Positions 1 to 53,700 of a stretch of 53,700 nucleotides of DNA are shown here, in pieces. A program made the position numbers and the translations under genes. Source of the DNA: a virus; IMG/VR virus record IMGVR_UViG_3300037504_000611, positions 1 to 53,700 of that record; one strand, given 5' to 3'. Positions within the stretch are counted from its first letter, which is position 1. Every line of letters starts with the position of its first letter. Under the pieces are notes generated by a model. That model worked only from the letters and a program-made list of their open reading frames with translations. It did not search any database and was not told the origin of the DNA.

Positions 1-127
1 GGGTTTCTTGCGAAACATCTGCGCGATTTCCTGACCACTGACAACGGAGCGTTTGTCGAGATAGTCAGGTCAAGTTCTGCGCGTGGCTCTCGCATCATTG
101 GACTGGTCCATCTGGACAGTATGCGAT
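1..127. repeat. Terminal direct repeat, left copy (circular closure)
   Basis: These 127 bases are identical to 53574-53700. The portal reading frame continues without a break from 53574 into position 1, so the two copies are one locus in a circular molecule of about 53,573 bp. 127 is a common assembler k-mer length, so an assembly overlap is more likely than a physical terminal repeat. Confidence 0.95.
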
Positions 128-1107
128 GCTACCGAACCGGCAACCCTGCTGAGCCGGTGCAATACCAGGATTTGCAGGGCCGCATGCACACGCTGCGAGA
201 TTATCAGGTATTCAGCATCTCGCATATGCCGACCCCAGACGACAGCCTGGCAGGGGTCGGCATATGCAGCGCCTCCACAGCCTACAGCGCCATTGTGAAG
301 TCCGAGGCAATAGAAACGTATTTTGTTGAGAAGGTTTCCGGCACGCGCCCACTGGCCATTCATTTTTTATCCGGCGTATCGTCTCGGCAACTCAATGATG
401 CACTCGCTACAGCAGATGAGCAGCAGGCCAGTCGGGGACTGATCCAATACAAGGGCGTTGCGATGGTCCCTGTGCTGGGAGATGTGCCGGTGCAGGTCGT
501 GAGCGTGCCGATCGCGGAAATACCAGACGCATACAATGTAGACACCGAACGACAGGACGCACAACTGGCCATCGCGCTGTCGGTGGGCATTGATCCCCAG
601 GCGTTGAACCCTGCATTGCTGGCCAGGGGGGCTCTCGGGACCGGCGCGCAATCGGTGGTCATTGCGAACAAAGAAAAGGGGTCCGGGCTGGCCGCGTGGC
701 GACAGGCATTTACGCATGCGCTCAACTGGCATGTGTTCCCCGAGCGCGTGACGTTCTCGTTCCAGGAGGCGGATTTGCAGGACGAGTCCACCAGGGCCGA
801 CATAGCTGCGAAACGGGGCGATTTCGTAGCCAGACAGATAGAGGTGGGTAGCATCTCGCCACAGCAGGCGTTGCAGTATCTCGTAGATGAGGGTGAATTA
901 CCGGAGGGATTTCTGCCGGTTGATGAGACGCCCGGAGGAGTGGTCAGCAGCGAGGAGAAACCGGACGACGAGCAGGCGGAACCTGCAATGCGTATGGCGG
1001 AGCCGTCCATTGATGATTATACGCAAAAACAGGTGGGAGATGTTGGATTGACGATTGAGCGAGAGTTGCCCGCCGCTCGTTTGCTCTATGAGGAGGTATC
1101 ACGATAA
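1..1107 (+). CDS. Phage portal protein, C-terminal part (gene wraps around from 53262)
   Basis: This is the 3' part of the portal gene. Its frame is open from base 1 and joins the 5' part at 53262-53573, giving about 472 residues, a usual length for a siphovirus portal. The portal is the dodecameric ring at the capsid vertex through which DNA is packaged and ejected. It lies directly after the terminase large subunit, the classic order. The C-terminal region is acidic and rich in Glu/Asp, as is common in portals. The gene ends TAATG, overlapping the next gene. The first ATG at 121 is internal and not the true start. The assignment rests on context, length and general sequence character; I see no short diagnostic motif. 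Confidence 0.85.
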   Translation, partial: GFLAKHLRDFLTTDNGAFVEIVRSSSARGSRIIGLVHLDSMRCYRTGNPAEPVQYQDLQGRMHTLRDYQVFSISHMPTPDDSLAGVGICSASTAYSAIVKSEAIETYFVEKVSGTRPLAIHFLSGVSSRQLNDALATADEQQASRGLIQYKGVAMVPVLGDVPVQVVSVPIAEIPDAYNVDTERQDAQLAIALSVGIDPQALNPALLARGALGTGAQSVVIANKEKGSGLAAWRQAFTHALNWHVFPERVTFSFQEADLQDESTRADIAAKRGDFVARQIEVGSISPQQALQYLVDEGELPEGFLPVDETPGGVVSSEEKPDDEQAEPAMRMAEPSIDDYTQKQVGDVGLTIERELPAARLLYEEVSR

Positions 1108-1541
1108 TGGAGCAGCGGCATGTGCAAGGCGGCGCGGCGTGGCCGGTTTCTATCCAGGCTGCGTCCGCTGATGCGATATCCATTGGCGAGGTTACAGCAA
1201 CCAACACCGAGTTGGCAGCGGATGCAATACAGGGGCAACTCGCCAGCATCGAAATTACCCTGTCGGGCACAGCGGGCACGGTCACCACGGTCACGATCCC
1301 TGACACGGCCCGTGGCATTCGGCTCTATCCGCGCAGCGATGCCATTCGGTTTGCGGTCGGGGAAAACCCGGCGGCGGTGGGAACAAGCAGCAGCACAACC
1401 ATTGCTGCCAGTTCGCTGGCAGTGGGCGGCATCGCAAAATCCGACCAGTGGGAAGTACGATTATTGGAGGCAGGGACGAGTCGGACGGTAAGGTTGCGTA
1501 GCACCACGGCGAGCGTCGTGGTGGATATGGAGGTGTTTTAG
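1107..1541 (+). CDS. Small putative structural protein (144 aa)
   Basis: The ATG overlaps the portal stop (TAATG) and has a strong AGGAGG site at 1091-1096. The product is rich in Ala, Ser, Thr and Val with alternating hydrophobic residues, suggesting beta structure. There is no signal peptide or membrane segment. Position between the portal and other head genes suggests a virion or head-decoration protein, but I do not recognise the family. Confidence 0.6.
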   Translation: MEQRHVQGGAAWPVSIQAASADAISIGEVTATNTELAADAIQGQLASIEITLSGTAGTVTTVTIPDTARGIRLYPRSDAIRFAVGENPAAVGTSSSTTIAASSLAVGGIAKSDQWEVRLLEAGTSRTVRLRSTTASVVVDMEVF

Positions 1542-1817
1542 ATGGCAGCAGCAGATAATCAAAAGCAGGCATTTATCAACGCGGCCCGTGCCGCCGCTAA
1601 CCAGCTCTGGGAAGCAGAACAGACGCTCCTCCGCCTCCAGGCGGAGTGGGTCGCATTGGATTATGGCACTGCTCTGGACAATGCAACGGATTTCACCGGA
1701 GCAAACGAGGGCTTGACCAGAGAGGAGATTGATGCGGCGGTCAACACCACCGGAAACGCGATCAAGACGGTGTTTGATGCAGGCAACGGCACGAACCTTG
1801 CGCGGGTGAAATACTGA
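1542..1817 (+). CDS. Small phage protein of unknown function (91 aa)
   Basis: It starts immediately after the preceding stop and ends TGATG, overlapping the LamG gene, so it is co-translated with its neighbours. The product looks mostly helical: Ala- and Gln-rich at the N-terminus, with acidic stretches in the middle. Similar short helical proteins often sit near portal genes, but I cannot give it a function. Confidence 0.6.
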   Translation: MAAADNQKQAFINAARAAANQLWEAEQTLLRLQAEWVALDYGTALDNATDFTGANEGLTREEIDAAVNTTGNAIKTVFDAGNGTNLARVKY

Positions 1818-2569
1818 TGCGAGGCGCAGCGTCATACGGTATCCTGAGCCGCGCCGCCTCCCTGGGCGTCCTGGGAGATCGTGGTGGCGGCGCTGCTGCC
1901 TCGTCTCTGCTTGATGGCCTGGTGGCCTATTGGAAGCTGGATGAAACTTCTGGTACCCGCATTGACAGCACGGGATCGAACAACCTGACTGATAATGGCG
2001 GCGTGGGCTCGACCATTGGCAAGCAGGGCAATGCGGCATCATTTAGTGGTTCTAACGACCTATCGTTGACCAGTAGTACAGATTTACGCCTGGACAATAC
2101 TGATTTTACCGTTGCCTTTTGGGTAAATTTTGATACCTTGCCGGTAGGGGCTTTTATTACAATTCTAGGGAAGCACGACGGTCTGGGTTTGCGAGAATAC
2201 TGGTTTTATAGACACCAGTCTACAAATAAAATTGCACTTCTTACATCTCCCAATGGTACCACTGTGGAATTCCTAAACACTGTTGGTCCTAGTCTAAATA
2301 CAGGGCAATGGTATTTTGTTGTTGGAGAGCGTAACAACGCAACGAATACCGCAACGCTCTATATTCACGATGGGATAAATTGGGATAGCGGTTCTTTTAC
2401 ATCAAATGGCGTATGGGCAGGTACAGCATTGTTTGGTATATCCAGGACAGGTGGCTTTGAAAGATTAGAAGGTATTGTTGATGAAGTAGGCATCTGGAAT
2501 AAGTTGCTAACAGCAGCAGAGCGCACACAATTATGGAATAGCGGGAGCGGGTTAACATTCCCGTTCTAA
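1817..2569 (+). CDS. LamG/concanavalin-A-like jelly-roll protein
   Basis: After a Gly/Ala-rich N-terminus of about 30 residues comes a LamG-like domain (about residues 32-250). Its hallmarks are LVAYWKLDE near the start, AASFSGS, FTVAFWVNF, and a closing IVDEVGIWNKLLTAAE segment. This fold binds carbohydrate or protein ligands and in phages is found on virion-surface and adhesion proteins. The second half of the gene (about 2040-2540) is clearly more AT-rich than its surroundings, with different codon choice, which suggests recent acquisition or domain exchange. Location beside the portal rather than in the tail-tip module is unusual. It may be a head fibre or decoration protein; this is inference. 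Confidence 0.75.
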   Translation: MRGAASYGILSRAASLGVLGDRGGGAAASSLLDGLVAYWKLDETSGTRIDSTGSNNLTDNGGVGSTIGKQGNAASFSGSNDLSLTSSTDLRLDNTDFTVAFWVNFDTLPVGAFITILGKHDGLGLREYWFYRHQSTNKIALLTSPNGTTVEFLNTVGPSLNTGQWYFVVGERNNATNTATLYIHDGINWDSGSFTSNGVWAGTALFGISRTGGFERLEGIVDEVGIWNKLLTAAERTQLWNSGSGLTFPF

Positions 2570-2595
2570 AGGAGAGGAATAGAACAAACAGGCCA

Positions 2596-3144
2596 ATGGA
2601 ACCGGAACTGGAGGAACTCATACGGCGATTTGAGGCCGAACTCACAACGATTATGGACACACTCGCCAGCGGAGAGTTGTCCGTAATCGACTGGCAACTT
2701 CAATTCGAGGCGCTCATAGCGCGCTACTCAGCAGCGGCAATGATGAGCGGCTTCGGCAGCTCGGTGTTGAGCGAAACAGCATTGCGCGCGTTGGGGGCCG
2801 ATGTGGCGGTCCAGTTCGGTTTTCTGGACGGCTTCACACTGGCTGTCCAGGACGCTGATGAGTTTTCCGCCGCGTGGCGGGCGCGGGCTGATATGTATGC
2901 AAAGAGCATCAAGGCGCCCTACTGGCGCGGCAAAACCAGAATGATCCCGTTGCCAGCCATGCCAGCGGAAGGCACGCAATGCCGCACAAACTGCGGGTGC
3001 TCGTGGGACATTCGGACTGTCAATGAGGAACAGGGAGACTACGATTGCTACTGGACACGCGGGAAAGACGACAGTTGCCAGACGTGCATCCAGCGCGAGC
3101 GGGACTGGTCCCCGTTGCGTGTGCGGGGTGGCGTGTTGCTATGA
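2596..3144 (+). CDS. Head-morphogenesis (minor capsid, MuF-like C-terminus) protein
   Basis: The product is 182 residues: a helical N-terminal half followed by a Cys-rich segment (TQCRTNCGCSW, then CYWTRGKDDSCQTCIQRERDW). This Cys pattern ending in a Trp-Pro-Leu-x-Val element resembles the C-terminal part of SPP1 gp7/Mu gpF-like head-morphogenesis proteins, a few copies of which sit inside the procapsid near the portal. It is short for that family, so it may be a reduced version. It overlaps the next gene by ATGA at 3141-3144. Confidence 0.55.
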   Translation: MEPELEELIRRFEAELTTIMDTLASGELSVIDWQLQFEALIARYSAAAMMSGFGSSVLSETALRALGADVAVQFGFLDGFTLAVQDADEFSAAWRARADMYAKSIKAPYWRGKTRMIPLPAMPAEGTQCRTNCGCSWDIRTVNEEQGDYDCYWTRGKDDSCQTCIQRERDWSPLRVRGGVLL

Positions 3145-3614
3145 AAACTGATTTGCAGGTTGTGCTGCCCCGTCGGCTGGTGTTGGATGGAAGAGCGTTC
3201 GACAGGGCCATCAATAACGGGCTCCAGGCTAGCGCGGAGGCGGCGAGAGAGGATTTTCGCGTCACAACCCAGACGTGGAAAACGGACGTACGCTTCCGCA
3301 TTGTCAAGGGCCGATTTGCCCGAACGGTGGCTACCTCAAACAAAATCTATGGCTATGTCAACGACGGCACGCGCCCGCACATCATTCGCCCCAGGCGAGC
3401 CAGGGCATTGCGTTTTCGCACACCGTACCGTGCGAAAACCAGAGTGGGGAAAATCAGCAGCAGACGTGGCGGGTATGGAGACACTGTCGTTTATACGCGT
3501 ATCGTGCAGCACCCCGGTACAAAAGCACGGGGGTTCGCCAAAGCCATACAGCAGAAATGGCGCGAATTGTTGCCTCGGACAATGCAGCGCGCTATTGATA
3601 GCGAGGTGAGGTAA
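3141..3614 (+). CDS. HK97 gp10-like head-tail/tail-completion protein
   Basis: I place the start at ATG 3141, in the ATGA overlap with the upstream stop; a longer frame runs upstream but overlaps a real gene. The 157-residue product has the family pattern: a conserved GYVNDGTRPHII segment, a basic ARALRFRTPY stretch, and the C-terminal VQHPGTKARGFAKA motif seen in HK97 gp10-type minor tail or neck proteins. Such proteins join the completed tail to the head. It is encoded before the capsid gene, an unusual order, although the module is clearly structural. Confidence 0.7.
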   Translation: MKTDLQVVLPRRLVLDGRAFDRAINNGLQASAEAAREDFRVTTQTWKTDVRFRIVKGRFARTVATSNKIYGYVNDGTRPHIIRPRRARALRFRTPYRAKTRVGKISSRRGGYGDTVVYTRIVQHPGTKARGFAKAIQQKWRELLPRTMQRAIDSEVR

Positions 3615-4177
3615 TGAGCTCGATTTCCTGGCAGGACACATGGGAGCGCGTGGCCGATATCACCAGTTGGCTGGAGGAGCCGGAGGCGCGACTGCTATAC
3701 GACCTTGCCACCCCTGGCGCCATAGTGATTGACCTGGGCGTGGCTCGTGGTCGCTCAACAATGGTGATGGCAGCGGCGGGCGCTACGGTGTTTGCCGTGT
3801 CGCTGTGGGATTGGGATTGGGAGGGTACCTGCGAGGAGTTCCAGGCCACACGGGAGCGTTTCCCCGAGGATGCACAACGTCGCGTGATACCTATATACGG
3901 CACTTCGTGGGACGTGCTAGCGTGTCTGAGACAGGCCAGGGTGCAGGCCAGCCTGGTTTTTGTGGACGCATGCCACGATTACGAGTGTGTGAGCCAGGAC
4001 GCAGCAGTAGCAGCGCGCATTCTTACGCCAGGAGGCAAAATAGCGTTTCACGACTACGGTATGCCCAACTGGCCAGGTGTGCAATGTGCTGTTGACGAGC
4101 TGTTGTCTTGCGGATGGAAGATGTCCCGTCGTGTGACGGGGCATACATTGGCTGTGTTGGAAAGGATGTGGGAGTGA
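3614..4177 (+). CDS. Class I SAM-dependent methyltransferase (family 24-like)
   Basis: The 187-residue product shows a Rossmann-type methyltransferase: VIDLGVARGRST (SAM-binding motif I, about residues 38-49), a later LVFVDACHDYE, then LTPGGKIAFHDYG and GVQCAVDEL. These match the Methyltransf_24 group, whose members often methylate sugars or small molecules next to glycosyltransferases. It lies in the head operon about 3.4 kb upstream of two glycosyltransferase genes, so methylation of a glycan on the virion is a reasonable guess. The substrate is unknown. Confidence 0.8.
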   Translation: MSSISWQDTWERVADITSWLEEPEARLLYDLATPGAIVIDLGVARGRSTMVMAAAGATVFAVSLWDWDWEGTCEEFQATRERFPEDAQRRVIPIYGTSWDVLACLRQARVQASLVFVDACHDYECVSQDAAVAARILTPGGKIAFHDYGMPNWPGVQCAVDELLSCGWKMSRRVTGHTLAVLERMWE

Positions 4178-4389
4178 CCGATACGACGCCCGGCCTGACA
4201 GACCGGGAGCGCGATTGTTTCTGGCGATACGTTTACACAGTTAATACGTTGCTGGCTGAGCTGCCACAAAACGACCCCGCCAGAGGCGAACTGATGCGTG
4301 GCCTGCGATGTGCGCAACGGCGGCTGGGTATCGATGGGTCGCCCAGGCGCGCGCGGAGTCGGCTCACGCTCAACATGGTTGACAGGTAG
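4174..4389 (+). CDS. Small phage protein (71 aa), GTG start
   Basis: I start it at GTG 4174, which overlaps the methyltransferase stop as GTGA; the ATG at 4108 would overlap by about 70 bases. The product is a soluble, basic, probably helical protein with Arg-rich C-terminus. Its last codons contain the TTGACA box of the promoter at 4379-4407, so the gene end and the promoter share sequence. Function unknown. Confidence 0.55.
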   Translation: MTDTTPGLTDRERDCFWRYVYTVNTLLAELPQNDPARGELMRGLRCAQRRLGIDGSPRRARSRLTLNMVDR

Positions 4390-4407
4390 TATATATATAT
4401 ATATAAT
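4379..4407 (+). promoter_or_regulatory. Consensus sigma70 promoter for the capsid operon
   Basis: TTGACA (4379-4384), a 17-bp spacer made largely of TA repeats, and TATAAT (4402-4407) form a full consensus match. It overlaps the end of the preceding gene and predicts a transcript start near 4414, leaving a leader of about 195 nt before the protease/scaffold gene at 4609. Confidence 0.8.
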
Positions 4408-4485
4408 AACAATTGGTGTATCAGGTTTATATCGTATGTGGTGTGCGGTATCTGATAGCTGACAGTCGGTACACACCGGCGGCCC

Positions 4486-4514
4486 GGCCAGGGGGGCAAT
4501 CCGCCCCCCTGGCC
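4486..4514 (+). promoter_or_regulatory. GC-rich hairpin in the capsid-operon leader
   Basis: A perfect 12-bp stem (GGCCAGGGGGGC paired with GCCCCCCTGGCC) closes a 5-nt loop AATCC. No U-run follows on either strand, so it is not a simple terminator. It lies in the predicted leader between the promoter at 4379 and the gene at 4609, where it may act on transcription elongation or mRNA stability. Confidence 0.6.
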
Positions 4515-4560
4515 CTCAAAAATACAGGATAGACGGTCCCGCGTGACCGGCTGAAAAGTC

Positions 4561-4602
4561 ACCGCGCGTCATCTCTCTCCGGAGGGGCGGCGCGCTTTTT
4601 TT
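4561..4602 (+). terminator. Possible intrinsic terminator just before the protease/scaffold gene
   Basis: Imperfect GC-rich complementary arms (ACCGCGCG and GGCGGCGCGC) are followed by a run of seven T at 4596-4602, seven bases before the ATG at 4609. It could stop readthrough from the upstream operon or attenuate the capsid transcript. The stem is imperfect, so confidence is modest. Confidence 0.4.
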
Positions 4603-4608
4603 ATCTCT

Positions 4609-6150
4609 ATGCCATACACAACGATACAACGGAATGATATGCATTGTGTGGTCAAGGTTGGGCAGGAGTCGGGCCGCGTGTTCGGTTGCCACCGCTCTCC
4701 ACAGGCTGCATATGCGCAGATTGCTGCGATTGAGGCCAGCGAACAGAAGGACGTCGATTCTGGCGAGCTTGATAGAGTGTTTGCCGCGTATCACGACACG
4801 GTAAACATGAGCGCTTCTGAACTGGAGGCGTGGGGCGATACTGAGGCATCACAACTCGCATCCCAGGACCGGTCTCCCATCCGGCGCAACCTGCGCCTGT
4901 TGCGCACCCCGAAGAGCGAATGGACGCAGCGCGATATTGACGACGCGAACAAAACCATATCGTTCGTGGCGCGTATGAGCGCAGCCGAGCAGGGAGAGCC
5001 GGTCATTACGCAGGGAACGCGAGAGTATAGTAAACGCGACATTTCCCTCCTCAATTGGGCATACGACCCGAAAAAAACAAAATCGTTCACCGTCAACAAG
5101 CAGCGTGACGGGCGTTATCGGTGGGCGGCTGTGACCAGCACCGCCTATCTGGATAGAGACAACGAAATTGTCAGTCGGGAGGCGTTGCGCGGAGTGGTTG
5201 AGCGAGGCGACCGCACAGGCGAGCGAGGTGTCTTGCGCTGGTGGCACGAGCCGGGCATCGACCTCGGCACGATAGATTTCCAGGCTCTCCACGATAACGA
5301 CCGCCTCCTGGTTGAGAGCGGCACATTTGCCAGTCCGGTTGTAGGAGAGGCCGTGGCAGCACACCAGGATGATTTAGGTTTGTCTATCGGGTTCTGGCCT
5401 GGCGCAGGGCAACCCGACACCAGCGGAGTGTTTACCGATATTCGAAAATTCGAAACCAGCCTGCTCCCAAAACAGCAGGCCAGCAACAGGTTTACCAACA
5501 TCACTATCCAGAGAGAGGAGAAAGGTATGCGGGCAGAGAAGATCAATGCTCTTCGTGAGCTATTGAGCGATGATGATACATTGCAGTCATTGCTGGCCAG
5601 TGCAGACAATACCGCCAGCGCTGCCAGTAGTAGCGGGCTGCACTACAAAAACGCCGACACGATTGTAACGCCGGACGGCCACGAGTGGCAATATAGCGAT
5701 GGCTCGTTCGTGGCGGTGCCGCCTCCTGCCGAGCCCGAGCCGGAGCCGGAGCCAACGGTAAAAATGACGTTGCCTGTTAGTCGTGATGAGTTGGCGGAAC
5801 TGATACGGTCCGCCGTTATGGCAATGATGGACAGCTATACCGACCGAATGGCTGACAAAATGCGAGAGGGGATGGAAGGCTATCGCATGAAGGCCGCTGA
5901 TGTGCTGCAATCTGAACTCGCCACGCTCAAAGAGCAGCGGGCCCAGGCTGAACAAACCATTGCTGGCCTCGATGCACGCCTGAAAGAGTTGGAAGGCGAG
6001 CAACCGCGCGCTGCCACGAGCAACGGGTATCGCCCTACGCAGGATGACAGCACCGTTGTGGGCAAGGCGCAGCAGGGCGCGCCGCAGGAAGACACACTTG
6101 AGCACACTGTGAAAGATATGATGGCCACCCTTCACGGGTTTCAGGGTTGA
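4609..6150 (+). CDS. Prohead protease-scaffold fusion protein
   Basis: The 513-residue product starts with a short module (HCVVKVGQESGRVFGCH, residues 11-28) often seen at the N-terminus of phage proteases. It then has a charged linker and a prohead protease-like domain (about residues 165-290): YRWAAVTSTAYLDRDNE, RWWHEPG with the likely catalytic His, and LGLSIGFW with the likely catalytic Ser. Residues from 307 onward are helical, with a Pro-Glu repeat near 375-385 and a coiled coil near 430-470, typical of internal scaffolding protein. It lies immediately before the major capsid gene. The protease processes the scaffold and capsid protein during head maturation. An internal start at 5527 is annotated separately. 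Confidence 0.75.
   Translation: MPYTTIQRNDMHCVVKVGQESGRVFGCHRSPQAAYAQIAAIEASEQKDVDSGELDRVFAAYHDTVNMSASELEAWGDTEASQLASQDRSPIRRNLRLLRTPKSEWTQRDIDDANKTISFVARMSAAEQGEPVITQGTREYSKRDISLLNWAYDPKKTKSFTVNKQRDGRYRWAAVTSTAYLDRDNEIVSREALRGVVERGDRTGERGVLRWWHEPGIDLGTIDFQALHDNDRLLVESGTFASPVVGEAVAAHQDDLGLSIGFWPGAGQPDTSGVFTDIRKFETSLLPKQQASNRFTNITIQREEKGMRAEKINALRELLSDDDTLQSLLASADNTASAASSSGLHYKNADTIVTPDGHEWQYSDGSFVAVPPPAEPEPEPEPTVKMTLPVSRDELAELIRSAVMAMMDSYTDRMADKMREGMEGYRMKAADVLQSELATLKEQRAQAEQTIAGLDARLKELEGEQPRAATSNGYRPTQDDSTVVGKAQQGAPQEDTLEHTVKDMMATLHGFQG
5527..6150 (+). CDS. Predicted nested scaffolding protein from an internal in-frame start
   Basis: ATG 5527 is in frame with the protease gene and is preceded by a strong GAGAGGAG site at 5513-5520, exactly at the boundary between protease and scaffold regions (residue 307). 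Translation would give a 207-residue scaffold alone: N-terminal helix, Pro-Glu spacer, coiled coil and acidic tail. Phage lambda makes its Nu3 scaffold in the same way from inside the C protease gene. The nested product is inferred from the start site, not proven. Confidence 0.6.
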   Translation: MRAEKINALRELLSDDDTLQSLLASADNTASAASSSGLHYKNADTIVTPDGHEWQYSDGSFVAVPPPAEPEPEPEPTVKMTLPVSRDELAELIRSAVMAMMDSYTDRMADKMREGMEGYRMKAADVLQSELATLKEQRAQAEQTIAGLDARLKELEGEQPRAATSNGYRPTQDDSTVVGKAQQGAPQEDTLEHTVKDMMATLHGFQG

Positions 6151-6165
6151 GGAGAGGAAAACACA

Positions 6166-7614
6166 ATGACTGTAGCAATTGATTATCAGCAACTCGCCAC
6201 GGCCCTGTTGCAACAGCAGGGTGGAGCGCAATACAAAGCGGCTGCGACCCCCCCGACCGGCGTATACGCGCACGGCCCAGGGGGGCTGTTTAGCTACCCC
6301 GGCGTTTCTCGCCCATTGTTTTCGGCTATGCCGCTCCCGCGAATGGGGCTGCAATCCATGTTGCCAGTGCGCCCCAGTCGAGACACAAATCCGCTCTATG
6401 GCATACTGACAGGCCAGACCGCAACAACGGGCGATGAGCCCGACAGTGTGTGCGACGATCCGCCGACGTCTGGCCTCCTGAAACTCTGTTTGCAACAGTT
6501 GCCATTCGGGCGCCAGACGCGCCAGACGCGCTCATACGACATTATGACCGCCGGAGAGATGACGAACCGTGGAGAGTTTTCTGATTACATTATCTACGGC
6601 AATCCCGCAGGCATGGAAACCACAGGCAATGTCCCCTCTATCCCCGGCGCGGATTTCGGACGGGCAGCGCAGTCGGATTTTATAACGGCAATGACCGAGC
6701 TGGCCGTGGCGTGGATGCGCGATTTTGCCCGAGAGATATATACCGGTAATCCAGGCGATAACACGGGAGGCCGGGAATATTTCAACGGCCTGGACAGGCT
6801 CATTAACAATTCTCGCATCGATGCGGTCACTGAAACCGCGTGCTCTGCTGCAAATAGCCTGATATGGCCGTTCAATAGCGCTGATGTGGCAGAAAACAGC
6901 GACCTGATTGTCAGGACCATCACGAGCATGTGGCGTGCGCTGAATTACCAGGCCAGCAGGAATGGGCTGTTGCCCGTCCGGTGGGCCATCACAATGCCGT
7001 TTGGGCTGTTCTATGCACTGACTGACATCTGGCCATGCTCGTTCATGACATTTCGTTGTTTAGCCAATACAACGAACACGAACGCGAGTGTTGATGTGGA
7101 CCCGATGGAGGCGGAGCAGATGCGCAGCAATATGCGCGGTGACCTCTACAATCGCAACAATCAGTATCTGCTGATTGACGGTCAGCAGGTGCCGGTCATT
7201 ATTGACGATGCATTGGAGCCATCGGATGGCACAAATGTGTCTGACATATATTTTGTGCCTATGACCGTTATGAATAGCGTTCCCGTCACCTATATGGAGT
7301 ATTTTGATTTCAACTCGCCGGGGGGCGCTCGTGATATGGCAAATAGCATGACTGCCGCGCGCTCGTTTTACACAACGGACAACGGACGGTTTCTGTTCGG
7401 GAACAAACCACCGTCCAATTTCTGTGTGCAAACCGTTGCCGGAGCACGGCCACGCCTCGTGCTGCTCACCCCGCAGATTGCGGGGCGATTGACCGACGTC
7501 GGCTGGTCAGAGCTCATTACGCCGGCGCCCTGGGACCCGTCCGCGCCATCGTTTGTGAACGGCGGTCAAACGGGCTACAACTGGCCATCTGATTTCTACG
7601 GCCCTAGCAGTTAG
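6166..7614 (+). CDS. Major capsid protein (probable HK97 fold)
   Basis: The 482-residue product follows the protease/scaffold gene by 15 bases, with a GAGGAGAG ribosome site, which is where the major capsid protein is found in HK97-type phages. It is soluble, has no signal peptide, and contains long regions of mixed alpha/beta character, such as DFITAMTELAVAWMRDF (a candidate spine helix) and the Asp-rich VPVIIDDALEP segment often seen in capsid proteins. Assignment rests mainly on position and size; I see no short diagnostic motif. It has several Cys residues. Confidence 0.75.
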   Translation: MTVAIDYQQLATALLQQQGGAQYKAAATPPTGVYAHGPGGLFSYPGVSRPLFSAMPLPRMGLQSMLPVRPSRDTNPLYGILTGQTATTGDEPDSVCDDPPTSGLLKLCLQQLPFGRQTRQTRSYDIMTAGEMTNRGEFSDYIIYGNPAGMETTGNVPSIPGADFGRAAQSDFITAMTELAVAWMRDFAREIYTGNPGDNTGGREYFNGLDRLINNSRIDAVTETACSAANSLIWPFNSADVAENSDLIVRTITSMWRALNYQASRNGLLPVRWAITMPFGLFYALTDIWPCSFMTFRCLANTTNTNASVDVDPMEAEQMRSNMRGDLYNRNNQYLLIDGQQVPVIIDDALEPSDGTNVSDIYFVPMTVMNSVPVTYMEYFDFNSPGGARDMANSMTAARSFYTTDNGRFLFGNKPPSNFCVQTVAGARPRLVLLTPQIAGRLTDVGWSELITPAPWDPSAPSFVNGGQTGYNWPSDFYGPSS

Positions 7615-7622
7615 GAGCCTGG

Positions 7623-8273
7623 ATGTACACCGTTCTGGTGACGACCTACAACCGCAAAAACATGCTGCTGGAGTGCCTCGCACGCCTCCAGCAGCTATCG
7701 CCTGCCCCTACTGCTGTGGTCGTGGCCGACGACGGCAGCGACGACGGGACTCCCGCCGCTGTAGCGGAACGGTTCCCGAGCGCAGACGTGACAGCAACCA
7801 ACCGGCGCGGGCTAGGAGCCAATACCAACACCGGGCTACACGCTGCATTCGGCAGTGCTGATATTGTTCTGCAATTGCAGGATGATATATTTTTGCGCAC
7901 CCCATTAGACCTGACGCCGCACATTGCCGCTCTGCAATCAGAGGAGTATGCCGATGTGGCCTGGATACGACTGGCAAATGTGCATAGTCACGGCCTCAAT
8001 GCTGCTATGCGGCGCGATTACTGGATTATCGATTGGAACAGTCCTGGTGTCTATATTGCCAGCGACCAGGTGCATATAAAGCACAGGCGGTTCCACGATG
8101 TGTATGGATACTATCCCGAGGGATTGCGCATCGGCGATACCGAAAACACATGGTGCGGAGATGTAAAAGCCCGTGGGCAGCAGCTAGGAGCTCCCCGCGT
8201 GGCTGTGCCCGTCTATCTGAACGGACAGCAATGGACGCACGAGGGCGCCTCGTGGCAGTCGCAGGGGTTGTGA
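7623..8273 (+). CDS. Family 2-like glycosyltransferase (GT-A fold)
   Basis: The 216-residue product opens with YTVLVTTYNRKNMLLECL and has VVVADDGSDDGTP, the nucleotide-sugar-binding Asp pair of GT2 enzymes, then LQLQDDIFL, a DxD-like metal site. It is a single GT-A domain without membrane helices, so it should act in the cytosol on a soluble acceptor. It sits 8 bases after the capsid gene and one base before the triple glycosyltransferase. The acceptor is unknown: virion protein, host glycan or modified DNA base are possible, and the position within the capsid operon favours a virion protein. Confidence 0.85.
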   Translation: MYTVLVTTYNRKNMLLECLARLQQLSPAPTAVVVADDGSDDGTPAAVAERFPSADVTATNRRGLGANTNTGLHAAFGSADIVLQLQDDIFLRTPLDLTPHIAALQSEEYADVAWIRLANVHSHGLNAAMRRDYWIIDWNSPGVYIASDQVHIKHRRFHDVYGYYPEGLRIGDTENTWCGDVKARGQQLGAPRVAVPVYLNGQQWTHEGASWQSQGL

Positions 8274-8274
8274 T

Positions 8275-10926
8275 ATGCGTGTCTACCTCCCGCCATTGGC
8301 AGATATCAATCACGGAGTGGGGCAGGTTCTGGCGGCTCAGCATAGGCACCTCCCCGCGTCTGGAGTAGAGATAGCGGTCAGTCCTGACGATGCCGATATA
8401 GTGGCAGCGCACATCATCCCCGATACGGACCGCGTGCCCGATGTGTTGCATTTGCACGGCCTGCACTACGATAGCGCGGCTCCCGACGATCGCGACGTGA
8501 ACCGCCGTATTGTGCCGCATATCAGAAGTGCTCGTGTTGTGACTATGCCGTCTGAGTGGGCCGCGTTGCCCCTCCGGCGCGATATGCGTATAATTCCCCA
8601 GGTTATCCCTAACGGCATCGATGTGGATAGATGGCAACCAGGCGACGCACGACCGTACGCGCTGTGGAATAAAAACCGCATGGACGCAACCTGTAATCCC
8701 GCAATGGCTCTCGAACTGGCACGACGCGGCATTCCGGTGGTGAGCACCTATGCGCCCGCTGTACAGCGCCCCGACACCCTGACTGTGACGGGGAAAATGC
8801 CACACGAGCAGATGCGAACGTATATCCAGAACGCGGGCGTGTACCTCGCCACGACACGCGAGGTACACAGCATTGGAGTTCTGGAGGCGTTAGCGGCGGG
8901 CGTCCCGGTCCTTGGTTGGAATATGGGCGGCACGGCAGAGACGGTGCTGCACAAGGTGACGGGATGGTTGGCAGAGGAGGGCGACATTGAGAGCCTGATA
9001 GAGGGCTATCACTGGCTGATGCGCAACCGACACCTCATTTCTGGCGAGTGCCGCATCCTCGCACAATCGTATGATTGGGGGGCGATTATGCCGGAGTATG
9101 CGCGTGTGTATCACGATGCATTGACCGGCAAACAACAAGACACGAACAGGGTTGCAGTGGTCATTCCCTGCTATAACTATGCTCACTATCTTGCACAGGC
9201 GATAGAGAGCGTCTTGCCGCAATTAGAGGAGGGCGACACCTGCATAGTCGTTGATGATGGCAGCAGCGATAATACGAGCGATGTGGCCGAGCGATATCCT
9301 GTTGAGTTTATCCGGCAGCAAAATCAGGGCGTGAGCGCGGCCAGGAACGCGGGGGTTGCCGCTGTGTCACAACCATATATTATCTGTCTCGATGCCGACG
9401 ACCAACTGGTGCCGGGGGCTATCGACACATTGCGCGGAGCTATTCAGACTCGGCGCGACATCGGCATTGTCTATGGCTCGCTACGCACAATGGACGCACA
9501 GGGCAATGATACCACAGGCGGATGGGCGCGCCACTGGCCACCGCAATTTGATTGGCAGAACCACCTAGAGCACGGCAATCATATCCCGTGTGCGGCAATG
9601 TTCCGCCGGGAGATGTGGCGCCGCGCTGGCGGCTATCACGTTTTTGGCGGGTGCGAGGATTACGAATTCTGGTCACGCGGTCTGTCGATTGGTTTTACCG
9701 CCCTCAGAGTCACAGACCAGCCTACATTTTGTTACCGCCAGCACCCTGAGGGCAGGAGCAATCACCTGGAATGTCCTCCGTTGGCCAGCAGGCACCCGTG
9801 GGCTATAGACAGACACTACCCAATGGGCGCTCCTGCTGCACACGGGCCGATTGTGCGCTCCTATCGCAGGCCAGTTGTCAGTGTCATTGTGCCCGTAGGA
9901 CCTGGACATGAGCGCTATGTGAGCACGGCAATAGAGAGCCTGTTGTCGCAAACGTTCCGTGATTGGGAATGCGTTGTCGTTGACGATACACACGACGGCA
10001 TCCCACGCCTCAATCTGGAGGCATATCCGTTTGCGCAGCCTGTTCGTACGTCGTGCGGAGCGGGCGCAGGCGCGGCGCGCAATGCCGGACTGGATGTTGC
10101 CAGCGCTCCGTTGTGTCTGTTTCTGGACGCCGATGACTATCTATTGCCTGTCGCAATTGAACAAATGATCGATGCGTACCAGACAGCGGACAACGTGTCC
10201 TACATCTATACCGACTGGTTTGTATGGAGCGACGGCAAACCAGAGCGGCGCCATTGCGCGGCGTATCGCCAGAATGCATGGCTCACAAATGGATTACACA
10301 GTGTAACCGTCCTGATGGACACAGAGCACGCTCGTGCGGTTCGTTTCAACGAGGATATGCCCTCCTGGGAGGATTGGGATTTTTTCGCACGCGCTGCTAT
10401 AGCCGGGTATTGTGGGCAACGTCTGGCGCTGCCACTGTTAGGCTATCGGGCCGATACGGGCCAGCGCCGCCGCTACGCGATGCAAAACAGCACAGAATTG
10501 CGCAACGAGATAACCGCCCGCTATGGCCCGTATGCAAGAGGAGAAAAAACAATTATGGGATGCTGTGGAGGAAAAAAGACCTCTCCGCCGATGGTGGACA
10601 GCACACCGATACTCGGCGCTGCCGCCGCCACAGACGGCAACGTGCGTATGGAGTATCTGGGTCAGCAGTCCGGGGCAATAACCTATCGAGGCGCGCAGGG
10701 ACGCGCCTATCGGGGAGGCAACAACCCGCATCGGAAATACGCGAATGTTCACCCTGACGATGTGGAGCGTCTGGCCAACACCGGCAAATGGCGAGTCGTT
10801 GAGGCACCTGCTCCGATTGCGCGCACGGCAGAGATTGCACCGCCGCCGGAAACAGCCACACCAGAGGAGCCATCTGATGATGAGCAACAAACAGCGCCAA
10901 AGCGCAAGCGCCGCTCCCGCAGTTGA
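8275..10926 (+). CDS. Triple glycosyltransferase (GT4-GT2-GT2) fused to a small C-terminal domain
   Basis: The 883-residue product has three enzyme domains. Residues 1 to about 285 are GT-B, family 4-like: VLHLHGLHYD, VIPNGIDVDRW, then EVHSIGVLEALAAGVPVLGWNMGG, the GT4 donor-binding region. Residues about 293-500 are GT2: VAVVIPCYNYAHYL, CIVVDDGSSDNT, ICLDADDQL. Residues about 535-755 are a second GT2: VVSVIVPVGPG, CVVVDDTHDG, LFLDADDYL. From residue 761 a separate domain begins (MGCCGGKK, ITYRGAQGRAYRGG, YANVHPDDVERLANTGKW) with a Lys/Arg tail; I recall similar short proteins in phage structural regions. It has no membrane helices. It probably builds a short glycan, and the fused domain may bring the enzyme to the capsid. 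The fused domain also has its own start at 10555. Confidence 0.85.
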   Translation: MRVYLPPLADINHGVGQVLAAQHRHLPASGVEIAVSPDDADIVAAHIIPDTDRVPDVLHLHGLHYDSAAPDDRDVNRRIVPHIRSARVVTMPSEWAALPLRRDMRIIPQVIPNGIDVDRWQPGDARPYALWNKNRMDATCNPAMALELARRGIPVVSTYAPAVQRPDTLTVTGKMPHEQMRTYIQNAGVYLATTREVHSIGVLEALAAGVPVLGWNMGGTAETVLHKVTGWLAEEGDIESLIEGYHWLMRNRHLISGECRILAQSYDWGAIMPEYARVYHDALTGKQQDTNRVAVVIPCYNYAHYLAQAIESVLPQLEEGDTCIVVDDGSSDNTSDVAERYPVEFIRQQNQGVSAARNAGVAAVSQPYIICLDADDQLVPGAIDTLRGAIQTRRDIGIVYGSLRTMDAQGNDTTGGWARHWPPQFDWQNHLEHGNHIPCAAMFRREMWRRAGGYHVFGGCEDYEFWSRGLSIGFTALRVTDQPTFCYRQHPEGRSNHLECPPLASRHPWAIDRHYPMGAPAAHGPIVRSYRRPVVSVIVPVGPGHERYVSTAIESLLSQTFRDWECVVVDDTHDGIPRLNLEAYPFAQPVRTSCGAGAGAARNAGLDVASAPLCLFLDADDYLLPVAIEQMIDAYQTADNVSYIYTDWFVWSDGKPERRHCAAYRQNAWLTNGLHSVTVLMDTEHARAVRFNEDMPSWEDWDFFARAAIAGYCGQRLALPLLGYRADTGQRRRYAMQNSTELRNEITARYGPYARGEKTIMGCCGGKKTSPPMVDSTPILGAAAATDGNVRMEYLGQQSGAITYRGAQGRAYRGGNNPHRKYANVHPDDVERLANTGKWRVVEAPAPIARTAEIAPPPETATPEEPSDDEQQTAPKRKRRSRS
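10555..10926 (+). CDS. Predicted nested small protein at the end of the triple glycosyltransferase gene
   Basis: ATG 10555 is in frame with the glycosyltransferase and has an AAGAGGAG site at 10536-10543, 11 bases upstream. Starting here gives 123 residues: a Cys-rich MGCCGGKK N-terminus, a small beta-rich part ending in the VHPDDVERL motif, a Pro/Glu linker and a very basic C-terminus. Both a fused and a free form may be made. It lies in the head-to-neck interval, so a structural role is possible. Confidence 0.5.
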   Translation: MGCCGGKKTSPPMVDSTPILGAAAATDGNVRMEYLGQQSGAITYRGAQGRAYRGGNNPHRKYANVHPDDVERLANTGKWRVVEAPAPIARTAEIAPPPETATPEEPSDDEQQTAPKRKRRSRS

Positions 10927-11194
10927 CATAGCGGCCATATTGGCAGTCTATCGTGCTGCGCATATGATTGCGAGAGAAGACGGGCCGGGCGCCTGTTTTG
11001 AGCGACTACGCGCTGCCGCGTTTCGCTGGCCGATACTCGCGGACGGTCTGCATTGCCCGCTCTGTGTGTCGTTCTGGCTGGCGTTGTTGTTGCCGCACGC
11101 TCCCCGATGGCTGCTGCGATGGCTGGGCGTTGCGGGAGCCGTGCTCGTTATTCATCAGGCATTGGAGGGCTGGAATGAATTTACTACCGATTGA
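10877..11194 (+). CDS. DUF1360-like small membrane protein
   Basis: I place the start at ATG 10877 (a second ATG follows at 10880), behind AGAGGAG, overlapping the end of the preceding gene. The 105-residue product has the DUF1360 pattern: LAVYRAAHMIAREDGPG, then ILADGLHCPLCVSFWLALLL with a CxxC pair next to a membrane segment, and a second hydrophobic segment WLGVAGAVLVIHQAL. Relatives occur in phage structural regions and in spore-forming bacteria; their function is not known to me. Confidence 0.7.
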   Translation: MMSNKQRQSASAAPAVDIAAILAVYRAAHMIAREDGPGACFERLRAAAFRWPILADGLHCPLCVSFWLALLLPHAPRWLLRWLGVAGAVLVIHQALEGWNEFTTD

Positions 11195-12410
11195 GACATT
11201 TCGGGAGCACATTAGCTACCATCCATTCCATTTTTGGCAACTGGCCAACAGCGATATACCTGTTCAGTCGAGTTGTAATACGCTGGTGTACGAACACGCA
11301 TGGCAGGGAACAGACGCGGCGGGGCGCGCCACCGTGCGGCGGGCGATAGAACAGGCTGAAGAGCGGTTGCGCACATATTTACTGTATAGTGTAGCTCCCC
11401 GCTATGCCAGTATGACGCTCCAATACCCTGATTACTATCAGCCCGCACTGTATCGCAGCAGGCCAGCGAACAGCAGAGGGCAATGGTTGAGCGTCGAGTT
11501 GCCCGAGGGGTATGTACAGGCGTTAGGCACAGAGAGGCTCAGCCTGATAGACAGTCCAGCGGTTTTGCTCTCTGACAGCGATAGCGACGGGTTGAATGAC
11601 ACATTCACGCTGACTGTCAGCACCACTGTCACAGATGCCGACCAGTTAACGGTGTTTTTCTCCGAGCCGGATCGGCTCGACAACGACCTGGCGCGGTGGG
11701 AGATACGACCGGTGGCTGTTGCACTGGATGCGGAAACCGAAACCGCCATCATCACGGGGAGGCTATGGCAAATTGTGCGACCGGTGCTATACCAGGGCGT
11801 TGTGCTGCGCACGATAGACCCGGCAGACAGCGCCAACCTGGCCGCCACACTGGATGTCTATCAGCGCACAACCGACAGCAGCCAGCAGGCGACACTGATA
11901 TGGGAGACGCTGCCCTGCCCCTCCTGGTGTGATACTCGCACGGGGAGCACAGACCCCGCTGCCATTGCCACCGCTACAGCCCGCGTGGGAATACGGGATG
12001 CCAGGAACGGCATCCTCAGCCCGGCAGAGGCAGTCTATAACAGCGACAGCGGTACATGGACCAGCCTATCGGGTTGCTGGTGGGGCGATAGCCGATTGCC
12101 GGACCGGGTGAAAATCAATTATCTGGCTGGCTACCCGCTGGAAAACCGTCGCATAGCCGCGTGGTTACGCCCTGTTGTGACGCGATTTGCCATAGCGGAG
12201 CTAGCGCAGCGCATTTGCACCTGCGACTATGCCAATCGAGAGCTCTGGCACTGGCAATTTGATCGGGCCAGCACCAGTGGAAACAACGATGAAACCTATC
12301 AGGTGAGTGAAGAGGATTTAACCAATCCGTTCGGAACGCGTCTGGGCCATATAGACGCGTGGCGTCGCGTGCGTGGCGAGCGGAGAATGCCCGCCATATT
12401 ACCGTATTAG
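11175..12410 (+). CDS. Putative neck/head-tail connector protein
   Basis: The start at ATG 11175 (MNLLPIETFREHI) lies inside the last codons of the previous gene; the frame continues upstream but that part overlaps other genes. The 411-residue product has an N-terminal helical region with an AEERLRTYL segment, and a later beta-rich half. It lies between capsid genes and the tail-tube gene, where connector or adaptor proteins are encoded. An insertion of about 150 Asp/Thr-rich residues in the middle (DSDSDGLNDTFTLTVSTT) looks like a surface beta domain. Function is inferred from position only. Confidence 0.45.
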   Translation: MNLLPIETFREHISYHPFHFWQLANSDIPVQSSCNTLVYEHAWQGTDAAGRATVRRAIEQAEERLRTYLLYSVAPRYASMTLQYPDYYQPALYRSRPANSRGQWLSVELPEGYVQALGTERLSLIDSPAVLLSDSDSDGLNDTFTLTVSTTVTDADQLTVFFSEPDRLDNDLARWEIRPVAVALDAETETAIITGRLWQIVRPVLYQGVVLRTIDPADSANLAATLDVYQRTTDSSQQATLIWETLPCPSWCDTRTGSTDPAAIATATARVGIRDARNGILSPAEAVYNSDSGTWTSLSGCWWGDSRLPDRVKINYLAGYPLENRRIAAWLRPVVTRFAIAELAQRICTCDYANRELWHWQFDRASTSGNNDETYQVSEEDLTNPFGTRLGHIDAWRRVRGERRMPAILPY

Positions 12411-12425
12411 CAGCAGGAGAGTGTC

Positions 12426-13952
12426 ATGCCACAGGTTAAAAAAAGCAACATTATAACCCAACAACACAACCGAGTTTTCCGCCAGCCAGGTGGAGCGTTT
12501 CCCGGCAATCCGGTGGAGTATAGCGGAACTGATGGTCAATATATGTCGATTATGGGCGTGAGCAATCCCGTGTCGGGAGGCATAGACCCGATCCAGGTGG
12601 GGGACCCCTACCGCGCCAAACAATACGCAAGTGTAGCTCGGAGCGTCAGCCCTCCCGATTTTGCCACCGCCACATTGATGCTGTATGAGGACCAGGGTGG
12701 CGAACTGCCCTGGCAGATCATAGACGCGTCTTGCCCATTCACTCTCTATATTATTTCAACGACGTGCGGCAATCCGTCGGATTTCCTGGCGGGGTGGTCG
12801 AATTTTGTTGAGGTGTTTTCTCAATGCGAGGTCACGGATCGCTCTGGCGGGGACCGTGCGCCATTCGATAGCGATGAAGCGATCAGTGACGAGCTTTCCA
12901 TCACGATCCAGGCGCACTACGCGGTGGGTAAACTGGGGTTTGGTGAGCGCGCTGCGACGCAGGTGGAGCGAGAAGTTGTGGCGATTACCTATGGCGACAC
13001 CTTCCAGTGCGCCGATTGCGGCGTGCCGAACGATGGCACAAAATGGCTCTATGCTGCAACTAAATTTGACGCCGGTTCTGTCATTAGCGCCGAGGTAGTC
13101 TATTCAACTGACGCGGGGTTGACATGGTCTGACGCAACCGTCGTCGCTGATGAGAACCCGGTCGCTATTGGAATAGCCGGAAACAAACTGGTAGTTGTCA
13201 CCACGGCTTCGTTGTATTGGGCAGAGATTGACGAGGACACGGGTGTTCCCGGATCGTTTACGACCGTCACCCCAACGACCTGGGCAGCAAATGCGCCAGC
13301 AGACGCGTTTTTTGCCGGGCCGCGCGAGGTGTATGTGTGCGGTGCGAACGGGTATGTGTGGCTGTTTACAGACGTTACGAGTGCGCCGGTGGTGCTCACC
13401 GATGGCAGCACGACCGCAGAGGATTTGAAGCGCATTAAAGCGGTTGATGCTGTGGTCGTGGCGAGTGGGGCGAACGGCACGGTAATCGTCAGCACGAATC
13501 GCGGCCAGACGTTTGCGCAAACCAGCGCCGATCCGTCTGCCGATACGCAGCAAGCGCTGGGAGTTGTGAGCGACAAAATTATGTGGACAGGCACTGACGG
13601 GGGAGAACTCTACTACACGCGAAACGGCGGCAAAAGTTGGACTGAAAAGGTGATCGACGGATCGGGCACTGGGGAGGTCTACGACATCCTGATTGCTACA
13701 GCCGAGGTGGTATACGTCAGTCATAGCGACGCCACGCCACGGGCGCGGTTGTTTTCGAGTTGGAACGGTGGTGAAACGTTCACTCGCATGGCGCCCCGCA
13801 TTCTGAATTTTCCTGATTTTGATAGAGCAACGCGCCTGGCCGCTCCTCTGACAGGTACGCCAGGCATCGCTGCGAATAACATCGCCATCGCCGGGCTGGC
13901 CGACAACGCCACGGACGGTATTATTTTGCAGGGTATTGCAGGGGTGAAATAA
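12426..13952 (+). CDS. Putative tail-tube protein with a C-terminal BNR/Asp-box beta-propeller
   Basis: The 508-residue product has an N-terminal region of about 190 residues and then a propeller with repeated Asp-box motifs: STDAGLTWSDA, STNRGQTFAQ, TRNGGKSWTE and SWNGGETFTR. The gene lies directly upstream of the two overlapping chaperone-like frames and the tape measure, the place of the major tail-tube gene, so the N-terminal domain is likely the tube subunit and the propeller an outward decoration. Asp-box propellers occur in sialidases and sugar-binding proteins, but the motif alone does not show catalysis. It ends TAATG with the next gene. Confidence 0.6.
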   Translation: MPQVKKSNIITQQHNRVFRQPGGAFPGNPVEYSGTDGQYMSIMGVSNPVSGGIDPIQVGDPYRAKQYASVARSVSPPDFATATLMLYEDQGGELPWQIIDASCPFTLYIISTTCGNPSDFLAGWSNFVEVFSQCEVTDRSGGDRAPFDSDEAISDELSITIQAHYAVGKLGFGERAATQVEREVVAITYGDTFQCADCGVPNDGTKWLYAATKFDAGSVISAEVVYSTDAGLTWSDATVVADENPVAIGIAGNKLVVVTTASLYWAEIDEDTGVPGSFTTVTPTTWAANAPADAFFAGPREVYVCGANGYVWLFTDVTSAPVVLTDGSTTAEDLKRIKAVDAVVVASGANGTVIVSTNRGQTFAQTSADPSADTQQALGVVSDKIMWTGTDGGELYYTRNGGKSWTEKVIDGSGTGEVYDILIATAEVVYVSHSDATPRARLFSSWNGGETFTRMAPRILNFPDFDRATRLAAPLTGTPGIAANNIAIAGLADNATDGIILQGIAGVK

Positions 13953-14440
13953 TGCCACAAAAAACGAGGGTGTTCCATTTTAGCACGGGTGTTGTGGGGA
14001 AGCTGAAACCAGTTTCCCCGTTCATTCGGCAACAGGTAGACCGGAGCCTCCCCATGCCGGACCCTCCTATGGCAGAGGTCAGGTATGCTGAAAACGATAT
14101 CCGACAGGAGCCGAACCCTGCTGATCCGGCATACATAGCAGCAATCGAACAACGCAATGTGGAGCTGGGGCAAATATTGCTCGATGTGATTTTTGAACAC
14201 GGCGTTGATGTGCCGATTGATTACGATAAGCTAGGCGCTGCCCGCGGCATCATCGAGGGCGCCGGGGGCACCTGGCCAACAAAGCAGAGCGATAAACTGT
14301 GCTACATCAAATTTTGCTGCATCGGGGTGGATGGTGAGGACGCGCTGCTCCTAGATGCCATACGCAGGGGCTATGAGGTTACAGAGGAGGACGTGGCCGC
14401 TGCGCTGCGCACGTTTCAGCGTGACGTATCGAGGACGTGA
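13952..14440 (+). CDS. Putative tail assembly chaperone, first frame (gpG-like)
   Basis: The 162-residue product is acidic and mostly helical, and it lies between the tail-tube and tape-measure genes. A second frame without a good start of its own overlaps its end. This arrangement is that of lambda gpG/gpGT, in which a fraction of ribosomes change frame to make an extended chaperone that binds the tape measure. Here the downstream frame is +1 (or -2) relative to this one. The gene ends AGG ACG TGA followed by C, and UGA-C is a weak stop context. Confidence 0.6.
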   Translation: MPQKTRVFHFSTGVVGKLKPVSPFIRQQVDRSLPMPDPPMAEVRYAENDIRQEPNPADPAYIAAIEQRNVELGQILLDVIFEHGVDVPIDYDKLGAARGIIEGAGGTWPTKQSDKLCYIKFCCIGVDGEDALLLDAIRRGYEVTEEDVAAALRTFQRDVSRT

Positions 14441-14693
14441 CATTTTTTCCTATCGGACCCCGCGCGGCCAGATAGAATACTCATTGGAATACGCACTTCT
14501 GGAGACGATGCGCTGGAAACGGATGAGCGAGCCGGAGTTTTTAGCACTCGACATCGAGCAGCAGGCACGCGCCATTGCGCACTATCGCGTGCATCACCAG
14601 CTACAGGCCATCATTCAGCAGGAACAGGAGCGCCAGGCGCGTCAGGCGAGAAACCAGGCGAAACAGCAATCGCGTGGCAGGAGAAAGCGATAG
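14421..14693 (+). CDS. Putative tail assembly chaperone, second frame (gpT-like extension)
   Basis: This frame encodes a Gln/Arg-rich helical peptide with a very basic end (QARNQAKQQSRGRRKR) and runs straight to the tape-measure start. The only in-frame early start codon is GTG 14421, which has no Shine-Dalgarno site, so it is most likely reached by frameshifting from the preceding frame near 14433-14441, or by translational coupling. Function follows from position. Confidence 0.55.
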   Translation: MTYRGRDIFSYRTPRGQIEYSLEYALLETMRWKRMSEPEFLALDIEQQARAIAHYRVHHQLQAIIQQEQERQARQARNQAKQQSRGRRKR

Positions 14694-17492
14694 ATGCCAT
14701 TGCAAGAGGTGGGCGTCAAACTCGTTGCGGAGGACGCCAGACAATTTGACAGGACGCTACAGCGCGCCTCGCAGTCTGTAAGTTCGTTCGGTTCTGACAG
14801 TCGCAGCGCCGGTTCGGGCGTGCAACTATTGGGTAAAGAAAGCCAGTCGGCGTCGCGTATGATCGGCCTCTCTGGCGATGCCATGCGCGAAGCGGGAGAT
14901 GCCGCTGGCACGCTCTCCTCTGGTTTGCGCAGCACTGAACGAACATACGACAGCACCACGCGCGCCGCACGGGTAGCTGAGCGCAGTATGCGTCATCTCA
15001 AGACCGCCAGTATTACCCTGGTTGACGCGCTCGGAAGCCTTGGACTGGCATTCGGTGCGGCGGAAATTGTCCAGTTCGGCCTGGGCGCTATGCAATCAGC
15101 AAATCAATTGGAAGCCACACAGGCCAGTGTGCGTGCATTGGCGGGCGACACCGTAACATACAACGAGATACTGAGAGTGGCCAGAGAACAGCAGCGGTCG
15201 TATGGCGGCACTCTGAACGACAATATCGCACAATTGGGCAGCCTGGCCACGACTGCGCGAAACGCAGGAGTGGGCATAGAAGACCTCAACATGGCTGCAA
15301 AACGATTGCTGATATTGGACCCGTCCGCAACGATGGGTGATGCCACTATTGCTCTGCGTGAAGCAATGGCGGGTGACCTCACCAGTTTGCGGGCGCGGTT
15401 TGAACTATCCCGACAGGCTACCGCTGCACTGGCGGATGAGAGCCTGTCCGGCGCCGAGAAAATGGTTGTGTTGAATGACGTTCTTAACGAACAGGGCGCC
15501 ACATTGGAGGCAGTCACCGCTGCCTCTGAAACGACAGCGGGCAGCTACACCGCTCTAGGCGCGGCAGCCAGCAACGCCACCGATGAGCTTGGCGGCATGT
15601 TGTCACGTGGTCTTGAGCCAGCGGCGCGGGGTCTAACAGGCGTCGTCAATAACGTCACAATGGCGTTTCGCTCATTTGAGAATTTAGCTAACGAGTCGCA
15701 GCAGGCCACACGCGGTTACGAGGGGTTTATTGAGGCGCAATCCGCATATCAGTCTGTGAGCGAGGATACGCAGGCGCAATTTAGCGGTGAGATAGGCCAG
15801 CTTACCGCATTGCAGCAGGAACACCGCAACGCCATTGTGTCACTGCTGGAGTTGCAGGTAACACACGGTGAGCAATCGGCTGCATATCAGGCGCAATTAA
15901 TGCGCACGAATATGCTCTCTGGCATGTTGGAGGAGCAGTCGCGCAGCCTGGCGGACACCATAACCGGCGAGGAGGCGCGCATAACTGCCACCAGAGAACA
16001 GGCCGAACAACAGGCGCACGACCGTGCGCTGGCCGAGGCGCGTGCTGCGGGCGATATTGGCGCAGCACTGGCGTTGATGCGCCAGGATGTTGAACTGACT
16101 GAGGATCAGTTTGAGGAGCTAAACGAAACTATTCAAAAATCGGCAGAAGAGGGCGCACAGGCGTTTGGCGATGCGGTGCAAACTGAGACGACTTTTTTGC
16201 AAGAGCGAGAACGCACACAGCAGGAGCATGCGGTAACACTGGACCAGATAGAACAGCAATATCAGCAAAACCGTGCTGCAACTGCACAGGAGAGCAACGC
16301 TCGTGTGCAATCATTGATAGAGGCACACAATCGCAAAATTGCCGACCTGGAGAACGACTACGGACGCCGCATGGTTGGCTTGCAGGAGGATTTCAACCGG
16401 GCTGAAACCGACAGTCAGCGCGCCTCTATTCAGGAGCGCATGAACGATTTGTCCGAGAGCCACCAGCGACGCATCGCAGATGCACAGGCCAGCCATCAGC
16501 GCAGTCTCTCAGAGCAGCAAAGCGCACTGAACGCAGAACTCACAAACCTGGAAACGAACAATGCCGATAAAATCAGAGCGCAAAATGAGCGTTTCAAAGA
16601 ACAGGAACGCATTGCGGCGGAAGAGTATGCGCGGCAACAGGCCGCGCAACTCGCACACCTGGGCCAGATGCTGATAGATTACGTCACGGCTCAGGCCACG
16701 CTGCACGGGGTCTCTGAGAGCGCATTGCAGGAGATGACTGCCAGTCTACGCGCTGAATATGGCGTACAAACGAGCCTGGTTGATCGTTCGTTTGCCGATA
16801 TGAAAACGTCTATGGACGCATGGGTTGCAAACGGCGGGCAAAATACGGGCCAATACATTCAGCAGCAGCAGCAAATCAGGCAGAACGCCACGCAAACACA
16901 GCAGCAGGTAGATGCCGCCATACAGCGCATGACCAGCGAGGCAACGGCGGCATTCCAGCGAGGCGATATTTCCGCACAGCAGTACGCCGAGCAACTCCGC
17001 AAAATACCCGCCGCTGCTGAGGCGGCAGCGGGGGGCACCGTGAATGCGCTCAACACGATACCGCGCGAAATAACTACGGTGCACAAAATCGTGACCCAGG
17101 GGGGAGCGTCTGCCGGGCGCGGCGCCGCTGACCTTGCCAGTGAAATTATGGGGCGGGCGCGAGGCGGACCGGTAGGCAGCAGCAGTTTGTACGAGGTCAC
17201 CGAGCCGGGAGTGGGACCGGAACTGCTCACGTATGATGGCCGTCAATACCTGATGACGCCTCCCTACGGCAGCGGTATGGTGGAGCCAATGAGTGGCCGG
17301 GCGAGCGCGTCGGGGGCCAGTGCTGGCATGGCGATGGCGCCCTCGCTGACACTCAATCTCTCCAATCAGTTCAGTATTGCCGGTGGTGGGGACAATCCTC
17401 GCCAGATGGTGCAACAAATCAGTGCGGCTATTGAGTCATCGGTGGTTGAGGCGTTGCTATCCGGTTGGAATAGAGCGGAGAGCGCGCAATGA
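14694..17492 (+). CDS. Tail tape-measure protein
   Basis: At 932 residues this is the second longest plus-strand structural protein. It has a hydrophobic stretch at about residues 108-140 (LVDALGSLGLAFGAAEIVQFGLGAM) and long Gln/Glu/Ala-rich coiled coils at about 360-750 (for example EQAEQQAHDRALAEARAA). The C-terminal part is Gly/Ala-rich. It sets tail length: at the usual 0.15 nm per residue, a tail near 140 nm is expected. It starts directly after the stop of the chaperone-like frame, behind AGGAG, and overlaps the next gene by ATGA. Confidence 0.9.
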   Translation: MPLQEVGVKLVAEDARQFDRTLQRASQSVSSFGSDSRSAGSGVQLLGKESQSASRMIGLSGDAMREAGDAAGTLSSGLRSTERTYDSTTRAARVAERSMRHLKTASITLVDALGSLGLAFGAAEIVQFGLGAMQSANQLEATQASVRALAGDTVTYNEILRVAREQQRSYGGTLNDNIAQLGSLATTARNAGVGIEDLNMAAKRLLILDPSATMGDATIALREAMAGDLTSLRARFELSRQATAALADESLSGAEKMVVLNDVLNEQGATLEAVTAASETTAGSYTALGAAASNATDELGGMLSRGLEPAARGLTGVVNNVTMAFRSFENLANESQQATRGYEGFIEAQSAYQSVSEDTQAQFSGEIGQLTALQQEHRNAIVSLLELQVTHGEQSAAYQAQLMRTNMLSGMLEEQSRSLADTITGEEARITATREQAEQQAHDRALAEARAAGDIGAALALMRQDVELTEDQFEELNETIQKSAEEGAQAFGDAVQTETTFLQERERTQQEHAVTLDQIEQQYQQNRAATAQESNARVQSLIEAHNRKIADLENDYGRRMVGLQEDFNRAETDSQRASIQERMNDLSESHQRRIADAQASHQRSLSEQQSALNAELTNLETNNADKIRAQNERFKEQERIAAEEYARQQAAQLAHLGQMLIDYVTAQATLHGVSESALQEMTASLRAEYGVQTSLVDRSFADMKTSMDAWVANGGQNTGQYIQQQQQIRQNATQTQQQVDAAIQRMTSEATAAFQRGDISAQQYAEQLRKIPAAAEAAAGGTVNALNTIPREITTVHKIVTQGGASAGRGAADLASEIMGRARGGPVGSSSLYEVTEPGVGPELLTYDGRQYLMTPPYGSGMVEPMSGRASASGASAGMAMAPSLTLNLSNQFSIAGGGDNPRQMVQQISAAIESSVVEALLSGWNRAESAQ

Positions 17493-17875
17493 GCAACTAC
17501 GAGGCGTTTTTTACATTTACGGACCCCACAGACGGCACCACATCGTTGCGTGCATACTATGGCGAGATAGCAGCCACAGACCGCGCAGAGTGGGAACCGG
17601 GAGTAGAATGGGAACTGCTGCGATTTATCGGCACAAATCAGGCCAGTGCGCATGTCTATCATCAACAATATATCCTGACGCAGGAGATAGTGATCGGAGA
17701 CCAGGCCAGCTATGATAATCTTGCACTGGCCCACCAGTTCAAACCGTCGGGGACATGGCAATACGCCGGAGAGGCTTTTACTAGCGTGATTATTGACGCA
17801 TTCCAGGTGCCGCGCCGCCAGGATTGCGACGGTGTGTGGCGCGGCACGATTGTGTGGAGGAGGTTGGCGGGATGA
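17489..17875 (+). CDS. Minor tail protein, possible distal-tail component
   Basis: The 128-residue product begins in an ATGA overlap with the tape measure and ends in another ATGA overlap with the tail-hub gene. It appears beta-rich (TSLRAYYGEI, VIIDAFQVPRR). In siphoviruses the gene after the tape measure encodes the distal tail protein, but this one is short for that family. The assignment is positional. Confidence 0.5.
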   Translation: MSNYEAFFTFTDPTDGTTSLRAYYGEIAATDRAEWEPGVEWELLRFIGTNQASAHVYHQQYILTQEIVIGDQASYDNLALAHQFKPSGTWQYAGEAFTSVIIDAFQVPRRQDCDGVWRGTIVWRRLAG

Positions 17876-20800
17876 CCTGGCCAGATAGAGACACATACGT
17901 CTACAAGCTGCGCTGCTGGATAGGAGGCGTGCAGTACGCTCTCGCGTCGTTCCCGGCGCGGCGCATCCAGCTTGGGCAGCGGACTACCTGCAGTCTGGAA
18001 CTCACCTCCTCTGTTCCTGGCGCCAATACACCGCAGCCGGTGCGGGTTGATGTCGGGTTGCTGATTGGCGGGTCTGTCACCTGGTATCGATTCGTCACAG
18101 GCTATTTTGTTCATGATCAGACGCGGGGCGGCCCGCAGGCGTGGCGCGGGATTGTCATTGACTGTATGTGGAAACTTGAACAGGCATTGCAGTCAGATAT
18201 AACGTGGTCCAGCACACCCGTCGAAACCGCGCTGCTGGACCTGTTGCAGCGCGCTGGCCTGGACGATAGCGAGATCGGGTTTCTGTTCGCGCCGGGGTCC
18301 GTTTGGAACCTGGGCAATTTTGAGGACATTGTCATTGAGGCAGGCGAGCAGATACGCGGCATTTTTGATCGTGTGCTGGAGCACGCCGGATTGACGTTTT
18401 TCGTCAATGCGGGCGGCGCGGTCAATGTGGTACCGGATGTGTCCATTCCATCGCAGGACGGATCACCGGTTTTTGCCAGCGGCGTTGCGAATGGGTTTGA
18501 ACTCCCTGCTGACACAATAGGCTTTGCCGCGCCGGAACGGCTGTGGACTGATTGGCAGGCTGTCATTATCGAGTACACAGCCACCGGTCCATTGCGCAGC
18601 GACGGGTTTCAACCAAACGCCACGGTTGCCACGAGCATCCTGGACGACGGCGTCGCCGATGGTCGGCAATTTCCGTATTTCCAGACCACGGCGGTTTGCG
18701 AGGCCAGAGGCAGGCAGGTAATACGGCGCTCTGCTGCTCGCACTCGCTCGATCACATTCCAGACCAATTTGCAACCGCTCATCTATCCCTGGCAATCGTG
18801 CAAAATCATCTCGCCCGAGATAGACCTGGACACCGAAACAGGCATCGTTATTCGCAGCAGCGCCAATGACGGCGGGCTGACGACATTTATCGCCGCGTTG
18901 GGCCCGTCTCTTGTGGCAACTGATACCGATATACAGCCTGTGGAGGGAGAGGATGCAGGGGAGGGCGGCACCGGCGGGCTGGGGGACGGAGGGCTGGACC
19001 CGGTCACGGGAGAAATCGCCGGAGTTGAACCGATTGCCAGTATTACTACCACAATAGACGTGGAGCCGCTCTCGGGCAGCGGGAGTATCGCGTATGTGTT
19101 TGCAGATGGGTCGCAATCGCTCAGCAACAACGGCGGCACATTGACCTATTCCTGGACCGCTACTCCCGGCAGCGGGAGCGTCTCTCCCAGCACATCCACA
19201 GAGGTCAGTCCCCTGTTCAAATTCGACACCCTGACTGGCTCTACGCTGGCGCTGACTGTTGCTGAGAGCACAGACCCCACACTGACGAACACCCTGACCA
19301 TAGAACTGGACGGGCCGGATATAGAAGAGTTCACGCGAGTAGTGCAATACGCGCTCGCGGACGGTACCTGGGGCGTAGAGTACAGCACGCAGGCTGGACC
19401 AGCAGAATACACCTCAGACATCCCTGGCGCAACGTTTGATTGCGTTGGCGTGCCACGCTACAACGAGCAAGGGAAGCTGTGGGCGCTGTTTTCAAGCGGC
19501 CTCAACACAGCGCTCTATCGGCGCGAGCCGTCTGATTTTTCGCAGTTCCCTGAGTTTATAGACGCCACAAACTCAGGCGAACAGGGCACCACCTGGCTTG
19601 GAGTGCCGAGCGATATTTTTGTCGGCGAACCGTTTGTAAACGAGCAACTGCTGAACCTCGTACTGGTAGGACTGAGGCAGCCTGTCACTGGCGGGTTCGC
19701 CTATGTTGTCCTCTACAGCACCAATGCCACCGCAGACGTGCCCACATTCCAGCGGAGCGCAGCGTTGCCCACAATCACCGCAACGGCAAGCGTTAATTTT
19801 GGCGCCGTGTTCGTGAGCGCGTACGATAGCAACAGGTTCACAGTATGTGTGGGGCGGTATCTGTTCGAGTCCACCAACCGGGGAAACTCGTGGACTATCG
19901 GCATTACGAACCCTGACGCCAACGCGGTTGCTGAGGATCTGGCGATTGCGCCCTGGGGCACTGCGTGCGTGTTTTCCAATGTGGCCACCGATGCGAACCG
20001 GGTGCGGTTTACCGATGCGAGCCTGTCAGTTGACTGGTCGGGAGTTGTCACCACCGGCATGGAGATGCAAACCATCACGCCACTGCTCGCCAGGGAAGGC
20101 TACAAGGTCGGGAGCAACGACGGGAGTGTATTCCTGTTGCTTTTGTCGGGCTCTGTGTTCACCGCTACTGACATAGCACAAATCAGCAGCGGGAATATAT
20201 TCCGCGGCGTGCGAGATGGCGAGATACCTCTCGCGTTTTTCGCCTCAGACGGAGGCGTCTACAAACAGGCCAACGACGACTCCACACTGGAGAAAATAGT
20301 TAACGGAGACGCCGTGTCGGTGGGGTATGGGGGCATAGGACTGCCCCAACTCAAGCCTGGCATTGAGGTGGTGATAGGCGACAATGACGGCAATGTCTGG
20401 TATTACAATCAGACAGCAGGGTGGCAAAAACAGGTGGTCACGACATCGGGCGTACGCATACGCGAGGTTGTCGCAAACCCATTCAACCCCGATGAGTGGA
20501 TAGCCGTCGGACAGGACGGGGTCCATTACACCAACGACACCGGGAGCACATGGACACAACTGGTAACCGCTTCAGGTACAAGGGATTTCCTCTCGGCGTC
20601 GTTTCACGATTTCGTAGATGGCGCCTGGATGGCGTCAGGCCAGGACGGAAACATTAGAACTGGCACAAACAATGGGCCAGTAACCACCGTGAACAACACG
20701 CTCGGTTGGCAAAACTCGCGCACTATTTTTTGTGTGTCAGGCACAGGAACCGACTGGATACTGGCCGGAGTCCAATCGGGACTGGGCATCGAATTCGGAT

Positions 20801-21390
20801 TGAACACGCATACCGCTACTGGTGTGTCGCTCATTGTCAACAATAAACGCGATGGCGGGCTAGGGCGCGGCACCGCATTCATTGATCGTAGGCCAGGAGA
20901 CAGCCGCGTCATTATTGGTACGGCACGCGCAAGTGCTTCTATTGGGTATTATGTCGTCAAGGACTACAATGTTGACGATCTCATCCTCTACGATGATGAG
21001 TTGAGCACTGGCAATTATTGGAACACATTCGCCAAAGACGGGCTGTACAAATCGGGGGAAAACCTGGACCAGGTGCGGTTTTACTCCTCTCCCCTCACTG
21101 TGCCTCCTTCCTCTCCCCTCGTGCCTATTGATTACCCCGCGTTTACCCTGGTCACGCCAGAGATAAGCGGCACCGTGGGCGCGATACGTGCCGCGCGCCA
21201 GTCCAGAGAGACAATCAAAACACTCGCATGCCGTCGCATATCGGCAAACGAGGCGCTCAATCGCGATTGCCTGGTATTCACCGAGGATGTGGGAGCCTGG
21301 CAAATCCTGACGGGCCCGCAGGTGAGTGACGGACTAGCTAACGGGGGGGACCTGGAAAATAATATCGAGTGCATTCTGAGGCTGACATGA
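17872..21390 (+). CDS. Tail hub/tail-associated protein with PKD-like and beta-propeller domains
   Basis: I start it at ATG 17872 (GGAGGAGG at 17856-17863, ATGA overlap). The 1172-residue product has an N-terminal part (to about 360) resembling tail-hub (gp27-like) proteins, including AGEQIRGIFDRVLEHAGLTFFVNAGG. A Gly-rich linker (about 365-385) follows, then a PKD/Ig-like domain (about 400-480; LTYSWTATPGSGSVSPS). Next comes a propeller with Asp-box-like repeats such as FESTNRGNSWTIG and YTNDTGSTWTQLV (about 500-1040), and a short C-terminal domain. It probably forms the tip hub and contacts the host surface. The propeller resembles that of the tail-tube protein. Confidence 0.7.
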   Translation: MTWPDRDTYVYKLRCWIGGVQYALASFPARRIQLGQRTTCSLELTSSVPGANTPQPVRVDVGLLIGGSVTWYRFVTGYFVHDQTRGGPQAWRGIVIDCMWKLEQALQSDITWSSTPVETALLDLLQRAGLDDSEIGFLFAPGSVWNLGNFEDIVIEAGEQIRGIFDRVLEHAGLTFFVNAGGAVNVVPDVSIPSQDGSPVFASGVANGFELPADTIGFAAPERLWTDWQAVIIEYTATGPLRSDGFQPNATVATSILDDGVADGRQFPYFQTTAVCEARGRQVIRRSAARTRSITFQTNLQPLIYPWQSCKIISPEIDLDTETGIVIRSSANDGGLTTFIAALGPSLVATDTDIQPVEGEDAGEGGTGGLGDGGLDPVTGEIAGVEPIASITTTIDVEPLSGSGSIAYVFADGSQSLSNNGGTLTYSWTATPGSGSVSPSTSTEVSPLFKFDTLTGSTLALTVAESTDPTLTNTLTIELDGPDIEEFTRVVQYALADGTWGVEYSTQAGPAEYTSDIPGATFDCVGVPRYNEQGKLWALFSSGLNTALYRREPSDFSQFPEFIDATNSGEQGTTWLGVPSDIFVGEPFVNEQLLNLVLVGLRQPVTGGFAYVVLYSTNATADVPTFQRSAALPTITATASVNFGAVFVSAYDSNRFTVCVGRYLFESTNRGNSWTIGITNPDANAVAEDLAIAPWGTACVFSNVATDANRVRFTDASLSVDWSGVVTTGMEMQTITPLLAREGYKVGSNDGSVFLLLLSGSVFTATDIAQISSGNIFRGVRDGEIPLAFFASDGGVYKQANDDSTLEKIVNGDAVSVGYGGIGLPQLKPGIEVVIGDNDGNVWYYNQTAGWQKQVVTTSGVRIREVVANPFNPDEWIAVGQDGVHYTNDTGSTWTQLVTASGTRDFLSASFHDFVDGAWMASGQDGNIRTGTNNGPVTTVNNTLGWQNSRTIFCVSGTGTDWILAGVQSGLGIEFGLNTHTATGVSLIVNNKRDGGLGRGTAFIDRRPGDSRVIIGTARASASIGYYVVKDYNVDDLILYDDELSTGNYWNTFAKDGLYKSGENLDQVRFYSSPLTVPPSSPLVPIDYPAFTLVTPEISGTVGAIRAARQSRETIKTLACRRISANEALNRDCLVFTEDVGAWQILTGPQVSDGLANGGDLENNIECILRLT

Positions 21391-22742
21391 GCAACTCACG
21401 GTCCGATTATCTAATGGAGCGACTGCGGCAATTTACCACCGCGAACGATAATAACACACTCGTCCTGGCTGAGCAGCGCGCTGCAACCATTGCGAACACT
21501 ATCGGCATAAATTTAATAAACGAGGATAATATGGTCAATGGAGATGCGGCAGGGAGGCGGCAGGTCGTTGAACCAACAACGCTATACGATTTTCAGCATG
21601 AGTACGACCAGCAACCGGTCACTGAGGAAACACTGGCCACCGGATCGGGGAACACAGCAACGCACAACGCCAATGAGGCAGCGGTGGACATGACGACAGG
21701 GGGCACTGCTACAGGCCGCGTAGTCAGGCAATCCAGGCAATACATACGCTATCAGCCGGGCCGGGCACAACTCATTCTCTGCACCGGTGTGATGGGTGCG
21801 GCGACCGAAAATATCACCCAGCGCATTGGGTACTACGACGACAACAACGGGGTGTTTTTTGAGCAAACGGCAACCGATGTCGCAGTTGTCGTGCGCTCTA
21901 ATACATCTGGCAGCGTTGTGGACACGCGCGTTGCGCAGGCCAGTTGGAACCAGGATGTACTGGACGGCACCGGACCGTCTGGCGTAACACTAGACCTGAC
22001 GAAAAATCAGGTGTTCGTGATCGATTTTCTCTGGCTTGGCACCGCACAGGTACGCTATGGGTTCTACCTGGAGAGCAATACGGGCGATTTCGGCCTGAAA
22101 TGGGCGCACGAGGCGTATTATACCAATACGCAAACGGTGTCTTTTATGCGCACGGCAAATCTCCCCGTTCGTTACGAATTGGTGAATGACACAACGCCGG
22201 TGGCGTTCACGATGAAGGAAATTTGTTCGAGTGTTATCAGTTGGGGGGGCTTCGAGAGCGATCGTGCATTGCCGTTCGCTGCCAGCAATCAGGCGACGTC
22301 CGTTTCCTGCGGCACAGGCGCGCTTACTGGCACGCTGGCTATTCGAGCAGCGGACACGTTCAACAGTCTGGTTAATCGTGCCGGAATACGACCACGCGGC
22401 CTGAACCTGTTCACTGAATCGAGCGGCATCTACTGGCAATTGGTGTATAATCCCACAGTCACCGGAGGCGCATGGGTGAGCGCTGACGCAAACAGTGCTG
22501 TTGAGTACAATGCCACGCTCACCAGTTTTAGCGGCGGCATCGTTATCGAGATGGGGTATCTCCCGGTGGGGGGCGGTAACCAGGATATTGCACAGTTCGT
22601 CCAGGACATTGCAAGCCGCCTGCCCTACGGACTGGACGCGGCGGCAACAGCCGGGAGCGGTACAACGCTCCTCATTGCAGCGCAGGGATTGGGCGGCACG
22701 GCAGATGTGTATTCGGCCCTGATGTGGGACGAAATAAAATAG
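21387..22742 (+). CDS. Tail-tip structural protein (possible receptor-binding component)
   Basis: The start is ATG 21387, overlapping the hub stop as ATGA. The 451-residue product contains a beta-rich domain of a kind I recall from many environmental phages: QYIRYQPGRAQLILCTGVMG, ITQRIGYYDDNNGVFFE, VFVIDFLWLGTAQVRYGFYL and LPVRYELVND. It is the last long structural gene, after the hub, which fits a distal tip or receptor-binding role. That role is inference from position. Confidence 0.65.
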   Translation: MSNSRSDYLMERLRQFTTANDNNTLVLAEQRAATIANTIGINLINEDNMVNGDAAGRRQVVEPTTLYDFQHEYDQQPVTEETLATGSGNTATHNANEAAVDMTTGGTATGRVVRQSRQYIRYQPGRAQLILCTGVMGAATENITQRIGYYDDNNGVFFEQTATDVAVVVRSNTSGSVVDTRVAQASWNQDVLDGTGPSGVTLDLTKNQVFVIDFLWLGTAQVRYGFYLESNTGDFGLKWAHEAYYTNTQTVSFMRTANLPVRYELVNDTTPVAFTMKEICSSVISWGGFESDRALPFAASNQATSVSCGTGALTGTLAIRAADTFNSLVNRAGIRPRGLNLFTESSGIYWQLVYNPTVTGGAWVSADANSAVEYNATLTSFSGGIVIEMGYLPVGGGNQDIAQFVQDIASRLPYGLDAAATAGSGTTLLIAAQGLGGTADVYSALMWDEIK

Positions 22743-22755
22743 CGGGGGCGCATAG

Positions 22756-22944
22756 ATGCATATTCAGGACATTCGCGACCAGTTACCGCTCAATCACCGA
22801 TGGCACGGCGCAACCATCGGCACACGAGGTCAAACGTGGTTCATCACGCTGCACTACAACGGCCCGGAGGTTCCCGCAGCACGCCAGAGCAGAAGCCGGG
22901 TCAGGATTGTCATCGCTCGGCCCGGCTCATCAGCGCGGCTCTGA
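22756..22944 (+). CDS. Small protein, possibly a truncated amidase-type endolysin
   Basis: The 62-residue product has a segment WFITLHYNGPEVPAA that loosely recalls the first strand of amidase/peptidoglycan-recognition domains (hydrophobics, then H-Y-N/D), but the rest of an enzyme domain is absent and no other frame continues it. It ends 5 bases before a converging minus-strand gene. It may be the remnant of an endolysin or an unrelated small protein. Confidence 0.35.
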   Translation: MHIQDIRDQLPLNHRWHGATIGTRGQTWFITLHYNGPEVPAARQSRSRVRIVIARPGSSARL

Positions 22945-22949
22945 AAGAT

Positions 22950-23306
22950 TTATGTCCTGCCTCCACACACTGCCATCGTGTCATGTGTGTCGATATCTAT
23001 AACAACACGTTCGTCAACGGTGATAGAACAGGTGACCTCATCGGCAGTCTCACTCAGTGCTACCAGAGTTATTTCCGCACCTTCTACAACGTTGTCTAAT
23101 GTGATTGCCCACGGCAACCGAACAAGCCTGCCGTCCTCCATAAAATCTCTGCCCGGTATCTGGTATCCCACCACGGCGGTACCCTCCCCGCTAACGCGGT
23201 ACACAACTCGGTGAGCGGGCACCACCGTTCGTTTTGAAGTTTGGAGATACAATACCCCGCCGAGCAGAACGATAACCAAAATCAATCCATAGATAAGCTT
23301 TCGCAT
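22950..23306 (-). CDS. MmpS-like secreted/membrane-anchored protein
   Basis: The 118-residue product starts with MRKLIYGLILVIVLLGGVLYL, a signal anchor, followed by a beta-sandwich-like part: VVYRVSGEGTAVVGYQIPG, VRLPWAITLDNV, DEVTCSITVDERVVI. This resembles the extracytoplasmic domain of MmpS-type proteins (Actinobacteria and others). It has an AAGGAT ribosome site. It is the last gene of a short minus-strand unit and converges with the tail module. A role in surface interaction or superinfection exclusion is possible but not shown. Confidence 0.6.
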   Translation of the reverse strand: MRKLIYGLILVIVLLGGVLYLQTSKRTVVPAHRVVYRVSGEGTAVVGYQIPGRDFMEDGRLVRLPWAITLDNVVEGAEITLVALSETADEVTCSITVDERVVIDIDTHDTMAVCGGRT

Positions 23307-23318
23307 GTTTTATCCTTG

Positions 23319-23528
23319 CTACGCTTCCACTTCCTGTACTTGCTGCTCCAGAGTCGCCAGCACCAGCCGCCGCACGCACGCGGCGCGGCTCTCTCCAGGC
23401 TGGCGTTCGGCTTCGATGCGTTCAATCTCCTGTGCTGAAAATTTACTGCTCACCGTTCTCAGCCAGGGCTTACCTTTAGGCTTGGGGCCGCTCCCTGGAC
23501 GGCGGCCCCCGCGGGTGTGTCTGGTCAT
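23319..23528 (-). CDS. Small basic DNA-binding-like protein (ribbon-helix-helix type)
   Basis: The N-terminus GGRRPGSGPKPKGKPW is a Gly/Pro/basic arm typical of short DNA-binding proteins. It is followed by TVSSKFSAQEIERIEA, which could form a ribbon-helix-helix, and a second helix (RAACVRRLVLATLEQQ). I use ATG 23528; a TTG lies two codons upstream. It may regulate the adjacent partition or lysogeny genes. Confidence 0.6.
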   Translation of the reverse strand: MTRHTRGGRRPGSGPKPKGKPWLRTVSSKFSAQEIERIEAERQPGESRAACVRRLVLATLEQQVQEVEA

Positions 23529-23537
23529 TTGCAATCG

Positions 23538-23744
23538 TCAATCCACCTGGTCATCGAAGCCGGGTTCTCCGCATTCCCATCCAAACACCAGGTTGTCCTC
23601 GTTGTCACTGTACAGTCCGCCGCTCTGGTCATACCACTGTACCAATTCCAGGTTGTTCTCAACCGCTACGTCGTGTGCTGTTTTGCCATCCGTCATCTGC
23701 GCGTTCAGTGCATCAATTCGTTTCTGCGTCATTACGTTTGCCAT
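23538..23744 (-). CDS. Small acidic protein of unknown function (68 aa)
   Basis: I choose ATG 23744 (MANVMTQ), which has AAAGGA upstream; the frame reaches further upstream but into the promoter at 23787-23815. The product is acidic with a C-terminal NLVFGWECGEPGFDDQVD. No family recognised. It is the first gene after that promoter. Confidence 0.55.
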   Translation of the reverse strand: MANVMTQKRIDALNAQMTDGKTAHDVAVENNLELVQWYDQSGGLYSDNEDNLVFGWECGEPGFDDQVD

Positions 23745-23786
23745 TGTGTGTGTCCTTTCAGTAATGTGTATCCTTAACATGAATAC

Positions 23787-23815
23787 AGTATACACTATTC
23801 AACGCTGTTTGTCAA
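23787..23815 (-). promoter_or_regulatory. Sigma70 promoter, minus strand
   Basis: Read on the minus strand: TTGACA (23815-23810), a 17-bp spacer and TATACT (23792-23787). It lies upstream of the three small genes 23744-22950 and downstream of the FtsK operon. Confidence 0.8.
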
Positions 23816-23847
23816 GGCTTCAGAAAGCCAAATAGGAAGAGTTTTGT

Positions 23848-24000
23848 TCAATCCAGCGTCTTTGCTCGGACGAACCCGCTAATCCGCGCCGCTGCCTCCT
23901 CGGTTCCGGCCCGGTGGCCGTGGCCGTAGCCGAGTCGATACGCGGCGACCAGGAGTGCGAGAAGCACCACCAGCGCTACAATGCCCAGACACTCAATCAT
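23848..24000 (-). CDS. Small membrane protein (50 aa) at the end of the partition operon
   Basis: I choose ATG 24000 (MIECLGIVALVVLL), which overlaps the FtsK-like stop by 8 bases; the frame is open upstream but inside that gene. One membrane helix (about residues 4-21) is followed by a Gly/His-rich turn and a basic tail. It may partner with the membrane-bound translocase encoded before it. Confidence 0.5.
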   Translation of the reverse strand: MIECLGIVALVVLLALLVAAYRLGYGHGHRAGTEEAAARISGFVRAKTLD

Positions 24001-25462
24001 TGCGCACCGCCTCCCGAATGACGGCCTGTGCCTGCTGGCTGGCTTCGGTGTAGCGCCTGCCGTTCCTTGCGCCGCTGATCTCCCTGGCAATCTCTGCAAT
24101 ACTGGCCCCTCCAGCGAACATGTCAAGAACACGGCGCTCTGCTGCGGTATGCGCTTTTACCGAAGTGTTGCCAGCGTCTTGCCGTGGCATCGCTATGTCA
24201 ATGGTTTCCGCCTGCTGGTGCAGGTCGTCCGGCAACAGTCTGGCAATGCCTTCATTGCTGGCGAGTGGCACCCGTGCTAGTGTTGCGCGGGGCGTCGCTG
24301 CGCTGCGCAACAGCACCACGCCCTGGCCGAGTTGCTCTTCATAGGTAAACACGTCACGCTTGGGCATATCCAGCAATCGTACCACGCTATCCGCAGCGCC
24401 GCCGGAATAGTAGCACGAGCGCAGGTTATCCCGCACCTCGCCGGGTGTCTTGAGCACATCCGTGAGCAGGGATTGCGAACTGGTGACAACATACAAAAAG
24501 ACCTTCCGCCCCTCCTGTAGGAGCTTTGCCAGCGTGGCCATCGCCCCTGGCACATTGGCAATAATGGCGGGCAATTCGTCAACGTAGCACACCAGCGGAG
24601 CGCCCCATTTCTCGCCCGCTTCACGCAGGTCATAGCGTCGCCGCATCTCGCTATCCAGCCAGACAAACAGGTCTTGTATGTCGCCTGCCTTACGCGCTGG
24701 GGCCAGCTTCAACCGCCGCGCGATAGGTCGCCAGTCCTCACCCGACTCGGCGTCGAGTTCGGCGAAGTGCGGGTCGGCCAGCACGCACGGCACCTTGCAC
24801 GCTAACAGTTGGGCCAGCAGCAGCCTGCCCGTGTTGCTCTTGCCTCCGCCCGTGTTGCCGACGATGCCCGTGTGCATCAGTGCTGCTGCTGGCACCGTGA
24901 GCGGTTTCCCGTCCTCGCCCAGCCCCAACAGCAGCCGCCTGGGCGACGGCACAAAGTCCAGGTCGGCCAGGTCAATCAATCCAGGCAAACCGGACGCAGG
25001 CTGCTCATCTGGCACGCTCGCGGTATCGCCAGGTATGGCTTTGCTGCTGGTGTGCGGCGCATAGGCAATGTGCGGGGCGTAATGGTGCGCTGGCAAGGCG
25101 TGCTGATACTGGGCTTGTGCAATTAGTACACGCTCTTTGCTGGCAAGCTCCCGCATCGCATAGCGTCGCTCGAAGTTCAGCCCCCGTGCCCAGTTCCACC
25201 CGGCCAACGAGACGAACCCGAACACCGCCAGACTGAAGCCGACCAGGCCAATCACGGCCACCGAAGCCGCGCTTACGAGCACAGCGTCAAACACCGGCTG
25301 CTGGTGCTCCTGCCAGCGCCGCTCCTGCTGGCGTTCCAGCGCCAACATTGCGCGTGCGTGGCTGTTCTCTATCTGGCGGCGCTCTGCTGCCTCAGGGTCC
25401 AGTGTGACTGCCAGGAGCCACACCGCAACGAAGACAACAGACAACGGTATCAGTTTTTCCAT
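23993..25462 (-). CDS. FtsK/HerA-like DNA translocase
   Basis: The 489-residue product (ATG 25462 with an AAGGG site) has two N-terminal hydrophobic segments (about 5-20 and 60-88) and a linker. Its RecA-like motor domain has Walker A GNTGGGKS at 202-209 and Walker B VCYVDE at 291-296. It ends with a Gln-rich, winged-helix-like region (from about 440; SIAEIAREIS) comparable to FtsK gamma. FtsK-type motors move double-stranded DNA across or along the membrane during segregation or conjugation. It lies directly downstream of ParM- and ParR-like genes in one transcription unit, which suggests a role in segregating or transferring the phage replicon. Confidence 0.8.
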   Translation of the reverse strand: MEKLIPLSVVFVAVWLLAVTLDPEAAERRQIENSHARAMLALERQQERRWQEHQQPVFDAVLVSAASVAVIGLVGFSLAVFGFVSLAGWNWARGLNFERRYAMRELASKERVLIAQAQYQHALPAHHYAPHIAYAPHTSSKAIPGDTASVPDEQPASGLPGLIDLADLDFVPSPRRLLLGLGEDGKPLTVPAAALMHTGIVGNTGGGKSNTGRLLLAQLLACKVPCVLADPHFAELDAESGEDWRPIARRLKLAPARKAGDIQDLFVWLDSEMRRRYDLREAGEKWGAPLVCYVDELPAIIANVPGAMATLAKLLQEGRKVFLYVVTSSQSLLTDVLKTPGEVRDNLRSCYYSGGAADSVVRLLDMPKRDVFTYEEQLGQGVVLLRSAATPRATLARVPLASNEGIARLLPDDLHQQAETIDIAMPRQDAGNTSVKAHTAAERRVLDMFAGGASIAEIAREISGARNGRRYTEASQQAQAVIREAVRND

Positions 25463-25494
25463 AGTGTGACCCTTCCAATTGGATAACACGCGTT

Positions 25495-25791
25495 TTATAC
25501 GCTAATCCCCACGTCCCAAAAATCGTCACCGTCGTCGCTCACTGGCGCTGCTGGTGGTGCCTGCTGCCGGGGTTGCGCCAGTGCCGCCAATTCGCGGCGC
25601 AATGCGTCGGAGATCGTATCGCTCTCCAGAACCTTGTGTACTTCTCCGCGATGCTGCTGCACGTCACACCCCAGGCGATACAGCCCCAGGATGATGACCC
25701 CGCGCACGGCAAACGACGGATCGCCATGCGCCAGGATATCCTCACGCAGCGCTTCGGTTACACGAGCGAACAGCATGCCCCGTCGTGTCAT
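25495..25791 (-). CDS. ParR-like adaptor (98 aa) next to the actin gene
   Basis: The ATG overlaps the actin stop (ATGA). The N-terminal half is basic and helical (FARVTEALREDILAHG, VRGVIILGLYRLG), compatible with a ribbon-helix-helix DNA-binding fold. The C-terminus is acidic and ends DDGDDFWDVGISV, like the acidic tail by which ParR proteins contact ParM filaments. I assign it mainly from genetic position, size and this layout; sequence similarity is not evident by eye. Confidence 0.55.
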   Translation of the reverse strand: MTRRGMLFARVTEALREDILAHGDPSFAVRGVIILGLYRLGCDVQQHRGEVHKVLESDTISDALRRELAALAQPRQQAPPAAPVSDDGDDFWDVGISV

Positions 25792-26762
25792 TTGCCCGCC
25801 TTTGCTATGCGCTGCGCCAGATACGCATAGCCGCGAGCGACGGCCATTTGTGGCTCTGCTACCACATGCGCGTGCGGGAACTTGCGTTGTATCGCATCAG
25901 TCAATTGCGGCAATTCAGCCCCACCGCCGCCGATCAGGATGGTATCCAGGTGTGCCCCATTTTTCCAGCGTTCAACCAGACGGGAGGCAACGGTTTCGCC
26001 GTGCTGCGACAGAGGCGTGTCCCATCCATCCGGCAACGCCACCCGTTTCCCGCGTATCTTGAGGCATTTATTACGAATAACCTCATCGGTTTCCTGGAGC
26101 GTCAGGTTGCGCCCTGAGAAGTTGCTCAAACGGCTTCGCACCGCGCCCAACGGCTCTGACGTGCCGATGTCCCAGGTGTCCAGGCTGCCCGACACCGGAC
26201 GCTTACCCTTGACCTCACTCACGTCTATGGTGAGGTGCCCCATATCCACAACGCCCACGCGCCCGGACGCCAGCGCCTCATCACCTACCACTGCCCCCGT
26301 GCTATCGAGCAACGCAGAATAAAGGAGGCCAAGCGGCTCGGCAATCACCCGTATCTCTGTGAACGTGTCCGATCCTTCACGCAGGCGGGCACCGAGTGCC
26401 TGGGCCTTGCTCATATCCTCGGCCTGGTTCGCGGGTAGTCCGGTCACGCACACGCCCGGGTCAGCACCGTTCAAACTGGCGCGTTGCAATGCGCTGCGCA
26501 CCAGCACCGGAATAAACCGACCGTCATTGAGCCGCCCGACGGACAGGTCGGTCAGTGGGCTGCCTATCTCCACATCCTCGCCCGTCCAGAACTGTTGACC
26601 GCCGTGTTCCGTGACCACCGCGTTGTCGATTGCCCCTGCCAGTTCAGGCGCAGCAAAAGCAATCACCGATGGGAACACCAGCGAACACTGTTCCGAACCG
26701 TCCTCGTTGAGTACCACGTACTTAGTAAAGCCGTGCCCAACATTCAAGCCGTGTACCAACAT
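25788..26762 (-). CDS. ParM/StbA-family actin-like ATPase
   Basis: The 324-residue product (ATG 26762 behind AAAGGAG) carries actin-fold signatures: phosphate-1-like NVGHGFTK at 7-14, phosphate-2 VVDMGHLTID at 171-180, and adenosine motif LIGGGGAEL at 276-284. Plasmid ParM proteins polymerise into filaments that push sister replicons apart, bound through ParR at parC. Residue 7 is Asn where most family members have Asp, a variation worth noting. It is the first gene behind the promoter at 26800-26828 and is followed by the ParR-like and FtsK-like genes. Confidence 0.85.
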   Translation of the reverse strand: MLVHGLNVGHGFTKYVVLNEDGSEQCSLVFPSVIAFAAPELAGAIDNAVVTEHGGQQFWTGEDVEIGSPLTDLSVGRLNDGRFIPVLVRSALQRASLNGADPGVCVTGLPANQAEDMSKAQALGARLREGSDTFTEIRVIAEPLGLLYSALLDSTGAVVGDEALASGRVGVVDMGHLTIDVSEVKGKRPVSGSLDTWDIGTSEPLGAVRSRLSNFSGRNLTLQETDEVIRNKCLKIRGKRVALPDGWDTPLSQHGETVASRLVERWKNGAHLDTILIGGGGAELPQLTDAIQRKFPHAHVVAEPQMAVARGYAYLAQRIAKAGK

Positions 26763-26799
26763 ACCCCCCCCACTCCTTTCTCGATAGAACGCTGCTCGT

Positions 26800-26828
26800 A
26801 TCATACCTGCTTGTCTATCAGTTGTCAA
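26800..26828 (-). promoter_or_regulatory. Sigma70 promoter of the partition operon
   Basis: On the minus strand: TTGACA (26828-26823), a 17-bp spacer, TATGAT (26805-26800). The first gene starts at 26762. An inverted pair of GATAGACAA elements (26811-26819 and 26835-26843) brackets the -35 box, so a protein bound there would control the operon. Confidence 0.8.
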
Positions 26829-26843
26829 TCAATCGATAGACAA
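26811..26843. repeat. Inverted repeat of GATAGACAA, candidate centromere/operator
   Basis: TTGTCTATC at 26811-26819 and its inverse complement GATAGACAA at 26835-26843 flank the -35 box of the partition promoter. A third copy lies at 26979-26987. In plasmid ParMR systems, ParR binds repeats around the parM promoter, which serve as both operator and centromere. Confidence 0.6.
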
Positions 26844-26854
26844 TTCCTTCAAAA

Positions 26855-26983
26855 TTGCCCCGAAAACCCCTTGACAACCCTGCCCGGCGCGGCACCCCAA
26901 AAGCCGCGCGCTTTGACCCGGTGCCGTCAGGATTGACGGTCGAAGCCGTTGCCCGCGCCATTGATGCGGCATGGGAGCGATAG
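26855..26983 (+). CDS. Possible small basic protein (42 aa), TTG start, or remnant
   Basis: A GC-rich open stretch encodes MPRKPLDNPARRGTPKAARF and continues to a helical end (LTVEAVARAIDAAWER). It lacks an ATG and a clear ribosome site and its stop overlaps the third GATAGACAA copy. It could be a remnant of a small DNA-binding gene. Apart from this, 26829-27003 holds only the repeats and promoter elements. Confidence 0.25.
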   Translation: MPRKPLDNPARRGTPKAARFDPVPSGLTVEAVARAIDAAWER

Positions 26984-26987
26984 ACAA
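26979..26987 (+). repeat. Third copy of the GATAGACAA element
   Basis: An exact 9-base copy of the element that forms the inverted repeat at the partition promoter, about 140 bases away. It may be a second binding cluster of a centromere. Confidence 0.45.
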
Positions 26988-27003
26988 CTCCAAGCGATAA
27001 CGA

Positions 27004-27030
27004 AAGCCCCTGGCGTCGTGCCAGGGGCTT
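27004..27030 (-). terminator. Hairpin terminator-like element after the minus-strand operon ending at 27075
   Basis: A perfect 11-bp stem (AAGCCCCTGGC paired with GCCAGGGGCTT) with a 5-nt loop. On the minus strand it is followed by a modest T-rich stretch (TTTCGTTAT). It lies between the operon 34117-27075 and the partition region, so it probably ends that transcript. Confidence 0.6.
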
Positions 27031-27074
27031 CATGTTGCCTGACAGTGGGTATATCACGCTGCCTGACAATCTGT

Positions 27075-27482
27075 TTACAACAAATGGCGAAAACTGCGCC
27101 CGTGGACAATATCGCCCATCGTCACTTTGCCCACTGCATATTCCCGCGCCATCTGCGCTTGCAAGCCGTGCCGTCCGCCTTCTGCTGCCCAGCGTTGACG
27201 TATTTCAAGCACCTGTTCATCGGTCAGCTTGCGCGGGGAACGCTTGCGCGGCGCGCCTGCGTCAAGCTCCTTTCTGCGTTGTCTCCAGTGCTGTTTCGGC
27301 GGCGCAGCCTGCCCTCCCGGCGGCGCAGCACGCTTTTCCAGCGGTGCAACGTCAGCACGCTCGGCGCGATAGCGTTCATAGAGGTGGTGGATTTCATCCT
27401 GGACACTCTGGAGATGCACGCCGCTCGCGTGGCCCTGTTGTAGCTCGCGGGTTTTCATTTTGATTTGCTCAAGTGTGGTCAT
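27075..27482 (-). CDS. Protein with a C-terminal helix-turn-helix (135 aa)
   Basis: I choose ATG 27482. The first half is helical and polar and the middle is Pro/Lys/Arg-rich. The end (KLTDEQVLEIRQRWAAEG, MAREYAVGKVTMGDIVHGR) matches the helix-turn-helix found at the end of many phage HNH-type and resolvase-like proteins. No HNH motif is visible, so it may be a DNA-binding protein that lost, or never had, a nuclease domain. Confidence 0.55.
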   Translation of the reverse strand: MTTLEQIKMKTRELQQGHASGVHLQSVQDEIHHLYERYRAERADVAPLEKRAAPPGGQAAPPKQHWRQRRKELDAGAPRKRSPRKLTDEQVLEIRQRWAAEGGRHGLQAQMAREYAVGKVTMGDIVHGRSFRHLL

Positions 27483-27484
27483 TA

Positions 27485-28051
27485 TTATCGATGCTCCATC
27501 ATATTCCCCTGGCGGGGCAACATCGCCTGCGGTGTCCACTCTGTCTCTGGCGTGTTGTAGCGACCCGTGTAGAGGGATGTGTTGTCTTCAACACGATGAA
27601 ACTTGACAATGCCCACGCGCATGCCAGGATACAGCAAGACGGCATCGGGACCATAGTTGAACAATTCCAGCGTCCATCGGGAGCAATACCCGGCATCACC
27701 TATGCCAGCCGAGACGTGCGCCGTCAGGCTCCATCGGGCGGCAGTGCTACGGGTCTCAAGGGCCGGTTCGATATCTGGCACGGTGGTGCCAACGTACTCA
27801 TCGGTGTGCCCCAGCGCGAACGACAGCGACGGCAGTCGGAACGGTTGCCCTGCCGACACGTCGTCAACGAGCATAAATCGCTCCTCGGGTGCCTGGGTGG
27901 CAATATCCACATTGCGCCCCATCGGGCGCGGCAGCCAGAAATTATCTCCCAAGTGGACGTCGAGGTGTGTTTCAATCTTCTCTGGCTCTGGCGTGCAGAC
28001 GATGCTGCCATCGGCCAGCGCCGCACGAATAGCGTCATTCCCCAGTATCAT
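27485..28051 (-). CDS. dCTP deaminase-like / dUTPase-superfamily protein
   Basis: The 188-residue product (ATG 28051 behind GGAGGGG) shows the family's order of motifs: ETHLDVHLGD (27-36), LSFALGHTDEYV (76-87), RSTAAR (101-106) and SAGIGDAGYCSRWTLEL (114-130). In Dcd the Glu of the LEL motif is catalytic and the RSS/R motif binds the triphosphate. The enzyme would turn dCTP into dUTP, supplying thymidylate for phage DNA. Some relatives lack activity and instead regulate, so catalysis is likely but not certain. Confidence 0.75.
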   Translation of the reverse strand: MILGNDAIRAALADGSIVCTPEPEKIETHLDVHLGDNFWLPRPMGRNVDIATQAPEERFMLVDDVSAGQPFRLPSLSFALGHTDEYVGTTVPDIEPALETRSTAARWSLTAHVSAGIGDAGYCSRWTLELFNYGPDAVLLYPGMRVGIVKFHRVEDNTSLYTGRYNTPETEWTPQAMLPRQGNMMEHR

Positions 28052-28250
28052 GCTTCCCCTCCTTCAGATAATCTGTTTCACTTTCTCCGTGGCGTTGACA
28101 CAGCGTCGCGACAATGCTGCGTAGCCGTTCAAGCTCCTGCTGCAACTCGCAGATATGCGCTATCAGCCCCTCGAGTGACTCGTCGCCTTCCGGTTGCACC
28201 AGCATATCAAGCAGGTTGTATGCCCGTGCCAGTTCTTCATTATTCAACAT
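28035..28250 (-). CDS. Small acidic helical protein (71 aa)
   Basis: I choose ATG 28250 behind GAGGAG. The product is helical with a Leu-rich heptad pattern (GLIAHICELQQELERLRSIVATL), suggesting a short coiled coil and dimer. It overlaps the dCTP deaminase start and the preceding gene. No family recognised. Confidence 0.5.
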   Translation of the reverse strand: MLNNEELARAYNLLDMLVQPEGDESLEGLIAHICELQQELERLRSIVATLCQRHGESETDYLKEGKHDTGE

Positions 28251-28644
28251 CTCGACACTCCTCTTCAATCCAGTCCAGAGCGACTAAACAGATAGCGTGT
28301 GGGGCTGTTTTGCCTTCGGCGGCGTGTATCTGCGCATAGTTCGGCCAGTGTTCGTTTTGATACTGCATGATGCGGGCGACAGCACGAGCACCATAGTGCT
28401 CGGTAAAAACTGCCAGCATTGCTATATTGATGCGGTAGATGACAAGCTCAGCGTCTTTCGGGAGGGCGCTATAGTACGGCACCCACATACCCAGATCGTC
28501 CCCCTGGTTGTTCAGGAGATAGTAGTCTCCTGCTATATCGTCAAACATGGTCCGATAACCCATGACGCGCTCGGCAATAAGCACATCGAGTTCGCGCTCT
28601 GCGGGGTAGCGGGTTGCAATCGGTACGTCGTTTTGTGTGCTCAC
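28240..28644 (-). CDS. Phage ABA-sandwich-domain-like protein
   Basis: I choose GTG 28644, overlapping the upstream stop as GTGA, with GGAG 8 bases upstream. The 134-residue product has the start ERELDVLIAERVMGY, a later WVPYYS and a C-terminal PHAICLVALDWI. I recall this arrangement from the phage ABA-sandwich family, which is common in early regions of tailed phages and of unknown function. Confidence 0.6.
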   Translation of the reverse strand: MSTQNDVPIATRYPAERELDVLIAERVMGYRTMFDDIAGDYYLLNNQGDDLGMWVPYYSALPKDAELVIYRINIAMLAVFTEHYGARAVARIMQYQNEHWPNYAQIHAAEGKTAPHAICLVALDWIEEECRDVE

Positions 28645-29267
28645 TCCTGTTTCTCCAGTACATCCACCACGAGGCGCGCCACCATCGCAGCGATTTGCAC
28701 CGCTTCTTTTCGCATTGCTGCGTGGTCGCGGTGCGCCTGCTTGACCTTTACCTCTTGCCACAGCTCCTCCACTTCTTCCAGGATGACCGCATAGGCTTCA
28801 TGTGCGCTATTCAGGCGTGGATAGCACTCCATTGCCCTGGTGAGTTCCTGGTCAACGTCTCGGTAAAACCGCCGCAGGTTCTCTGGCAGCACGCCCTGAT
28901 AGACGTGGCGCTGGCACATATTGGATTTCCGGTATACCTGTGTTTGCTCCTCGTATGCCTGTATTAGCTCCTGGCGCACCTGTCTTAGCTCATGATAAAA
29001 CGTGCGAACATGGGCCAGCAACACGGGTACATCCTGACGAGCGTGTGCGATGAATGCGGCGTTGTTTATTGCATTCGGGAAAAACTCGTCTATTGTTCCG
29101 TCGCCAAATGCACTATAGAGCAATGCTATATCCTCCTTGCCTGCATTAACATATGCCGTAGCGTACGACCACGGCCCTGGCGTTGCCGCGTTCGCTCGTG
29201 CCTCAATCGCGTTTAGATCTTTCTCAGACGTCCTCTTGATAATCGCGTTTAGTTCTTTCTCAGTCAT
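28641..29267 (-). CDS. Ead/Ea22-like protein with a MazG-like C-terminal part
   Basis: The 208-residue product has the Ea22-type segment ATPGPWSYATAYV, then NAAFIAHARQDVPVLLAHV. It ends with a helical stretch HEAYAVILEEVEELWQEVK and EAVQIAAMVARLVVDV, resembling the metal-binding helices of MazG-type nucleotide pyrophosphohydrolases (ExxE spaced from a later E). It may act on nucleotides alongside the dCTP deaminase. Start ATG 29267 with GGAG upstream. Confidence 0.6.
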   Translation of the reverse strand: MTEKELNAIIKRTSEKDLNAIEARANAATPGPWSYATAYVNAGKEDIALLYSAFGDGTIDEFFPNAINNAAFIAHARQDVPVLLAHVRTFYHELRQVRQELIQAYEEQTQVYRKSNMCQRHVYQGVLPENLRRFYRDVDQELTRAMECYPRLNSAHEAYAVILEEVEELWQEVKVKQAHRDHAAMRKEAVQIAAMVARLVVDVLEKQE

Positions 29268-29269
29268 CC

Positions 29270-29641
29270 TTACATCTCCACATTCTTCAAAAATGCCCGT
29301 ATATCCGCCAGTGTGTCCATATCCAGACTGAATCCACCCTCCCAGCCAGTGACTACGCGCTGCAACAGGTCCAGCGCATAATTCAGGTTGTCGTTGCTGC
29401 TGTAATGGCCCTCCAGTGCCTTTTGCACATCCCCGCGCAGGTGCGGGTGGGCAGCGTCCCAGCCGGATATGTCCTGCACGCTGGCAAGCTCCGCCAGCAG
29501 GTCACGCAGCGCGGCCCGCTCCGCACGGGCCTTGTGCAGCGCATCGGTGAGCACTGCCATCGTGGCACGTTCTCGTTGTTCGATGGCTGTGTTGTATTCT
29601 CGCACAATCTGCTCTGACCGTTTGTCTATGTGTGGTTGCAT
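29270..29641 (-). CDS. Helical phage protein of unknown function (123 aa)
   Basis: It starts at ATG 29641 behind AAGGAGGAAAC and overlaps the end of the C5-methylase gene by 16 bases. The N-terminal half is a long charged helix rich in Glu, Arg and Ala, probably a coiled coil. No known domain. Confidence 0.55.
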   Translation of the reverse strand: MQPHIDKRSEQIVREYNTAIEQRERATMAVLTDALHKARAERAALRDLLAELASVQDISGWDAAHPHLRGDVQKALEGHYSSNDNLNYALDLLQRVVTGWEGGFSLDMDTLADIRAFLKNVEM

Positions 29642-30414
29642 GTTTCCTCCTTATGTCTCTCTAATGCTGTCCTGACCGCTCCTGCTATTGCCTTGCCCAT
29701 CGGCAGCGGAACCCCGTTCCCGATGGCCTTGAGCTTGCCCGCCACGGTGAACGGGGCACCGTCTAAGAAATCCCCCGGCAAGCCTTGCAAGCGGCAATTC
29801 TCTTGCAGAGTTCTGCCATTGCGTGCGTTCGGAGGCAACTCCGAACGCACCTTGTCTTTGACAACCTTCTTGGGTTTCCCGTTGCCATTCAGGCGAATGG
29901 GCGTGCCGTTCCAGTTGCCGCCGCCAGATGCCACAACCGCATAGGCCCACTCGCCAGGCACCGCGCCCCACAGGTCGAGATGGGGGAGCAGGCTTATGGC
30001 CTTTTCGCCGCGCACGCCAAATACGAAACGGCGCTCGCGGTTTTGTTCACCGCCGCACTGGCGATTGTTGATGACCACAACCGACTGTGCATAGCCCGGT
30101 GTGACTGGACATGGCGCAGCGGGCACATTCTCCATCAAAAACGCACGCGGTTGCGCTTCGAGGACAACCCGCGCAAACTCCGGTATCAGATCGGGCGCAA
30201 GTTCATAGCCGTTGTGGCGCACCATATGCGCCAATCGGCTAAAACGCTGGCACGGTGGCCCGCCGATAACCAGGTCAAACTTGCCTGCTGGCGGGCGGAA
30301 CGTGTGAATGTCACCGCCCCACAGGCTGTCCGGCCCGCGCACGACACAAAAGCCGTGCGCTTCAAAGGCCATATCAATCAAACCAATGCCAGGAAACAAC
30401 GACAATACCAGCAT
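29626..30414 (-). CDS. DNA (cytosine-5) methyltransferase
   Basis: The 262-residue product has motif I LSLFPGIGLIDMAFE (4-18), motif IV GGPPCQRFS (51-59, catalytic Cys about 55), motif VI MENVP, motif VIII-like RERRFVFG and motif X IGNGVPLPMG. It is short for the family, with a small target-recognition region. It would methylate C5 of cytosine in phage DNA; no matching endonuclease lies beside it, so it is a solitary modification enzyme, usually anti-restriction. Start ATG 30414 overlaps the Dam stop (TGATG). Confidence 0.85.
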   Translation of the reverse strand: MLVLSLFPGIGLIDMAFEAHGFCVVRGPDSLWGGDIHTFRPPAGKFDLVIGGPPCQRFSRLAHMVRHNGYELAPDLIPEFARVVLEAQPRAFLMENVPAAPCPVTPGYAQSVVVINNRQCGGEQNRERRFVFGVRGEKAISLLPHLDLWGAVPGEWAYAVVASGGGNWNGTPIRLNGNGKPKKVVKDKVRSELPPNARNGRTLQENCRLQGLPGDFLDGAPFTVAGKLKAIGNGVPLPMGKAIAGAVRTALERHKEETCNHT

Positions 30415-31265
30415 CACGCCACCCCCTCTCGTTCTAGCAGATCAAACAGCGTGCGCTCCTGCTGCGTGCTCCGATTGCACACCCATACCACCTCCACGCG
30501 TTGGTTTGCGGTGCGTGTTTTACTGTTCTCCGCGCTCATCACGGCCTGTATTTCTATCCGTCGTTGTGCCGACGCTGGTTCTGTCGTCTGCGGGTAGTTG
30601 TTCAGGATGTAGCTCCCCTGGCACGTATCCAGCGCGCTACACAGCGCGTGCCAGTCTTCCAGTGTATAGCCACTGTAATGGCCCTGGTTTGCGCCAGGGT
30701 AGGGCGGGTCGCAGTAGAACAGCGTGTCTGGACTATCCCAACGCTGGATACACCTGATGGCATCCTCGCACGACACATAGACACCGCTGAAACGCTCCAG
30801 GATGGTGGGAAGCCATTGCAGATACGTTGCCCATGCCTGTGCGCTGTTCCGTGTCTTTACGTTTGTTCCCCACCCCTTCCCTATGCCGTTTGCAAACGAC
30901 TGGCGGGTTTGCACGACCACCGCCCAGGCGACGCGCAACGGCGTGTAGTCGTGCGGCGCTTGCAAGACGGCGTACGCCTTGCGATACTCCGACTGACTGT
31001 ATGGCGTGTATTGCAGCAGGTGTAGCAGGTCGTCCTTCTGCTCCTGGCACACGCGATAGAGCGTCACAATGCGCTCGTCCCTATCGTTGACGCATTCCCG
31101 ATAATCATCACGATTATCGGGGCGAGGCTTGCCCTTGGCGAACAGCACCGCCGCGTCGCCTGCGAACGGCTCTACATAGACAGTGTGCGGAATGGTACGG
31201 ATAATGTCCACAATGCGCGATGCAATGCGCTGCTTGCCGCCGTAGTAGCTGATGATTGGTTTCAC
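30414..31265 (-). CDS. Dam-type (D12 class) DNA adenine-N6 methyltransferase
   Basis: The 283-residue product has YYGGK (7-11), VEPFAGDAAV (31-40, SAM-binding motif I) and FYCDPPYPG (183-191, catalytic DPPY), in the alpha-class order of Dam enzymes. It would methylate adenine in a short target such as GATC; the target cannot be read from sequence. The start is GTG 31265, overlapping the stop of the small upstream gene as GTGA. With the C5 methylase and the ParB-methylase it makes three DNA methylases. Confidence 0.85.
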   Translation of the reverse strand: MKPIISYYGGKQRIASRIVDIIRTIPHTVYVEPFAGDAAVLFAKGKPRPDNRDDYRECVNDRDERIVTLYRVCQEQKDDLLHLLQYTPYSQSEYRKAYAVLQAPHDYTPLRVAWAVVVQTRQSFANGIGKGWGTNVKTRNSAQAWATYLQWLPTILERFSGVYVSCEDAIRCIQRWDSPDTLFYCDPPYPGANQGHYSGYTLEDWHALCSALDTCQGSYILNNYPQTTEPASAQRRIEIQAVMSAENSKTRTANQRVEVVWVCNRSTQQERTLFDLLEREGVA

Positions 31266-31354
31266 GCCTCCTTCTCTCCGAACATCGCGTCAACGGTAAA
31301 GCCGGACGGCGTGTGTATGGCGCGTTTGGCGGCAAGAAAATCGGTGTAGTTCAT
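31262..31354 (-). CDS. 30-residue peptide between the DndC-like and Dam genes
   Basis: ATG 31354 sits in an ATGA overlap with the DndC-like stop and the gene ends in a GTGA overlap with the Dam start, with AGAGGA upstream. Both couplings suggest it is really translated. The peptide (DFLAAKRAIHTPSGFTVD) resembles the N-terminal element seen on some phage helicases and methylases, so it may be a remnant of a longer protein. Confidence 0.45.
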   Translation of the reverse strand: MNYTDFLAAKRAIHTPSGFTVDAMFGEKEA

Positions 31355-32631
31355 CGTGTATCCTCTAGTGAGAGCAGGAGCGGCTGCTCGATGCCCTCGG
31401 CCAATATCTGGGGCAGCAACTCGGCCCCGTTCGGCTCGGTGCCGTCCCATTTGCCAGGCCAGGTATTGAGGGCGTGCAGTTGCACAATGCGCCCATACTC
31501 GCGCCCGTTGATAAGCTCCATTGCTGGCATATTGTTCTGGTGTGCCCCCTGAAAGACCTCGCGCTGAATTTGCAAAATCTCGGCCAGTCCCCACTGCCGG
31601 GCCTCCATCGTGAGCGGCCCTTTGCGCCCCGGGTTTTTAGAGAGCGTGCCGTCCTTCTTGCGCTCGGTGCCGTCTTTTTGCAGCCGGTTGCCGTGCTTGC
31701 GCAGTTCGAGGCTGATCGGGCGCAGGCGTTTCAGGGGAGCCAGGTGCCCCCAGCGCTCCGGGTATTCGCTCAATAGGTGGTCAAGGGCTACGTCTGTCGT
31801 CGCTAGTTCGCAGCCCGTGCAGCCGGTGCGGGCGTTGAGTTCTTTCTGGTCTCCCTCTTCACTCACGCCGTATACATCTGCAATCATCTGCGTATCGAAG
31901 CCGTGTGACGGCGCAAAGAACATCAGCCAGTCCCAGACGTGGCACAGCCGCCAGTGCAGCAACGGAGCCAGGGTGTCAGCCAGGGCTGTAGGCGTAGTCT
32001 CCTGATACCATCCCTGCCCACATTCGCCACCGTCTTTGCCGCAGGCCAGGGCAATGCGCTGGTCACGCGCTGCACTTTCGCCCATCCGCAACCCGGTCAG
32101 CATCAGGATTTTCTCATTGCCATACCCCTGGTAACGCCAGCGTTTGTGGCGCTTATCCCAAACCATCTGCCCCAGGCCCAGCACGGCACCGTGCTGGGCA
32201 AGTGCGTTATTCATTGGTTCGATTTTGATTTGCCGAGTACACCAGCGGAAGGTCATATTGTTGGGCGGTGGCACGCCTCGGCCTAACATATAGACATAGA
32301 AACGCTCATCAAGCGGCGGCAATACCACCTGTGCGTTGACCTCGCGCTGCCTCATCGTGCGCAGCAGGTGCAAGGCACTGGCTTGCAGCGGCGGCAACTC
32401 GCGCCGGGTATCGGCATAGAGCACAGTCAGTGTCTCAGGACGCGGCACCTGCCCTGACTCAATGAGCCAGAGCACCAACGTTGTTGTGGCGGTGCTGTCC
32501 TTGCCCCCACTGAACGCTATGGCCCAATGTCGATAGTTTGCAGCATAGGCGTACAGGCTATCAATGGTCATCTGGATGGCATCGTTCATCGTCATGCGTT
32601 GCTCTTCCCAGAGCGAAAGTTGTCGTTTCAT
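31351..32631 (-). CDS. DndC/PAPS-reductase-like ATP pyrophosphatase
   Basis: The 426-residue product has the PP-loop SGGKDST (41-47) of adenylating sulfurtransferases. It also has Cys residues at RWCTRQIK and TGCTGCELATTD, which resemble the iron-sulfur ligands of DndC (RWCTxxLK and GCxxC). DndC works with DndA, D and E to put sulfur into the DNA backbone, but no such partners are in this genome. It may use host partners, reduce sulfate, or act alone in another modification. It starts at ATG 32631 behind GGAGGAGAG and lies between the other DNA-modification genes. Confidence 0.75.
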   Translation of the reverse strand: MKRQLSLWEEQRMTMNDAIQMTIDSLYAYAANYRHWAIAFSGGKDSTATTTLVLWLIESGQVPRPETLTVLYADTRRELPPLQASALHLLRTMRQREVNAQVVLPPLDERFYVYMLGRGVPPPNNMTFRWCTRQIKIEPMNNALAQHGAVLGLGQMVWDKRHKRWRYQGYGNEKILMLTGLRMGESAARDQRIALACGKDGGECGQGWYQETTPTALADTLAPLLHWRLCHVWDWLMFFAPSHGFDTQMIADVYGVSEEGDQKELNARTGCTGCELATTDVALDHLLSEYPERWGHLAPLKRLRPISLELRKHGNRLQKDGTERKKDGTLSKNPGRKGPLTMEARQWGLAEILQIQREVFQGAHQNNMPAMELINGREYGRIVQLHALNTWPGKWDGTEPNGAELLPQILAEGIEQPLLLSLEDTR

Positions 32632-33104
32632 GCTCTCTCCTCCGGTGCTATCAATCCGAAACGGCGCGCTGTGAGTCTGTGTGCAATATTTTGCGCTTCT
32701 ACCTCCAGAGGATGATCACAGTATGCTGCTGTCCCGTCATCAATCGTCGACTCGCCATAGCCGCGCTGCCATTGCACATGATGCACGGCTTCGTGTGCAG
32801 CGAAAAAATAAAACCCCACATCGTTTCGCACATCATTGGGCACACCGATGACGTTTTTACCAACCCCTTGCCACCAGCAGCGAACGGCGCAATCCTTACT
32901 CGTATAGCAGGCGTGTATTTCCGCGTCGTAATTGTCTATGATGGGTCCCTCGGAGATGTGCGCTATGGGTAAGTCCCCTATGAAATCCATCTCGTGGAGT
33001 GCGTCAGCAATTCCCTCCCTAACGAGATCAATCACTGAAGTTGGCACATATCCATATGTGACAACCTGTATTGACGCTTTCATGTGGTCCTCTACGGTGG
33101 TCAT
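32628..33104 (-). CDS. Zincin-like metalloprotease (HExxH)
   Basis: The 158-residue product contains HEAVHH at 104-109, an HExxH zinc motif preceded by FYFFAA, and a downstream Glu-rich helix (LEVEAQNIAHRL) that can give the third ligand. Its ATG overlaps the preceding HTH gene (ATGA). In ImmA/ImmR-type switches a small HTH repressor and a zincin are encoded together and the zincin cleaves the repressor. Here the HTH partner is excisionase-like, so that role is only a possibility. It has several other Cys and His residues. Confidence 0.6.
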   Translation of the reverse strand: MTTVEDHMKASIQVVTYGYVPTSVIDLVREGIADALHEMDFIGDLPIAHISEGPIIDNYDAEIHACYTSKDCAVRCWWQGVGKNVIGVPNDVRNDVGFYFFAAHEAVHHVQWQRGYGESTIDDGTAAYCDHPLEVEAQNIAHRLTARRFGLIAPEERA

Positions 33105-33349
33105 TGTGTGCTTCCTTTCTGTGTGTGTTGTGCCCTTCTCCTATATTGTTGCCGTTCGCTCAGTTCATCGAACGGCTTTCGCTGCCTTCGCTCGGCTGCG
33201 TAGCGCTCCACCGAGGCGCGTGCGACGCGGGCCTCGCGTCCGGTGCCAGGGACACGCTCCAAACGCCCGCGTTTGATGGCCTGCCAGATGCTGCTGCGGT
33301 GGATGCCGAGCAGTGCGGCGGCTTCGGCTATAGTGATAGTGTCAGTCAT
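33101..33349 (-). CDS. Helix-turn-helix DNA-binding protein (excisionase-like, 82 aa)
   Basis: ITIAEAAALLGIHRSSIWQAIKRGRLERVPG is a MerR/HTH_17-type helix-turn-helix, with a basic C-terminal tail. Such proteins act as excisionases, control proteins or small repressors. It is coupled with the zincin-like gene, so the two may form a regulatory pair. Confidence 0.7.
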   Translation of the reverse strand: MTDTITIAEAAALLGIHRSSIWQAIKRGRLERVPGTGREARVARASVERYAAERRQRKPFDELSERQQYRRRAQHTQKGSTQ

Positions 33350-33351
33350 TC

Positions 33352-33573
33352 CTATACCTGGGCTTTGAGGTATTGCAATACCTCCGACACATCAAATCCG
33401 TTGGCTACGGACAGGTCATACATGTTTTTGTACATGACAGCTTCATACACCATGCCGAACTCCCGCGCTGCATTGACCACCGACATCGCGTCGGGCGTAT
33501 GCACGGTTATGCGGATAGTGTGGTCTGATATCTGGCGTATCGTTGCCTCTTCTGCTGGTTGCGGTTTATTCAT
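33352..33573 (-). CDS. Small soluble protein of unknown function (73 aa)
   Basis: I choose ATG 33573 behind AAGGAGAGGGAG. The product contains IRQISDHTIRITVHTPDAM and a helical C-terminus (FGMVYEAVMYKNMYDL), so an alpha/beta fold is likely. Its leader shares a 23-bp sequence with the next gene upstream. Confidence 0.5.
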   Translation of the reverse strand: MNKPQPAEEATIRQISDHTIRITVHTPDAMSVVNAAREFGMVYEAVMYKNMYDLSVANGFDVSEVLQYLKAQV

Positions 33574-33578
33574 CTCCC

Positions 33579-33601
33579 TCTCCTTGTCGCTATGGGCGGC
33601 T
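33579..33601. repeat. 23-bp leader repeat, first copy
   Basis: Identical to 33831-33853. On the minus strand it contains AAGGAGA and provides the ribosome site of the gene starting at 33573; the second copy does so for the gene starting at 33823. This suggests duplication of a leader cassette. Confidence 0.7.
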
Positions 33602-33823
33602 GTATCGAAATGGTCTCTGGACAACCCACATCCGAGACACAAAATACCAGCGCTCACCATCGGGCGTTACCACCATCAAACCGCCGCCTTCATCGGGCTT
33701 GCTGCCCACAACCTTGATGGTGTCTACCTCATCGCCCGTCGGGGTGTTTTTGACCGCCGCCAGAACCGACTCGCCCCTGTCGAAAGCTTGCTGGAGTTGT
33801 TCGTGTGTCCAAGAAGTTGTCAT
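33590..33823 (-). CDS. Small soluble protein (77 aa), SH3-like appearance
   Basis: Beta-rich sequence with DEVDTIKVVGSKPD, GLMVVTPDGERWYF, suggestive of a small barrel. Start ATG 33823 behind AAGGAGA. No family recognised. Confidence 0.5.
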   Translation of the reverse strand: MTTSWTHEQLQQAFDRGESVLAAVKNTPTGDEVDTIKVVGSKPDEGGGLMVVTPDGERWYFVSRMWVVQRPFRYSRP

Positions 33824-33830
33824 CGTGCTG

Positions 33831-33853
33831 TCTCCTTGTCGCTATGGGCGGCT
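33831..33853. repeat. 23-bp leader repeat, second copy
   Basis: Identical to 33579-33601; carries the ribosome site for the gene starting at 33823. It overlaps the left arm of the hairpin at 33846-33863. Confidence 0.7.
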
Positions 33854-33863
33854 TGCGCCGCCC
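33846..33863 (-). promoter_or_regulatory. Intergenic hairpin
   Basis: GGGCGGC and GCCGCCC form a 7-bp stem with loop TTGC between genes at 33878 and 33823. No T-run follows on the minus strand, so it may be an mRNA processing or stability element rather than a terminator. Confidence 0.4.
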
Positions 33864-33877
33864 CTGGATGATTTGGT

Positions 33878-34117
33878 TTATGCTTGCTCTGCGTTCCATC
33901 CGATGTCGCCATTGTCGCCCATTTTGACAACCTTACAAGCACCGCCAGTCCGGTTGTTGTGAAACCAATTATCAGCCCATTTGCGAGCACCATTGGCGCT
34001 TTTCCACATTTTCGCTTTATTCGGATGGATAGTTGTTTCCAGTTGATACACCGATGTGCGCTTGTCGGGCCATACTGTTGCGGATGTGTCTTTTTTGATG
34101 ATTACTACTGTATACAT
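33878..34117 (-). CDS. Small protein (79 aa), first gene of its operon
   Basis: Starts MYTVVIIKKDTSATVWPDK and contains three Trp residues and a basic middle; C-terminus is acidic. It looks like an alpha/beta protein. It lies directly behind the promoter at 34163-34191. No family recognised. Confidence 0.5.
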   Translation of the reverse strand: MYTVVIIKKDTSATVWPDKRTSVYQLETTIHPNKAKMWKSANGARKWADNWFHNNRTGGACKVVKMGDNGDIGWNAEQA

Positions 34118-34162
34118 TGCTGTGTCTCCTGTGTGTGTTCGTTGTGTCTCTCAACCGACATC

Positions 34163-34191
34163 AGTGTACCACTATAGTACAACAATGTCAA
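34163..34191 (-). promoter_or_regulatory. Sigma70 promoter with a candidate operator
   Basis: On the minus strand: TTGACA (34191-34186), 17-bp spacer, TACACT (34168-34163). An inverted repeat TGTAC-N7-GTACA (34165-34169 and 34177-34181) overlaps the -10 box and spacer and may bind a repressor. It should drive the operon from 34117 down to 27075. Confidence 0.75.
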
Positions 34192-34236
34192 TAGCCAGGG
34201 GGGATATGGTAGAAAGCTTCTGTGAAACTCCTCAGA

Positions 34237-36432
34237 TCAATAACCGCTGCTGTGCTCATTCAACCATTGCGTAACCTGATTTTGTGCAGCCTCTTTACTA
34301 TCGAAAGAATAAAGCCAGAGTGCATTGCGCTCATCGTCGGTCAGCCAGTACGCGCCATTGTCGTCTGTGATGCGGAGTGCCCCCGCTTTGTACGCGTCCA
34401 GCACATCCCCGATGTATTCTTTTTGCGTTTTTTTGCCTATAGAATCGGTGTCACTCTGGTTACTCTTGCCATTTTTGGCCGTTTTATGGCTTTGTGATGC
34501 ATCGTCAAGAGTGACACCCCCAAAGTCACTCTGGGGTACTCTTGAAGGGTCGTGCGTCACTCTCGGAGAAGAGTGACTAGAGTAACCAGAGTGACTAGAG
34601 TAACCAGAGTGACTAGAGTGACACCTTTTTGACAGCCGTTTTTCGTATTTCCCATACCCCACCTTGGCAACAAGAAGATCATCGGTCACCCGGCGCAACA
34701 GCTTTTTAACTGCTGTCTCAGGCTTCTCAAGGATTTCTGCCAGTTGTTTGGGTGTATACGTGATACCCGGTTGCATTGCATCCAATAGAGCCTTGCGCTC
34801 CTGCGAGATTGCGTGTGTAGCCGCGTCGCCTTCAATGCGATGCTCGGTAGCGTAATCGTCCCAGGAGAGCGCCAATTCCTCATCATCGACGTCGCGCCCG
34901 CGAATATGCAACACCATATCATCAGAGGATGGCACACGCCCAACAATCCACATCGTTGCCACGCCGCCTGTCAAACCAGTAGAGCCGCTGATTTCATCAA
35001 ACACGTCATCGGCCTTCGCTTTGCGCGTGTGGTGGATAGCAACAATTGTGATGCGATGGCGCTCTGCAAACTCGTTCAGCGGTTTCACGGCGTTGTAATC
35101 GTCGTCGTATGGATTTGCATTTTTGTCGCGTGGTGCCCTGATATTCTGGAGGATATCCACAACAATCAGTGCTGTTGTTGGGTGGTGTTGCATCCATTCC
35201 TCAAGCATCTGAATGCCCGCCTCGCCACGCTCCCATTTTGTGAACAAGTGGAAGTTATCAGGCCACTCGATAGTATCTTCCAGCATTGCCCCCACGCGGC
35301 TTTTCATGCGGCGCTGGTTGCTCTCCAGGTCTAAATACAGCACTTCGCCAAGCCGTGTATCCAGACTGTCAAACGCCTTTCGCTGCTGCTGCTGCATTGC
35401 CACAGCCAGCGACAGACCCAACGCCAGCCAACTCTTTTTGGTCTTCGGTTTGCCAGCCAATAGACAGCAACCTTCTGGCAACAGCCCCGGCACAATCCAT
35501 TGCAACTCATCAAACTCTTTACGACGCAATGCGAATAACGTGATACCCTCTTGCATCCAGGATGGAGTGTATATTGTGCCTATTCGGGCGCGCTTTTCGA
35601 GTGCCTGCAACGTCTCTTCAGGATTGTCACGACAGAAATCAGCAAGGTCGTAACCGAAATCATTGCCCAAATCTATAGCCGTTCCCATCACCTGCTCAGC
35701 AATCTGCGGCGCAACCCTGCGGCCTTTGTCGTCGCTGTCGAGTGCCACATAGATACGACCTCGCCAGCGATCCTGTAGCTCTTCAATCAGGTGTTGTGGC
35801 AACTTTTTCTCGCCACCCGGTACACAGATGGCTGGCACGCCGTAGTGATGCGCCACTACGACAGACGCCTCGCCATTGCAGACCACCAGACAATCATGTT
35901 GCATACCGATTGCAACACCGAGGCCGTACCAACACGGTTTCCAGCCTTTTTCGTGATCGTATTTGAGTCCGGCCTTCTCTTCATTCAGATACCGATACCG
36001 GGTGCCTGTTTGTGTCGCAATAGCCAGCACTTTATGACCGCGCCGTTTCGCCTCTTTCCACCCGGCCTTGCTGAATACTTGCTGACTCACGCCGTGCTTT
36101 GCGGCGTAATCTTCGAGTGAGGTATATGCGGGCCTCGGTGTGTAGGTGGCGCCCTGCATTAACCCGGCGCGCTCCCATACGGTGCCCGATGATTGCGCGT
36201 CGCTGATTGTCTGGATATTCAGGCGCTCGGCCAACTCTCGTTGCGTGCCGCCTGTTTCGTCTTTGTGGTCATACCAAACCAGATAGCCATCATCATTTTC
36301 CGATACTGACAGCGTGCCACCATCAGCATCAGGCCGCCACGGTGTGTTGTAGCGGCCTTCGCCGTGTTGTGTGTTCCGGTATGGTTCAAGGGCTTGTAAG
36401 ATAACGGTTTTTGTCTCGTGCATCTGCATCAT
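34237..36432 (-). CDS. Replicative primase-helicase (TOPRIM plus RepA-type ATPase)
   Basis: The 731-residue product has an N-terminal DnaG-like part, a TOPRIM domain (NGEAS at 186-190 and DSDDKG at 232-237, the metal-binding acidic residues), and a RecA-like ATPase of RepA/AAA_25 type with Walker A GKPKTKKS at 327-334 and a later IVVDIL Walker B. It should prime and unwind phage DNA. Residues about 603-661 are a Ser/His-rich low-complexity linker encoded by the iteron array at 34450-34622. Its ATG overlaps the UvrD-like stop. Combined primase-helicases of this type can make replication largely independent of host primase. Confidence 0.85.
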   Translation of the reverse strand: MMQMHETKTVILQALEPYRNTQHGEGRYNTPWRPDADGGTLSVSENDDGYLVWYDHKDETGGTQRELAERLNIQTISDAQSSGTVWERAGLMQGATYTPRPAYTSLEDYAAKHGVSQQVFSKAGWKEAKRRGHKVLAIATQTGTRYRYLNEEKAGLKYDHEKGWKPCWYGLGVAIGMQHDCLVVCNGEASVVVAHHYGVPAICVPGGEKKLPQHLIEELQDRWRGRIYVALDSDDKGRRVAPQIAEQVMGTAIDLGNDFGYDLADFCRDNPEETLQALEKRARIGTIYTPSWMQEGITLFALRRKEFDELQWIVPGLLPEGCCLLAGKPKTKKSWLALGLSLAVAMQQQQRKAFDSLDTRLGEVLYLDLESNQRRMKSRVGAMLEDTIEWPDNFHLFTKWERGEAGIQMLEEWMQHHPTTALIVVDILQNIRAPRDKNANPYDDDYNAVKPLNEFAERHRITIVAIHHTRKAKADDVFDEISGSTGLTGGVATMWIVGRVPSSDDMVLHIRGRDVDDEELALSWDDYATEHRIEGDAATHAISQERKALLDAMQPGITYTPKQLAEILEKPETAVKKLLRRVTDDLLVAKVGYGKYEKRLSKRCHSSHSGYSSHSGYSSHSSPRVTHDPSRVPQSDFGGVTLDDASQSHKTAKNGKSNQSDTDSIGKKTQKEYIGDVLDAYKAGALRITDDNGAYWLTDDERNALWLYSFDSKEAAQNQVTQWLNEHSSGY
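34450..34622. repeat. Iteron array inside the primase gene, candidate replication origin
   Basis: Eight exact copies of AGAGTGAC occur in 173 bases, in both orientations: starts at 34450, 34525 and 34556 (as GTCACTCT) and at 34508, 34570, 34588, 34606 and 34615. Related AGAGTAACC copies lie at 34579 and 34597, and an inverted one at 34458. The 34570-34622 part is a tandem 18-bp repeat. Origins inside the gene of their own initiator are known from lambda (iterons inside O). The run is neutral for the protein, encoding a Ser/His-rich linker. Confidence 0.7.
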
Positions 36433-38222
36433 CGCGTCCTAATTTGCAATACCAATTCTTCGCCCTTCGCATACGCTCTCAGAAGAGCGCCTTTGACTTC
36501 CAGTTCGCCGCCCGCGTCCACCACCAGCCTCGCAAGTTCCTGGCGTTTTAATTTACGATCCATCTTAATGCGGCTGTACTCACAATCCAGGTTGTTGACC
36601 TGTTCATACAACGATTGTGGTGTATCTGAGCGGCACGGAGGCATGTTACTATCTGGTTCTGCGGTGTCTGACACCTGTTGTTCCTGTTCCGGGTCTTGTG
36701 GGGCTTCTGGTGGCTTCTCCTGATGCACGAAACAGAGATAGTGTTTGCTGCGAGTGAGTGCTACATAGCGCAGGTTCCATTCCTGTTCGGTTTGCCACTG
36801 CTGTGGATTGCGGAGTTGTAACGGTAGTTTGTCAGGGCGCAGGATGAATACTCGCTCCGCCTCCAGCCCTTTGGCACGATGGATGGTAGACAGCGTGATG
36901 ATACTGTCTTTGTCGTTGAATAAGCTCTCAAGCCGCGCCTTGAAAGTATCGGCGCTGGTACTCTGCCATTCCTGATAGCAACGTCGCACAGCATTCACAC
37001 GATCTTCCAGGGATTGCAGTTTTTCATCGTCGTCACCCAGTTTCGCGCCCTGCTCAGTATAATAAGTATCAAGGTGCCAAATAAACCGCTCCCAGGATTT
37101 GTCACCATTGTCGGTGGCCTGATCAACGATCTTTGTCAACTGCTTGCCAATATCGCGCCCGCGCACGGTGGCAGGTGTGCCACGCGCTATCAATTCCAGG
37201 CACGCATCAATCAATGGTGCCGTGAGGCGGCAAAGTATCAGGTCGTTCGGCTGTAGGTAGTTGTGCAAGTCTTGCTCACCAATATGTTCAACGATACCAT
37301 CAGGCGCATTGTCTCGGGCTTCGATCTCTGGTACAATTTCACGGGCCAGGTCGAGATGCCCAGACGGGCAGCGATAGCAGATGGATAGCGGCAGCCGGGT
37401 TGCATCGGTTGCACTGGCGATTTTCTGAAAACTGGCAGCATCGGCGCCCGCAAATCCATAAATAGCCTGCCTGCCATCGCCCACCGCCACAATGCGCCCG
37501 GTTTGATTGACGCATTTCAGCACGAGATCGAGTTGTGCCGCATTCAGGTCTTGCGCTTCGTCAATTAACACCCAATCGTACTGCTCTGGTGTCAATGCCC
37601 ACCGATGCGGTAAATAGAGTTGATCAACAAAGTCTATCGTTTTTTGTTCTGCCGCCAGATCGTTCCCGCGTTCAATGGTAATCTTGACCAGTAGCAATAG
37701 CTCGGTAGTGACATCTTCGATGCCATAGTGTCGTATCAGCCGCTCCAGTGCTGTCTGATCGCCAGGATCGCTCAACGTAATGCGCACAAACCGACATAGG
37801 TCATACAGCGCGCCTGACAACTTGCGCCGCTCATCATAATCATTTGCCAGTGGTGCAGTCAGGTCTTTCGCAATGGTGCGATATTTCCGATCATCCAGCG
37901 ACACGCGGCCCAAATACCGCGCCACCGTGCGATGGCCGATGCTATTGATCGTGCTCACGTTCGCGTTTTGCAGTTTCTTCTGCATTGGCTCTGCGATGTG
38001 CTTATTGAAGGCACAAAACAGGATAGAGCCGTTCAATCGTCTGGTGAGTTGTTCGAGTGTGGTGCTTTTACCGCTGCCAGCCACAGCTTCTACCAATGCG
38101 TTTCCGGTGTCTTGTTGTGCCCATTCAAAGATGGACGTCTGGTATTTCGATGGTAAAAACCCATTTGTTTGTGATGGTTCGGTCATCGTGTCCACTACCA
38201 TCGCCTGTTGTAATAAGTTCAT
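36429..38222 (-). CDS. UvrD/Rep-like superfamily 1 DNA helicase
   Basis: The 597-residue product has a Q-like motif, Walker A AVAGSGKSTT (47-56), motif II LIDEAQDLN, motif III-like GDGRQAIYGFAGAD, motif V-VI STIHRAKGLEAERV and VALTRSKHYLCFV. The C-terminus is polar with an acidic linker. These match the 3'-5' UvrD family. It is coupled to the RecT-like gene (ATGA), so a role in recombination-dependent replication is likely. Confidence 0.85.
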   Translation of the reverse strand: MNLLQQAMVVDTMTEPSQTNGFLPSKYQTSIFEWAQQDTGNALVEAVAGSGKSTTLEQLTRRLNGSILFCAFNKHIAEPMQKKLQNANVSTINSIGHRTVARYLGRVSLDDRKYRTIAKDLTAPLANDYDERRKLSGALYDLCRFVRITLSDPGDQTALERLIRHYGIEDVTTELLLLVKITIERGNDLAAEQKTIDFVDQLYLPHRWALTPEQYDWVLIDEAQDLNAAQLDLVLKCVNQTGRIVAVGDGRQAIYGFAGADAASFQKIASATDATRLPLSICYRCPSGHLDLAREIVPEIEARDNAPDGIVEHIGEQDLHNYLQPNDLILCRLTAPLIDACLELIARGTPATVRGRDIGKQLTKIVDQATDNGDKSWERFIWHLDTYYTEQGAKLGDDDEKLQSLEDRVNAVRRCYQEWQSTSADTFKARLESLFNDKDSIITLSTIHRAKGLEAERVFILRPDKLPLQLRNPQQWQTEQEWNLRYVALTRSKHYLCFVHQEKPPEAPQDPEQEQQVSDTAEPDSNMPPCRSDTPQSLYEQVNNLDCEYSRIKMDRKLKRQELARLVVDAGGELEVKGALLRAYAKGEELVLQIRTR

Positions 38223-38773
38223 TCTGCTACCTCTGCATCTATAATCGTGTTATCAAACTCGCTCGCCAGATATAAGCCGGCTAGCAGGTCAGGCACCACA
38301 ATGCGGGCGCACATTGAAATAGCGCGCCAGCGACACATATTCGCTGGGTACTTCCTCCAGTTGCTATCGGGCTTGACCAGCCCGGCCCGCTCCGCATCAT
38401 CCACGCTATAGGTGAGCGTGAAGCGAAACCCGGTCCTGCGCACCATCGTGACAGTGCAGGCGTCGTCTGTGCTGCTGTCAATCTGGAGGCGCACAATGTC
38501 GGGGCGGCTCTGGATTTTCGCCAACATCCCTTGTGAAGTGAGCGCAACCTTGCCCATCACCACTTGCAGGTTGTCGCCCACGCTTGACAGTGGAAACCCA
38601 AGCTCATACGCCTTCAGCATCACGAATGCAGCCTGTTCTGGCTTACTTACGCCTGCTACTAGACGGCATTCATAGACGGTTTCAGACATAGACATGATTA
38701 GGTTCCACGCCTCCGACGTCACTTCGCGGCGTGCTAGTTCGGTGGTTGTAGTCGGTGCTAATTCGTTCGTCAT
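38219..38773 (-). CDS. RecT-like single-strand annealing protein
   Basis: The 184-residue product has a pattern I associate with RecT-family proteins: FVMLKAYELGFPLSSV, LQVVMGKVALTSQGMLAKI, and a late WRAISMCARIVVPDLLAGL. It is short. It lies between an ERCC4-like nuclease and a UvrD-like helicase. It should promote strand annealing during phage recombination. Confidence 0.65.
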   Translation of the reverse strand: MTNELAPTTTTELARREVTSEAWNLIMSMSETVYECRLVAGVSKPEQAAFVMLKAYELGFPLSSVGDNLQVVMGKVALTSQGMLAKIQSRPDIVRLQIDSSTDDACTVTMVRRTGFRFTLTYSVDDAERAGLVKPDSNWRKYPANMCRWRAISMCARIVVPDLLAGLYLASEFDNTIIDAEVAE

Positions 38774-39414
38774 GTTGCCTCCTCTGGCTCGTGAACCTCT
38801 ACGCGGAAACTCATATCATCGTGCAATCCGAGCACCTCTCGTATATTGCGGCGGGTTTCCTGGCCGATGCCTGGGAACTCATATTCATCATCGGTGAGCA
38901 CCATCAGTGCCCACGCAGCGCTTTTGCAATGCTCCAGGAGCGCTATAGCCTTCTTCTCTCCGAGCCCTGGGAGTGCCAGCAGCATATCCAGCTCGGGATC
39001 GGCAAACAGCACCTCACGCGGCGGGCGCACGCGGCGGGTTGTACGGTCGCGTTTTGCAAGGCGTTGCACTGTTTCGACCAGCGTTTCCTGCTTGATATGC
39101 AGCGTGCCAACGCCAGTTTCTTGCACGCTGAGTAACGCACTAGACAGGTCATCGTCAAGCGTGCGCTTCTCTTCCAGCGTGATGAGGTATGCCCAGGGTG
39201 AGAGACCGCGCAGTTTTAGCATATCAGCATAGAGCGTCTTGTTGCGCAATGCGTGACGCAGATCATTCGTAGTCATCACAGATATCGCCAGTTGCGCGCC
39301 ATCGGCGCATACGGCCAGATACGATGCTGATGTAATCGGCGCGCTAATGGCAGGTACACCCCAATCTGGCTGTGCTTGCATATCTAGTCCATTATAGAGT
39401 ATGCTAGTCAGCAT
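38770..39414 (-). CDS. ERCC4-like nuclease with helix-hairpin-helix motifs
   Basis: I choose ATG 39414 (MLTSILYNGLD). The 214-residue product ends with two helix-hairpin-helix elements (LLALPGLGEKKAIALLEHC and EFPGIGQETRRNIREVLGL), as in XPF/Mus81 nucleases. The N-terminal half should be the nuclease (AVCADGAQLAISVM, YLITLEEKRTLDDD). The expected ERKxxxD signature is not clear, so activity is uncertain. It may cut branched recombination intermediates. Confidence 0.65.
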   Translation of the reverse strand: MLTSILYNGLDMQAQPDWGVPAISAPITSASYLAVCADGAQLAISVMTTNDLRHALRNKTLYADMLKLRGLSPWAYLITLEEKRTLDDDLSSALLSVQETGVGTLHIKQETLVETVQRLAKRDRTTRRVRPPREVLFADPELDMLLALPGLGEKKAIALLEHCKSAAWALMVLTDDEYEFPGIGQETRRNIREVLGLHDDMSFRVEVHEPEEAT

Positions 39415-40048
39415 TGTTCTCTCCTGACAGTCCATACAGACCATAGTTAATGCGCTGAATTGCGCCGCGTTTTACTAGCCTGAGCAGGCGCTTTTGTGCG
39501 GTGTTAGGAGTAACATTAAGATGGCGTGCAATCAACTTGACACGGGCGCGACCTCCGAGCGCCCGCAATGCGTCAATGGTTTCACGGTTGCATTCGAGTG
39601 CCAGATAATCGTCCTGGTGCGGCGGAACCCTGGTGCTCTTCAGTTCCTCTTGCACAATGCTACGCACGTCTTCACGGCTCAGGGTAGACGCGGATGGCTG
39701 TGGCTGGCGCTGGCTGTCGAGAATGAACCGCAGGCATGCCAGATGCAAAGTGGGCGAAAGATACATTGCATAGGCGAGTGCTAACTCCTCGCAGTACCAG
39801 GTAGAGCCGCCGCCGCGCTGCCCACCTTCCGTAGTACCTTTGCGTGTCTCTGTGATTGAAGTGGTTTCAGCCCACTTCAAAAGTTCCTCAACAAGTTCTT
39901 GTGTTTGTTCTTGCCGAAACCATTCAACAGGGCGCTTGTGTTCGGGCGCGCCGCTGGTTTTGAACATTTCGGTTACGTTGATCAGGCGATGGCTACGATC
40001 TGCCTTGTCGATTGAAATACCGTCGCCGTATGGTATAATGTCATACAT
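39404..40048 (-). CDS. KilA-N-domain protein with winged-helix C-terminus (paralogue B)
   Basis: I choose ATG 40048 behind AAGGA. The 214-residue product has a KilA-N DNA-binding domain: LINVTEMFKTSGAPEHKRPVEW, a TSITETRKGTTEGGQRGGGS segment, then WYCEELALAYAMYLSP. The C-terminal part (IDALRALGGRARVKLIARHL) is a predicted winged helix. KilA-N proteins act as antirepressors or regulators in many phages. The paralogue at 42174-42860 shares most of the N-terminal domain but has a different C-terminal half. A hairpin lies just upstream of its ribosome site. Confidence 0.8.
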   Translation of the reverse strand: MYDIIPYGDGISIDKADRSHRLINVTEMFKTSGAPEHKRPVEWFRQEQTQELVEELLKWAETTSITETRKGTTEGGQRGGGSTWYCEELALAYAMYLSPTLHLACLRFILDSQRQPQPSASTLSREDVRSIVQEELKSTRVPPHQDDYLALECNRETIDALRALGGRARVKLIARHLNVTPNTAQKRLLRLVKRGAIQRINYGLYGLSGENNAD

Positions 40049-40064
40049 AATATTGTCCTTTCTG

Positions 40065-40098
40065 AAATACCTGTGCGGTGGTTGCCGCACAGGTATTT
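40065..40098. terminator. Strong hairpin before the KilA-N gene (terminator or attenuator)
   Basis: A perfect 14-bp stem (AAATACCTGTGCGG paired with CCGCACAGGTATTT) with a 6-nt loop, followed by TTTTT on the plus strand and a short T stretch on the minus strand. It lies between the genes ending at 40109 and starting at 40048, so on the minus strand it may attenuate transcription into the KilA-N, nuclease and primase genes. Confidence 0.6.
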
Positions 40099-40108
40099 TT
40101 GATTATCA

Positions 40109-40831
40109 TTAGTAGGGTAGTATTCCGGTTAGCTCTGTTACTTCCGGGCTGGTCATCGTGATGCCCGCGTCATTCATCAGCGGGTTGGCTTCGAGCATCT
40201 GCTGAAACGCTGCATTCGGATCGCTCTGCTGCTGTGCTGCCGTCCACATCGCAGGCAGTAGCGCGAGCAACATGGCGCGTTGCGGGTGCTCTTCAACAGG
40301 CTGTGGTACGTTTTTGGCCTGGACATCGTGACCAGAACCATTGCGGCGCTCATCCCAGAACGCCTCTGCAGCGGCCTCACAGGCTTCGCTGCTCTCGAAA
40401 ACCTCAACGAACCGGGGCGTCGTCAAATCCTTCTGCTCTCCATCTTTGTTCGTGTACTCGCCAACTTTGACCAGCTCGATGTGCACCCAATGCTTATGCA
40501 CCTGGGTCATCGGGTCGGCAATACCGAGCGCTTTGAGTGATGGGAGCACAACCTTCGTCCAGTCGGGCCGCTTGCGGGAGCGTGCCTGCATCGTGCGTGT
40601 GATGGTGTATGTGGCACCATCACGGCTTGTTCCGTAAAAATGGAAGGCAATCTCAACATCCGGGTTTTTGTGTTCTGGATTGCCAGCGTCATAGTTGATC
40701 AACTGCCAGCGACCGTCTATCTGCTGAAACACGACCTCGCGTGTGTCAATCTCACACTCCACAAAATAGTCCTTTGTCCGGGATTGCGGTTCGGTCGTTG
40801 CGTTCATTGCGTTTGTCATTGCGTTGTTCAT
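40109..40831 (-). CDS. Putative recombination/replication protein of unknown family (240 aa)
   Basis: Starts at ATG 40831 behind GGAGGG. The beta-rich N-terminal half (TKDYFVECEIDTREVVFQQI, AFHFYGTSRDGATYTI) could be an OB-like fold, followed by a helical Ala/Gln-rich C-terminus. It lies in the recombination cluster between RuvC-like and RecT-like genes, so an ssDNA-binding role is possible, but the acidic C-terminal tail of SSB is absent. Function unknown. Confidence 0.45.
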   Translation of the reverse strand: MNNAMTNAMNATTEPQSRTKDYFVECEIDTREVVFQQIDGRWQLINYDAGNPEHKNPDVEIAFHFYGTSRDGATYTITRTMQARSRKRPDWTKVVLPSLKALGIADPMTQVHKHWVHIELVKVGEYTNKDGEQKDLTTPRFVEVFESSEACEAAAEAFWDERRNGSGHDVQAKNVPQPVEEHPQRAMLLALLPAMWTAAQQQSDPNAAFQQMLEANPLMNDAGITMTSPEVTELTGILPY

Positions 40832-40875
40832 CGTTTGTTCCCTCCGTTATTTAATGCTCTTCGTGCCGTATCGTT

Positions 40876-40898
40876 GCTCCCCGTCCCCACCGGGGAGC
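40876..40898. promoter_or_regulatory. Intergenic hairpin between RuvC-like gene and 40831
   Basis: An 8-bp stem (GCTCCCCG paired with CGGGGAGC) with loop TCCCCAC. No T-run follows on the minus strand, the direction of the flanking genes, so its role is unclear. It is in the leader of the gene starting at 40831. Confidence 0.4.
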
Positions 40899-40901
40899 TT
40901 T

Positions 40902-41426
40902 CTATGTTGCTCGTTCTGCTAGTACGCGCCCTCGGATGACACACTCTGTTGCCAATGCCACACCAAGCGCGTCGGCTATGGCTTCTCGGTCTGCCTTGCG
41001 GCCCTCCTGTGCTACGCCATACGCTGCTGCCATTGCTACCATCTGTGCCTTATCAGCCGTGCCAGTGGTGGCGAGCGCCTGCTTTGCCTGGCCTGGCTTG
41101 ACCATATACCAGCGTGCCCCATAGGTATCAGCGAGTCGCTGAATATGGCCCACGAGGTAACTCGTTTCTATCAGGCTGCGCACGTTGTATTTCGCGATCT
41201 GCTCCTCAATGCCCACTTCAAATATGAAGTGATTCCTGAATAATGGTGTCAAAGACTCCGTGGCAAGGTCCAGGCGTTTTTGCAGCGGGATTTCTCCTGG
41301 TTTCTTGCCTGCTTCCAGGCGATCAAACCGGAATGTTTGCGATTGGATAACCCTCCGCTCTGTTGTGTCAAACAACACAACCCCCATCGGGTTGCTAATG
41401 CTGGGGTCTATTCCAAGGATAATCAC
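40902..41426 (-). CDS. RuvC-like Holliday-junction resolvase
   Basis: The 174-residue product opens with MIILGIDPSISNPMGVVLFD, an RNase-H-fold start with Asp at 7. It has a central Glu pair (GIEEQ, 72-76) and a late acidic helix DREAIADALGVAL (146-158), the usual RuvC metal site. It would resolve recombination branches before packaging. It overlaps the next upstream gene by ATGA. Confidence 0.8.
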   Translation of the reverse strand: MIILGIDPSISNPMGVVLFDTTERRVIQSQTFRFDRLEAGKKPGEIPLQKRLDLATESLTPLFRNHFIFEVGIEEQIAKYNVRSLIETSYLVGHIQRLADTYGARWYMVKPGQAKQALATTGTADKAQMVAMAAAYGVAQEGRKADREAIADALGVALATECVIRGRVLAERAT

Positions 41427-41620
41427 GCTGCCACCTCCACTGGCTCTGGGTCAGGGTCGTCGTAATACACCGCGCCGCGCACGGTGTACCCGAATGTGTG
41501 TTCCTGGCTCGCCAGAAGATACCCGAACACCTGACAGTCAGTCAGGCCAGCGACAAACGCGTCAATGTGCCTTGTCACGATGTCAATCGCCTCTTGCCGC
41601 TGTGGGCGGGTGACGGTCAT
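41423..41620 (-). CDS. Small protein of unknown function (65 aa)
   Basis: I choose ATG 41620 (MTVTRP) behind GCGGAG; ATG 41635 five codons upstream is the alternative. It is an acidic alpha/beta protein ending DDPDPEPVEVAA. The first codons resemble the fragment at 42872-42913, which suggests an old duplication. Confidence 0.5.
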   Translation of the reverse strand: MTVTRPQRQEAIDIVTRHIDAFVAGLTDCQVFGYLLASQEHTFGYTVRGAVYYDDPDPEPVEVAA

Positions 41621-41621
41621 C

Positions 41622-41951
41622 TCACTCCGCTTCATATACCCTCCGCTCTATCTCCTTGATAACGCTCAGTGCATCCCCATGCCAGGGGAGCGCTCGGTTG
41701 TACTCCAGGTCGTCCCGTGGCACGTGCCACGGGAAATGGCGCAATTCCTTGTATGCCTGCAATGCCTGAGAAAATGACATACCAGGACCAATTGCCAGGC
41801 CAGTTGGGGTATGGTAGACACAATATTCGTCGTACTTGTCGGGTTGTAGTAAGTGTTCTCCTGAGGGAGCGATGGCGAGATTACCGTCAACAAATCCCTC
41901 AGTTTCTACTGTGTAATCCTTTGCGATTCTCACACTAATAGGGACCATCAT
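41622..41951 (-). CDS. Small protein of unknown function (109 aa)
   Basis: Two adjacent ATG codons (41951, 41948) overlap the end of the next gene. The product is alpha/beta with LAIAPSGEHLL and a helical C-terminus (DALSVIKEIERRVYEAE). Its gene contains a perfect 20-bp palindrome at 41714-41733. Confidence 0.5.
   Translation of the reverse strand: MMVPISVRIAKDYTVETEGFVDGNLAIAPSGEHLLQPDKYDEYCVYHTPTGLAIGPGMSFSQALQAYKELRHFPWHVPRDDLEYNRALPWHGDALSVIKEIERRVYEAE
41714..41733. repeat. Perfect 20-bp palindrome
   Basis: CCCGTGGCACGTGCCACGGG reads the same on both strands. It lies inside the coding region of the 109-residue protein (codons for HFPWHVPRDD). It could be a protein-binding site or an mRNA hairpin. 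Confidence 0.6.
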
Positions 41952-42162
41952 CCCTGTTCTCCTTTCGTGCTACAATGGAGGGCGAGGCTGCGCTCTCCTC
42001 ATCGTGGCCCCTGGTGCTGCCCTGAACAGCCCTGTGCGCGTTTTCATCCGGCCCGAACAATGCCAGTGTGCGTGCGCGCCATACCGCGCCAAAGTCCCAC
42101 CCTGGCTTTTTTCGCGCCAGTGGTGAGGTCAGGGCGCGGTATGCCTCTCGTATTTTGATCAT
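41935..42162 (-). CDS. Small basic protein (75 aa)
   Basis: Starts MIKIREAYRALTSPLARKKP and is Arg/Ala-rich in the middle, with an acidic end. It overlaps the next gene by 17 bases. No family recognised. Confidence 0.45.
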   Translation of the reverse strand: MIKIREAYRALTSPLARKKPGWDFGAVWRARTLALFGPDENAHRAVQGSTRGHDEESAASPSIVARKENRDDGPY

Positions 42163-42173
42163 CCCTGTCCTCC

Positions 42174-42860
42174 TTAGTTATTCGAGCATTTTACCATGTC
42201 GGGCATGAGCTCATATGTGCCATACAGCACCCGCTTTACAAGCCCGCGCTCTTCTAGGCGGCGCAAACGACGGCACACCGTGTTGTTTTTCTCCGCGCCC
42301 ATATGCGTTGCAAGGTCTTTTACTGTGGCCTTGCCCCCCAATGCCCTGAGCGCGTCTAGCGTTTCCTTGTTGATCGGCCACAGGACATAGCTCTCTGTGC
42401 GAGGGATGCGCTTTTGCTTCGCTGGCTTTCTCCTCCCGCGCATCTCTTCCTGTATCATCTGCCGCACATCTTCACGGCTCAGGCCGTGCGCGGCTGGCTG
42501 TGACTGGCGCTGGCTGTCCAGAATGAAGCGCAGGCACGCCAGATGCAACGCAGGCGAAAGATACATCGCATAGGCCAGGGCTAACTCCTCGCAATACCAG
42601 GTAGACCCGCCGCCGCGTTGCCCGCCTTCCGTGGTGCCTCTCCGTGTCTCAGTGATTGAAGTCCTCTCAGGGGACTTCAAAATTTCCTCAATAAGCTCCT
42701 GTGTGCTTTCGTGCTCAAACCATTTGGCGGGCTTCTTGTGTTCCGGCGCGCCGCTGGCCTTGAACATCTCGGTCACGTTGATGAGCCGATGGGTGCGCTC
42801 AGCCCGGTCTATGGGTATACCTTCACTATTGCCATACGGTATGATGTCGTACTCTTGCAT
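42174..42860 (-). CDS. KilA-N-domain protein with winged-helix C-terminus (paralogue A)
   Basis: The 228-residue product shows the same KilA-N domain as paralogue B (RLINVTEMFKASGAPEHKKP, then SITETRRGTTEGGQRGGGST and YCEELALAYAMYLSPALHLA), with a C-terminal winged helix (IDALRALGG counterpart LDALRALGGKATVKDLATHM) that differs in sequence. Start ATG 42860 has AACAGGAT upstream. Probably a regulator or antirepressor. Confidence 0.8.
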   Translation of the reverse strand: MQEYDIIPYGNSEGIPIDRAERTHRLINVTEMFKASGAPEHKKPAKWFEHESTQELIEEILKSPERTSITETRRGTTEGGQRGGGSTWYCEELALAYAMYLSPALHLACLRFILDSQRQSQPAAHGLSREDVRQMIQEEMRGRRKPAKQKRIPRTESYVLWPINKETLDALRALGGKATVKDLATHMGAEKNNTVCRRLRRLEERGLVKRVLYGTYELMPDMVKCSNN

Positions 42861-42871
42861 ATCCTGTTCAC

Positions 42872-42913
42872 CTCTCGCTCTGGACGGGTGACGGTCACCT
42901 CACTCTGCCTCAT
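42872..42913 (-). pseudogene. Gene fragment resembling the start of the gene at 41620
   Basis: The minus-strand sequence from ATG 42913 encodes MRQSEVTVTRPERE, close to MKRSEMTVTRPQRQ at the start of the small gene at 41635-41423, with most bases also matching. The rest of the gene is missing and the KilA-N paralogue A follows at 42860. It appears to be a leftover of a duplication or insertion that brought in the KilA-N gene. Confidence 0.5.
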
Positions 42914-42938
42914 AATAGTTTTCCCTCCGTGCTACAGG

Positions 42939-43754
42939 TTATGGTACAGGCTCCAGGAGAGTGAGCCGCTCGCAGCGCGCCTTTCCGTCGGTACCGAACG
43001 GCACAACCACTCCTGGTAGGTCGCGCCAATTGATGATGCATCGCCAGATTGTGGCGTGTGGATATTCTGCCACACACCACTCCATTGTGGCGAAATTGAC
43101 CCCGCTCCCGCAGTCAGTGGCGCGGTCTGGGTTGCAAACCTCCGTCAGAGCCGCCCCGGGGGCGATTTCCCAATGTGCGGGGGGCGAGTACTCCGTGCCC
43201 CCGAGCGCCTTATAGACGACGTACCCGTCGTCCGTTGCCTCAAAATTTCCCGCAATCCACTCGGATTGCGATTTGACTCCCACGGCCCCTTGCAGGTCTG
43301 CCCTGCTGAGGTTCGCCCCGCGCAGGTCTGCTATGTGCAGGTTCGCCCCTCGCAGGTCGGCCCCTCGCAGTTCGGCTCCGCTGAGGTCGGCCCCTCGCAG
43401 GTCTGCCCTGCTGAGGTTCGCCCCTTGCAGGTTCGCCTCTCGCAGTTCGGCCCCGCTGAGGTCGGCCCAGCTGAGGTCGGCCCAGCTGAGGTCGGCCCCG
43501 CTGAGGTTGGCCCCTATCAGGTCGGCCCCTCGCAGGTCGGGCCCGCTGAGGTTGGCCCCTTGCAGATTGGCCCAGCTGAGGTCGGCCCCTCGCAGGTCTG
43601 CCCTGCTGAGGTTCGCCTCTCGCAGGTCGGTCCCTCGCAGCTCGGCCCTGCTGAGGTCTGCCCCGCTGAGGTCTGCCCTGCTGAGGTCGGCCCTGCTGAG
43701 GTCGGCCCAGCCGAGGTTCGCCCCGCTCACAATATCGTGTCCGTTCACCTTCAT
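42939..43754 (-). CDS. Pentapeptide-repeat protein with a C-terminal DUF5758-like domain
   Basis: The 271-residue product has about 28 A(D/N)LxX repeats (residues about 10-155: GADLSRADLSGADLS and similar), which fold into a right-handed square beta-helix. A C-terminal domain has YVVYKALGGTEYSPPAHW, CNPDRATDCGSGVNF and a WRCIINW segment. Pentapeptide proteins can mimic DNA and inhibit gyrase or restriction enzymes, so an anti-defence role is plausible. Start ATG 43754 behind GAGGAGGG, ATGA overlap with the previous gene. Confidence 0.85.
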   Translation of the reverse strand: MKVNGHDIVSGANLGWADLSRADLSRADLSGADLSRAELRGTDLREANLSRADLRGADLSWANLQGANLSGPDLRGADLIGANLSGADLSWADLSWADLSGAELREANLQGANLSRADLRGADLSGAELRGADLRGANLHIADLRGANLSRADLQGAVGVKSQSEWIAGNFEATDDGYVVYKALGGTEYSPPAHWEIAPGAALTEVCNPDRATDCGSGVNFATMEWCVAEYPHATIWRCIINWRDLPGVVVPFGTDGKARCERLTLLEPVP

Positions 43755-44014
43755 GCCACCCTCCTCTCTGGCCTGGTCCCGGAGGGCACACTCCGTTTTT
43801 CTCGTTCTTCAATCCTAATGGCCTCTTGCCGTGCAATCCATCGTAACCACTCGGACAGGTTCATCCCTTCCGCTGCAATCACTTCTAGCACATCAAACCT
43901 GTCAAGCAGTGCCCTGTGGGCAGCCCATCGGCCATTGATACCTACGCTTCGTCCGATGTATTGTTTGCCCGTAATCGTGTTGGTGATAGTGTAGATACCA
44001 CTGGTGTCAGGCAT
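43751..44014 (-). CDS. GIY-YIG endonuclease-like protein (87 aa)
   Basis: SGIYTITNTITGKQYIGRSVGINGRW carries the GIY and YIG motifs and the conserved Arg of the GIY-YIG nuclease domain, with a short helical end. It lacks a DNA-binding C-terminus. It may be a small nuclease or a reduced homing endonuclease. Confidence 0.7.
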   Translation of the reverse strand: MPDTSGIYTITNTITGKQYIGRSVGINGRWAAHRALLDRFDVLEVIAAEGMNLSEWLRWIARQEAIRIEEREKRSVPSGTRPERRVA

Positions 44015-44240
44015 CGCGTATCCTCGCTTTCAACCGCTCCACTTCTGCCCGCCGATTTGCAAACTGCCGCATAACGCTCTCCGGGACAAGCATGCGGCCC
44101 TCTTCCCGTCCGTACGGTACGTAATCAAGCTGCCCTTCTTTTATCCACTGATAGACAGCCTGATTAGATACCCTCAACTCGTTCGCCACCTCTGTAACTG
44201 TCCAGAGGCGATCATCCGGATATCTGCTGTGTCGTTTCAC
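44007..44240 (-). CDS. Helix-turn-helix protein, first gene of the main minus-strand operon
   Basis: The 77-residue product has LWTVTEVANELRVSNQAVYQWIKEGQLDYVPYG, an excisionase/MerR-like helix-turn-helix, and a C-terminal helix. It lies directly behind the divergent promoter pair at 44266-44337, so it may act as a switch regulator. Confidence 0.75.
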   Translation of the reverse strand: MKRHSRYPDDRLWTVTEVANELRVSNQAVYQWIKEGQLDYVPYGREEGRMLVPESVMRQFANRRAEVERLKARIRDA

Positions 44241-44265
44241 GCCCCCTCCTTTCTATTATAGAGAC

Positions 44266-44294
44266 AGTATACATTACAAGTTGGTATATGTCAA
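44266..44294 (-). promoter_or_regulatory. Sigma70 promoter, minus-strand replication operon
   Basis: On the minus strand: TTGACA (44294-44289), 17-bp spacer, TATACT (44271-44266). It faces away from the plus-strand promoter at 44309, with 14 bp between the two -35 boxes. It should drive genes 44240 to 34237. Confidence 0.85.
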
Positions 44295-44308
44295 TCGCAA
44301 ATTAGTAC

Positions 44309-44337
44309 TTGACAGGTGTAAAGCACTATGCTATACT
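44309..44337 (+). promoter_or_regulatory. Sigma70 promoter, plus-strand accessory operon
   Basis: TTGACA (44309-44314), 17-bp spacer, TATACT (44332-44337). Together with the promoter at 44266-44294 it makes a back-to-back divergent pair. It drives the small genes from 44376 on. Confidence 0.85.
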
Positions 44338-44375
44338 TATCTCAGTGAACAAAACAGCAGCGAGGAGATAGACAG

Positions 44376-44612
44376 ATGACAATCAAAGAAATACAGGAAC
44401 AGATGGCGGCAACGGTTCAAAAAGAGACGGGCGCAGAAGTCGAGATAACCTTTTTTAGCGATGCTCCATTGCGATTTTCGATGTTTACAATGGATGGAGA
44501 CAACTATCGCGCAGCAAAAAACTTGCTTGCTCAGACTGCCACTCTGGACAGCCAGGAAACTTATGAGGATGAAGAGGGCACTGAGTATTACGCATTTTTC
44601 ACGACGCTGTGA
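44376..44612 (+). CDS. Small acidic protein (78 aa), first gene of the accessory operon
   Basis: ATG 44376 is behind GAGGAG. The product is alpha/beta (IKEIQEQMAATVQKETGAEVEI) with an acidic end and is soluble. No family recognised. It lies directly behind the plus promoter, so it is probably among the first genes expressed. Confidence 0.6.
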   Translation: MTIKEIQEQMAATVQKETGAEVEITFFSDAPLRFSMFTMDGDNYRAAKNLLAQTATLDSQETYEDEEGTEYYAFFTTL

Positions 44613-44617
44613 CGAAC

Positions 44618-44653
44618 AAAAAAGCCCGCCCGATGCGGAGGCACCAGGCGGGC
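44618..44653 (-). terminator. Minus-strand intrinsic terminator inside the plus operon
   Basis: GCCCGCC (44624-44630) and GGCGGGC (44647-44653) form a stem, with an inner TGC/GCA pair. On the minus strand this is followed by a run of six T (44623-44618). It would stop antisense transcription moving toward the divergent promoters. Confidence 0.5.
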
Positions 44654-44676
44654 AAGGCTCCTCAAGAAAGGACTTT

Positions 44677-45264
44677 ATGATGAACAAGATTATAACACTC
44701 CATCGCCTCGAAGACGGCAGCGGCGTCGAGTTTGAGGCCGAATTGAACGGTGTGCTCGTCGGCTACTACAACACTCGCCAGGAAGCTGAAGCGGCCCTCG
44801 ACGCACGCGCATACGAGTTGCTGGAATTGGAAGCCCGCCGTGCCCCGGTGGCTGAAGAAGCCAATGCACTGCCCGTCTTCAACCCCGACTGTGACCAGCT
44901 TACCAGCGCCTATGAGCAGGCCAGCGCCCGCGAGATGTCGCAGGCGTGGCGAAACGCCCTTGAGCGCGCATTTGACCTGCTGCTCGCCAGCGACGGCATT
45001 ACCGTTGAGTATGCCCCAGACGGCAGCATTGCCCACGCCTACATCCCCAGCCAGAGCGAAGCGGGCAAGACGCACCACGTCAACGGGCAATGCAATTGCA
45101 CGGCAGCGCAGCACGGCAAGCCGTGCGCACACAGGGCAGCGAAAAGGTTGCTGGCAATCTGCCACAACAACGCGGCGCGCCTGGAATTGCCGAAGCGAGA
45201 TAACGCTTTCCCGGCCTGGGCCACGCGGAAGCGGCCAGATGATTTGTTCAAGGATGAAGGCTGA
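44677..45264 (+). CDS. SWIM-type zinc-finger protein
   Basis: I choose ATG 44677 (a second ATG at 44680), behind AAAGGA. The 195-residue product has an N-terminal alpha/beta part (FEAELNGVLVGYYNTRQEAEAAL) and a C-terminal SWIM-like zinc motif: GQCNCTAAQHGKPCAHRAAKR, matching CxCx(n)CxH. SWIM domains bind DNA or proteins. Its role in the phage is unknown. Confidence 0.75.
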   Translation: MMNKIITLHRLEDGSGVEFEAELNGVLVGYYNTRQEAEAALDARAYELLELEARRAPVAEEANALPVFNPDCDQLTSAYEQASAREMSQAWRNALERAFDLLLASDGITVEYAPDGSIAHAYIPSQSEAGKTHHVNGQCNCTAAQHGKPCAHRAAKRLLAICHNNAARLELPKRDNAFPAWATRKRPDDLFKDEG

Positions 45265-45284
45265 AGCAGCAGTAAGCGGGTCGG
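45261..45284 (+). repeat. Intergenic leader repeat, first copy
   Basis: These 24 bases differ at two positions from 46007-46030. Both lie downstream of a stop codon and upstream of a ribosome site, so they look like a duplicated intergenic leader. A weaker relative occurs after the stop at 45757. Confidence 0.5.
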
Positions 45285-45322
45285 GCGCGGTGCTCGGCCC
45301 TGACACCGAAAGGACAGATGAG

Positions 45323-45757
45323 ATGCATGTACACGCAGTAATTCAGATCAAGGACATCCCCTACATCGTCGGCGCTATCTTTCACGCGCAGCGCCTTATG
45401 GACGGACGGTTCGTGTTCCGCGAGACGCACCCGAATCGCATCACGATTTGCGGCCCCGACCAGTGCCACGTGTTGGAGGGCGAGGACATCCCGCCACAGT
45501 ATCGCGTACCGGAGACACAGCACCCGCGCCTGCGGACGGAATGGGACGAGGACGAACAGGGCAAGCTGAACGTCTGGTTCGGTCGTCTGTTCCAGCGCGG
45601 CGTTATCCGTCGCCGGGACGTGGACGGGGTGGCTGTCGGCTGGCAGGTGTGGGATCACAACGGGTACAAGGGCGAAGCGCCCAGCAGCGCGGAAGCAATG
45701 AGCTTCTTTGCCGGGCACGACTGTACGTGGGCACTTTATCCGGGGTATGGTTCTTAA
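45323..45757 (+). CDS. Protein of unknown function (144 aa)
   Basis: I choose ATG 45323 behind AAAGGACAGATGAG. The product contains several His, Trp and charged residues (HPNRITICGPDQCHVLEGED, RGVIRRRDVDGVAVGWQVW), looks alpha/beta and is soluble. No family recognised. Confidence 0.5.
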   Translation: MHVHAVIQIKDIPYIVGAIFHAQRLMDGRFVFRETHPNRITICGPDQCHVLEGEDIPPQYRVPETQHPRLRTEWDEDEQGKLNVWFGRLFQRGVIRRRDVDGVAVGWQVWDHNGYKGEAPSSAEAMSFFAGHDCTWALYPGYGS

Positions 45758-45817
45758 CAGCGACAAGCGGTAGGTCGGAACGGTGCTGGCCTGCCTCATT
45801 AGAAAGGACAGAGACCA

Positions 45818-46003
45818 ATGGAACACCGATATGCAGGAATAAAAACCGAGATCATCGAACTCGCACGCGAGATTCTTCGTGCAGAGGGCTGTACCCGCCA
45901 TGCCGCGATGCTTTATGCATGTTCATTGGTAGACGAACTGTACGAGTTTGCTCGCCAGTGGGATGCCGCTGCCGCCGATGAGCGGGCCGTGGTTGAGGAA
46001 TGA
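45818..46003 (+). CDS. Small helical protein (61 aa)
   Basis: ATG 45818 behind AAAGGACAGAGACC. Helical and acidic, with two Cys residues. No family recognised. Confidence 0.5.
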   Translation: MEHRYAGIKTEIIELAREILRAEGCTRHAAMLYACSLVDELYEFARQWDAAAADERAVVEE

Positions 46004-46006
46004 GAA

Positions 46007-46030
46007 CTGAGGCAGCAGCAAGCGGGTCGG
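46007..46030 (+). repeat. Intergenic leader repeat, second copy
   Basis: Two mismatches in 24 bases relative to 45261-45284; see that entry. Confidence 0.5.
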
Positions 46031-46066
46031 CAATGGGTCGGTCCCTGATATGGAGAGAAAGAAACG

Positions 46067-46288
46067 GTGAACACATTACGTATGAACCAGCTTCGGGCGC
46101 AGGTCGAACGGGCTATTGAAAAGCTCGACCCGCTCTTGCAAGACGAATATGCAACCAGTGCATACCAGGCGCTTGCCGAGTTGACAAGAGAGCTTGGCAG
46201 GCTCATTATTCAACAAGACCGCGTCCTGGTGCTGGCGGAAGAATTAAACGACCTGCTGAGTGCCCGCAAAGGAGAATCAGGACTATGA
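46067..46288 (+). CDS. Small helical protein (73 aa)
   Basis: GTG 46067 behind GGAGAGAAAGAAA. Two long amphipathic helices (QLRAQVERAIEKLDPLL, LAELTRELGRLI), a likely coiled coil. It overlaps the next gene by ATGA. Confidence 0.5.
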   Translation: MNTLRMNQLRAQVERAIEKLDPLLQDEYATSAYQALAELTRELGRLIIQQDRVLVLAEELNDLLSARKGESGL

Positions 46289-46668
46289 CAATCCTGGATA
46301 TGATGACACATTTAGAGGACTTGCATGCACGGCGACAACTGGCAGTGACGGAGCATGTAGAAGCAGTTAAAGAGATTATCCCTGCGGATATCCGCGCCAA
46401 CATAGAGGCACTGAATGCCGATTACGACAGCACGATGGAGGAGATAAACGACGCCATACGCGCCGCCGAAGACCGCGTGAAGCAGGCGGTTCTCAAGGCT
46501 GGCGAGACGGTCAAGGGCACGCGCTATCATGCCATCTGGTCTAAGCCGCGCGTTAGTTGGGATGACAAGCGCCTTGAGGAGTATTTCAGGGCAAACGACC
46601 CGAATGCGCTGGACCGTATGCGTAAGGTCGGCAAGCCATCGGTCAGTATCCGGCAAGTGAAGGCGTAG
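46285..46668 (+). CDS. Helical phage protein, host-nuclease-inhibitor-like layout (127 aa)
   Basis: An N-terminal coiled coil (LEALNADYDSTMEEINDAIRA region) is followed by a short beta part (VKGTRYHAIWSKPRVSWDDKRLEEY) ending in KPSVSIRQVKA. I recall this C-terminal pattern from conserved phage early-region proteins, some of them Gam-like. Function not shown. Confidence 0.5.
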   Translation: MTILDMMTHLEDLHARRQLAVTEHVEAVKEIIPADIRANIEALNADYDSTMEEINDAIRAAEDRVKQAVLKAGETVKGTRYHAIWSKPRVSWDDKRLEEYFRANDPNALDRMRKVGKPSVSIRQVKA

Positions 46669-46719
46669 CATACTATAGCGGGGGCATCGTTCGCATCGGT
46701 GCCCCAGGGAGGCCAGGAG

Positions 46720-46920
46720 ATGATACAGGTAGGAACGAAGGTCAGGCATCGAGTAGACGGGGTGGAGGGCTACGTTATCGCCATAGAGCGCGCCGGGGAT
46801 AGCGAGATAACAACAGAGATGGGCATAGCTCCTGATGAGCGCCTTGTTTGGGTGTGCTGGGATAACACCGGGGGAGAAGGGGACACGGAAAGCGAATCAG
46901 ACCTGGAGGTGATTGAGTGA
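46720..46920 (+). CDS. Small beta-barrel-like protein (66 aa)
   Basis: I choose ATG 46720 (MIQVGTKVRHRVDGVEGYVI) behind CCAGGAG. A small beta-rich fold is likely, with a very acidic C-terminus. It resembles short phage proteins with an SH3-like barrel. It overlaps the next gene by GTGA. Confidence 0.5.
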   Translation: MIQVGTKVRHRVDGVEGYVIAIERAGDSEITTEMGIAPDERLVWVCWDNTGGEGDTESESDLEVIE

Positions 46921-47201
46921 ACATTATCAAACTAGGCGAACGGTACATCAATATGGACACAGTGAACGAGATCGAGTTTACCGAACGCGGCTGCGCGAAG
47001 CTCTACCTCAATATGTTGATGTGGAGCGGCGAAGGTGGGGGCGTGTTCGGGACTGATGGGCGGGAAAGTATCCAGATATCAGGCGAAGATGTGCGGCACC
47101 TGCGGACGTGGCTCGACCAGCACAGTGCCGACGCGGCTCGCTTTGCGGAGATAGTAGGTGTCTGTACGTCACACCCCAGTCAGTCTGATGCAGGTGTGTA
47201 G
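46917..47201 (+). CDS. Small protein (94 aa), GTG start
   Basis: GTG 46917 in a GTGA overlap. Contains NIIKLGERYINMDTVNEIEF and an acidic helix, a fold resembling short beta-strand proteins with a C-terminal helix. No family recognised. Confidence 0.5.
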   Translation: MNIIKLGERYINMDTVNEIEFTERGCAKLYLNMLMWSGEGGGVFGTDGRESIQISGEDVRHLRTWLDQHSADAARFAEIVGVCTSHPSQSDAGV

Positions 47202-47482
47202 TGATGACCGACCTCTTCACCCTGGCCGGGGTGGACGTGCCCAGCACCGCCCCGGCCTACCTGGACACCCCGCTGGGGGCATTGTTGGAGATACAGCAGC
47301 AGAAAGAGAGGGAAATGGAAGACACAATCAAAGTACGGGTTTTTGTGGAACTGAACGGAGAGCATCGCGAAGAGACGGTTGTGATTTACCGCGCCGCTCT
47401 GGTAGAGTTCGAAGATAACGAAGAGCCGTTGTCGATTATGATAGGGCTTCTCGACAACTGGGGCTGGGAGGTTGTGCAATGA
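47201..47482 (+). CDS. Small protein of unknown function (93 aa)
   Basis: GTG 47201 overlaps the previous stop by one base; ATG 47204 is the alternative start. The product is acidic at the end (LVEFEDNEEPLSIMI) and ends in a hydrophobic/Trp tail. It overlaps the next gene by ATGA. Confidence 0.45.
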   Translation: MMTDLFTLAGVDVPSTAPAYLDTPLGALLEIQQQKEREMEDTIKVRVFVELNGEHREETVVIYRAALVEFEDNEEPLSIMIGLLDNWGWEVVQ

Positions 47483-47877
47483 TCTTCATAAGTCCACTCT
47501 TTGAAAAAGTGCTCGACGGCAGCAAGACGCAGACGCGCCGCCCGGTGAAAGATGGACAGCGCCTTATTCACATAGGCATCAACGGGAACGATAAAGCGGT
47601 AAAACGAGAGTTTAACGGCAGCACTGTCAGAACCGTCTGGCGATGGGGAGAAACCTACGCCGTGCAGCCAGGGCGCGGCAAGCCCGCACAGGGCCGTATC
47701 CGAATCACGCTCATTCGCTACATCGACAAAGCCCGCCACATCACGATGGAAGACGCGGTAGCGGAGGGCTTCAGCACGCCAGAGGAGTTCCGCCAGCGCT
47801 GGGCGGAGATGTACGGAGAGCAGGCATTGAATGAGCCATGTTGGGCATTGACGTTTGAACCGGTTGGAACGACATAG
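47479..47877 (+). CDS. ASCH-domain-like protein
   Basis: The 132-residue product begins MIFISPLFEKVLDGSKTQTRRP, the family's G-x-K-T-x-x-x-R-x start, and has ITLIRYIDKARHITMEDAVAEGF in the position of the conserved core strand and helix. ASCH domains are RNA-binding-like folds found in phage proteins that act in RNA or nucleotide metabolism. It is the last gene before the terminator at 47937-47976. Confidence 0.65.
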   Translation: MIFISPLFEKVLDGSKTQTRRPVKDGQRLIHIGINGNDKAVKREFNGSTVRTVWRWGETYAVQPGRGKPAQGRIRITLIRYIDKARHITMEDAVAEGFSTPEEFRQRWAEMYGEQALNEPCWALTFEPVGTT

Positions 47878-47918
47878 CTACAAAATACACCGTAGCAATA
47901 GCACATCTTGTGTGGGTG

Positions 47919-47927
47919 TGCTATAAT
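47919..47927 (+). promoter_or_regulatory. Extended -10 promoter-like element
   Basis: TGCTATAAT (TGnTATAAT) at 47919-47927, without a good -35. A transcript would start near 47934 and hit the terminator at 47937-47976, giving a very short RNA, or continue by readthrough into the genes from 48028 on. Confidence 0.4.
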
Positions 47928-47936
47928 GCCTCTATA

Positions 47937-47976
47937 AGGGCGCACTCACGATGGGATGAGTACGCCCTCATTTTTT
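47937..47976 (+). terminator. Intrinsic terminator at the end of the accessory operon
   Basis: AGGGCG (47937-47942) pairs with CGCCCT (47963-47968) and inner ACTCA with TGAGT, with a mismatch between the two blocks, followed by CA and six T (47971-47976). It ends the operon that starts at 44376. Confidence 0.8.
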
Positions 47977-48027
47977 CCCTCGTGAGTGACCCCGAACTGA
48001 ACCGAATGCGACATAGATAGAACTATA

Positions 48028-48477
48028 TTGTTTCTCGCAGCACAACCCGGTATCCTGGAAGCCGCTACCTCACGCTTGCTTGACTACGGCGTGCTTGGTT
48101 TTTTTGCACTTCTCCTGCTGCTGGCAGGTTGGCGGCTCTGGCCGCGCCTTGAGCGCCTCATAGACAGCTACATCGAGAACGCTGCCAGGATGGCCGAGGC
48201 GCGCATAGCCAGGGAAGAGGAAGAGGAGCTAAGCGAGGCCGCAACCGCGAAGGCATTGCGGATGGCTTTACCAGCCATCACAGCGCAAATGGAGCGCATA
48301 GCCCGCACGATGGACAGTATGGACAAGCGCATTGAACGCCTGGAAAACACGCGTGCAGCGGTGTGTGACCCATCAACGTGCCGGTTTGCCCAGGCCGCCC
48401 TGGACGTGCAACGCGCTAGCGTAGCAGGCAGGCCCCTGGAACGGCGCACCGACCTGACATTGCAGGGGGAAACGTAG
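48028..48477 (+). CDS. Membrane protein with coiled coil, possible holin
   Basis: TTG 48028 start with a poor ribosome site. The 149-residue product has one membrane helix (about 19-38: YGVLGFFALLLLLAGWRLW) followed by a long charged helix (EEEEELSEAATAKAL) and a tail with two Cys residues. One-helix plus coiled-coil proteins of this size include BhlA-type holins, but the family is not clear. It would act in the host membrane. Confidence 0.5.
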   Translation: MFLAAQPGILEAATSRLLDYGVLGFFALLLLLAGWRLWPRLERLIDSYIENAARMAEARIAREEEEELSEAATAKALRMALPAITAQMERIARTMDSMDKRIERLENTRAAVCDPSTCRFAQAALDVQRASVAGRPLERRTDLTLQGET

Positions 48478-48771
48478 ATGCTCACACAAGACGACGCCTA
48501 TACGCTCGTTGAACTGCTCTACAACGTTCGCGAGAAATGCCAGGAGCAGTTGAGGCCAGTCCAACACGACCTGGATGCTGCTATACGGCTATGCGACCCT
48601 GAGGCGGGTGCCCACATCAGTCGTGCCAAACGGTTACTCATTGTCGCATACGGACAGGTTGACGCTGACCTGGAAATCGCCATCGCCAGACTGCGCCAGG
48701 AGGAAACCGAGGCCCGCGCACGCGAGGCGCATACGTCCGAATACACCGATCCGCGAAACGAGGTGCGATAG
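48478..48771 (+). CDS. Helical protein of unknown function (97 aa)
   Basis: Begins right after the preceding stop. Two long helices (AYTLVELLYNVREKCQEQL and QVDADLEIAIARLRQEETEARA) and no membrane segment. Function unknown. Confidence 0.5.
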   Translation: MLTQDDAYTLVELLYNVREKCQEQLRPVQHDLDAAIRLCDPEAGAHISRAKRLLIVAYGQVDADLEIAIARLRQEETEARAREAHTSEYTDPRNEVR

Positions 48772-48808
48772 TGCAGATAGCAGGTGAAATGGGTATAGAA
48801 CGGCAGCC

Positions 48809-48964
48809 ATGTTTTTTGGCGCTGTGTTGGGTGGCGGATTTGCGGTGCTGGTTGCAATAAAAATGTTTGACCTGCTCGAGTGGGTTATTGATGGCATAGA
48901 ACGTATCCGCTATCGACACGAGCGCAGGGAGTTTTTTTGCGGCGAGGGAGACGCAACTAAGTGA
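48809..48964 (+). CDS. Small membrane protein (51 aa)
   Basis: ATG 48809: MFFGAVLGGGFAVLVAIKMF is a membrane segment, followed by a basic helix and an acidic tail. It ends four bases into the next gene (GTGA overlap at 48961-48964). The ribosome site is weak. It may belong to the lysis functions. Confidence 0.45.
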   Translation: MFFGAVLGGGFAVLVAIKMFDLLEWVIDGIERIRYRHERREFFCGEGDATK

Positions 48965-49179
48965 CGACACACACCAACGTCACCATCGAATATCGCACCC
49001 GGCGGCTCTGGGCGCTTCACGCTACCGTCTGGCTTGCCAGACACTTGCCGCCGCGTGTCGGGTTTGCCCTGGCGCGCATTGTGGCTTGTTTGATTGTGGT
49101 GGTGGAGTTTCGTATGGGGACGCGTGAGGTGTGGCGGCGGGTGGCGGTAGATGAGTATATCGAGTATGGGGTGGAGTAG
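48961..49179 (+). CDS. Small membrane-associated protein (72 aa)
   Basis: GTG 48961 in a GTGA overlap. Basic N-terminus, one hydrophobic helix (FALARIVACLIVVVEF), basic then acidic end. Function unknown. Confidence 0.45.
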   Translation: MTTHTNVTIEYRTRRLWALHATVWLARHLPPRVGFALARIVACLIVVVEFRMGTREVWRRVAVDEYIEYGVE

Positions 49180-49197
49180 GTAGGCAAGGAGAACACT

Positions 49198-49380
49198 ATG
49201 TCAGAAGAAACATTTCACATGCAGATCGGCAAAGAACTGGAACAAATCCGCCGGAAGATCGCCGACAACAAGCCGAATGACCGCAGCGACGCAGACCGGA
49301 ATTACGCTATTGTGCTGACCGACCTGCAAAAAGTGCAGGCATTCTGGGTGACATATTGCGAGAGGATAGACGAGCAATGA
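49198..49380 (+). CDS. Small helical protein (60 aa)
   Basis: ATG 49198 with AAGGAG. Charged and helical. It overlaps the next gene by ATGA. Confidence 0.5.
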   Translation: MSEETFHMQIGKELEQIRRKIADNKPNDRSDADRNYAIVLTDLQKVQAFWVTYCERIDEQ

Positions 49381-49838
49381 CCCGTGATTATGACAGCACG
49401 CTGGATACAGTTACACACATCCTGCGTGTTCAAGGATTTCTCACTGAGGCGATCGTCAACCTTAATTGCCGTTCAATCAATCACGACTTGAGCAAACTGC
49501 AAGAGCCAGAGAAGCCTATGTTTGACCACTACACGCCGCTGTTGCGCGAAGTGGAATACGGAACAGATGAGTACAAACGCATTCTTGATGAGATGCGCAA
49601 AACTGCCTTGCAGCACCACTATGAACACAACAGCCACCACCCTGAGTATTACGAGGATGGCATACGCGGTATGTCATTGTTCGATGTATTGGAGATGCTT
49701 ATTGATTGGAAGGCGGCAAGTGAGCGGCATCCGTCTGGTGATATTCGCAAGTCTCTAGAGATGAACACACAACGCTGGGGGCTGTCTGATGATATGGCGC
49801 GCATCCTCGCAAACACGATAGAGGAGTTCGGCTGGTGA
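49377..49838 (+). CDS. DUF5662-like protein
   Basis: I choose ATG 49377 (MTRDYDSTLD). The 153-residue product has conserved His/Asp patterns (INHDLSKLQEPEKPMFDHY, ALQHHYEHNSHHPEYY, LEMLIDWKAASERHP) reminiscent of HD-like metal-binding helical proteins and matching what I recall of DUF5662, found in phages. A hydrolase role is possible but unproven. Confidence 0.65.
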   Translation: MTRDYDSTLDTVTHILRVQGFLTEAIVNLNCRSINHDLSKLQEPEKPMFDHYTPLLREVEYGTDEYKRILDEMRKTALQHHYEHNSHHPEYYEDGIRGMSLFDVLEMLIDWKAASERHPSGDIRKSLEMNTQRWGLSDDMARILANTIEEFGW

Positions 49839-49933
49839 GTTTTGTAATGTTTTACATAGGCAGTGGGATTGTTTCTGTTTCGCTCTTGCTGATTGCAATG
49901 TTAGTGCGATGGCTGCCTGTGGCGAGGATGTGA
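49835..49933 (+). CDS. 32-residue membrane peptide
   Basis: GTG 49835 in a GTGA overlap with the preceding stop. The peptide is almost entirely one membrane helix (GIVSVSLLLIAMLVRWL). Its translational coupling argues it is real. It may be a small holin-like or regulatory peptide. Confidence 0.4.
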   Translation: MSFVMFYIGSGIVSVSLLLIAMLVRWLPVARM

Positions 49934-49961
49934 TGACAGAACCGATAGGGAGTACAGATAG

Positions 49962-50210
49962 ATGAATACACACACCGATATAGATAACAAGCCGCTCGCT
50001 ATTGGCGATAGGGTGTATTGGTGCGCTGCCATCAATGACCATATGTTCGGCACCCTCCGCGCCTATGCAGAGCGACTGCAATTATTTACGGTTGAGTGGG
50101 ACGATGGAACCAGCGGAATGATGTCAGGCAATAAACTCACAAAAGTCGATGCTCAATTTATGGCTACTGATGAATACAGACGAGCTACGGAGCCGATATT
50201 CCTGAGATAA
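49962..50210 (+). CDS. Small protein (82 aa), SH3-like
   Basis: ATG 49962 behind GGGAGTACAGATAG. Contains LAIGDRVYWCAAINDHMFGTL and LFTVEWDDGTSGMM, the strand-turn-strand pattern of a small barrel. Function unknown. Confidence 0.5.
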   Translation: MNTHTDIDNKPLAIGDRVYWCAAINDHMFGTLRAYAERLQLFTVEWDDGTSGMMSGNKLTKVDAQFMATDEYRRATEPIFLR

Positions 50211-50243
50211 TTATCAGCACCGTAGATGACGGACGGCAGGTGA

Positions 50244-51467
50244 ATGAACGAACCAACAGAGCACACACGCGGTATTGACACGCTTGTACCGCACCCGCGC
50301 AACTATAATCAGCACCCGCCTGCGCAGATTGAGCGGCTCGCCGCCAGTTTGCAGCAGTTCGGACAGGTGCGGCCTATTGTGGTGCATAAGAATACCATAA
50401 TCGCAGGCCACGGCGTATACCTGGCTGCACAGCACCTCAACTACCAGGCGTTGCGTGTCACCCAACTACCAGACGACTGGACAGACGAGCAGGCGATGGC
50501 TTATCTGGTGGCCGACAACGAGACGAGGCGCGGCGCAGAACCCGACGATGCCGAACTGGCGGCGCTGCTTGATGAGTTGCGTCCGTCGTTTGACCTGGGT
50601 AGCCTGGGTTTTGATGAGGCCGAATATAGCGCGCTGTTGGATGGGTTGACGCCAGACCTGCCCGAACCAGGCGGCGGCGGTGATGAGTTTGAACCCGATG
50701 AGGCCGCGCCCTGCCGGGTGCAGACGGGTGACGTGTGGCTGATTGGCGGCGTGCATCGCCTGATCTGTGGAGACTGCACCGACCCGGCAACGGTGGATCG
50801 GTTGATGCAGGGCGAGCGGGCCGACATGGTGTTTACCGACCCGCCCTATAATCTAGCAGATAGTGACAAGTTGCTAGCCGCCAGTGCCATATCTGATAGT
50901 TATGGTGTCTTAAAGGATAGTGCATGGGATAAGGCGTTTGATCCAGAGCCAGCACTAAGGCAATTGTTGCGCATATTGGCCCCTGATTGTGTTGTGTATA
51001 TTTGTACGTCTCAATTCTTGGCAGGTGCTATATGGGGTTGGATGGCGCAATGGGCAGACTTTTATAATTATGTGGTTTGGTGCAAGCCCAATCCAATGCC
51101 ATCATTGACGGGGCGACATTGGACATGGGGGACAGAGTTGATTTGTTATGCAACACGAGGGAAGCATGCCTTTAATGGTGTCCAGGGTTCTCACTTGTTG
51201 AACTGGTGGCAGATCAATCGTGCATCTCATGTTTCAGAACATCCAACCGAAAAGCCTGTCCAAGTACCCTGTCATGCTATAGAACACAGTAGCAACAAAA
51301 GCAATCTTGTCCTTGACCCCTTCCTCGGCTCCGGCACAACCATCATCGCCGCCCACCGTACCGGGCGCCGCTGCTACGGCTGCGAGATATCGCCGGAGTA
51401 TTGCGAGGTCATACTGCAACGCTGCGAGGCCGAGGGGTTGACGGTGGAACGAGTAGAACAGGGCTAG
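50244..51467 (+). CDS. ParB-domain/DNA methyltransferase fusion (N4/N6)
   Basis: The 407-residue product has an N-terminal ParB-like nuclease-type domain (about 12-90: TLVPHPRNYNQHPPAQIERLA, HKNTIIAGHG) joined to a beta-class DNA methyltransferase: VFTDPPYN (197-203, catalytic motif IV) followed later by LDPFLGSGTT (357-366, SAM-binding motif I). The region between (about 203-352, bases 50850-51300) is the likely target-recognition part and is clearly more AT-rich than the rest, a sign of acquisition or exchange. ParB-methylase fusions are common next to terminase genes and protect phage DNA. Confidence 0.85.
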   Translation: MNEPTEHTRGIDTLVPHPRNYNQHPPAQIERLAASLQQFGQVRPIVVHKNTIIAGHGVYLAAQHLNYQALRVTQLPDDWTDEQAMAYLVADNETRRGAEPDDAELAALLDELRPSFDLGSLGFDEAEYSALLDGLTPDLPEPGGGGDEFEPDEAAPCRVQTGDVWLIGGVHRLICGDCTDPATVDRLMQGERADMVFTDPPYNLADSDKLLAASAISDSYGVLKDSAWDKAFDPEPALRQLLRILAPDCVVYICTSQFLAGAIWGWMAQWADFYNYVVWCKPNPMPSLTGRHWTWGTELICYATRGKHAFNGVQGSHLLNWWQINRASHVSEHPTEKPVQVPCHAIEHSSNKSNLVLDPFLGSGTTIIAAHRTGRRCYGCEISPEYCEVILQRCEAEGLTVERVEQG

Positions 51468-51470
51468 TAT

Positions 51471-51959
51471 GTGCTACCAGAACAGCTACCAACCGAGAGC
51501 GCCAAAGCCTACGCCGCGTTTGTGGCGTACTGCGAAATGGGCAGCCAGCGCAGCCTGGAGAAACTCTGCCAAAAATGGGGCAAAAACGGGGCATATGTGG
51601 GGCAATTGGAACGCTGGTCATCACAACACCGCTGGCAGGAGCGAGTACGCCAGTACGACGCGGCGGTCCTGGAAGAGCACAACGCCGCCCTGCGCGCAAA
51701 GCGCAATCAGGAGATCGAACGCCTACGGCAAGATGCGCTGCTTGATGCCAAAACGCTGCGCCAGTTGGGTCGTGGCATGTCGGGCAAGCTTGGCGAGACG
51801 ATCAGGGATATGCAGCCAGGAGACATAGAGGCGAAGCACGTTGCCTCGCTCCTGCGCACGATAGCACAATCATTAGAGGCCGCAACCAATATAGACGCGG
51901 CGGCACTTGGCATAGATGAGGCACTGGAACATGCCCGGAACACTGACACGACAGAGTAG
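51471..51959 (+). CDS. Terminase small subunit
   Basis: GTG 51471 follows the methylase stop; the ATG at 51469 is in another frame. The 162-residue product has an N-terminal helix-turn-helix-like region (AYAAFVAYCEMGSQRSLEKL) and long helices after it, as in small terminases that recognise packaging sites. The large subunit begins inside its last codons. Confidence 0.75.
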   Translation: MLPEQLPTESAKAYAAFVAYCEMGSQRSLEKLCQKWGKNGAYVGQLERWSSQHRWQERVRQYDAAVLEEHNAALRAKRNQEIERLRQDALLDAKTLRQLGRGMSGKLGETIRDMQPGDIEAKHVASLLRTIAQSLEAATNIDAAALGIDEALEHARNTDTTE

Positions 51960-53265
51960 GCAATGGCTACGCCAGCGATGGCGCAGCAGTAGTGGACTGG
52001 AACTCGCTCCCAGATCAGATGTGTCTCCTGAGCCAGCTTACGAGCCACGGGGCGCAGCGAAAGCCCTCCAAACCATTACCGCTCCCGAGGTAGTGGTAAG
52101 CGGCCCTGCCGGCACGGGCAAAAGCCGAGCCTGTTTACATAAGATACACACCGCAGCAAAACGGAACGCTCGTTTTCGCGGGCTAATTGTGCGGAAAACG
52201 CGCGAAAGCCTGTCGGAAACGGGGCTTTTTACGTTTGAAACTTATGTGCTTGGCAGAGAACACCCGCTCGTTATTGACGGCAAGCCGCAGCGGCGGTTTC
52301 GGCAGGTGTACAGCTATCCCAACGGGGCGCAAATCGTGGTGGGGGGACTGGACAAGCCGTCAAAAATCATGTCCACCGAGTACGATATTGTTTTCGTGCA
52401 GGAGGCAACCGAACTGCAAGAAAGGGACTGGCAGGCGTTGCTCACCAGGCTCCGCAATAATGCGCTGCCATACCAGCAACTAATAGCGGACTGTAATCCA
52501 GACGCTCCGACGCACTGGCTGTATTTGCGCTGCTTGTCCGATGCGGCGCAGCTCTTGCACAGTCACCACGAGGACAACCCGCGCCTGTATGACGATGGCG
52601 AGTGGACGCCTGAGGGCCGGGACTATCTCGCGAAACTGGACAGCCTGACAGGCACCGAGCATGAGCGCCTCCGGTGGGGCAAATGGGTGCAGGCCAGTGG
52701 GTTGGTCTATGATATGTGGTCTGACGACAATGTCACCGCCGATGCCGACTACACCCCCGGCGCTGGACCGGTTCTGTGGGGCGTTGACGATGGCATGCAG
52801 GGCGAACGCGATAGCACGGGCCTGTACACACTCAACAGCCACCCGCGCGTGTTTTTGCTGGCGCAACTCAGGCATGACGGTCGCCTGTGCATATTTGCAG
52901 AGCACCATACTATAAAAACACTGAGCGATACGCAATTGGGGGACGTGCTCGCATTGCCGTACCCGTTCCCGGATTATGCCGCCGTTGATAAATCGGCCTC
53001 TGATTTGCGCGCGCGGATGCATCAGGCGGGAGTTGAAACGCGCAACAGTCCGAGCAGTGTCGAGGAGAGCATTAAAACATTGCAGCATATGATTGCGCCT
53101 GACACAAACGACTGGCGGCGGGTGCTGGTGCATCCTCGTTGCAAACTGGTGCGACATGAGATGGTGTCGTATCAACGCCACCAGGCCACCGGGGCACCCA
53201 TCAAAAACAACGATCACGCTATGGATGCGCTGCGCTATCTGGCGTGGACTGTGAGGTATGATTGA
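51931..53265 (+). CDS. Terminase large subunit
   Basis: I choose ATG 51931. The 444-residue product has Walker A GPAGTGKS (58-65), Walker B IVFVQE (153-158), a nuclease domain with WGVDDGMQ, YAAVDKSASD and NDHAMDALRYLAW, the acidic sites of the RNase-H-like fold. It packages DNA into the head. The mix of residues does not by itself tell headful from cos packaging. It ends ATTGA, overlapping the portal start. Confidence 0.9.
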   Translation: MPGTLTRQSRQWLRQRWRSSSGLELAPRSDVSPEPAYEPRGAAKALQTITAPEVVVSGPAGTGKSRACLHKIHTAAKRNARFRGLIVRKTRESLSETGLFTFETYVLGREHPLVIDGKPQRRFRQVYSYPNGAQIVVGGLDKPSKIMSTEYDIVFVQEATELQERDWQALLTRLRNNALPYQQLIADCNPDAPTHWLYLRCLSDAAQLLHSHHEDNPRLYDDGEWTPEGRDYLAKLDSLTGTEHERLRWGKWVQASGLVYDMWSDDNVTADADYTPGAGPVLWGVDDGMQGERDSTGLYTLNSHPRVFLLAQLRHDGRLCIFAEHHTIKTLSDTQLGDVLALPYPFPDYAAVDKSASDLRARMHQAGVETRNSPSSVEESIKTLQHMIAPDTNDWRRVLVHPRCKLVRHEMVSYQRHQATGAPIKNNDHAMDALRYLAWTVRYD

Positions 53266-53700
53266 CTGTAGAGGACATACAGAAACAGAGCGTCACCAGG
53301 CACGATAATGTGCTGCATTTTGTCCCCTGGTACGGGTATGGCTATGGGCGCGGAGGAGTGACGCTGCCCACATTTCCGCCCGAATACTGGAGTCGAGAGC
53401 GCGATGCTGTGTTACGCAGCACCGTGCATCATAGCGCGGTGTGGGGGAACGCCATAGCTATCGCTGTGTCAAAAATGGCCTCGTTGACCTGGCAGGTGGA
53501 GAGCGACCGACCGCTCCGGCGCAATCGGGCATATGACCTGCTGCATAGCGCGGGAGGCGGGGGCGGGTGGGTTGGGTTTCTTGCGAAACATCTGCGCGAT
53601 TTCCTGACCACTGACAACGGAGCGTTTGTCGAGATAGTCAGGTCAAGTTCTGCGCGTGGCTCTCGCATCATTGGACTGGTCCATCTGGACAGTATGCGAT
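53262..53700 (+). CDS. Phage portal protein, N-terminal part (gene continues at position 1)
   Basis: TTG 53262 overlaps the terminase stop (TTGA). It encodes the first 104 residues up to 53573 and the frame then continues as bases 1-1107. There is no ATG further upstream in the frame before the stop of the terminase gene. The sequence begins LTVEDIQKQSVTRHDNVLHF. Confidence 0.85.
   Translation, partial: MTVEDIQKQSVTRHDNVLHFVPWYGYGYGRGGVTLPTFPPEYWSRERDAVLRSTVHHSAVWGNAIAIAVSKMASLTWQVESDRPLRRNRAYDLLHSAGGGGGWVGFLAKHLRDFLTTDNGAFVEIVRSSSARGSRIIGLVHLDSMR
53574..53700. repeat. Terminal direct repeat, right copy (circular closure)
   Basis: Identical to bases 1-127; see that entry. Confidence 0.95.

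Follow-up and report, generated by a model that had tools for sequence, protein, structure and literature searches.

In phage virions known to be glycosylated the enzymes are, to our knowledge, encoded by separate genes. Glycosylation of capsid and tail tube is reported for the mycobacteriophages Che8, Corndog and Myrna (PMC12363180; PMC11256854; Freeman et al. 2023 as cited there). The cluster of Che8 contains one GT2 protein and one (gp108) in which GT2 is joined to Methyltransf_24/TylF; each GT has its own gene, far away at the genome end, outside the capsid operon and unfused to any virion-like protein. Protease C and scaffold Nu3 of phage lambda provide a second comparison, since they share a reading frame and C-terminus by means of an internal start, and the shared part brings the protease to the head. 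The two proteins interact and act together in head assembly (PMC3224144). Tandem GT2 domains are found in bacterial chondroitin synthase (2z86, 2z87), which makes a capsule polymer and lies outside phage operons. Finally, the small phage proteins of DUF7302 and phrog_748 have a short beta-rich fold and stand alone in isolated phages.

We have analysed a stretch of viral DNA of 53,700 nt (IMG/VR record IMGVR_UViG_3300037504_000611), termed here the window. As in the mycobacteriophages, the predicted glycosyltransferases (GTs) are encoded by the phage; the similarity between the Che8 and window enzymes is only at the level of the GT2 fold. The first-pass annotation had placed a single-domain GT2 and a GT4-GT2-GT2 protein directly behind the major capsid gene, and exact coordinates, Pfam domains and a model of the capsid protein confirm this (Table 1). 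Only 8 nt separate the capsid stop codon from the gene for P0001, and 1 nt separates the latter from that for P0002. P0001 has orthologues at the same site in L004 and L005 (43-44% identity). The capsid protein has no match in Pfam or PHROG. Its AlphaFold model has a pLDDT of 85 and the 50 best PDB matches listed are all HK97-fold shells, some of them encapsulins (best 5e-9), so that the protein is predicted to adopt the HK97 fold. The protease label of the gene 5′ of it was assigned by reading rather than from a family match. Between the portal and capsid genes the window also encodes a Laminin-G/concanavalin-like lectin domain protein (1817-2569), found in L004 and L005 too.

Table 1. Features of the capsid and glycosyltransferase locus in the window.
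Feature	Coordinates	Strand	Basis
Methyltransf_24 methyltransferase	3614..4177	+	PF13578 7e-14; in relatives often adjoins GT gene
SCAF, prohead protease/scaffold-like	4609..6150	+	conserved directly 5′ of capsid gene; weak scaffold matches
Major capsid gene	6166..7614	+	predicted HK97 fold
P0001, single-domain GT2 glycosyltransferase, 216 aa	7623..8273	+	PF00535 E 4e-15
P0002, GT4-GT2-GT2-tail protein, 883 aa	8275..10926	+	Pfam, full-length relatives
GT4 domain, residues 1-285	8275..9129	+	PF00534 7e-15 (residues 166-252); EX7E E196/E204
First GT2 domain, residues 289-500	9139..9774	+	D373-A-D375, E461-D462
Second GT2 domain, residues 531-755	9865..10539	+	D618-A-D620, E699-D700
Shine-Dalgarno-like AGAGGAG	10537..10543	+	precedes nested ATG at 10555
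Tail module / putative nested gene, 123 aa, MGCCGG...	10555..10926	+	start codon, Cys pair, weak DUF7302/phrog_748
HT413, ~411-aa gene 3′ of tail gene	11175..12410	+	homologues in 67 loci
Asp-box/BNR-like propeller gene	12426..13952	+	conserved core gene, two positions 3′ of GT gene

By sequence, the three enzymatic domains of P0002 belong to known families. PF00535 matches at 4e-49 in two domains (residues 295-447 and about 535-745), each with a DxD motif and a putative catalytic ED as expected of GT2, and the N-terminal region has the PF00534 match and EX7E motif of GT4, with an additional weak match to PF13439 at residues 51-119. In 53 aligned triple proteins the EX7E glutamates are conserved at E196 (53/53) and E204 (52/53). 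The aspartate pair D373/D375 and the ED at 461-462 of the first GT2 domain are each present in all 53, while in the second D618/D620 and E699 are present in 51 and D700 in 49. Chondroitin synthase is the best PDB match to the GT profile (2e-40), in which the GT4 and tail parts of the phage protein have no counterpart in the solved chain. In two other proteins (L029 9977-12352 and L030 8906-11341) the second GT2 is a short remnant without catalytic motifs, while the tail is preserved together with its start.

A search with P0002 found four full-length relatives (42-53% identity), and each of them shares its C-terminal end. A profile built from the four pointed to 151 possible sites in IMG/VR, from which the 80 best loci were retained, and a second, capsid-based scan of IMG/VR gave 48 loci. 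Single-protein scans with the tail alone or the capsid alone gave no relatives, and none of the isolated-phage records matches either by sequence. The fused GT-tail was found in over 80 loci. Profile searches together with relatives at 31-53% identity bear out both the domain boundaries and the fusion that had been proposed for P0002, and this conservation rules out an assembly artefact as the origin of the fusion. The GT-based and capsid-based scans agree on the gene order, which is SCAF, capsid, a slot that ranges in length from 0 to 8.5 kb, (GT)n-tail, HT413 and the Asp-box propeller. The tail is preceded by GT4-GT2-GT2 in some loci, by GT2-GT2 in others, and elsewhere by one GT2 that follows immediately on the capsid gene; single-GT relatives retain the second GT2 domain of P0002, which is that nearest the tail. 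Mapped onto a tree of the capsids from 68 phages, this architecture requires 5 changes, compared with 20.5 when shuffled. The enzyme is thus inherited together with the capsid module, and is no loose moron. No GT-tail was found within the available sequence of L090, L110, L131, L127, L091 and some truncated capsid-based loci; in L090, with about 10 kb available downstream, the head module appears to be interrupted or rearranged. The phages carrying the fusion are a family of uncultivated tailed phages. A scan of genomes with the GT profile found two contigs of phage-like character, one in an Anaerolineae MAG (L136) and one in a Zixibacteria MAG (L137), too few to name a host, and lower-scoring matches in other genomes that are mostly to the GT parts.

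HT413, which has no match in PHROG or the PDB, is presumed to be a virion or neck protein, and the propeller is also presumed to be a virion protein. We note that the propeller is YCF48- and sortilin-like, and could be a glycan-binding virion protein.

The C-terminal domain of P0002 had been described as resembling a small virion protein. This holds to the extent that it has weak matches to small proteins of phages that carry a head-tail connector annotation. The last 123 residues match DUF7302 (PF23976) at 1.3e-4 with 22.7 bits, below the Pfam gathering cut-off of 24.9, and at 0.003 within the full protein; this is a resemblance in sequence and not membership of the family. The match to phrog_748 ('head-tail connector') is 0.004. 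Structure prediction, which the first-pass annotation had suggested for these residues, gave a confident core (AlphaFold AF2; residues 30-84, 55 residues, beta-rich, pLDDT about 96), but the fold has no match in the PDB. The best match among viral models has an E value of 0.013, and the matches are mostly small uncharacterised phage proteins, some of them named head-to-tail connector or virion structural protein. Min1 gp43, which at 88 aa equals one of the fold matches in length, lies directly after the capsid genes; it has no match in Pfam and no relatives by tblastn. We regard the tail as likely to be a head or head-tail protein. By prediction it shares the short beta-rich fold of the DUF7302/phrog_748 proteins, but differs from them in being fused behind GTs and in having a conserved pair of cysteines at its start.

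A point missed in the first reading is that the tail has its own conserved start codon and Shine-Dalgarno (SD) sequence. Across 49 aligned tails, invariance is confined to three columns, those of the first residue (Met, or Val with the codon GTG) and of two cysteines. The position of that first residue holds a start codon in every one of the 82 distinct fused loci that were scored (76 ATG and 6 GTG), with the qualification that loci were chosen by the Cys pair with M or V no more than six residues before it, so that the presence of Met or Val is partly selected. The exclusive use of GTG for Val, the excess of SD sequences and their spacing are free of that selection. GTG accounts for 35% of Val codons in the GT-tail genes. 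An SD core (AGGAG, GGAGG or GAGGA in the 18 bases before the start position) is present in 49 of the 82 loci, where 14.5 are expected when upstream codons are swapped for synonyms according to the gene's own usage. This 3.4-fold excess has P = 3e-27 if the loci are assumed to be independent, a value that is too small for related loci. The SD-to-start distance peaks at 7-8 nt; that in the window is 11 nt, at the long end of the range. For comparison, an SD core precedes 3% of the other internal ATGs (n = 945) and 3% of internal GTGs (n = 1345) of the same genes, and 73% of capsid-gene starts. On this sequence evidence the internal start is well supported. An in-frame internal start codon with a ribosome-binding site is the arrangement of lambda C and Nu3, so that by its sequence the tail looks like a nested gene of that type. 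In lambda the enzyme is a protease and the shared part a scaffold, and the likeness to the GT-tail is one of gene logic.

Three loci lie outside the 82. One of these, L124, carries the motif and was missed by the pattern. L058 keeps the fusion with GTT at the start position, and no separate tail-like gene was found in its available stretch. In L040 the fused tail is without the motif, and is followed by a separate gene (MPCRNCRQ...) with the SD sequence GGAGG. Comparison with relatives in which the C-terminal domain is a separate gene, which had been proposed as a check, is thus provided by L040 together with L041 and L051. In L051 an unfused tail (MACCGSKAK...) starts at 12384, just after the GT gene, which runs to 12382, and in L041 another gene lies between the GT gene and an unfused tail at 13159-13665 (MCGCKNGG...). 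All three separate genes begin at the same M-x-C...C motif. It might be argued that the tail serves only as a fused domain, with the ATG and SD-like bases as relics of a past fusion of genes, and that a free tail is not produced; virion glycosylation would still be right. The fused L058 without a start codon fits such an account, as does the near universality of fusion, which indicates that the fused form itself is selected. Yet relics sit poorly with a start codon in 82 of 82 loci and an SD core at 3.4 times synonymous expectation with canonical spacing, over deep divergence, or with three loci whose GT gene lacks the motif or tail and which each carry a free copy starting at that motif, and we consider this explanation unlikely. 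A free tail is nearly always encoded and the in-frame fusion is nearly always kept; both forms look selected.

The slot between the capsid and GT genes contains a sugar cassette. A Pfam scan of 146 proteins from this interval found DegT aminotransferase (17), GT2 (17), epimerase (14), Methyltransf_24 (14), Polysacc_synt_2 (9), sulfotransferase (7) and fucosyltransferase GT10 (3), some families overlapping on the same proteins, and one rhamnosyl O-methyltransferase family. DNA methylases numbered only 4 and 1. These predicted functions of sugar-nucleotide synthesis and glycan decoration fit glycan synthesis rather than DNA modification. The window has the simple form of the slot, with one extra GT2 and the Methyltransf_24 gene further upstream. 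The latter is the methyltransferase that had been linked to sugars from the window alone; it recurs in relatives, beside the GT gene. The Methyltransf_24 family is broad, and the link to sugars rests on that location and on the fusion to GT2 in Che8 gp108. The earlier proposal of a glycan-building system within the capsid operon is therefore supported in part, by linkage to the operon throughout the group and by the sugar genes in the same slot.

Enzymes of this kind could instead modify the host surface, in antigen conversion or superinfection exclusion, their place in the capsid operon giving only late expression. The GT2 domains match GtrB-like O-antigen conversion families in PHROG, the cassette enzymes resemble surface-polysaccharide pathways, and GT2-GT2 resembles chondroitin synthase. 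However, neither the GtrA flippase nor an initiating Bac_transf was found in 25 records, many of them fragments, in searches whose controls matched, and the 25 families listed in the cassette tally include no lipid-carrier enzyme. It would also be odd for a moron to be fused to a small connector-like protein and to be inherited along with the capsid. We regard this role as distinctly unlikely, and less likely than virion glycosylation.

Glycosylation of the phage DNA by these GTs has also to be considered, with the tail ends as DNA binders. An HhH domain is present at the end of 8 of the 49 tails (L020, L024, L027, L028 and L037 among them), and other tails have GRP (AT-hook-like) or basic ends, K/R-rich ends occurring in about 30% of tails; these could mean contact with DNA. 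The window encodes C5 and N6/N4 DNA methylases, and phage GTs with a role in DNA hypermodification are known (Pyle 2024, cited in PMC12619734). Against this, no thymidylate-synthase-like base hydroxymethylase (PF00303) was found in the 25 records, many of which are fragments. A search with PF12851 (TET/JBP) gave no match in its positive control and so bears neither way on TET/JBP. The cassette is multi-sugar, with sulfo and methyl functions, and the GT gene belongs to the capsid module rather than sitting among replication genes. DNA is thus a less likely target than the virion, and we think this explanation very improbable.

Our preferred reading, which we hold with a little more belief than doubt, is that the locus is a virion-glycosylation module in the capsid operon, with two products from one frame and the fused form bringing the GTs to the virion. 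Translation from 8275 would give the GT4-GT2-GT2-tail protein, and that from the internal ATG a free tail, a small DUF7302/phrog_748-like head or head-tail protein that would go to the assembling head. The fused form would share the address of the free tail, and so carry the GTs to the procapsid or neck, where a virion protein would receive a short glycan from them. In relatives this could be decorated with methyl, amino and sulfo groups. The first sugar is probably added by the GT nearest the tail, because this is the one kept in single-GT phages, and the upstream GTs would extend the glycan. That the free protein assembles while the fused form brings the enzyme is the simplest account by analogy with lambda C and Nu3. 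The first-pass annotation had seen the fused domain as placing the enzyme; it is probably not only a targeting tag, and is better seen as a nested gene that is predicted to be also made alone. The domains, catalytic motifs, capsid-operon linkage, sugar cassette and conserved internal start are read from the sequences. Synthesis of the two products, entry of the tail into the head or contact with it, and a virion protein as the acceptor are inferred. Against our reading stand the fusion lacking a start codon in L058, the weak DUF7302 and viral fold matches, the lack of a PDB fold match, the long SD spacing in the window and those tail ends that could mean contact with DNA. More tentatively, we suggest that this lineage, with the start of the small protein left within the enzyme gene, adds the GTs to the N-terminus of a head or neck protein in a minor form, such that capsid assembly recruits, and perhaps packages, its glycosylating enzymes.

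A dual product would link enzyme and particle protein in one gene, giving a model of assembly-coupled targeting that is testable by point changes. If true, it adds an enzyme class to the nested in-frame genes of phages; a literature search, with most subscription journals outside it, found nothing relevant on GT-virion fusions or nested phage GT genes. The locus also points to a diverse group of uncultivated phages with glycosylation in the core capsid module.

Some further features of the window are noted. A small membrane-like ORF (~10922-11194, + strand; VDIAAILAVYRAAHMIAREDGP...LCVSFWLALL) overlaps the end of the tail gene, and similar small genes lie 3′ of the tail in L007, L010, L041 and L136. 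A PAPS-reductase-like protein (PF01507) is encoded at 31351-32631, adjoining the C5 and N6 DNA methylases, with a similar protein in L090 (16980-18170). The portal gene is split across the window ends (1-1107 and 53262-53699), and the homologue in L004 spans both parts, so that the record appears to be almost complete, with circular permutation.

Follow-up and report, generated by a model that had tools for sequence, protein, structure and literature searches.

The window, that is, the whole 53,700-nucleotide stretch of the uncultivated virus record IMGVR_UViG_3300037504_000611, carries on its minus strand a promoter within a cluster of GACAA/TTGTC repeats, followed in order by a parM-like actin gene, a small gene, an ATPase gene and a gene for a small membrane protein. 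The actin gene (25788–26762, 324 aa) is read from an ATG at 26762, the mechanical open reading frame starting at a TTG at 26828. The parR-like gene (25495–25791), encoding a 98-aa putative adaptor with an acidic tail, lies directly downstream of parM and overlaps it by 4 bp, and the same arrangement is found in the more distant phage G001. A membrane-anchored ATPase of the FtsK/HerA superfamily follows (23993–25462, 489 aa), assigned by profile matches and hydropathy, and its gene overlaps by 8 bp that of the 50-aa membrane protein (23848–24000), in which hydropathy marks one hydrophobic segment. All parts of this four-gene locus were recovered where an earlier note on this DNA had placed them. 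A sigma70-type promoter, TTGACA-17-TATGAT (26800–26828, minus strand), lies inside the repeats, as the note had also claimed, and its hexamers and spacing are identical in G001. A further site on the same strand, TTGACA-17-TATACT (23787–23815), lies directly past the 50-aa gene and is likely to be the start of the next transcription unit, hence the operon border; promoter-like sites alone are weak evidence, three being found in the region against 1.7 expected by chance. No tRNA genes were found.

The reading of the first gene as a ParM-like actin is borne out by the family searches. The product matches the 'partition protein' family PHROG 691 over nearly its full length (residues 3–321, E = 1e-31) and Pfam MreB-like_C above the cut-off (2.1e-10). 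The phosphate-2 motif D173-x-G-x-x-T-x-D and GG279-280 are invariant among eight aligned ParM proteins (D173, G175, T178, D180, G279 and G280 in 8/8), and judged on these matches the identity of the 324-aa product as a ParM is secure. At the phosphate-1 position, both this protein and that of G001 have an asparagine (Asn7) instead of the aspartate of five of the six others and the glutamate of the sixth, a change that could weaken ATP use. The curated equivalogs NF010498 (50.7 bits against a cut-off of 417) and PRTRC_D (48.4 against 214.8) are both missed, so the protein is not of that particular ParM type. Its closest counterparts in the phage collection, among the matches listed, are 21–27% identical, and scans of viral contigs with the ParM sequence, a ParM profile and a ParR profile returned nothing besides G001. 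The two ParM proteins are 89% identical, and dS of 0.78 with dN/dS of 0.115 indicates purifying selection on ParM between these phages. Scans of 84,980 bacterial and archaeal species genomes, sensitive to close relatives only, gave 15 pattern-matching stretches with ParM and 74 with the ParM profile, none encoding a relative; thus no host and no integrated copy was found.

The 98-aa protein, proposed in the earlier note as a ParR-like adaptor, is a putative ParR by its position, its conserved tail and its synteny in G001, and not by any match to a ParR family or fold. Six of eight other ParM loci likewise have a gene of 74–141 aa directly downstream of ParM; of the other two, one has a 67-aa gene directly upstream and one has neither. 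The copies in the window and in G001 are 59% identical overall, with identity falling to 47% over residues 1–50 and rising to 94% (16/17) over residues 82–98, where the nucleotide changes are synonymous. The tail of the protein, which ends SDDGDDFWDVGISV, would face the conserved actin and the front would face a diverging operator, in which case such a conserved tail and diverging front are what is expected. The protein thus appears to behave like ParR as far as its sequence goes, and the pair of ParM phages serves to separate the presumed actin-facing from the presumed DNA-facing parts of the adaptor. Several results count against partition: no family match in Pfam, PHROG, NCBIfam or PDB, no match to the RHH_1 profile, an all-helical two-sequence model (pLDDT 76) with which, shallow as it is, fold searches returned nothing, and a home-made profile of six other adaptors in which the protein was outside the best 15 of 1468 open reading frames.

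The operator- or centromere-like core upstream of parM is TTGTC-N12-GACAA-N6-GACAA (26811–26843, minus strand), and together with TTGACA-17-TATGAT it aligns without gaps between the window and G001, with spacing and orientation kept. No other 300-bp stretch of the window is as rich in TTGTC/GACAA as the one from 26811 (7 against an average of 0.70), where Tandem Repeats Finder also detects an 11-bp tandem (26811–26831) of only about two copies. Outlying TTGTC sites at 26873, 26983, 27065 and 27105 (26844–27109, no strand assigned) may lengthen the repeat region, the last of them lying within the final part of the neighbouring upstream gene. ParR has been reported to bind direct repeats upstream of parM, of 10–20 bp in several plasmids and 11 bp in R1 (PMC9426499), and direct repeats with spacing kept in G001 are present here. 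Known parC sites are longer than this short cluster, which counts against partition, and the core pattern lacks specificity of its own: combined with a loose -10, it turns up in a further 25 viral stretches, none with ParM.

The absence of an integrase, noted earlier from the letters alone, was upheld by profile search: neither Phage_integrase nor Resolvase matched in the window, while in the control genomes the two profiles matched in 14/14 and 10/14, respectively. Neither ParM phage has a tyrosine or serine recombinase. A recombinase is present in four of the five motor-bearing records without ParM, among them the near-identical pair G005 and G006; the fifth, the sister phage G002, lacks parMR and likewise lacks recombinases, which counts against partition. 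The window thus shows the combination by which phage-plasmids are recognised, integrase absent and partition genes present. The record is circular by map, with a 127-bp end repeat, and this could equally come from headful packaging of a circularly permuted genome. No plasmid-type replication initiator was identified, a point against an episome.

Taken together, we consider the locus a type II (ParMRC-like) partition cassette heading an operon of an integrase-less tailed phage, with the motor half separate, at a probability of roughly 0.55. The N-terminal half of the ParR-like protein would bind the GACAA/TTGTC repeats that cover the parM promoter, thereby both repressing the operon and marking the phage DNA, and its conserved acidic tail would hold a ParM filament by the end. 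As the filament grew, circular phage genomes would be moved or separated, and the phage would most likely be kept as an episome through this cassette. The translocase and its small partner would form a separate phage unit on the shared transcript, probably acting on double-stranded DNA at the membrane. Seen directly are gene content, ParM family, operon layout, the conserved operator geometry and tail, the lack of a recognisable recombinase, the circular map and, in G002, a motor independent of parMR; DNA binding, the ParM–ParR contact, repression, episomal life and the motor substrate are inferred. If so, this uncultivated lineage, seemingly using actin-based partition instead of integration, is a concrete, testable case.

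Known systems agree with this in part. The ParMRC plasmids R1, pSK41 and pCW3 have an actin gene followed by a small adaptor gene and direct repeats upstream of parM, with an 11-bp spacing as in R1 (PMC9426499), whereas here the adaptor is unrecognisable by sequence, the repeats are few, the phosphate-1 residue is Asn and a motor is linked. The 53-kb phage IEBH, grouped with circular plasmid prophages, is described with ParM and an RHH protein and without a recombinase (PMC8026635). By description, the Bacillus plasmid prophages IEBH and vB_BtS_B83 resemble the present phage as tailed phages of similar size with ParM and an adjoining small protein (PMC8026635).

A phage DNA-movement role for the actin and adaptor like that of AlpAC in prophage CGP3, rather than partition, is the strongest competitor and is possible though clearly less probable. 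In CGP3, the actin AlpC and the adaptor AlpA bring the circular DNA of the phage to the membrane and increase its copy number, and the authors argue against segregation (PMC4446434). This system resembles the locus in having a phage actin, an adaptor transcribed together with it and promoter-region repeats (PMC4446434), SPO1-group phages have a ParM-like gene with an adjoining small gene, and the membrane motor in the operon would fit a membrane site. However, the actin gene comes first here, as it does in plasmid ParMR, whereas in alpAC the adaptor precedes it; and CGP3 integrates (PMC4446434), while the lack of a recombinase leaves the present phage no recognisable route to chromosomal residence.

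The membrane-anchored RecA-type motor of the earlier note is well founded. The ATPase has hydrophobic segments at residues 4–22 and 68–86, a Walker A motif GNTGGGKS and a helix-turn-helix-like C-terminal region, and it matches DUF87 (1.7e-7, 32.0 bits against a cut-off of 23.2) and FtsK_SpoIIIE (5.8e-6, 26.3 bits against 24). TraB, by comparison, has a membrane anchor and a C-terminal DNA-binding region. No NCBIfam cut-off was reached for the named subfamilies FtsK, HerA, TraB, TcpA and VirD4, and the structure model is poor (pLDDT 45). Against known structures, a profile of six relatives scored EccC/FtsK at 3e-10 to 2e-6, with falling scores for TrwB, TcpA and HerA. A packaging role was rejected in view of the separate terminase large subunit at 51931–53265, and a defence HerA was set aside as the PADLOC matches are weak and limited to the ATPase core. 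The ATPase and the small protein are probably a membrane dsDNA translocase unit.

Scans with the window motor alone returned no relatives, those with the G001 motor only itself, and an alignment of the two motors returned five, G001 not among them. The two ParM-linked motors are 21–28% identical, their kinship resting on a BLASTP value of 3e-4 in one comparison, 60% in hhalign and the PADLOC model mad8, which is the best model in 6/6 motors. In G002 (60,396 bases, of which 60,000 entered the comparison), the motor is 57% identical, and motor and small membrane gene sit at the equivalent place without parMR, whose position is occupied by type IV Cas genes; ParM is absent in five of the seven motor-bearing records examined. 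In both ParM-bearing records, parMR lies upstream of the motor within one run of genes, which leaves some room for coupling. Hence the synteny expected of the four-gene unit extends to parMR in G001, whereas the motor and small gene of G002 stand without it, and the claim that the motor belongs to the segregation module found no support in that form. Motor coupling to ParMR is the weak part of the case, and motor and parMR as a single machine were rejected since the G002 motor does not need parMR. Within the partition reading as a whole, the motor and small membrane gene are most likely an older, separate and more widely conserved phage unit sharing the transcript.

The region upstream of the motor might instead be a swap site in which parMR is a passenger, maybe altered at Asn7 and serving, for example, incompatibility or exclusion of related phages, which we regard as improbable. 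In each case it is a motor of one superfamily that follows the type IV Cas genes of G002, the ParB-like gene of G005 and G006 and the parMR of the window and G001, and Asn7 is found in both ParM proteins. Yet both ParM and the ParR tail are under purifying selection and the operator spacing is kept, which argues that parMR and a DNA site of its own function as one unit, and partition-type genes make up two of the three passenger types. The comparison also brings to light a membrane translocase conserved among phages, upstream of which one plasmid-type system replaces another.

Still less probable is a coupled machine like Streptomyces TraB with Spd, in which ParMR delivers the genome to the translocase and dsDNA is pumped across the septum or into a neighbouring cell; equally unlikely is the wider idea that phages plug ParMR, ParB-like or type IV Cas modules upstream of the translocase and its partner for extrachromosomal persistence. 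In its favor, the cassette lies upstream of a same-superfamily membrane motor in both ParM records with ParM at 89% and the motors at 21–28%, meaning that the linkage either survived the divergence of the motors or came about twice; the sole FtsK_SpoIIIE match of each genome is this motor; and the G006 motor stands behind its ParB-like gene and a DUF2637 membrane protein. Streptomyces conjugation is reported to require one FtsK homologue recognising 8-bp repeats, with spread via diverse Spd proteins (PMC4170104). Against it stand the parMR-free motors of G002 and other records, the absence of a clearly over-represented 8-mer, the lack of a Replic_Relax match (the control being silent) and the lack of FtsK_SpoIIIE above cut-off in the seven other ParM carriers searched, a set without the EbN1 plasmid. 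The Streptomyces likeness, drawn without direct sequence comparison, lies in an FtsK-type motor beside small proteins; the transfer repeats were not found here.

ParMR in phages and FtsK near partition genes are both already precedented. FtsK proteins are said often to adjoin phage segregation systems, and phages Novomoskovsk and Bolokhovo are described with FtsK/SpoIIIE, Replic_Relax and RHH genes together (PMC9658697). Like the present phage, they combine a segregation gene with a protein of the FtsK type (PMC9658697) but, as described there, differ in having no actin motor gene, and Replic_Relax had no match here (again with a silent control). Of the note's remark that a motor with ParMR is unusual, this much stands: an operon of ParMR plus motor as such was not met in searches of open-access papers, while FtsK beside segregation genes is known (PMC9658697). 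The substrate of the translocase, once found, would help explain why phages carry FtsK-like proteins. The genome comparisons used 76 query proteins, some of which probably come from open reading frames that are not genes. Positions 20001–40000 of G002 contain no direct repeats of at least 22 bases within 200 bases, and the gene directly after its ATPase encodes a 54-aa protein 40% identical to the 50-aa protein of the window.

The window carries a real and probably functional partition cassette of the ParMRC type on a phage with no recognisable integrase. The earlier note had described a ParM-like actin, a ParR-like adaptor, an FtsK-like motor and a small membrane protein as one segregation operon, and all four genes are present on the minus strand as described: parM (26762-25788), the 98-aa adaptor gene (25791-25495, a 4-base overlap with parM), the gene of the 489-aa ATPase (25462-23993) and that of a 50-aa membrane protein (24000-23848). 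A promoter-like site (TTGACA-17-TATGAT) lies ahead of this run and another (TTGACA-17-TATACT) directly behind it, so the four genes plausibly form a single transcription unit. The ParMRC-type partition mechanism as proposed is given a probability of about 0.55, and the motor looks more like a longer-standing neighbour than a component of the segregation machinery.

The assignment of the first gene was borne out by a match to PHROG 691 'partition protein' (1e-31) across nearly its full length. Relatives in the named phage collection are remote (24 records; 21-27% identity among the matches listed). Relatives were also found in 146 plasmid records, the best among the matches listed (28%) being that of Aromatoleum aromaticum EbN1, in which the adjacent gene is annotated ParR. 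In an alignment of the window ParM, its copy from a second ParM phage (G001) and six other ParM proteins, the phosphate-2 and adenosine motifs of the window ParM are intact, and its position 7 is Asn, while five of the six other proteins have Asp there and one has Glu. The Asp at this position helps to hold the metal ion of the nucleotide. In Clostridioides phage pCD5401_3, a 67-aa gene with an acidic end lies directly upstream of a ParM-like gene (L042:5776-5979, on a stretch of that phage), a small-gene-then-actin order shared with AlpA-AlpC.

Scans of 2.9 million viral contigs revealed one close relative, G001 (IMGVR_UViG_3300037317_000025; 75,346 bases). Only 14 of the 76 window query proteins have any tblastn match there, several being overlapping frames and many 23-45% identical, so G001 is a different phage. 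The ParM proteins of the two phages are 89% identical (parM synonymous divergence 0.78, dN/dS 0.115), and the 101-aa protein downstream of ParM in G001 shares 59% identity with the window adaptor, falling to 47% over residues 1-50 and reaching 16 of 17 residues at 82-98, where the tail codons carry synonymous changes. Upstream of parM, both phages align without gaps as TTGTC-N12-GACAA-N6-GACAA-N5-TATGATACGA-N-CAGCGTTCTATC, and the letters between these conserved operator and promoter blocks differ. Such a pattern would be expected of an adaptor that meets the conserved actin with its tail and a changing DNA site with its front part. Among the three operator half-sites, one overlaps the -35 hexamer, and the operator agreement therefore depends partly on the promoter.

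The adaptor was recognised by no profile, fold search or home-made adaptor profile, and statistical support for its likeness sought with the latter was negative. By eye, its start reads like a ribbon-helix-helix, and the G001 start, VYVRMTEAMRADLEKHGQLSDVVRGVLLLGL, more so; an acid-rich, hydrophobic-tipped tail ends several other ParM-adjacent proteins. Since the operator with a loose -10 matches 26 stretches of viral contigs, among which only G001 has ParM, the pattern is suggestive only when taken with its place. The pattern TTGTC-N12-GACAA-N6-GACAA with TAAAGT recurs across many other viral contigs (L013-L038), mostly about 75 or 140 bases ahead of a conserved 51-aa membrane-protein ORF.

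The ATPase exceeds the cut-offs of DUF87 and FtsK_SpoIIIE, and a profile of six motor relatives matches EccC/FtsK structures best (3e-10 to 2e-6), with TrwB, TcpA and HerA lower. Each ParM phage has a single FtsK_SpoIIIE match, located downstream of parMR in the same gene run, with a long tail gene convergent to the run in both. None of seven other ParM carriers has FtsK_SpoIIIE over the cut-off, BboS-125 having a weak match about 18 kb away. In G001, four genes lie between parMR and the motor (a 206-aa protein, a membrane-anchored M23 peptidase and two multi-spanning proteins). In contrast to this M23 protein within the G001 run, no M23 peptidase was found in any frame of the window, and no endolysin was recognised among the window proteins scanned. 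The two motors are only 21-28% identical behind ParM proteins 89% alike, and the parMR-motor pairing may reflect either a swap site or selection for pairing.

Five further records came from a scan that used an alignment of the two motors. One of them, G002 (IMGVR_UViG_3300037848_000009; 60,396 bases), belongs to a sister phage: 34 of the 76 window query proteins match it, and most head and tail genes are collinear (~38-86%). Its motor is 57% identical to that of the window, and after it come a small membrane gene (54 aa, 40% identity) and then convergent tail genes. Ahead of it are Csf1, Csf2, a CysH/PAPS-reductase-like gene, a Cas6-like gene and Csf3, the type IV Cas genes (Csf1 4.5e-16, Csf2 7.2e-81, Csf3 1.9e-46; L044:1866-5851, part of G002) occupying the position that parMR has in the window. 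No ParM was found anywhere in the G002 record, and no direct repeats of at least 22 bases within 200 bases in its 20001-40000 region. The motor of the near-identical G005 and G006 comes after a ParB-like gene and a DUF2637 membrane protein and before a serine recombinase; two stretches of viral records (L048:2662-8759 and L047) encode a 672-aa ParB-like protein, the DUF2637 protein, the motor and the serine recombinase in a row that adjoins convergent tail-type genes. In G003 and G004 the gene ahead of the motor is of a membrane type (170-177 aa). ParM thus occurs in two of the seven motor-bearing records. What stays constant is the motor with its small membrane partner, and the cassette for partition can be exchanged. 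Unusual as it is, the motor is real; its presence in G002 without ParM speaks against membership in the segregation machine and for an older neighbour.

No tyrosine or serine recombinase was found in the window, in agreement with the earlier note, nor in G001 or G002, and one is present in each of G003, G004, G005 and G006. The two ParM phages agree with the use of partition instead of integration, but the numbers are small and G002 carries neither ParM nor recombinase. Bacillus plasmid prophages with ParM and an RHH protein, of which IEBH is without recombinase, are already known (PMC8026635), as is the delivery of phage DNA to the membrane by an actin (PMC4446434). FtsK/SpoIIIE proteins are reportedly often encoded beside phage segregation systems (PMC9658697).

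By its predicted genes, the window encodes a tailed phage, with terminase large and small subunits, helicase-primase, DNA helicase, RecT-like annealing protein and RuvC-like resolvase. It spans an entire IMG/VR virus record of 53,700 bases, and its map is circular because an exact 127-base direct repeat lies at both ends; in length this repeat resembles an assembler overlap, and headful packaging would equally yield a circular map. An array of AGAGTGAC-type repeats, possible iterons, occupies 34450-34622, inside the helicase-primase gene at its 3' end, with an 18-bp unit in 2.8 perfect copies at 34570-34619 and more degenerate copies before them. A PAPS-reductase-like gene (31351-32631; PHROG 12882 4.7e-143, DndC-like 1.7e-33) could be part of a DNA modification, and at 50244-51467 a ParB-like N-terminal domain is fused to a DNA methyltransferase (PHROG 620 and 498). 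Two paralogous phage regulators (PHROG 129; 39404-40048 and 42174-42860) open alike, each with an extra C-terminal HTH-like part. Within the structural module lie glycosyltransferase genes (7623-10926), the 883-aa product of 8275-10926 having several glycosyltransferase domains and 7623-8273 reading, by eye, like another such gene.
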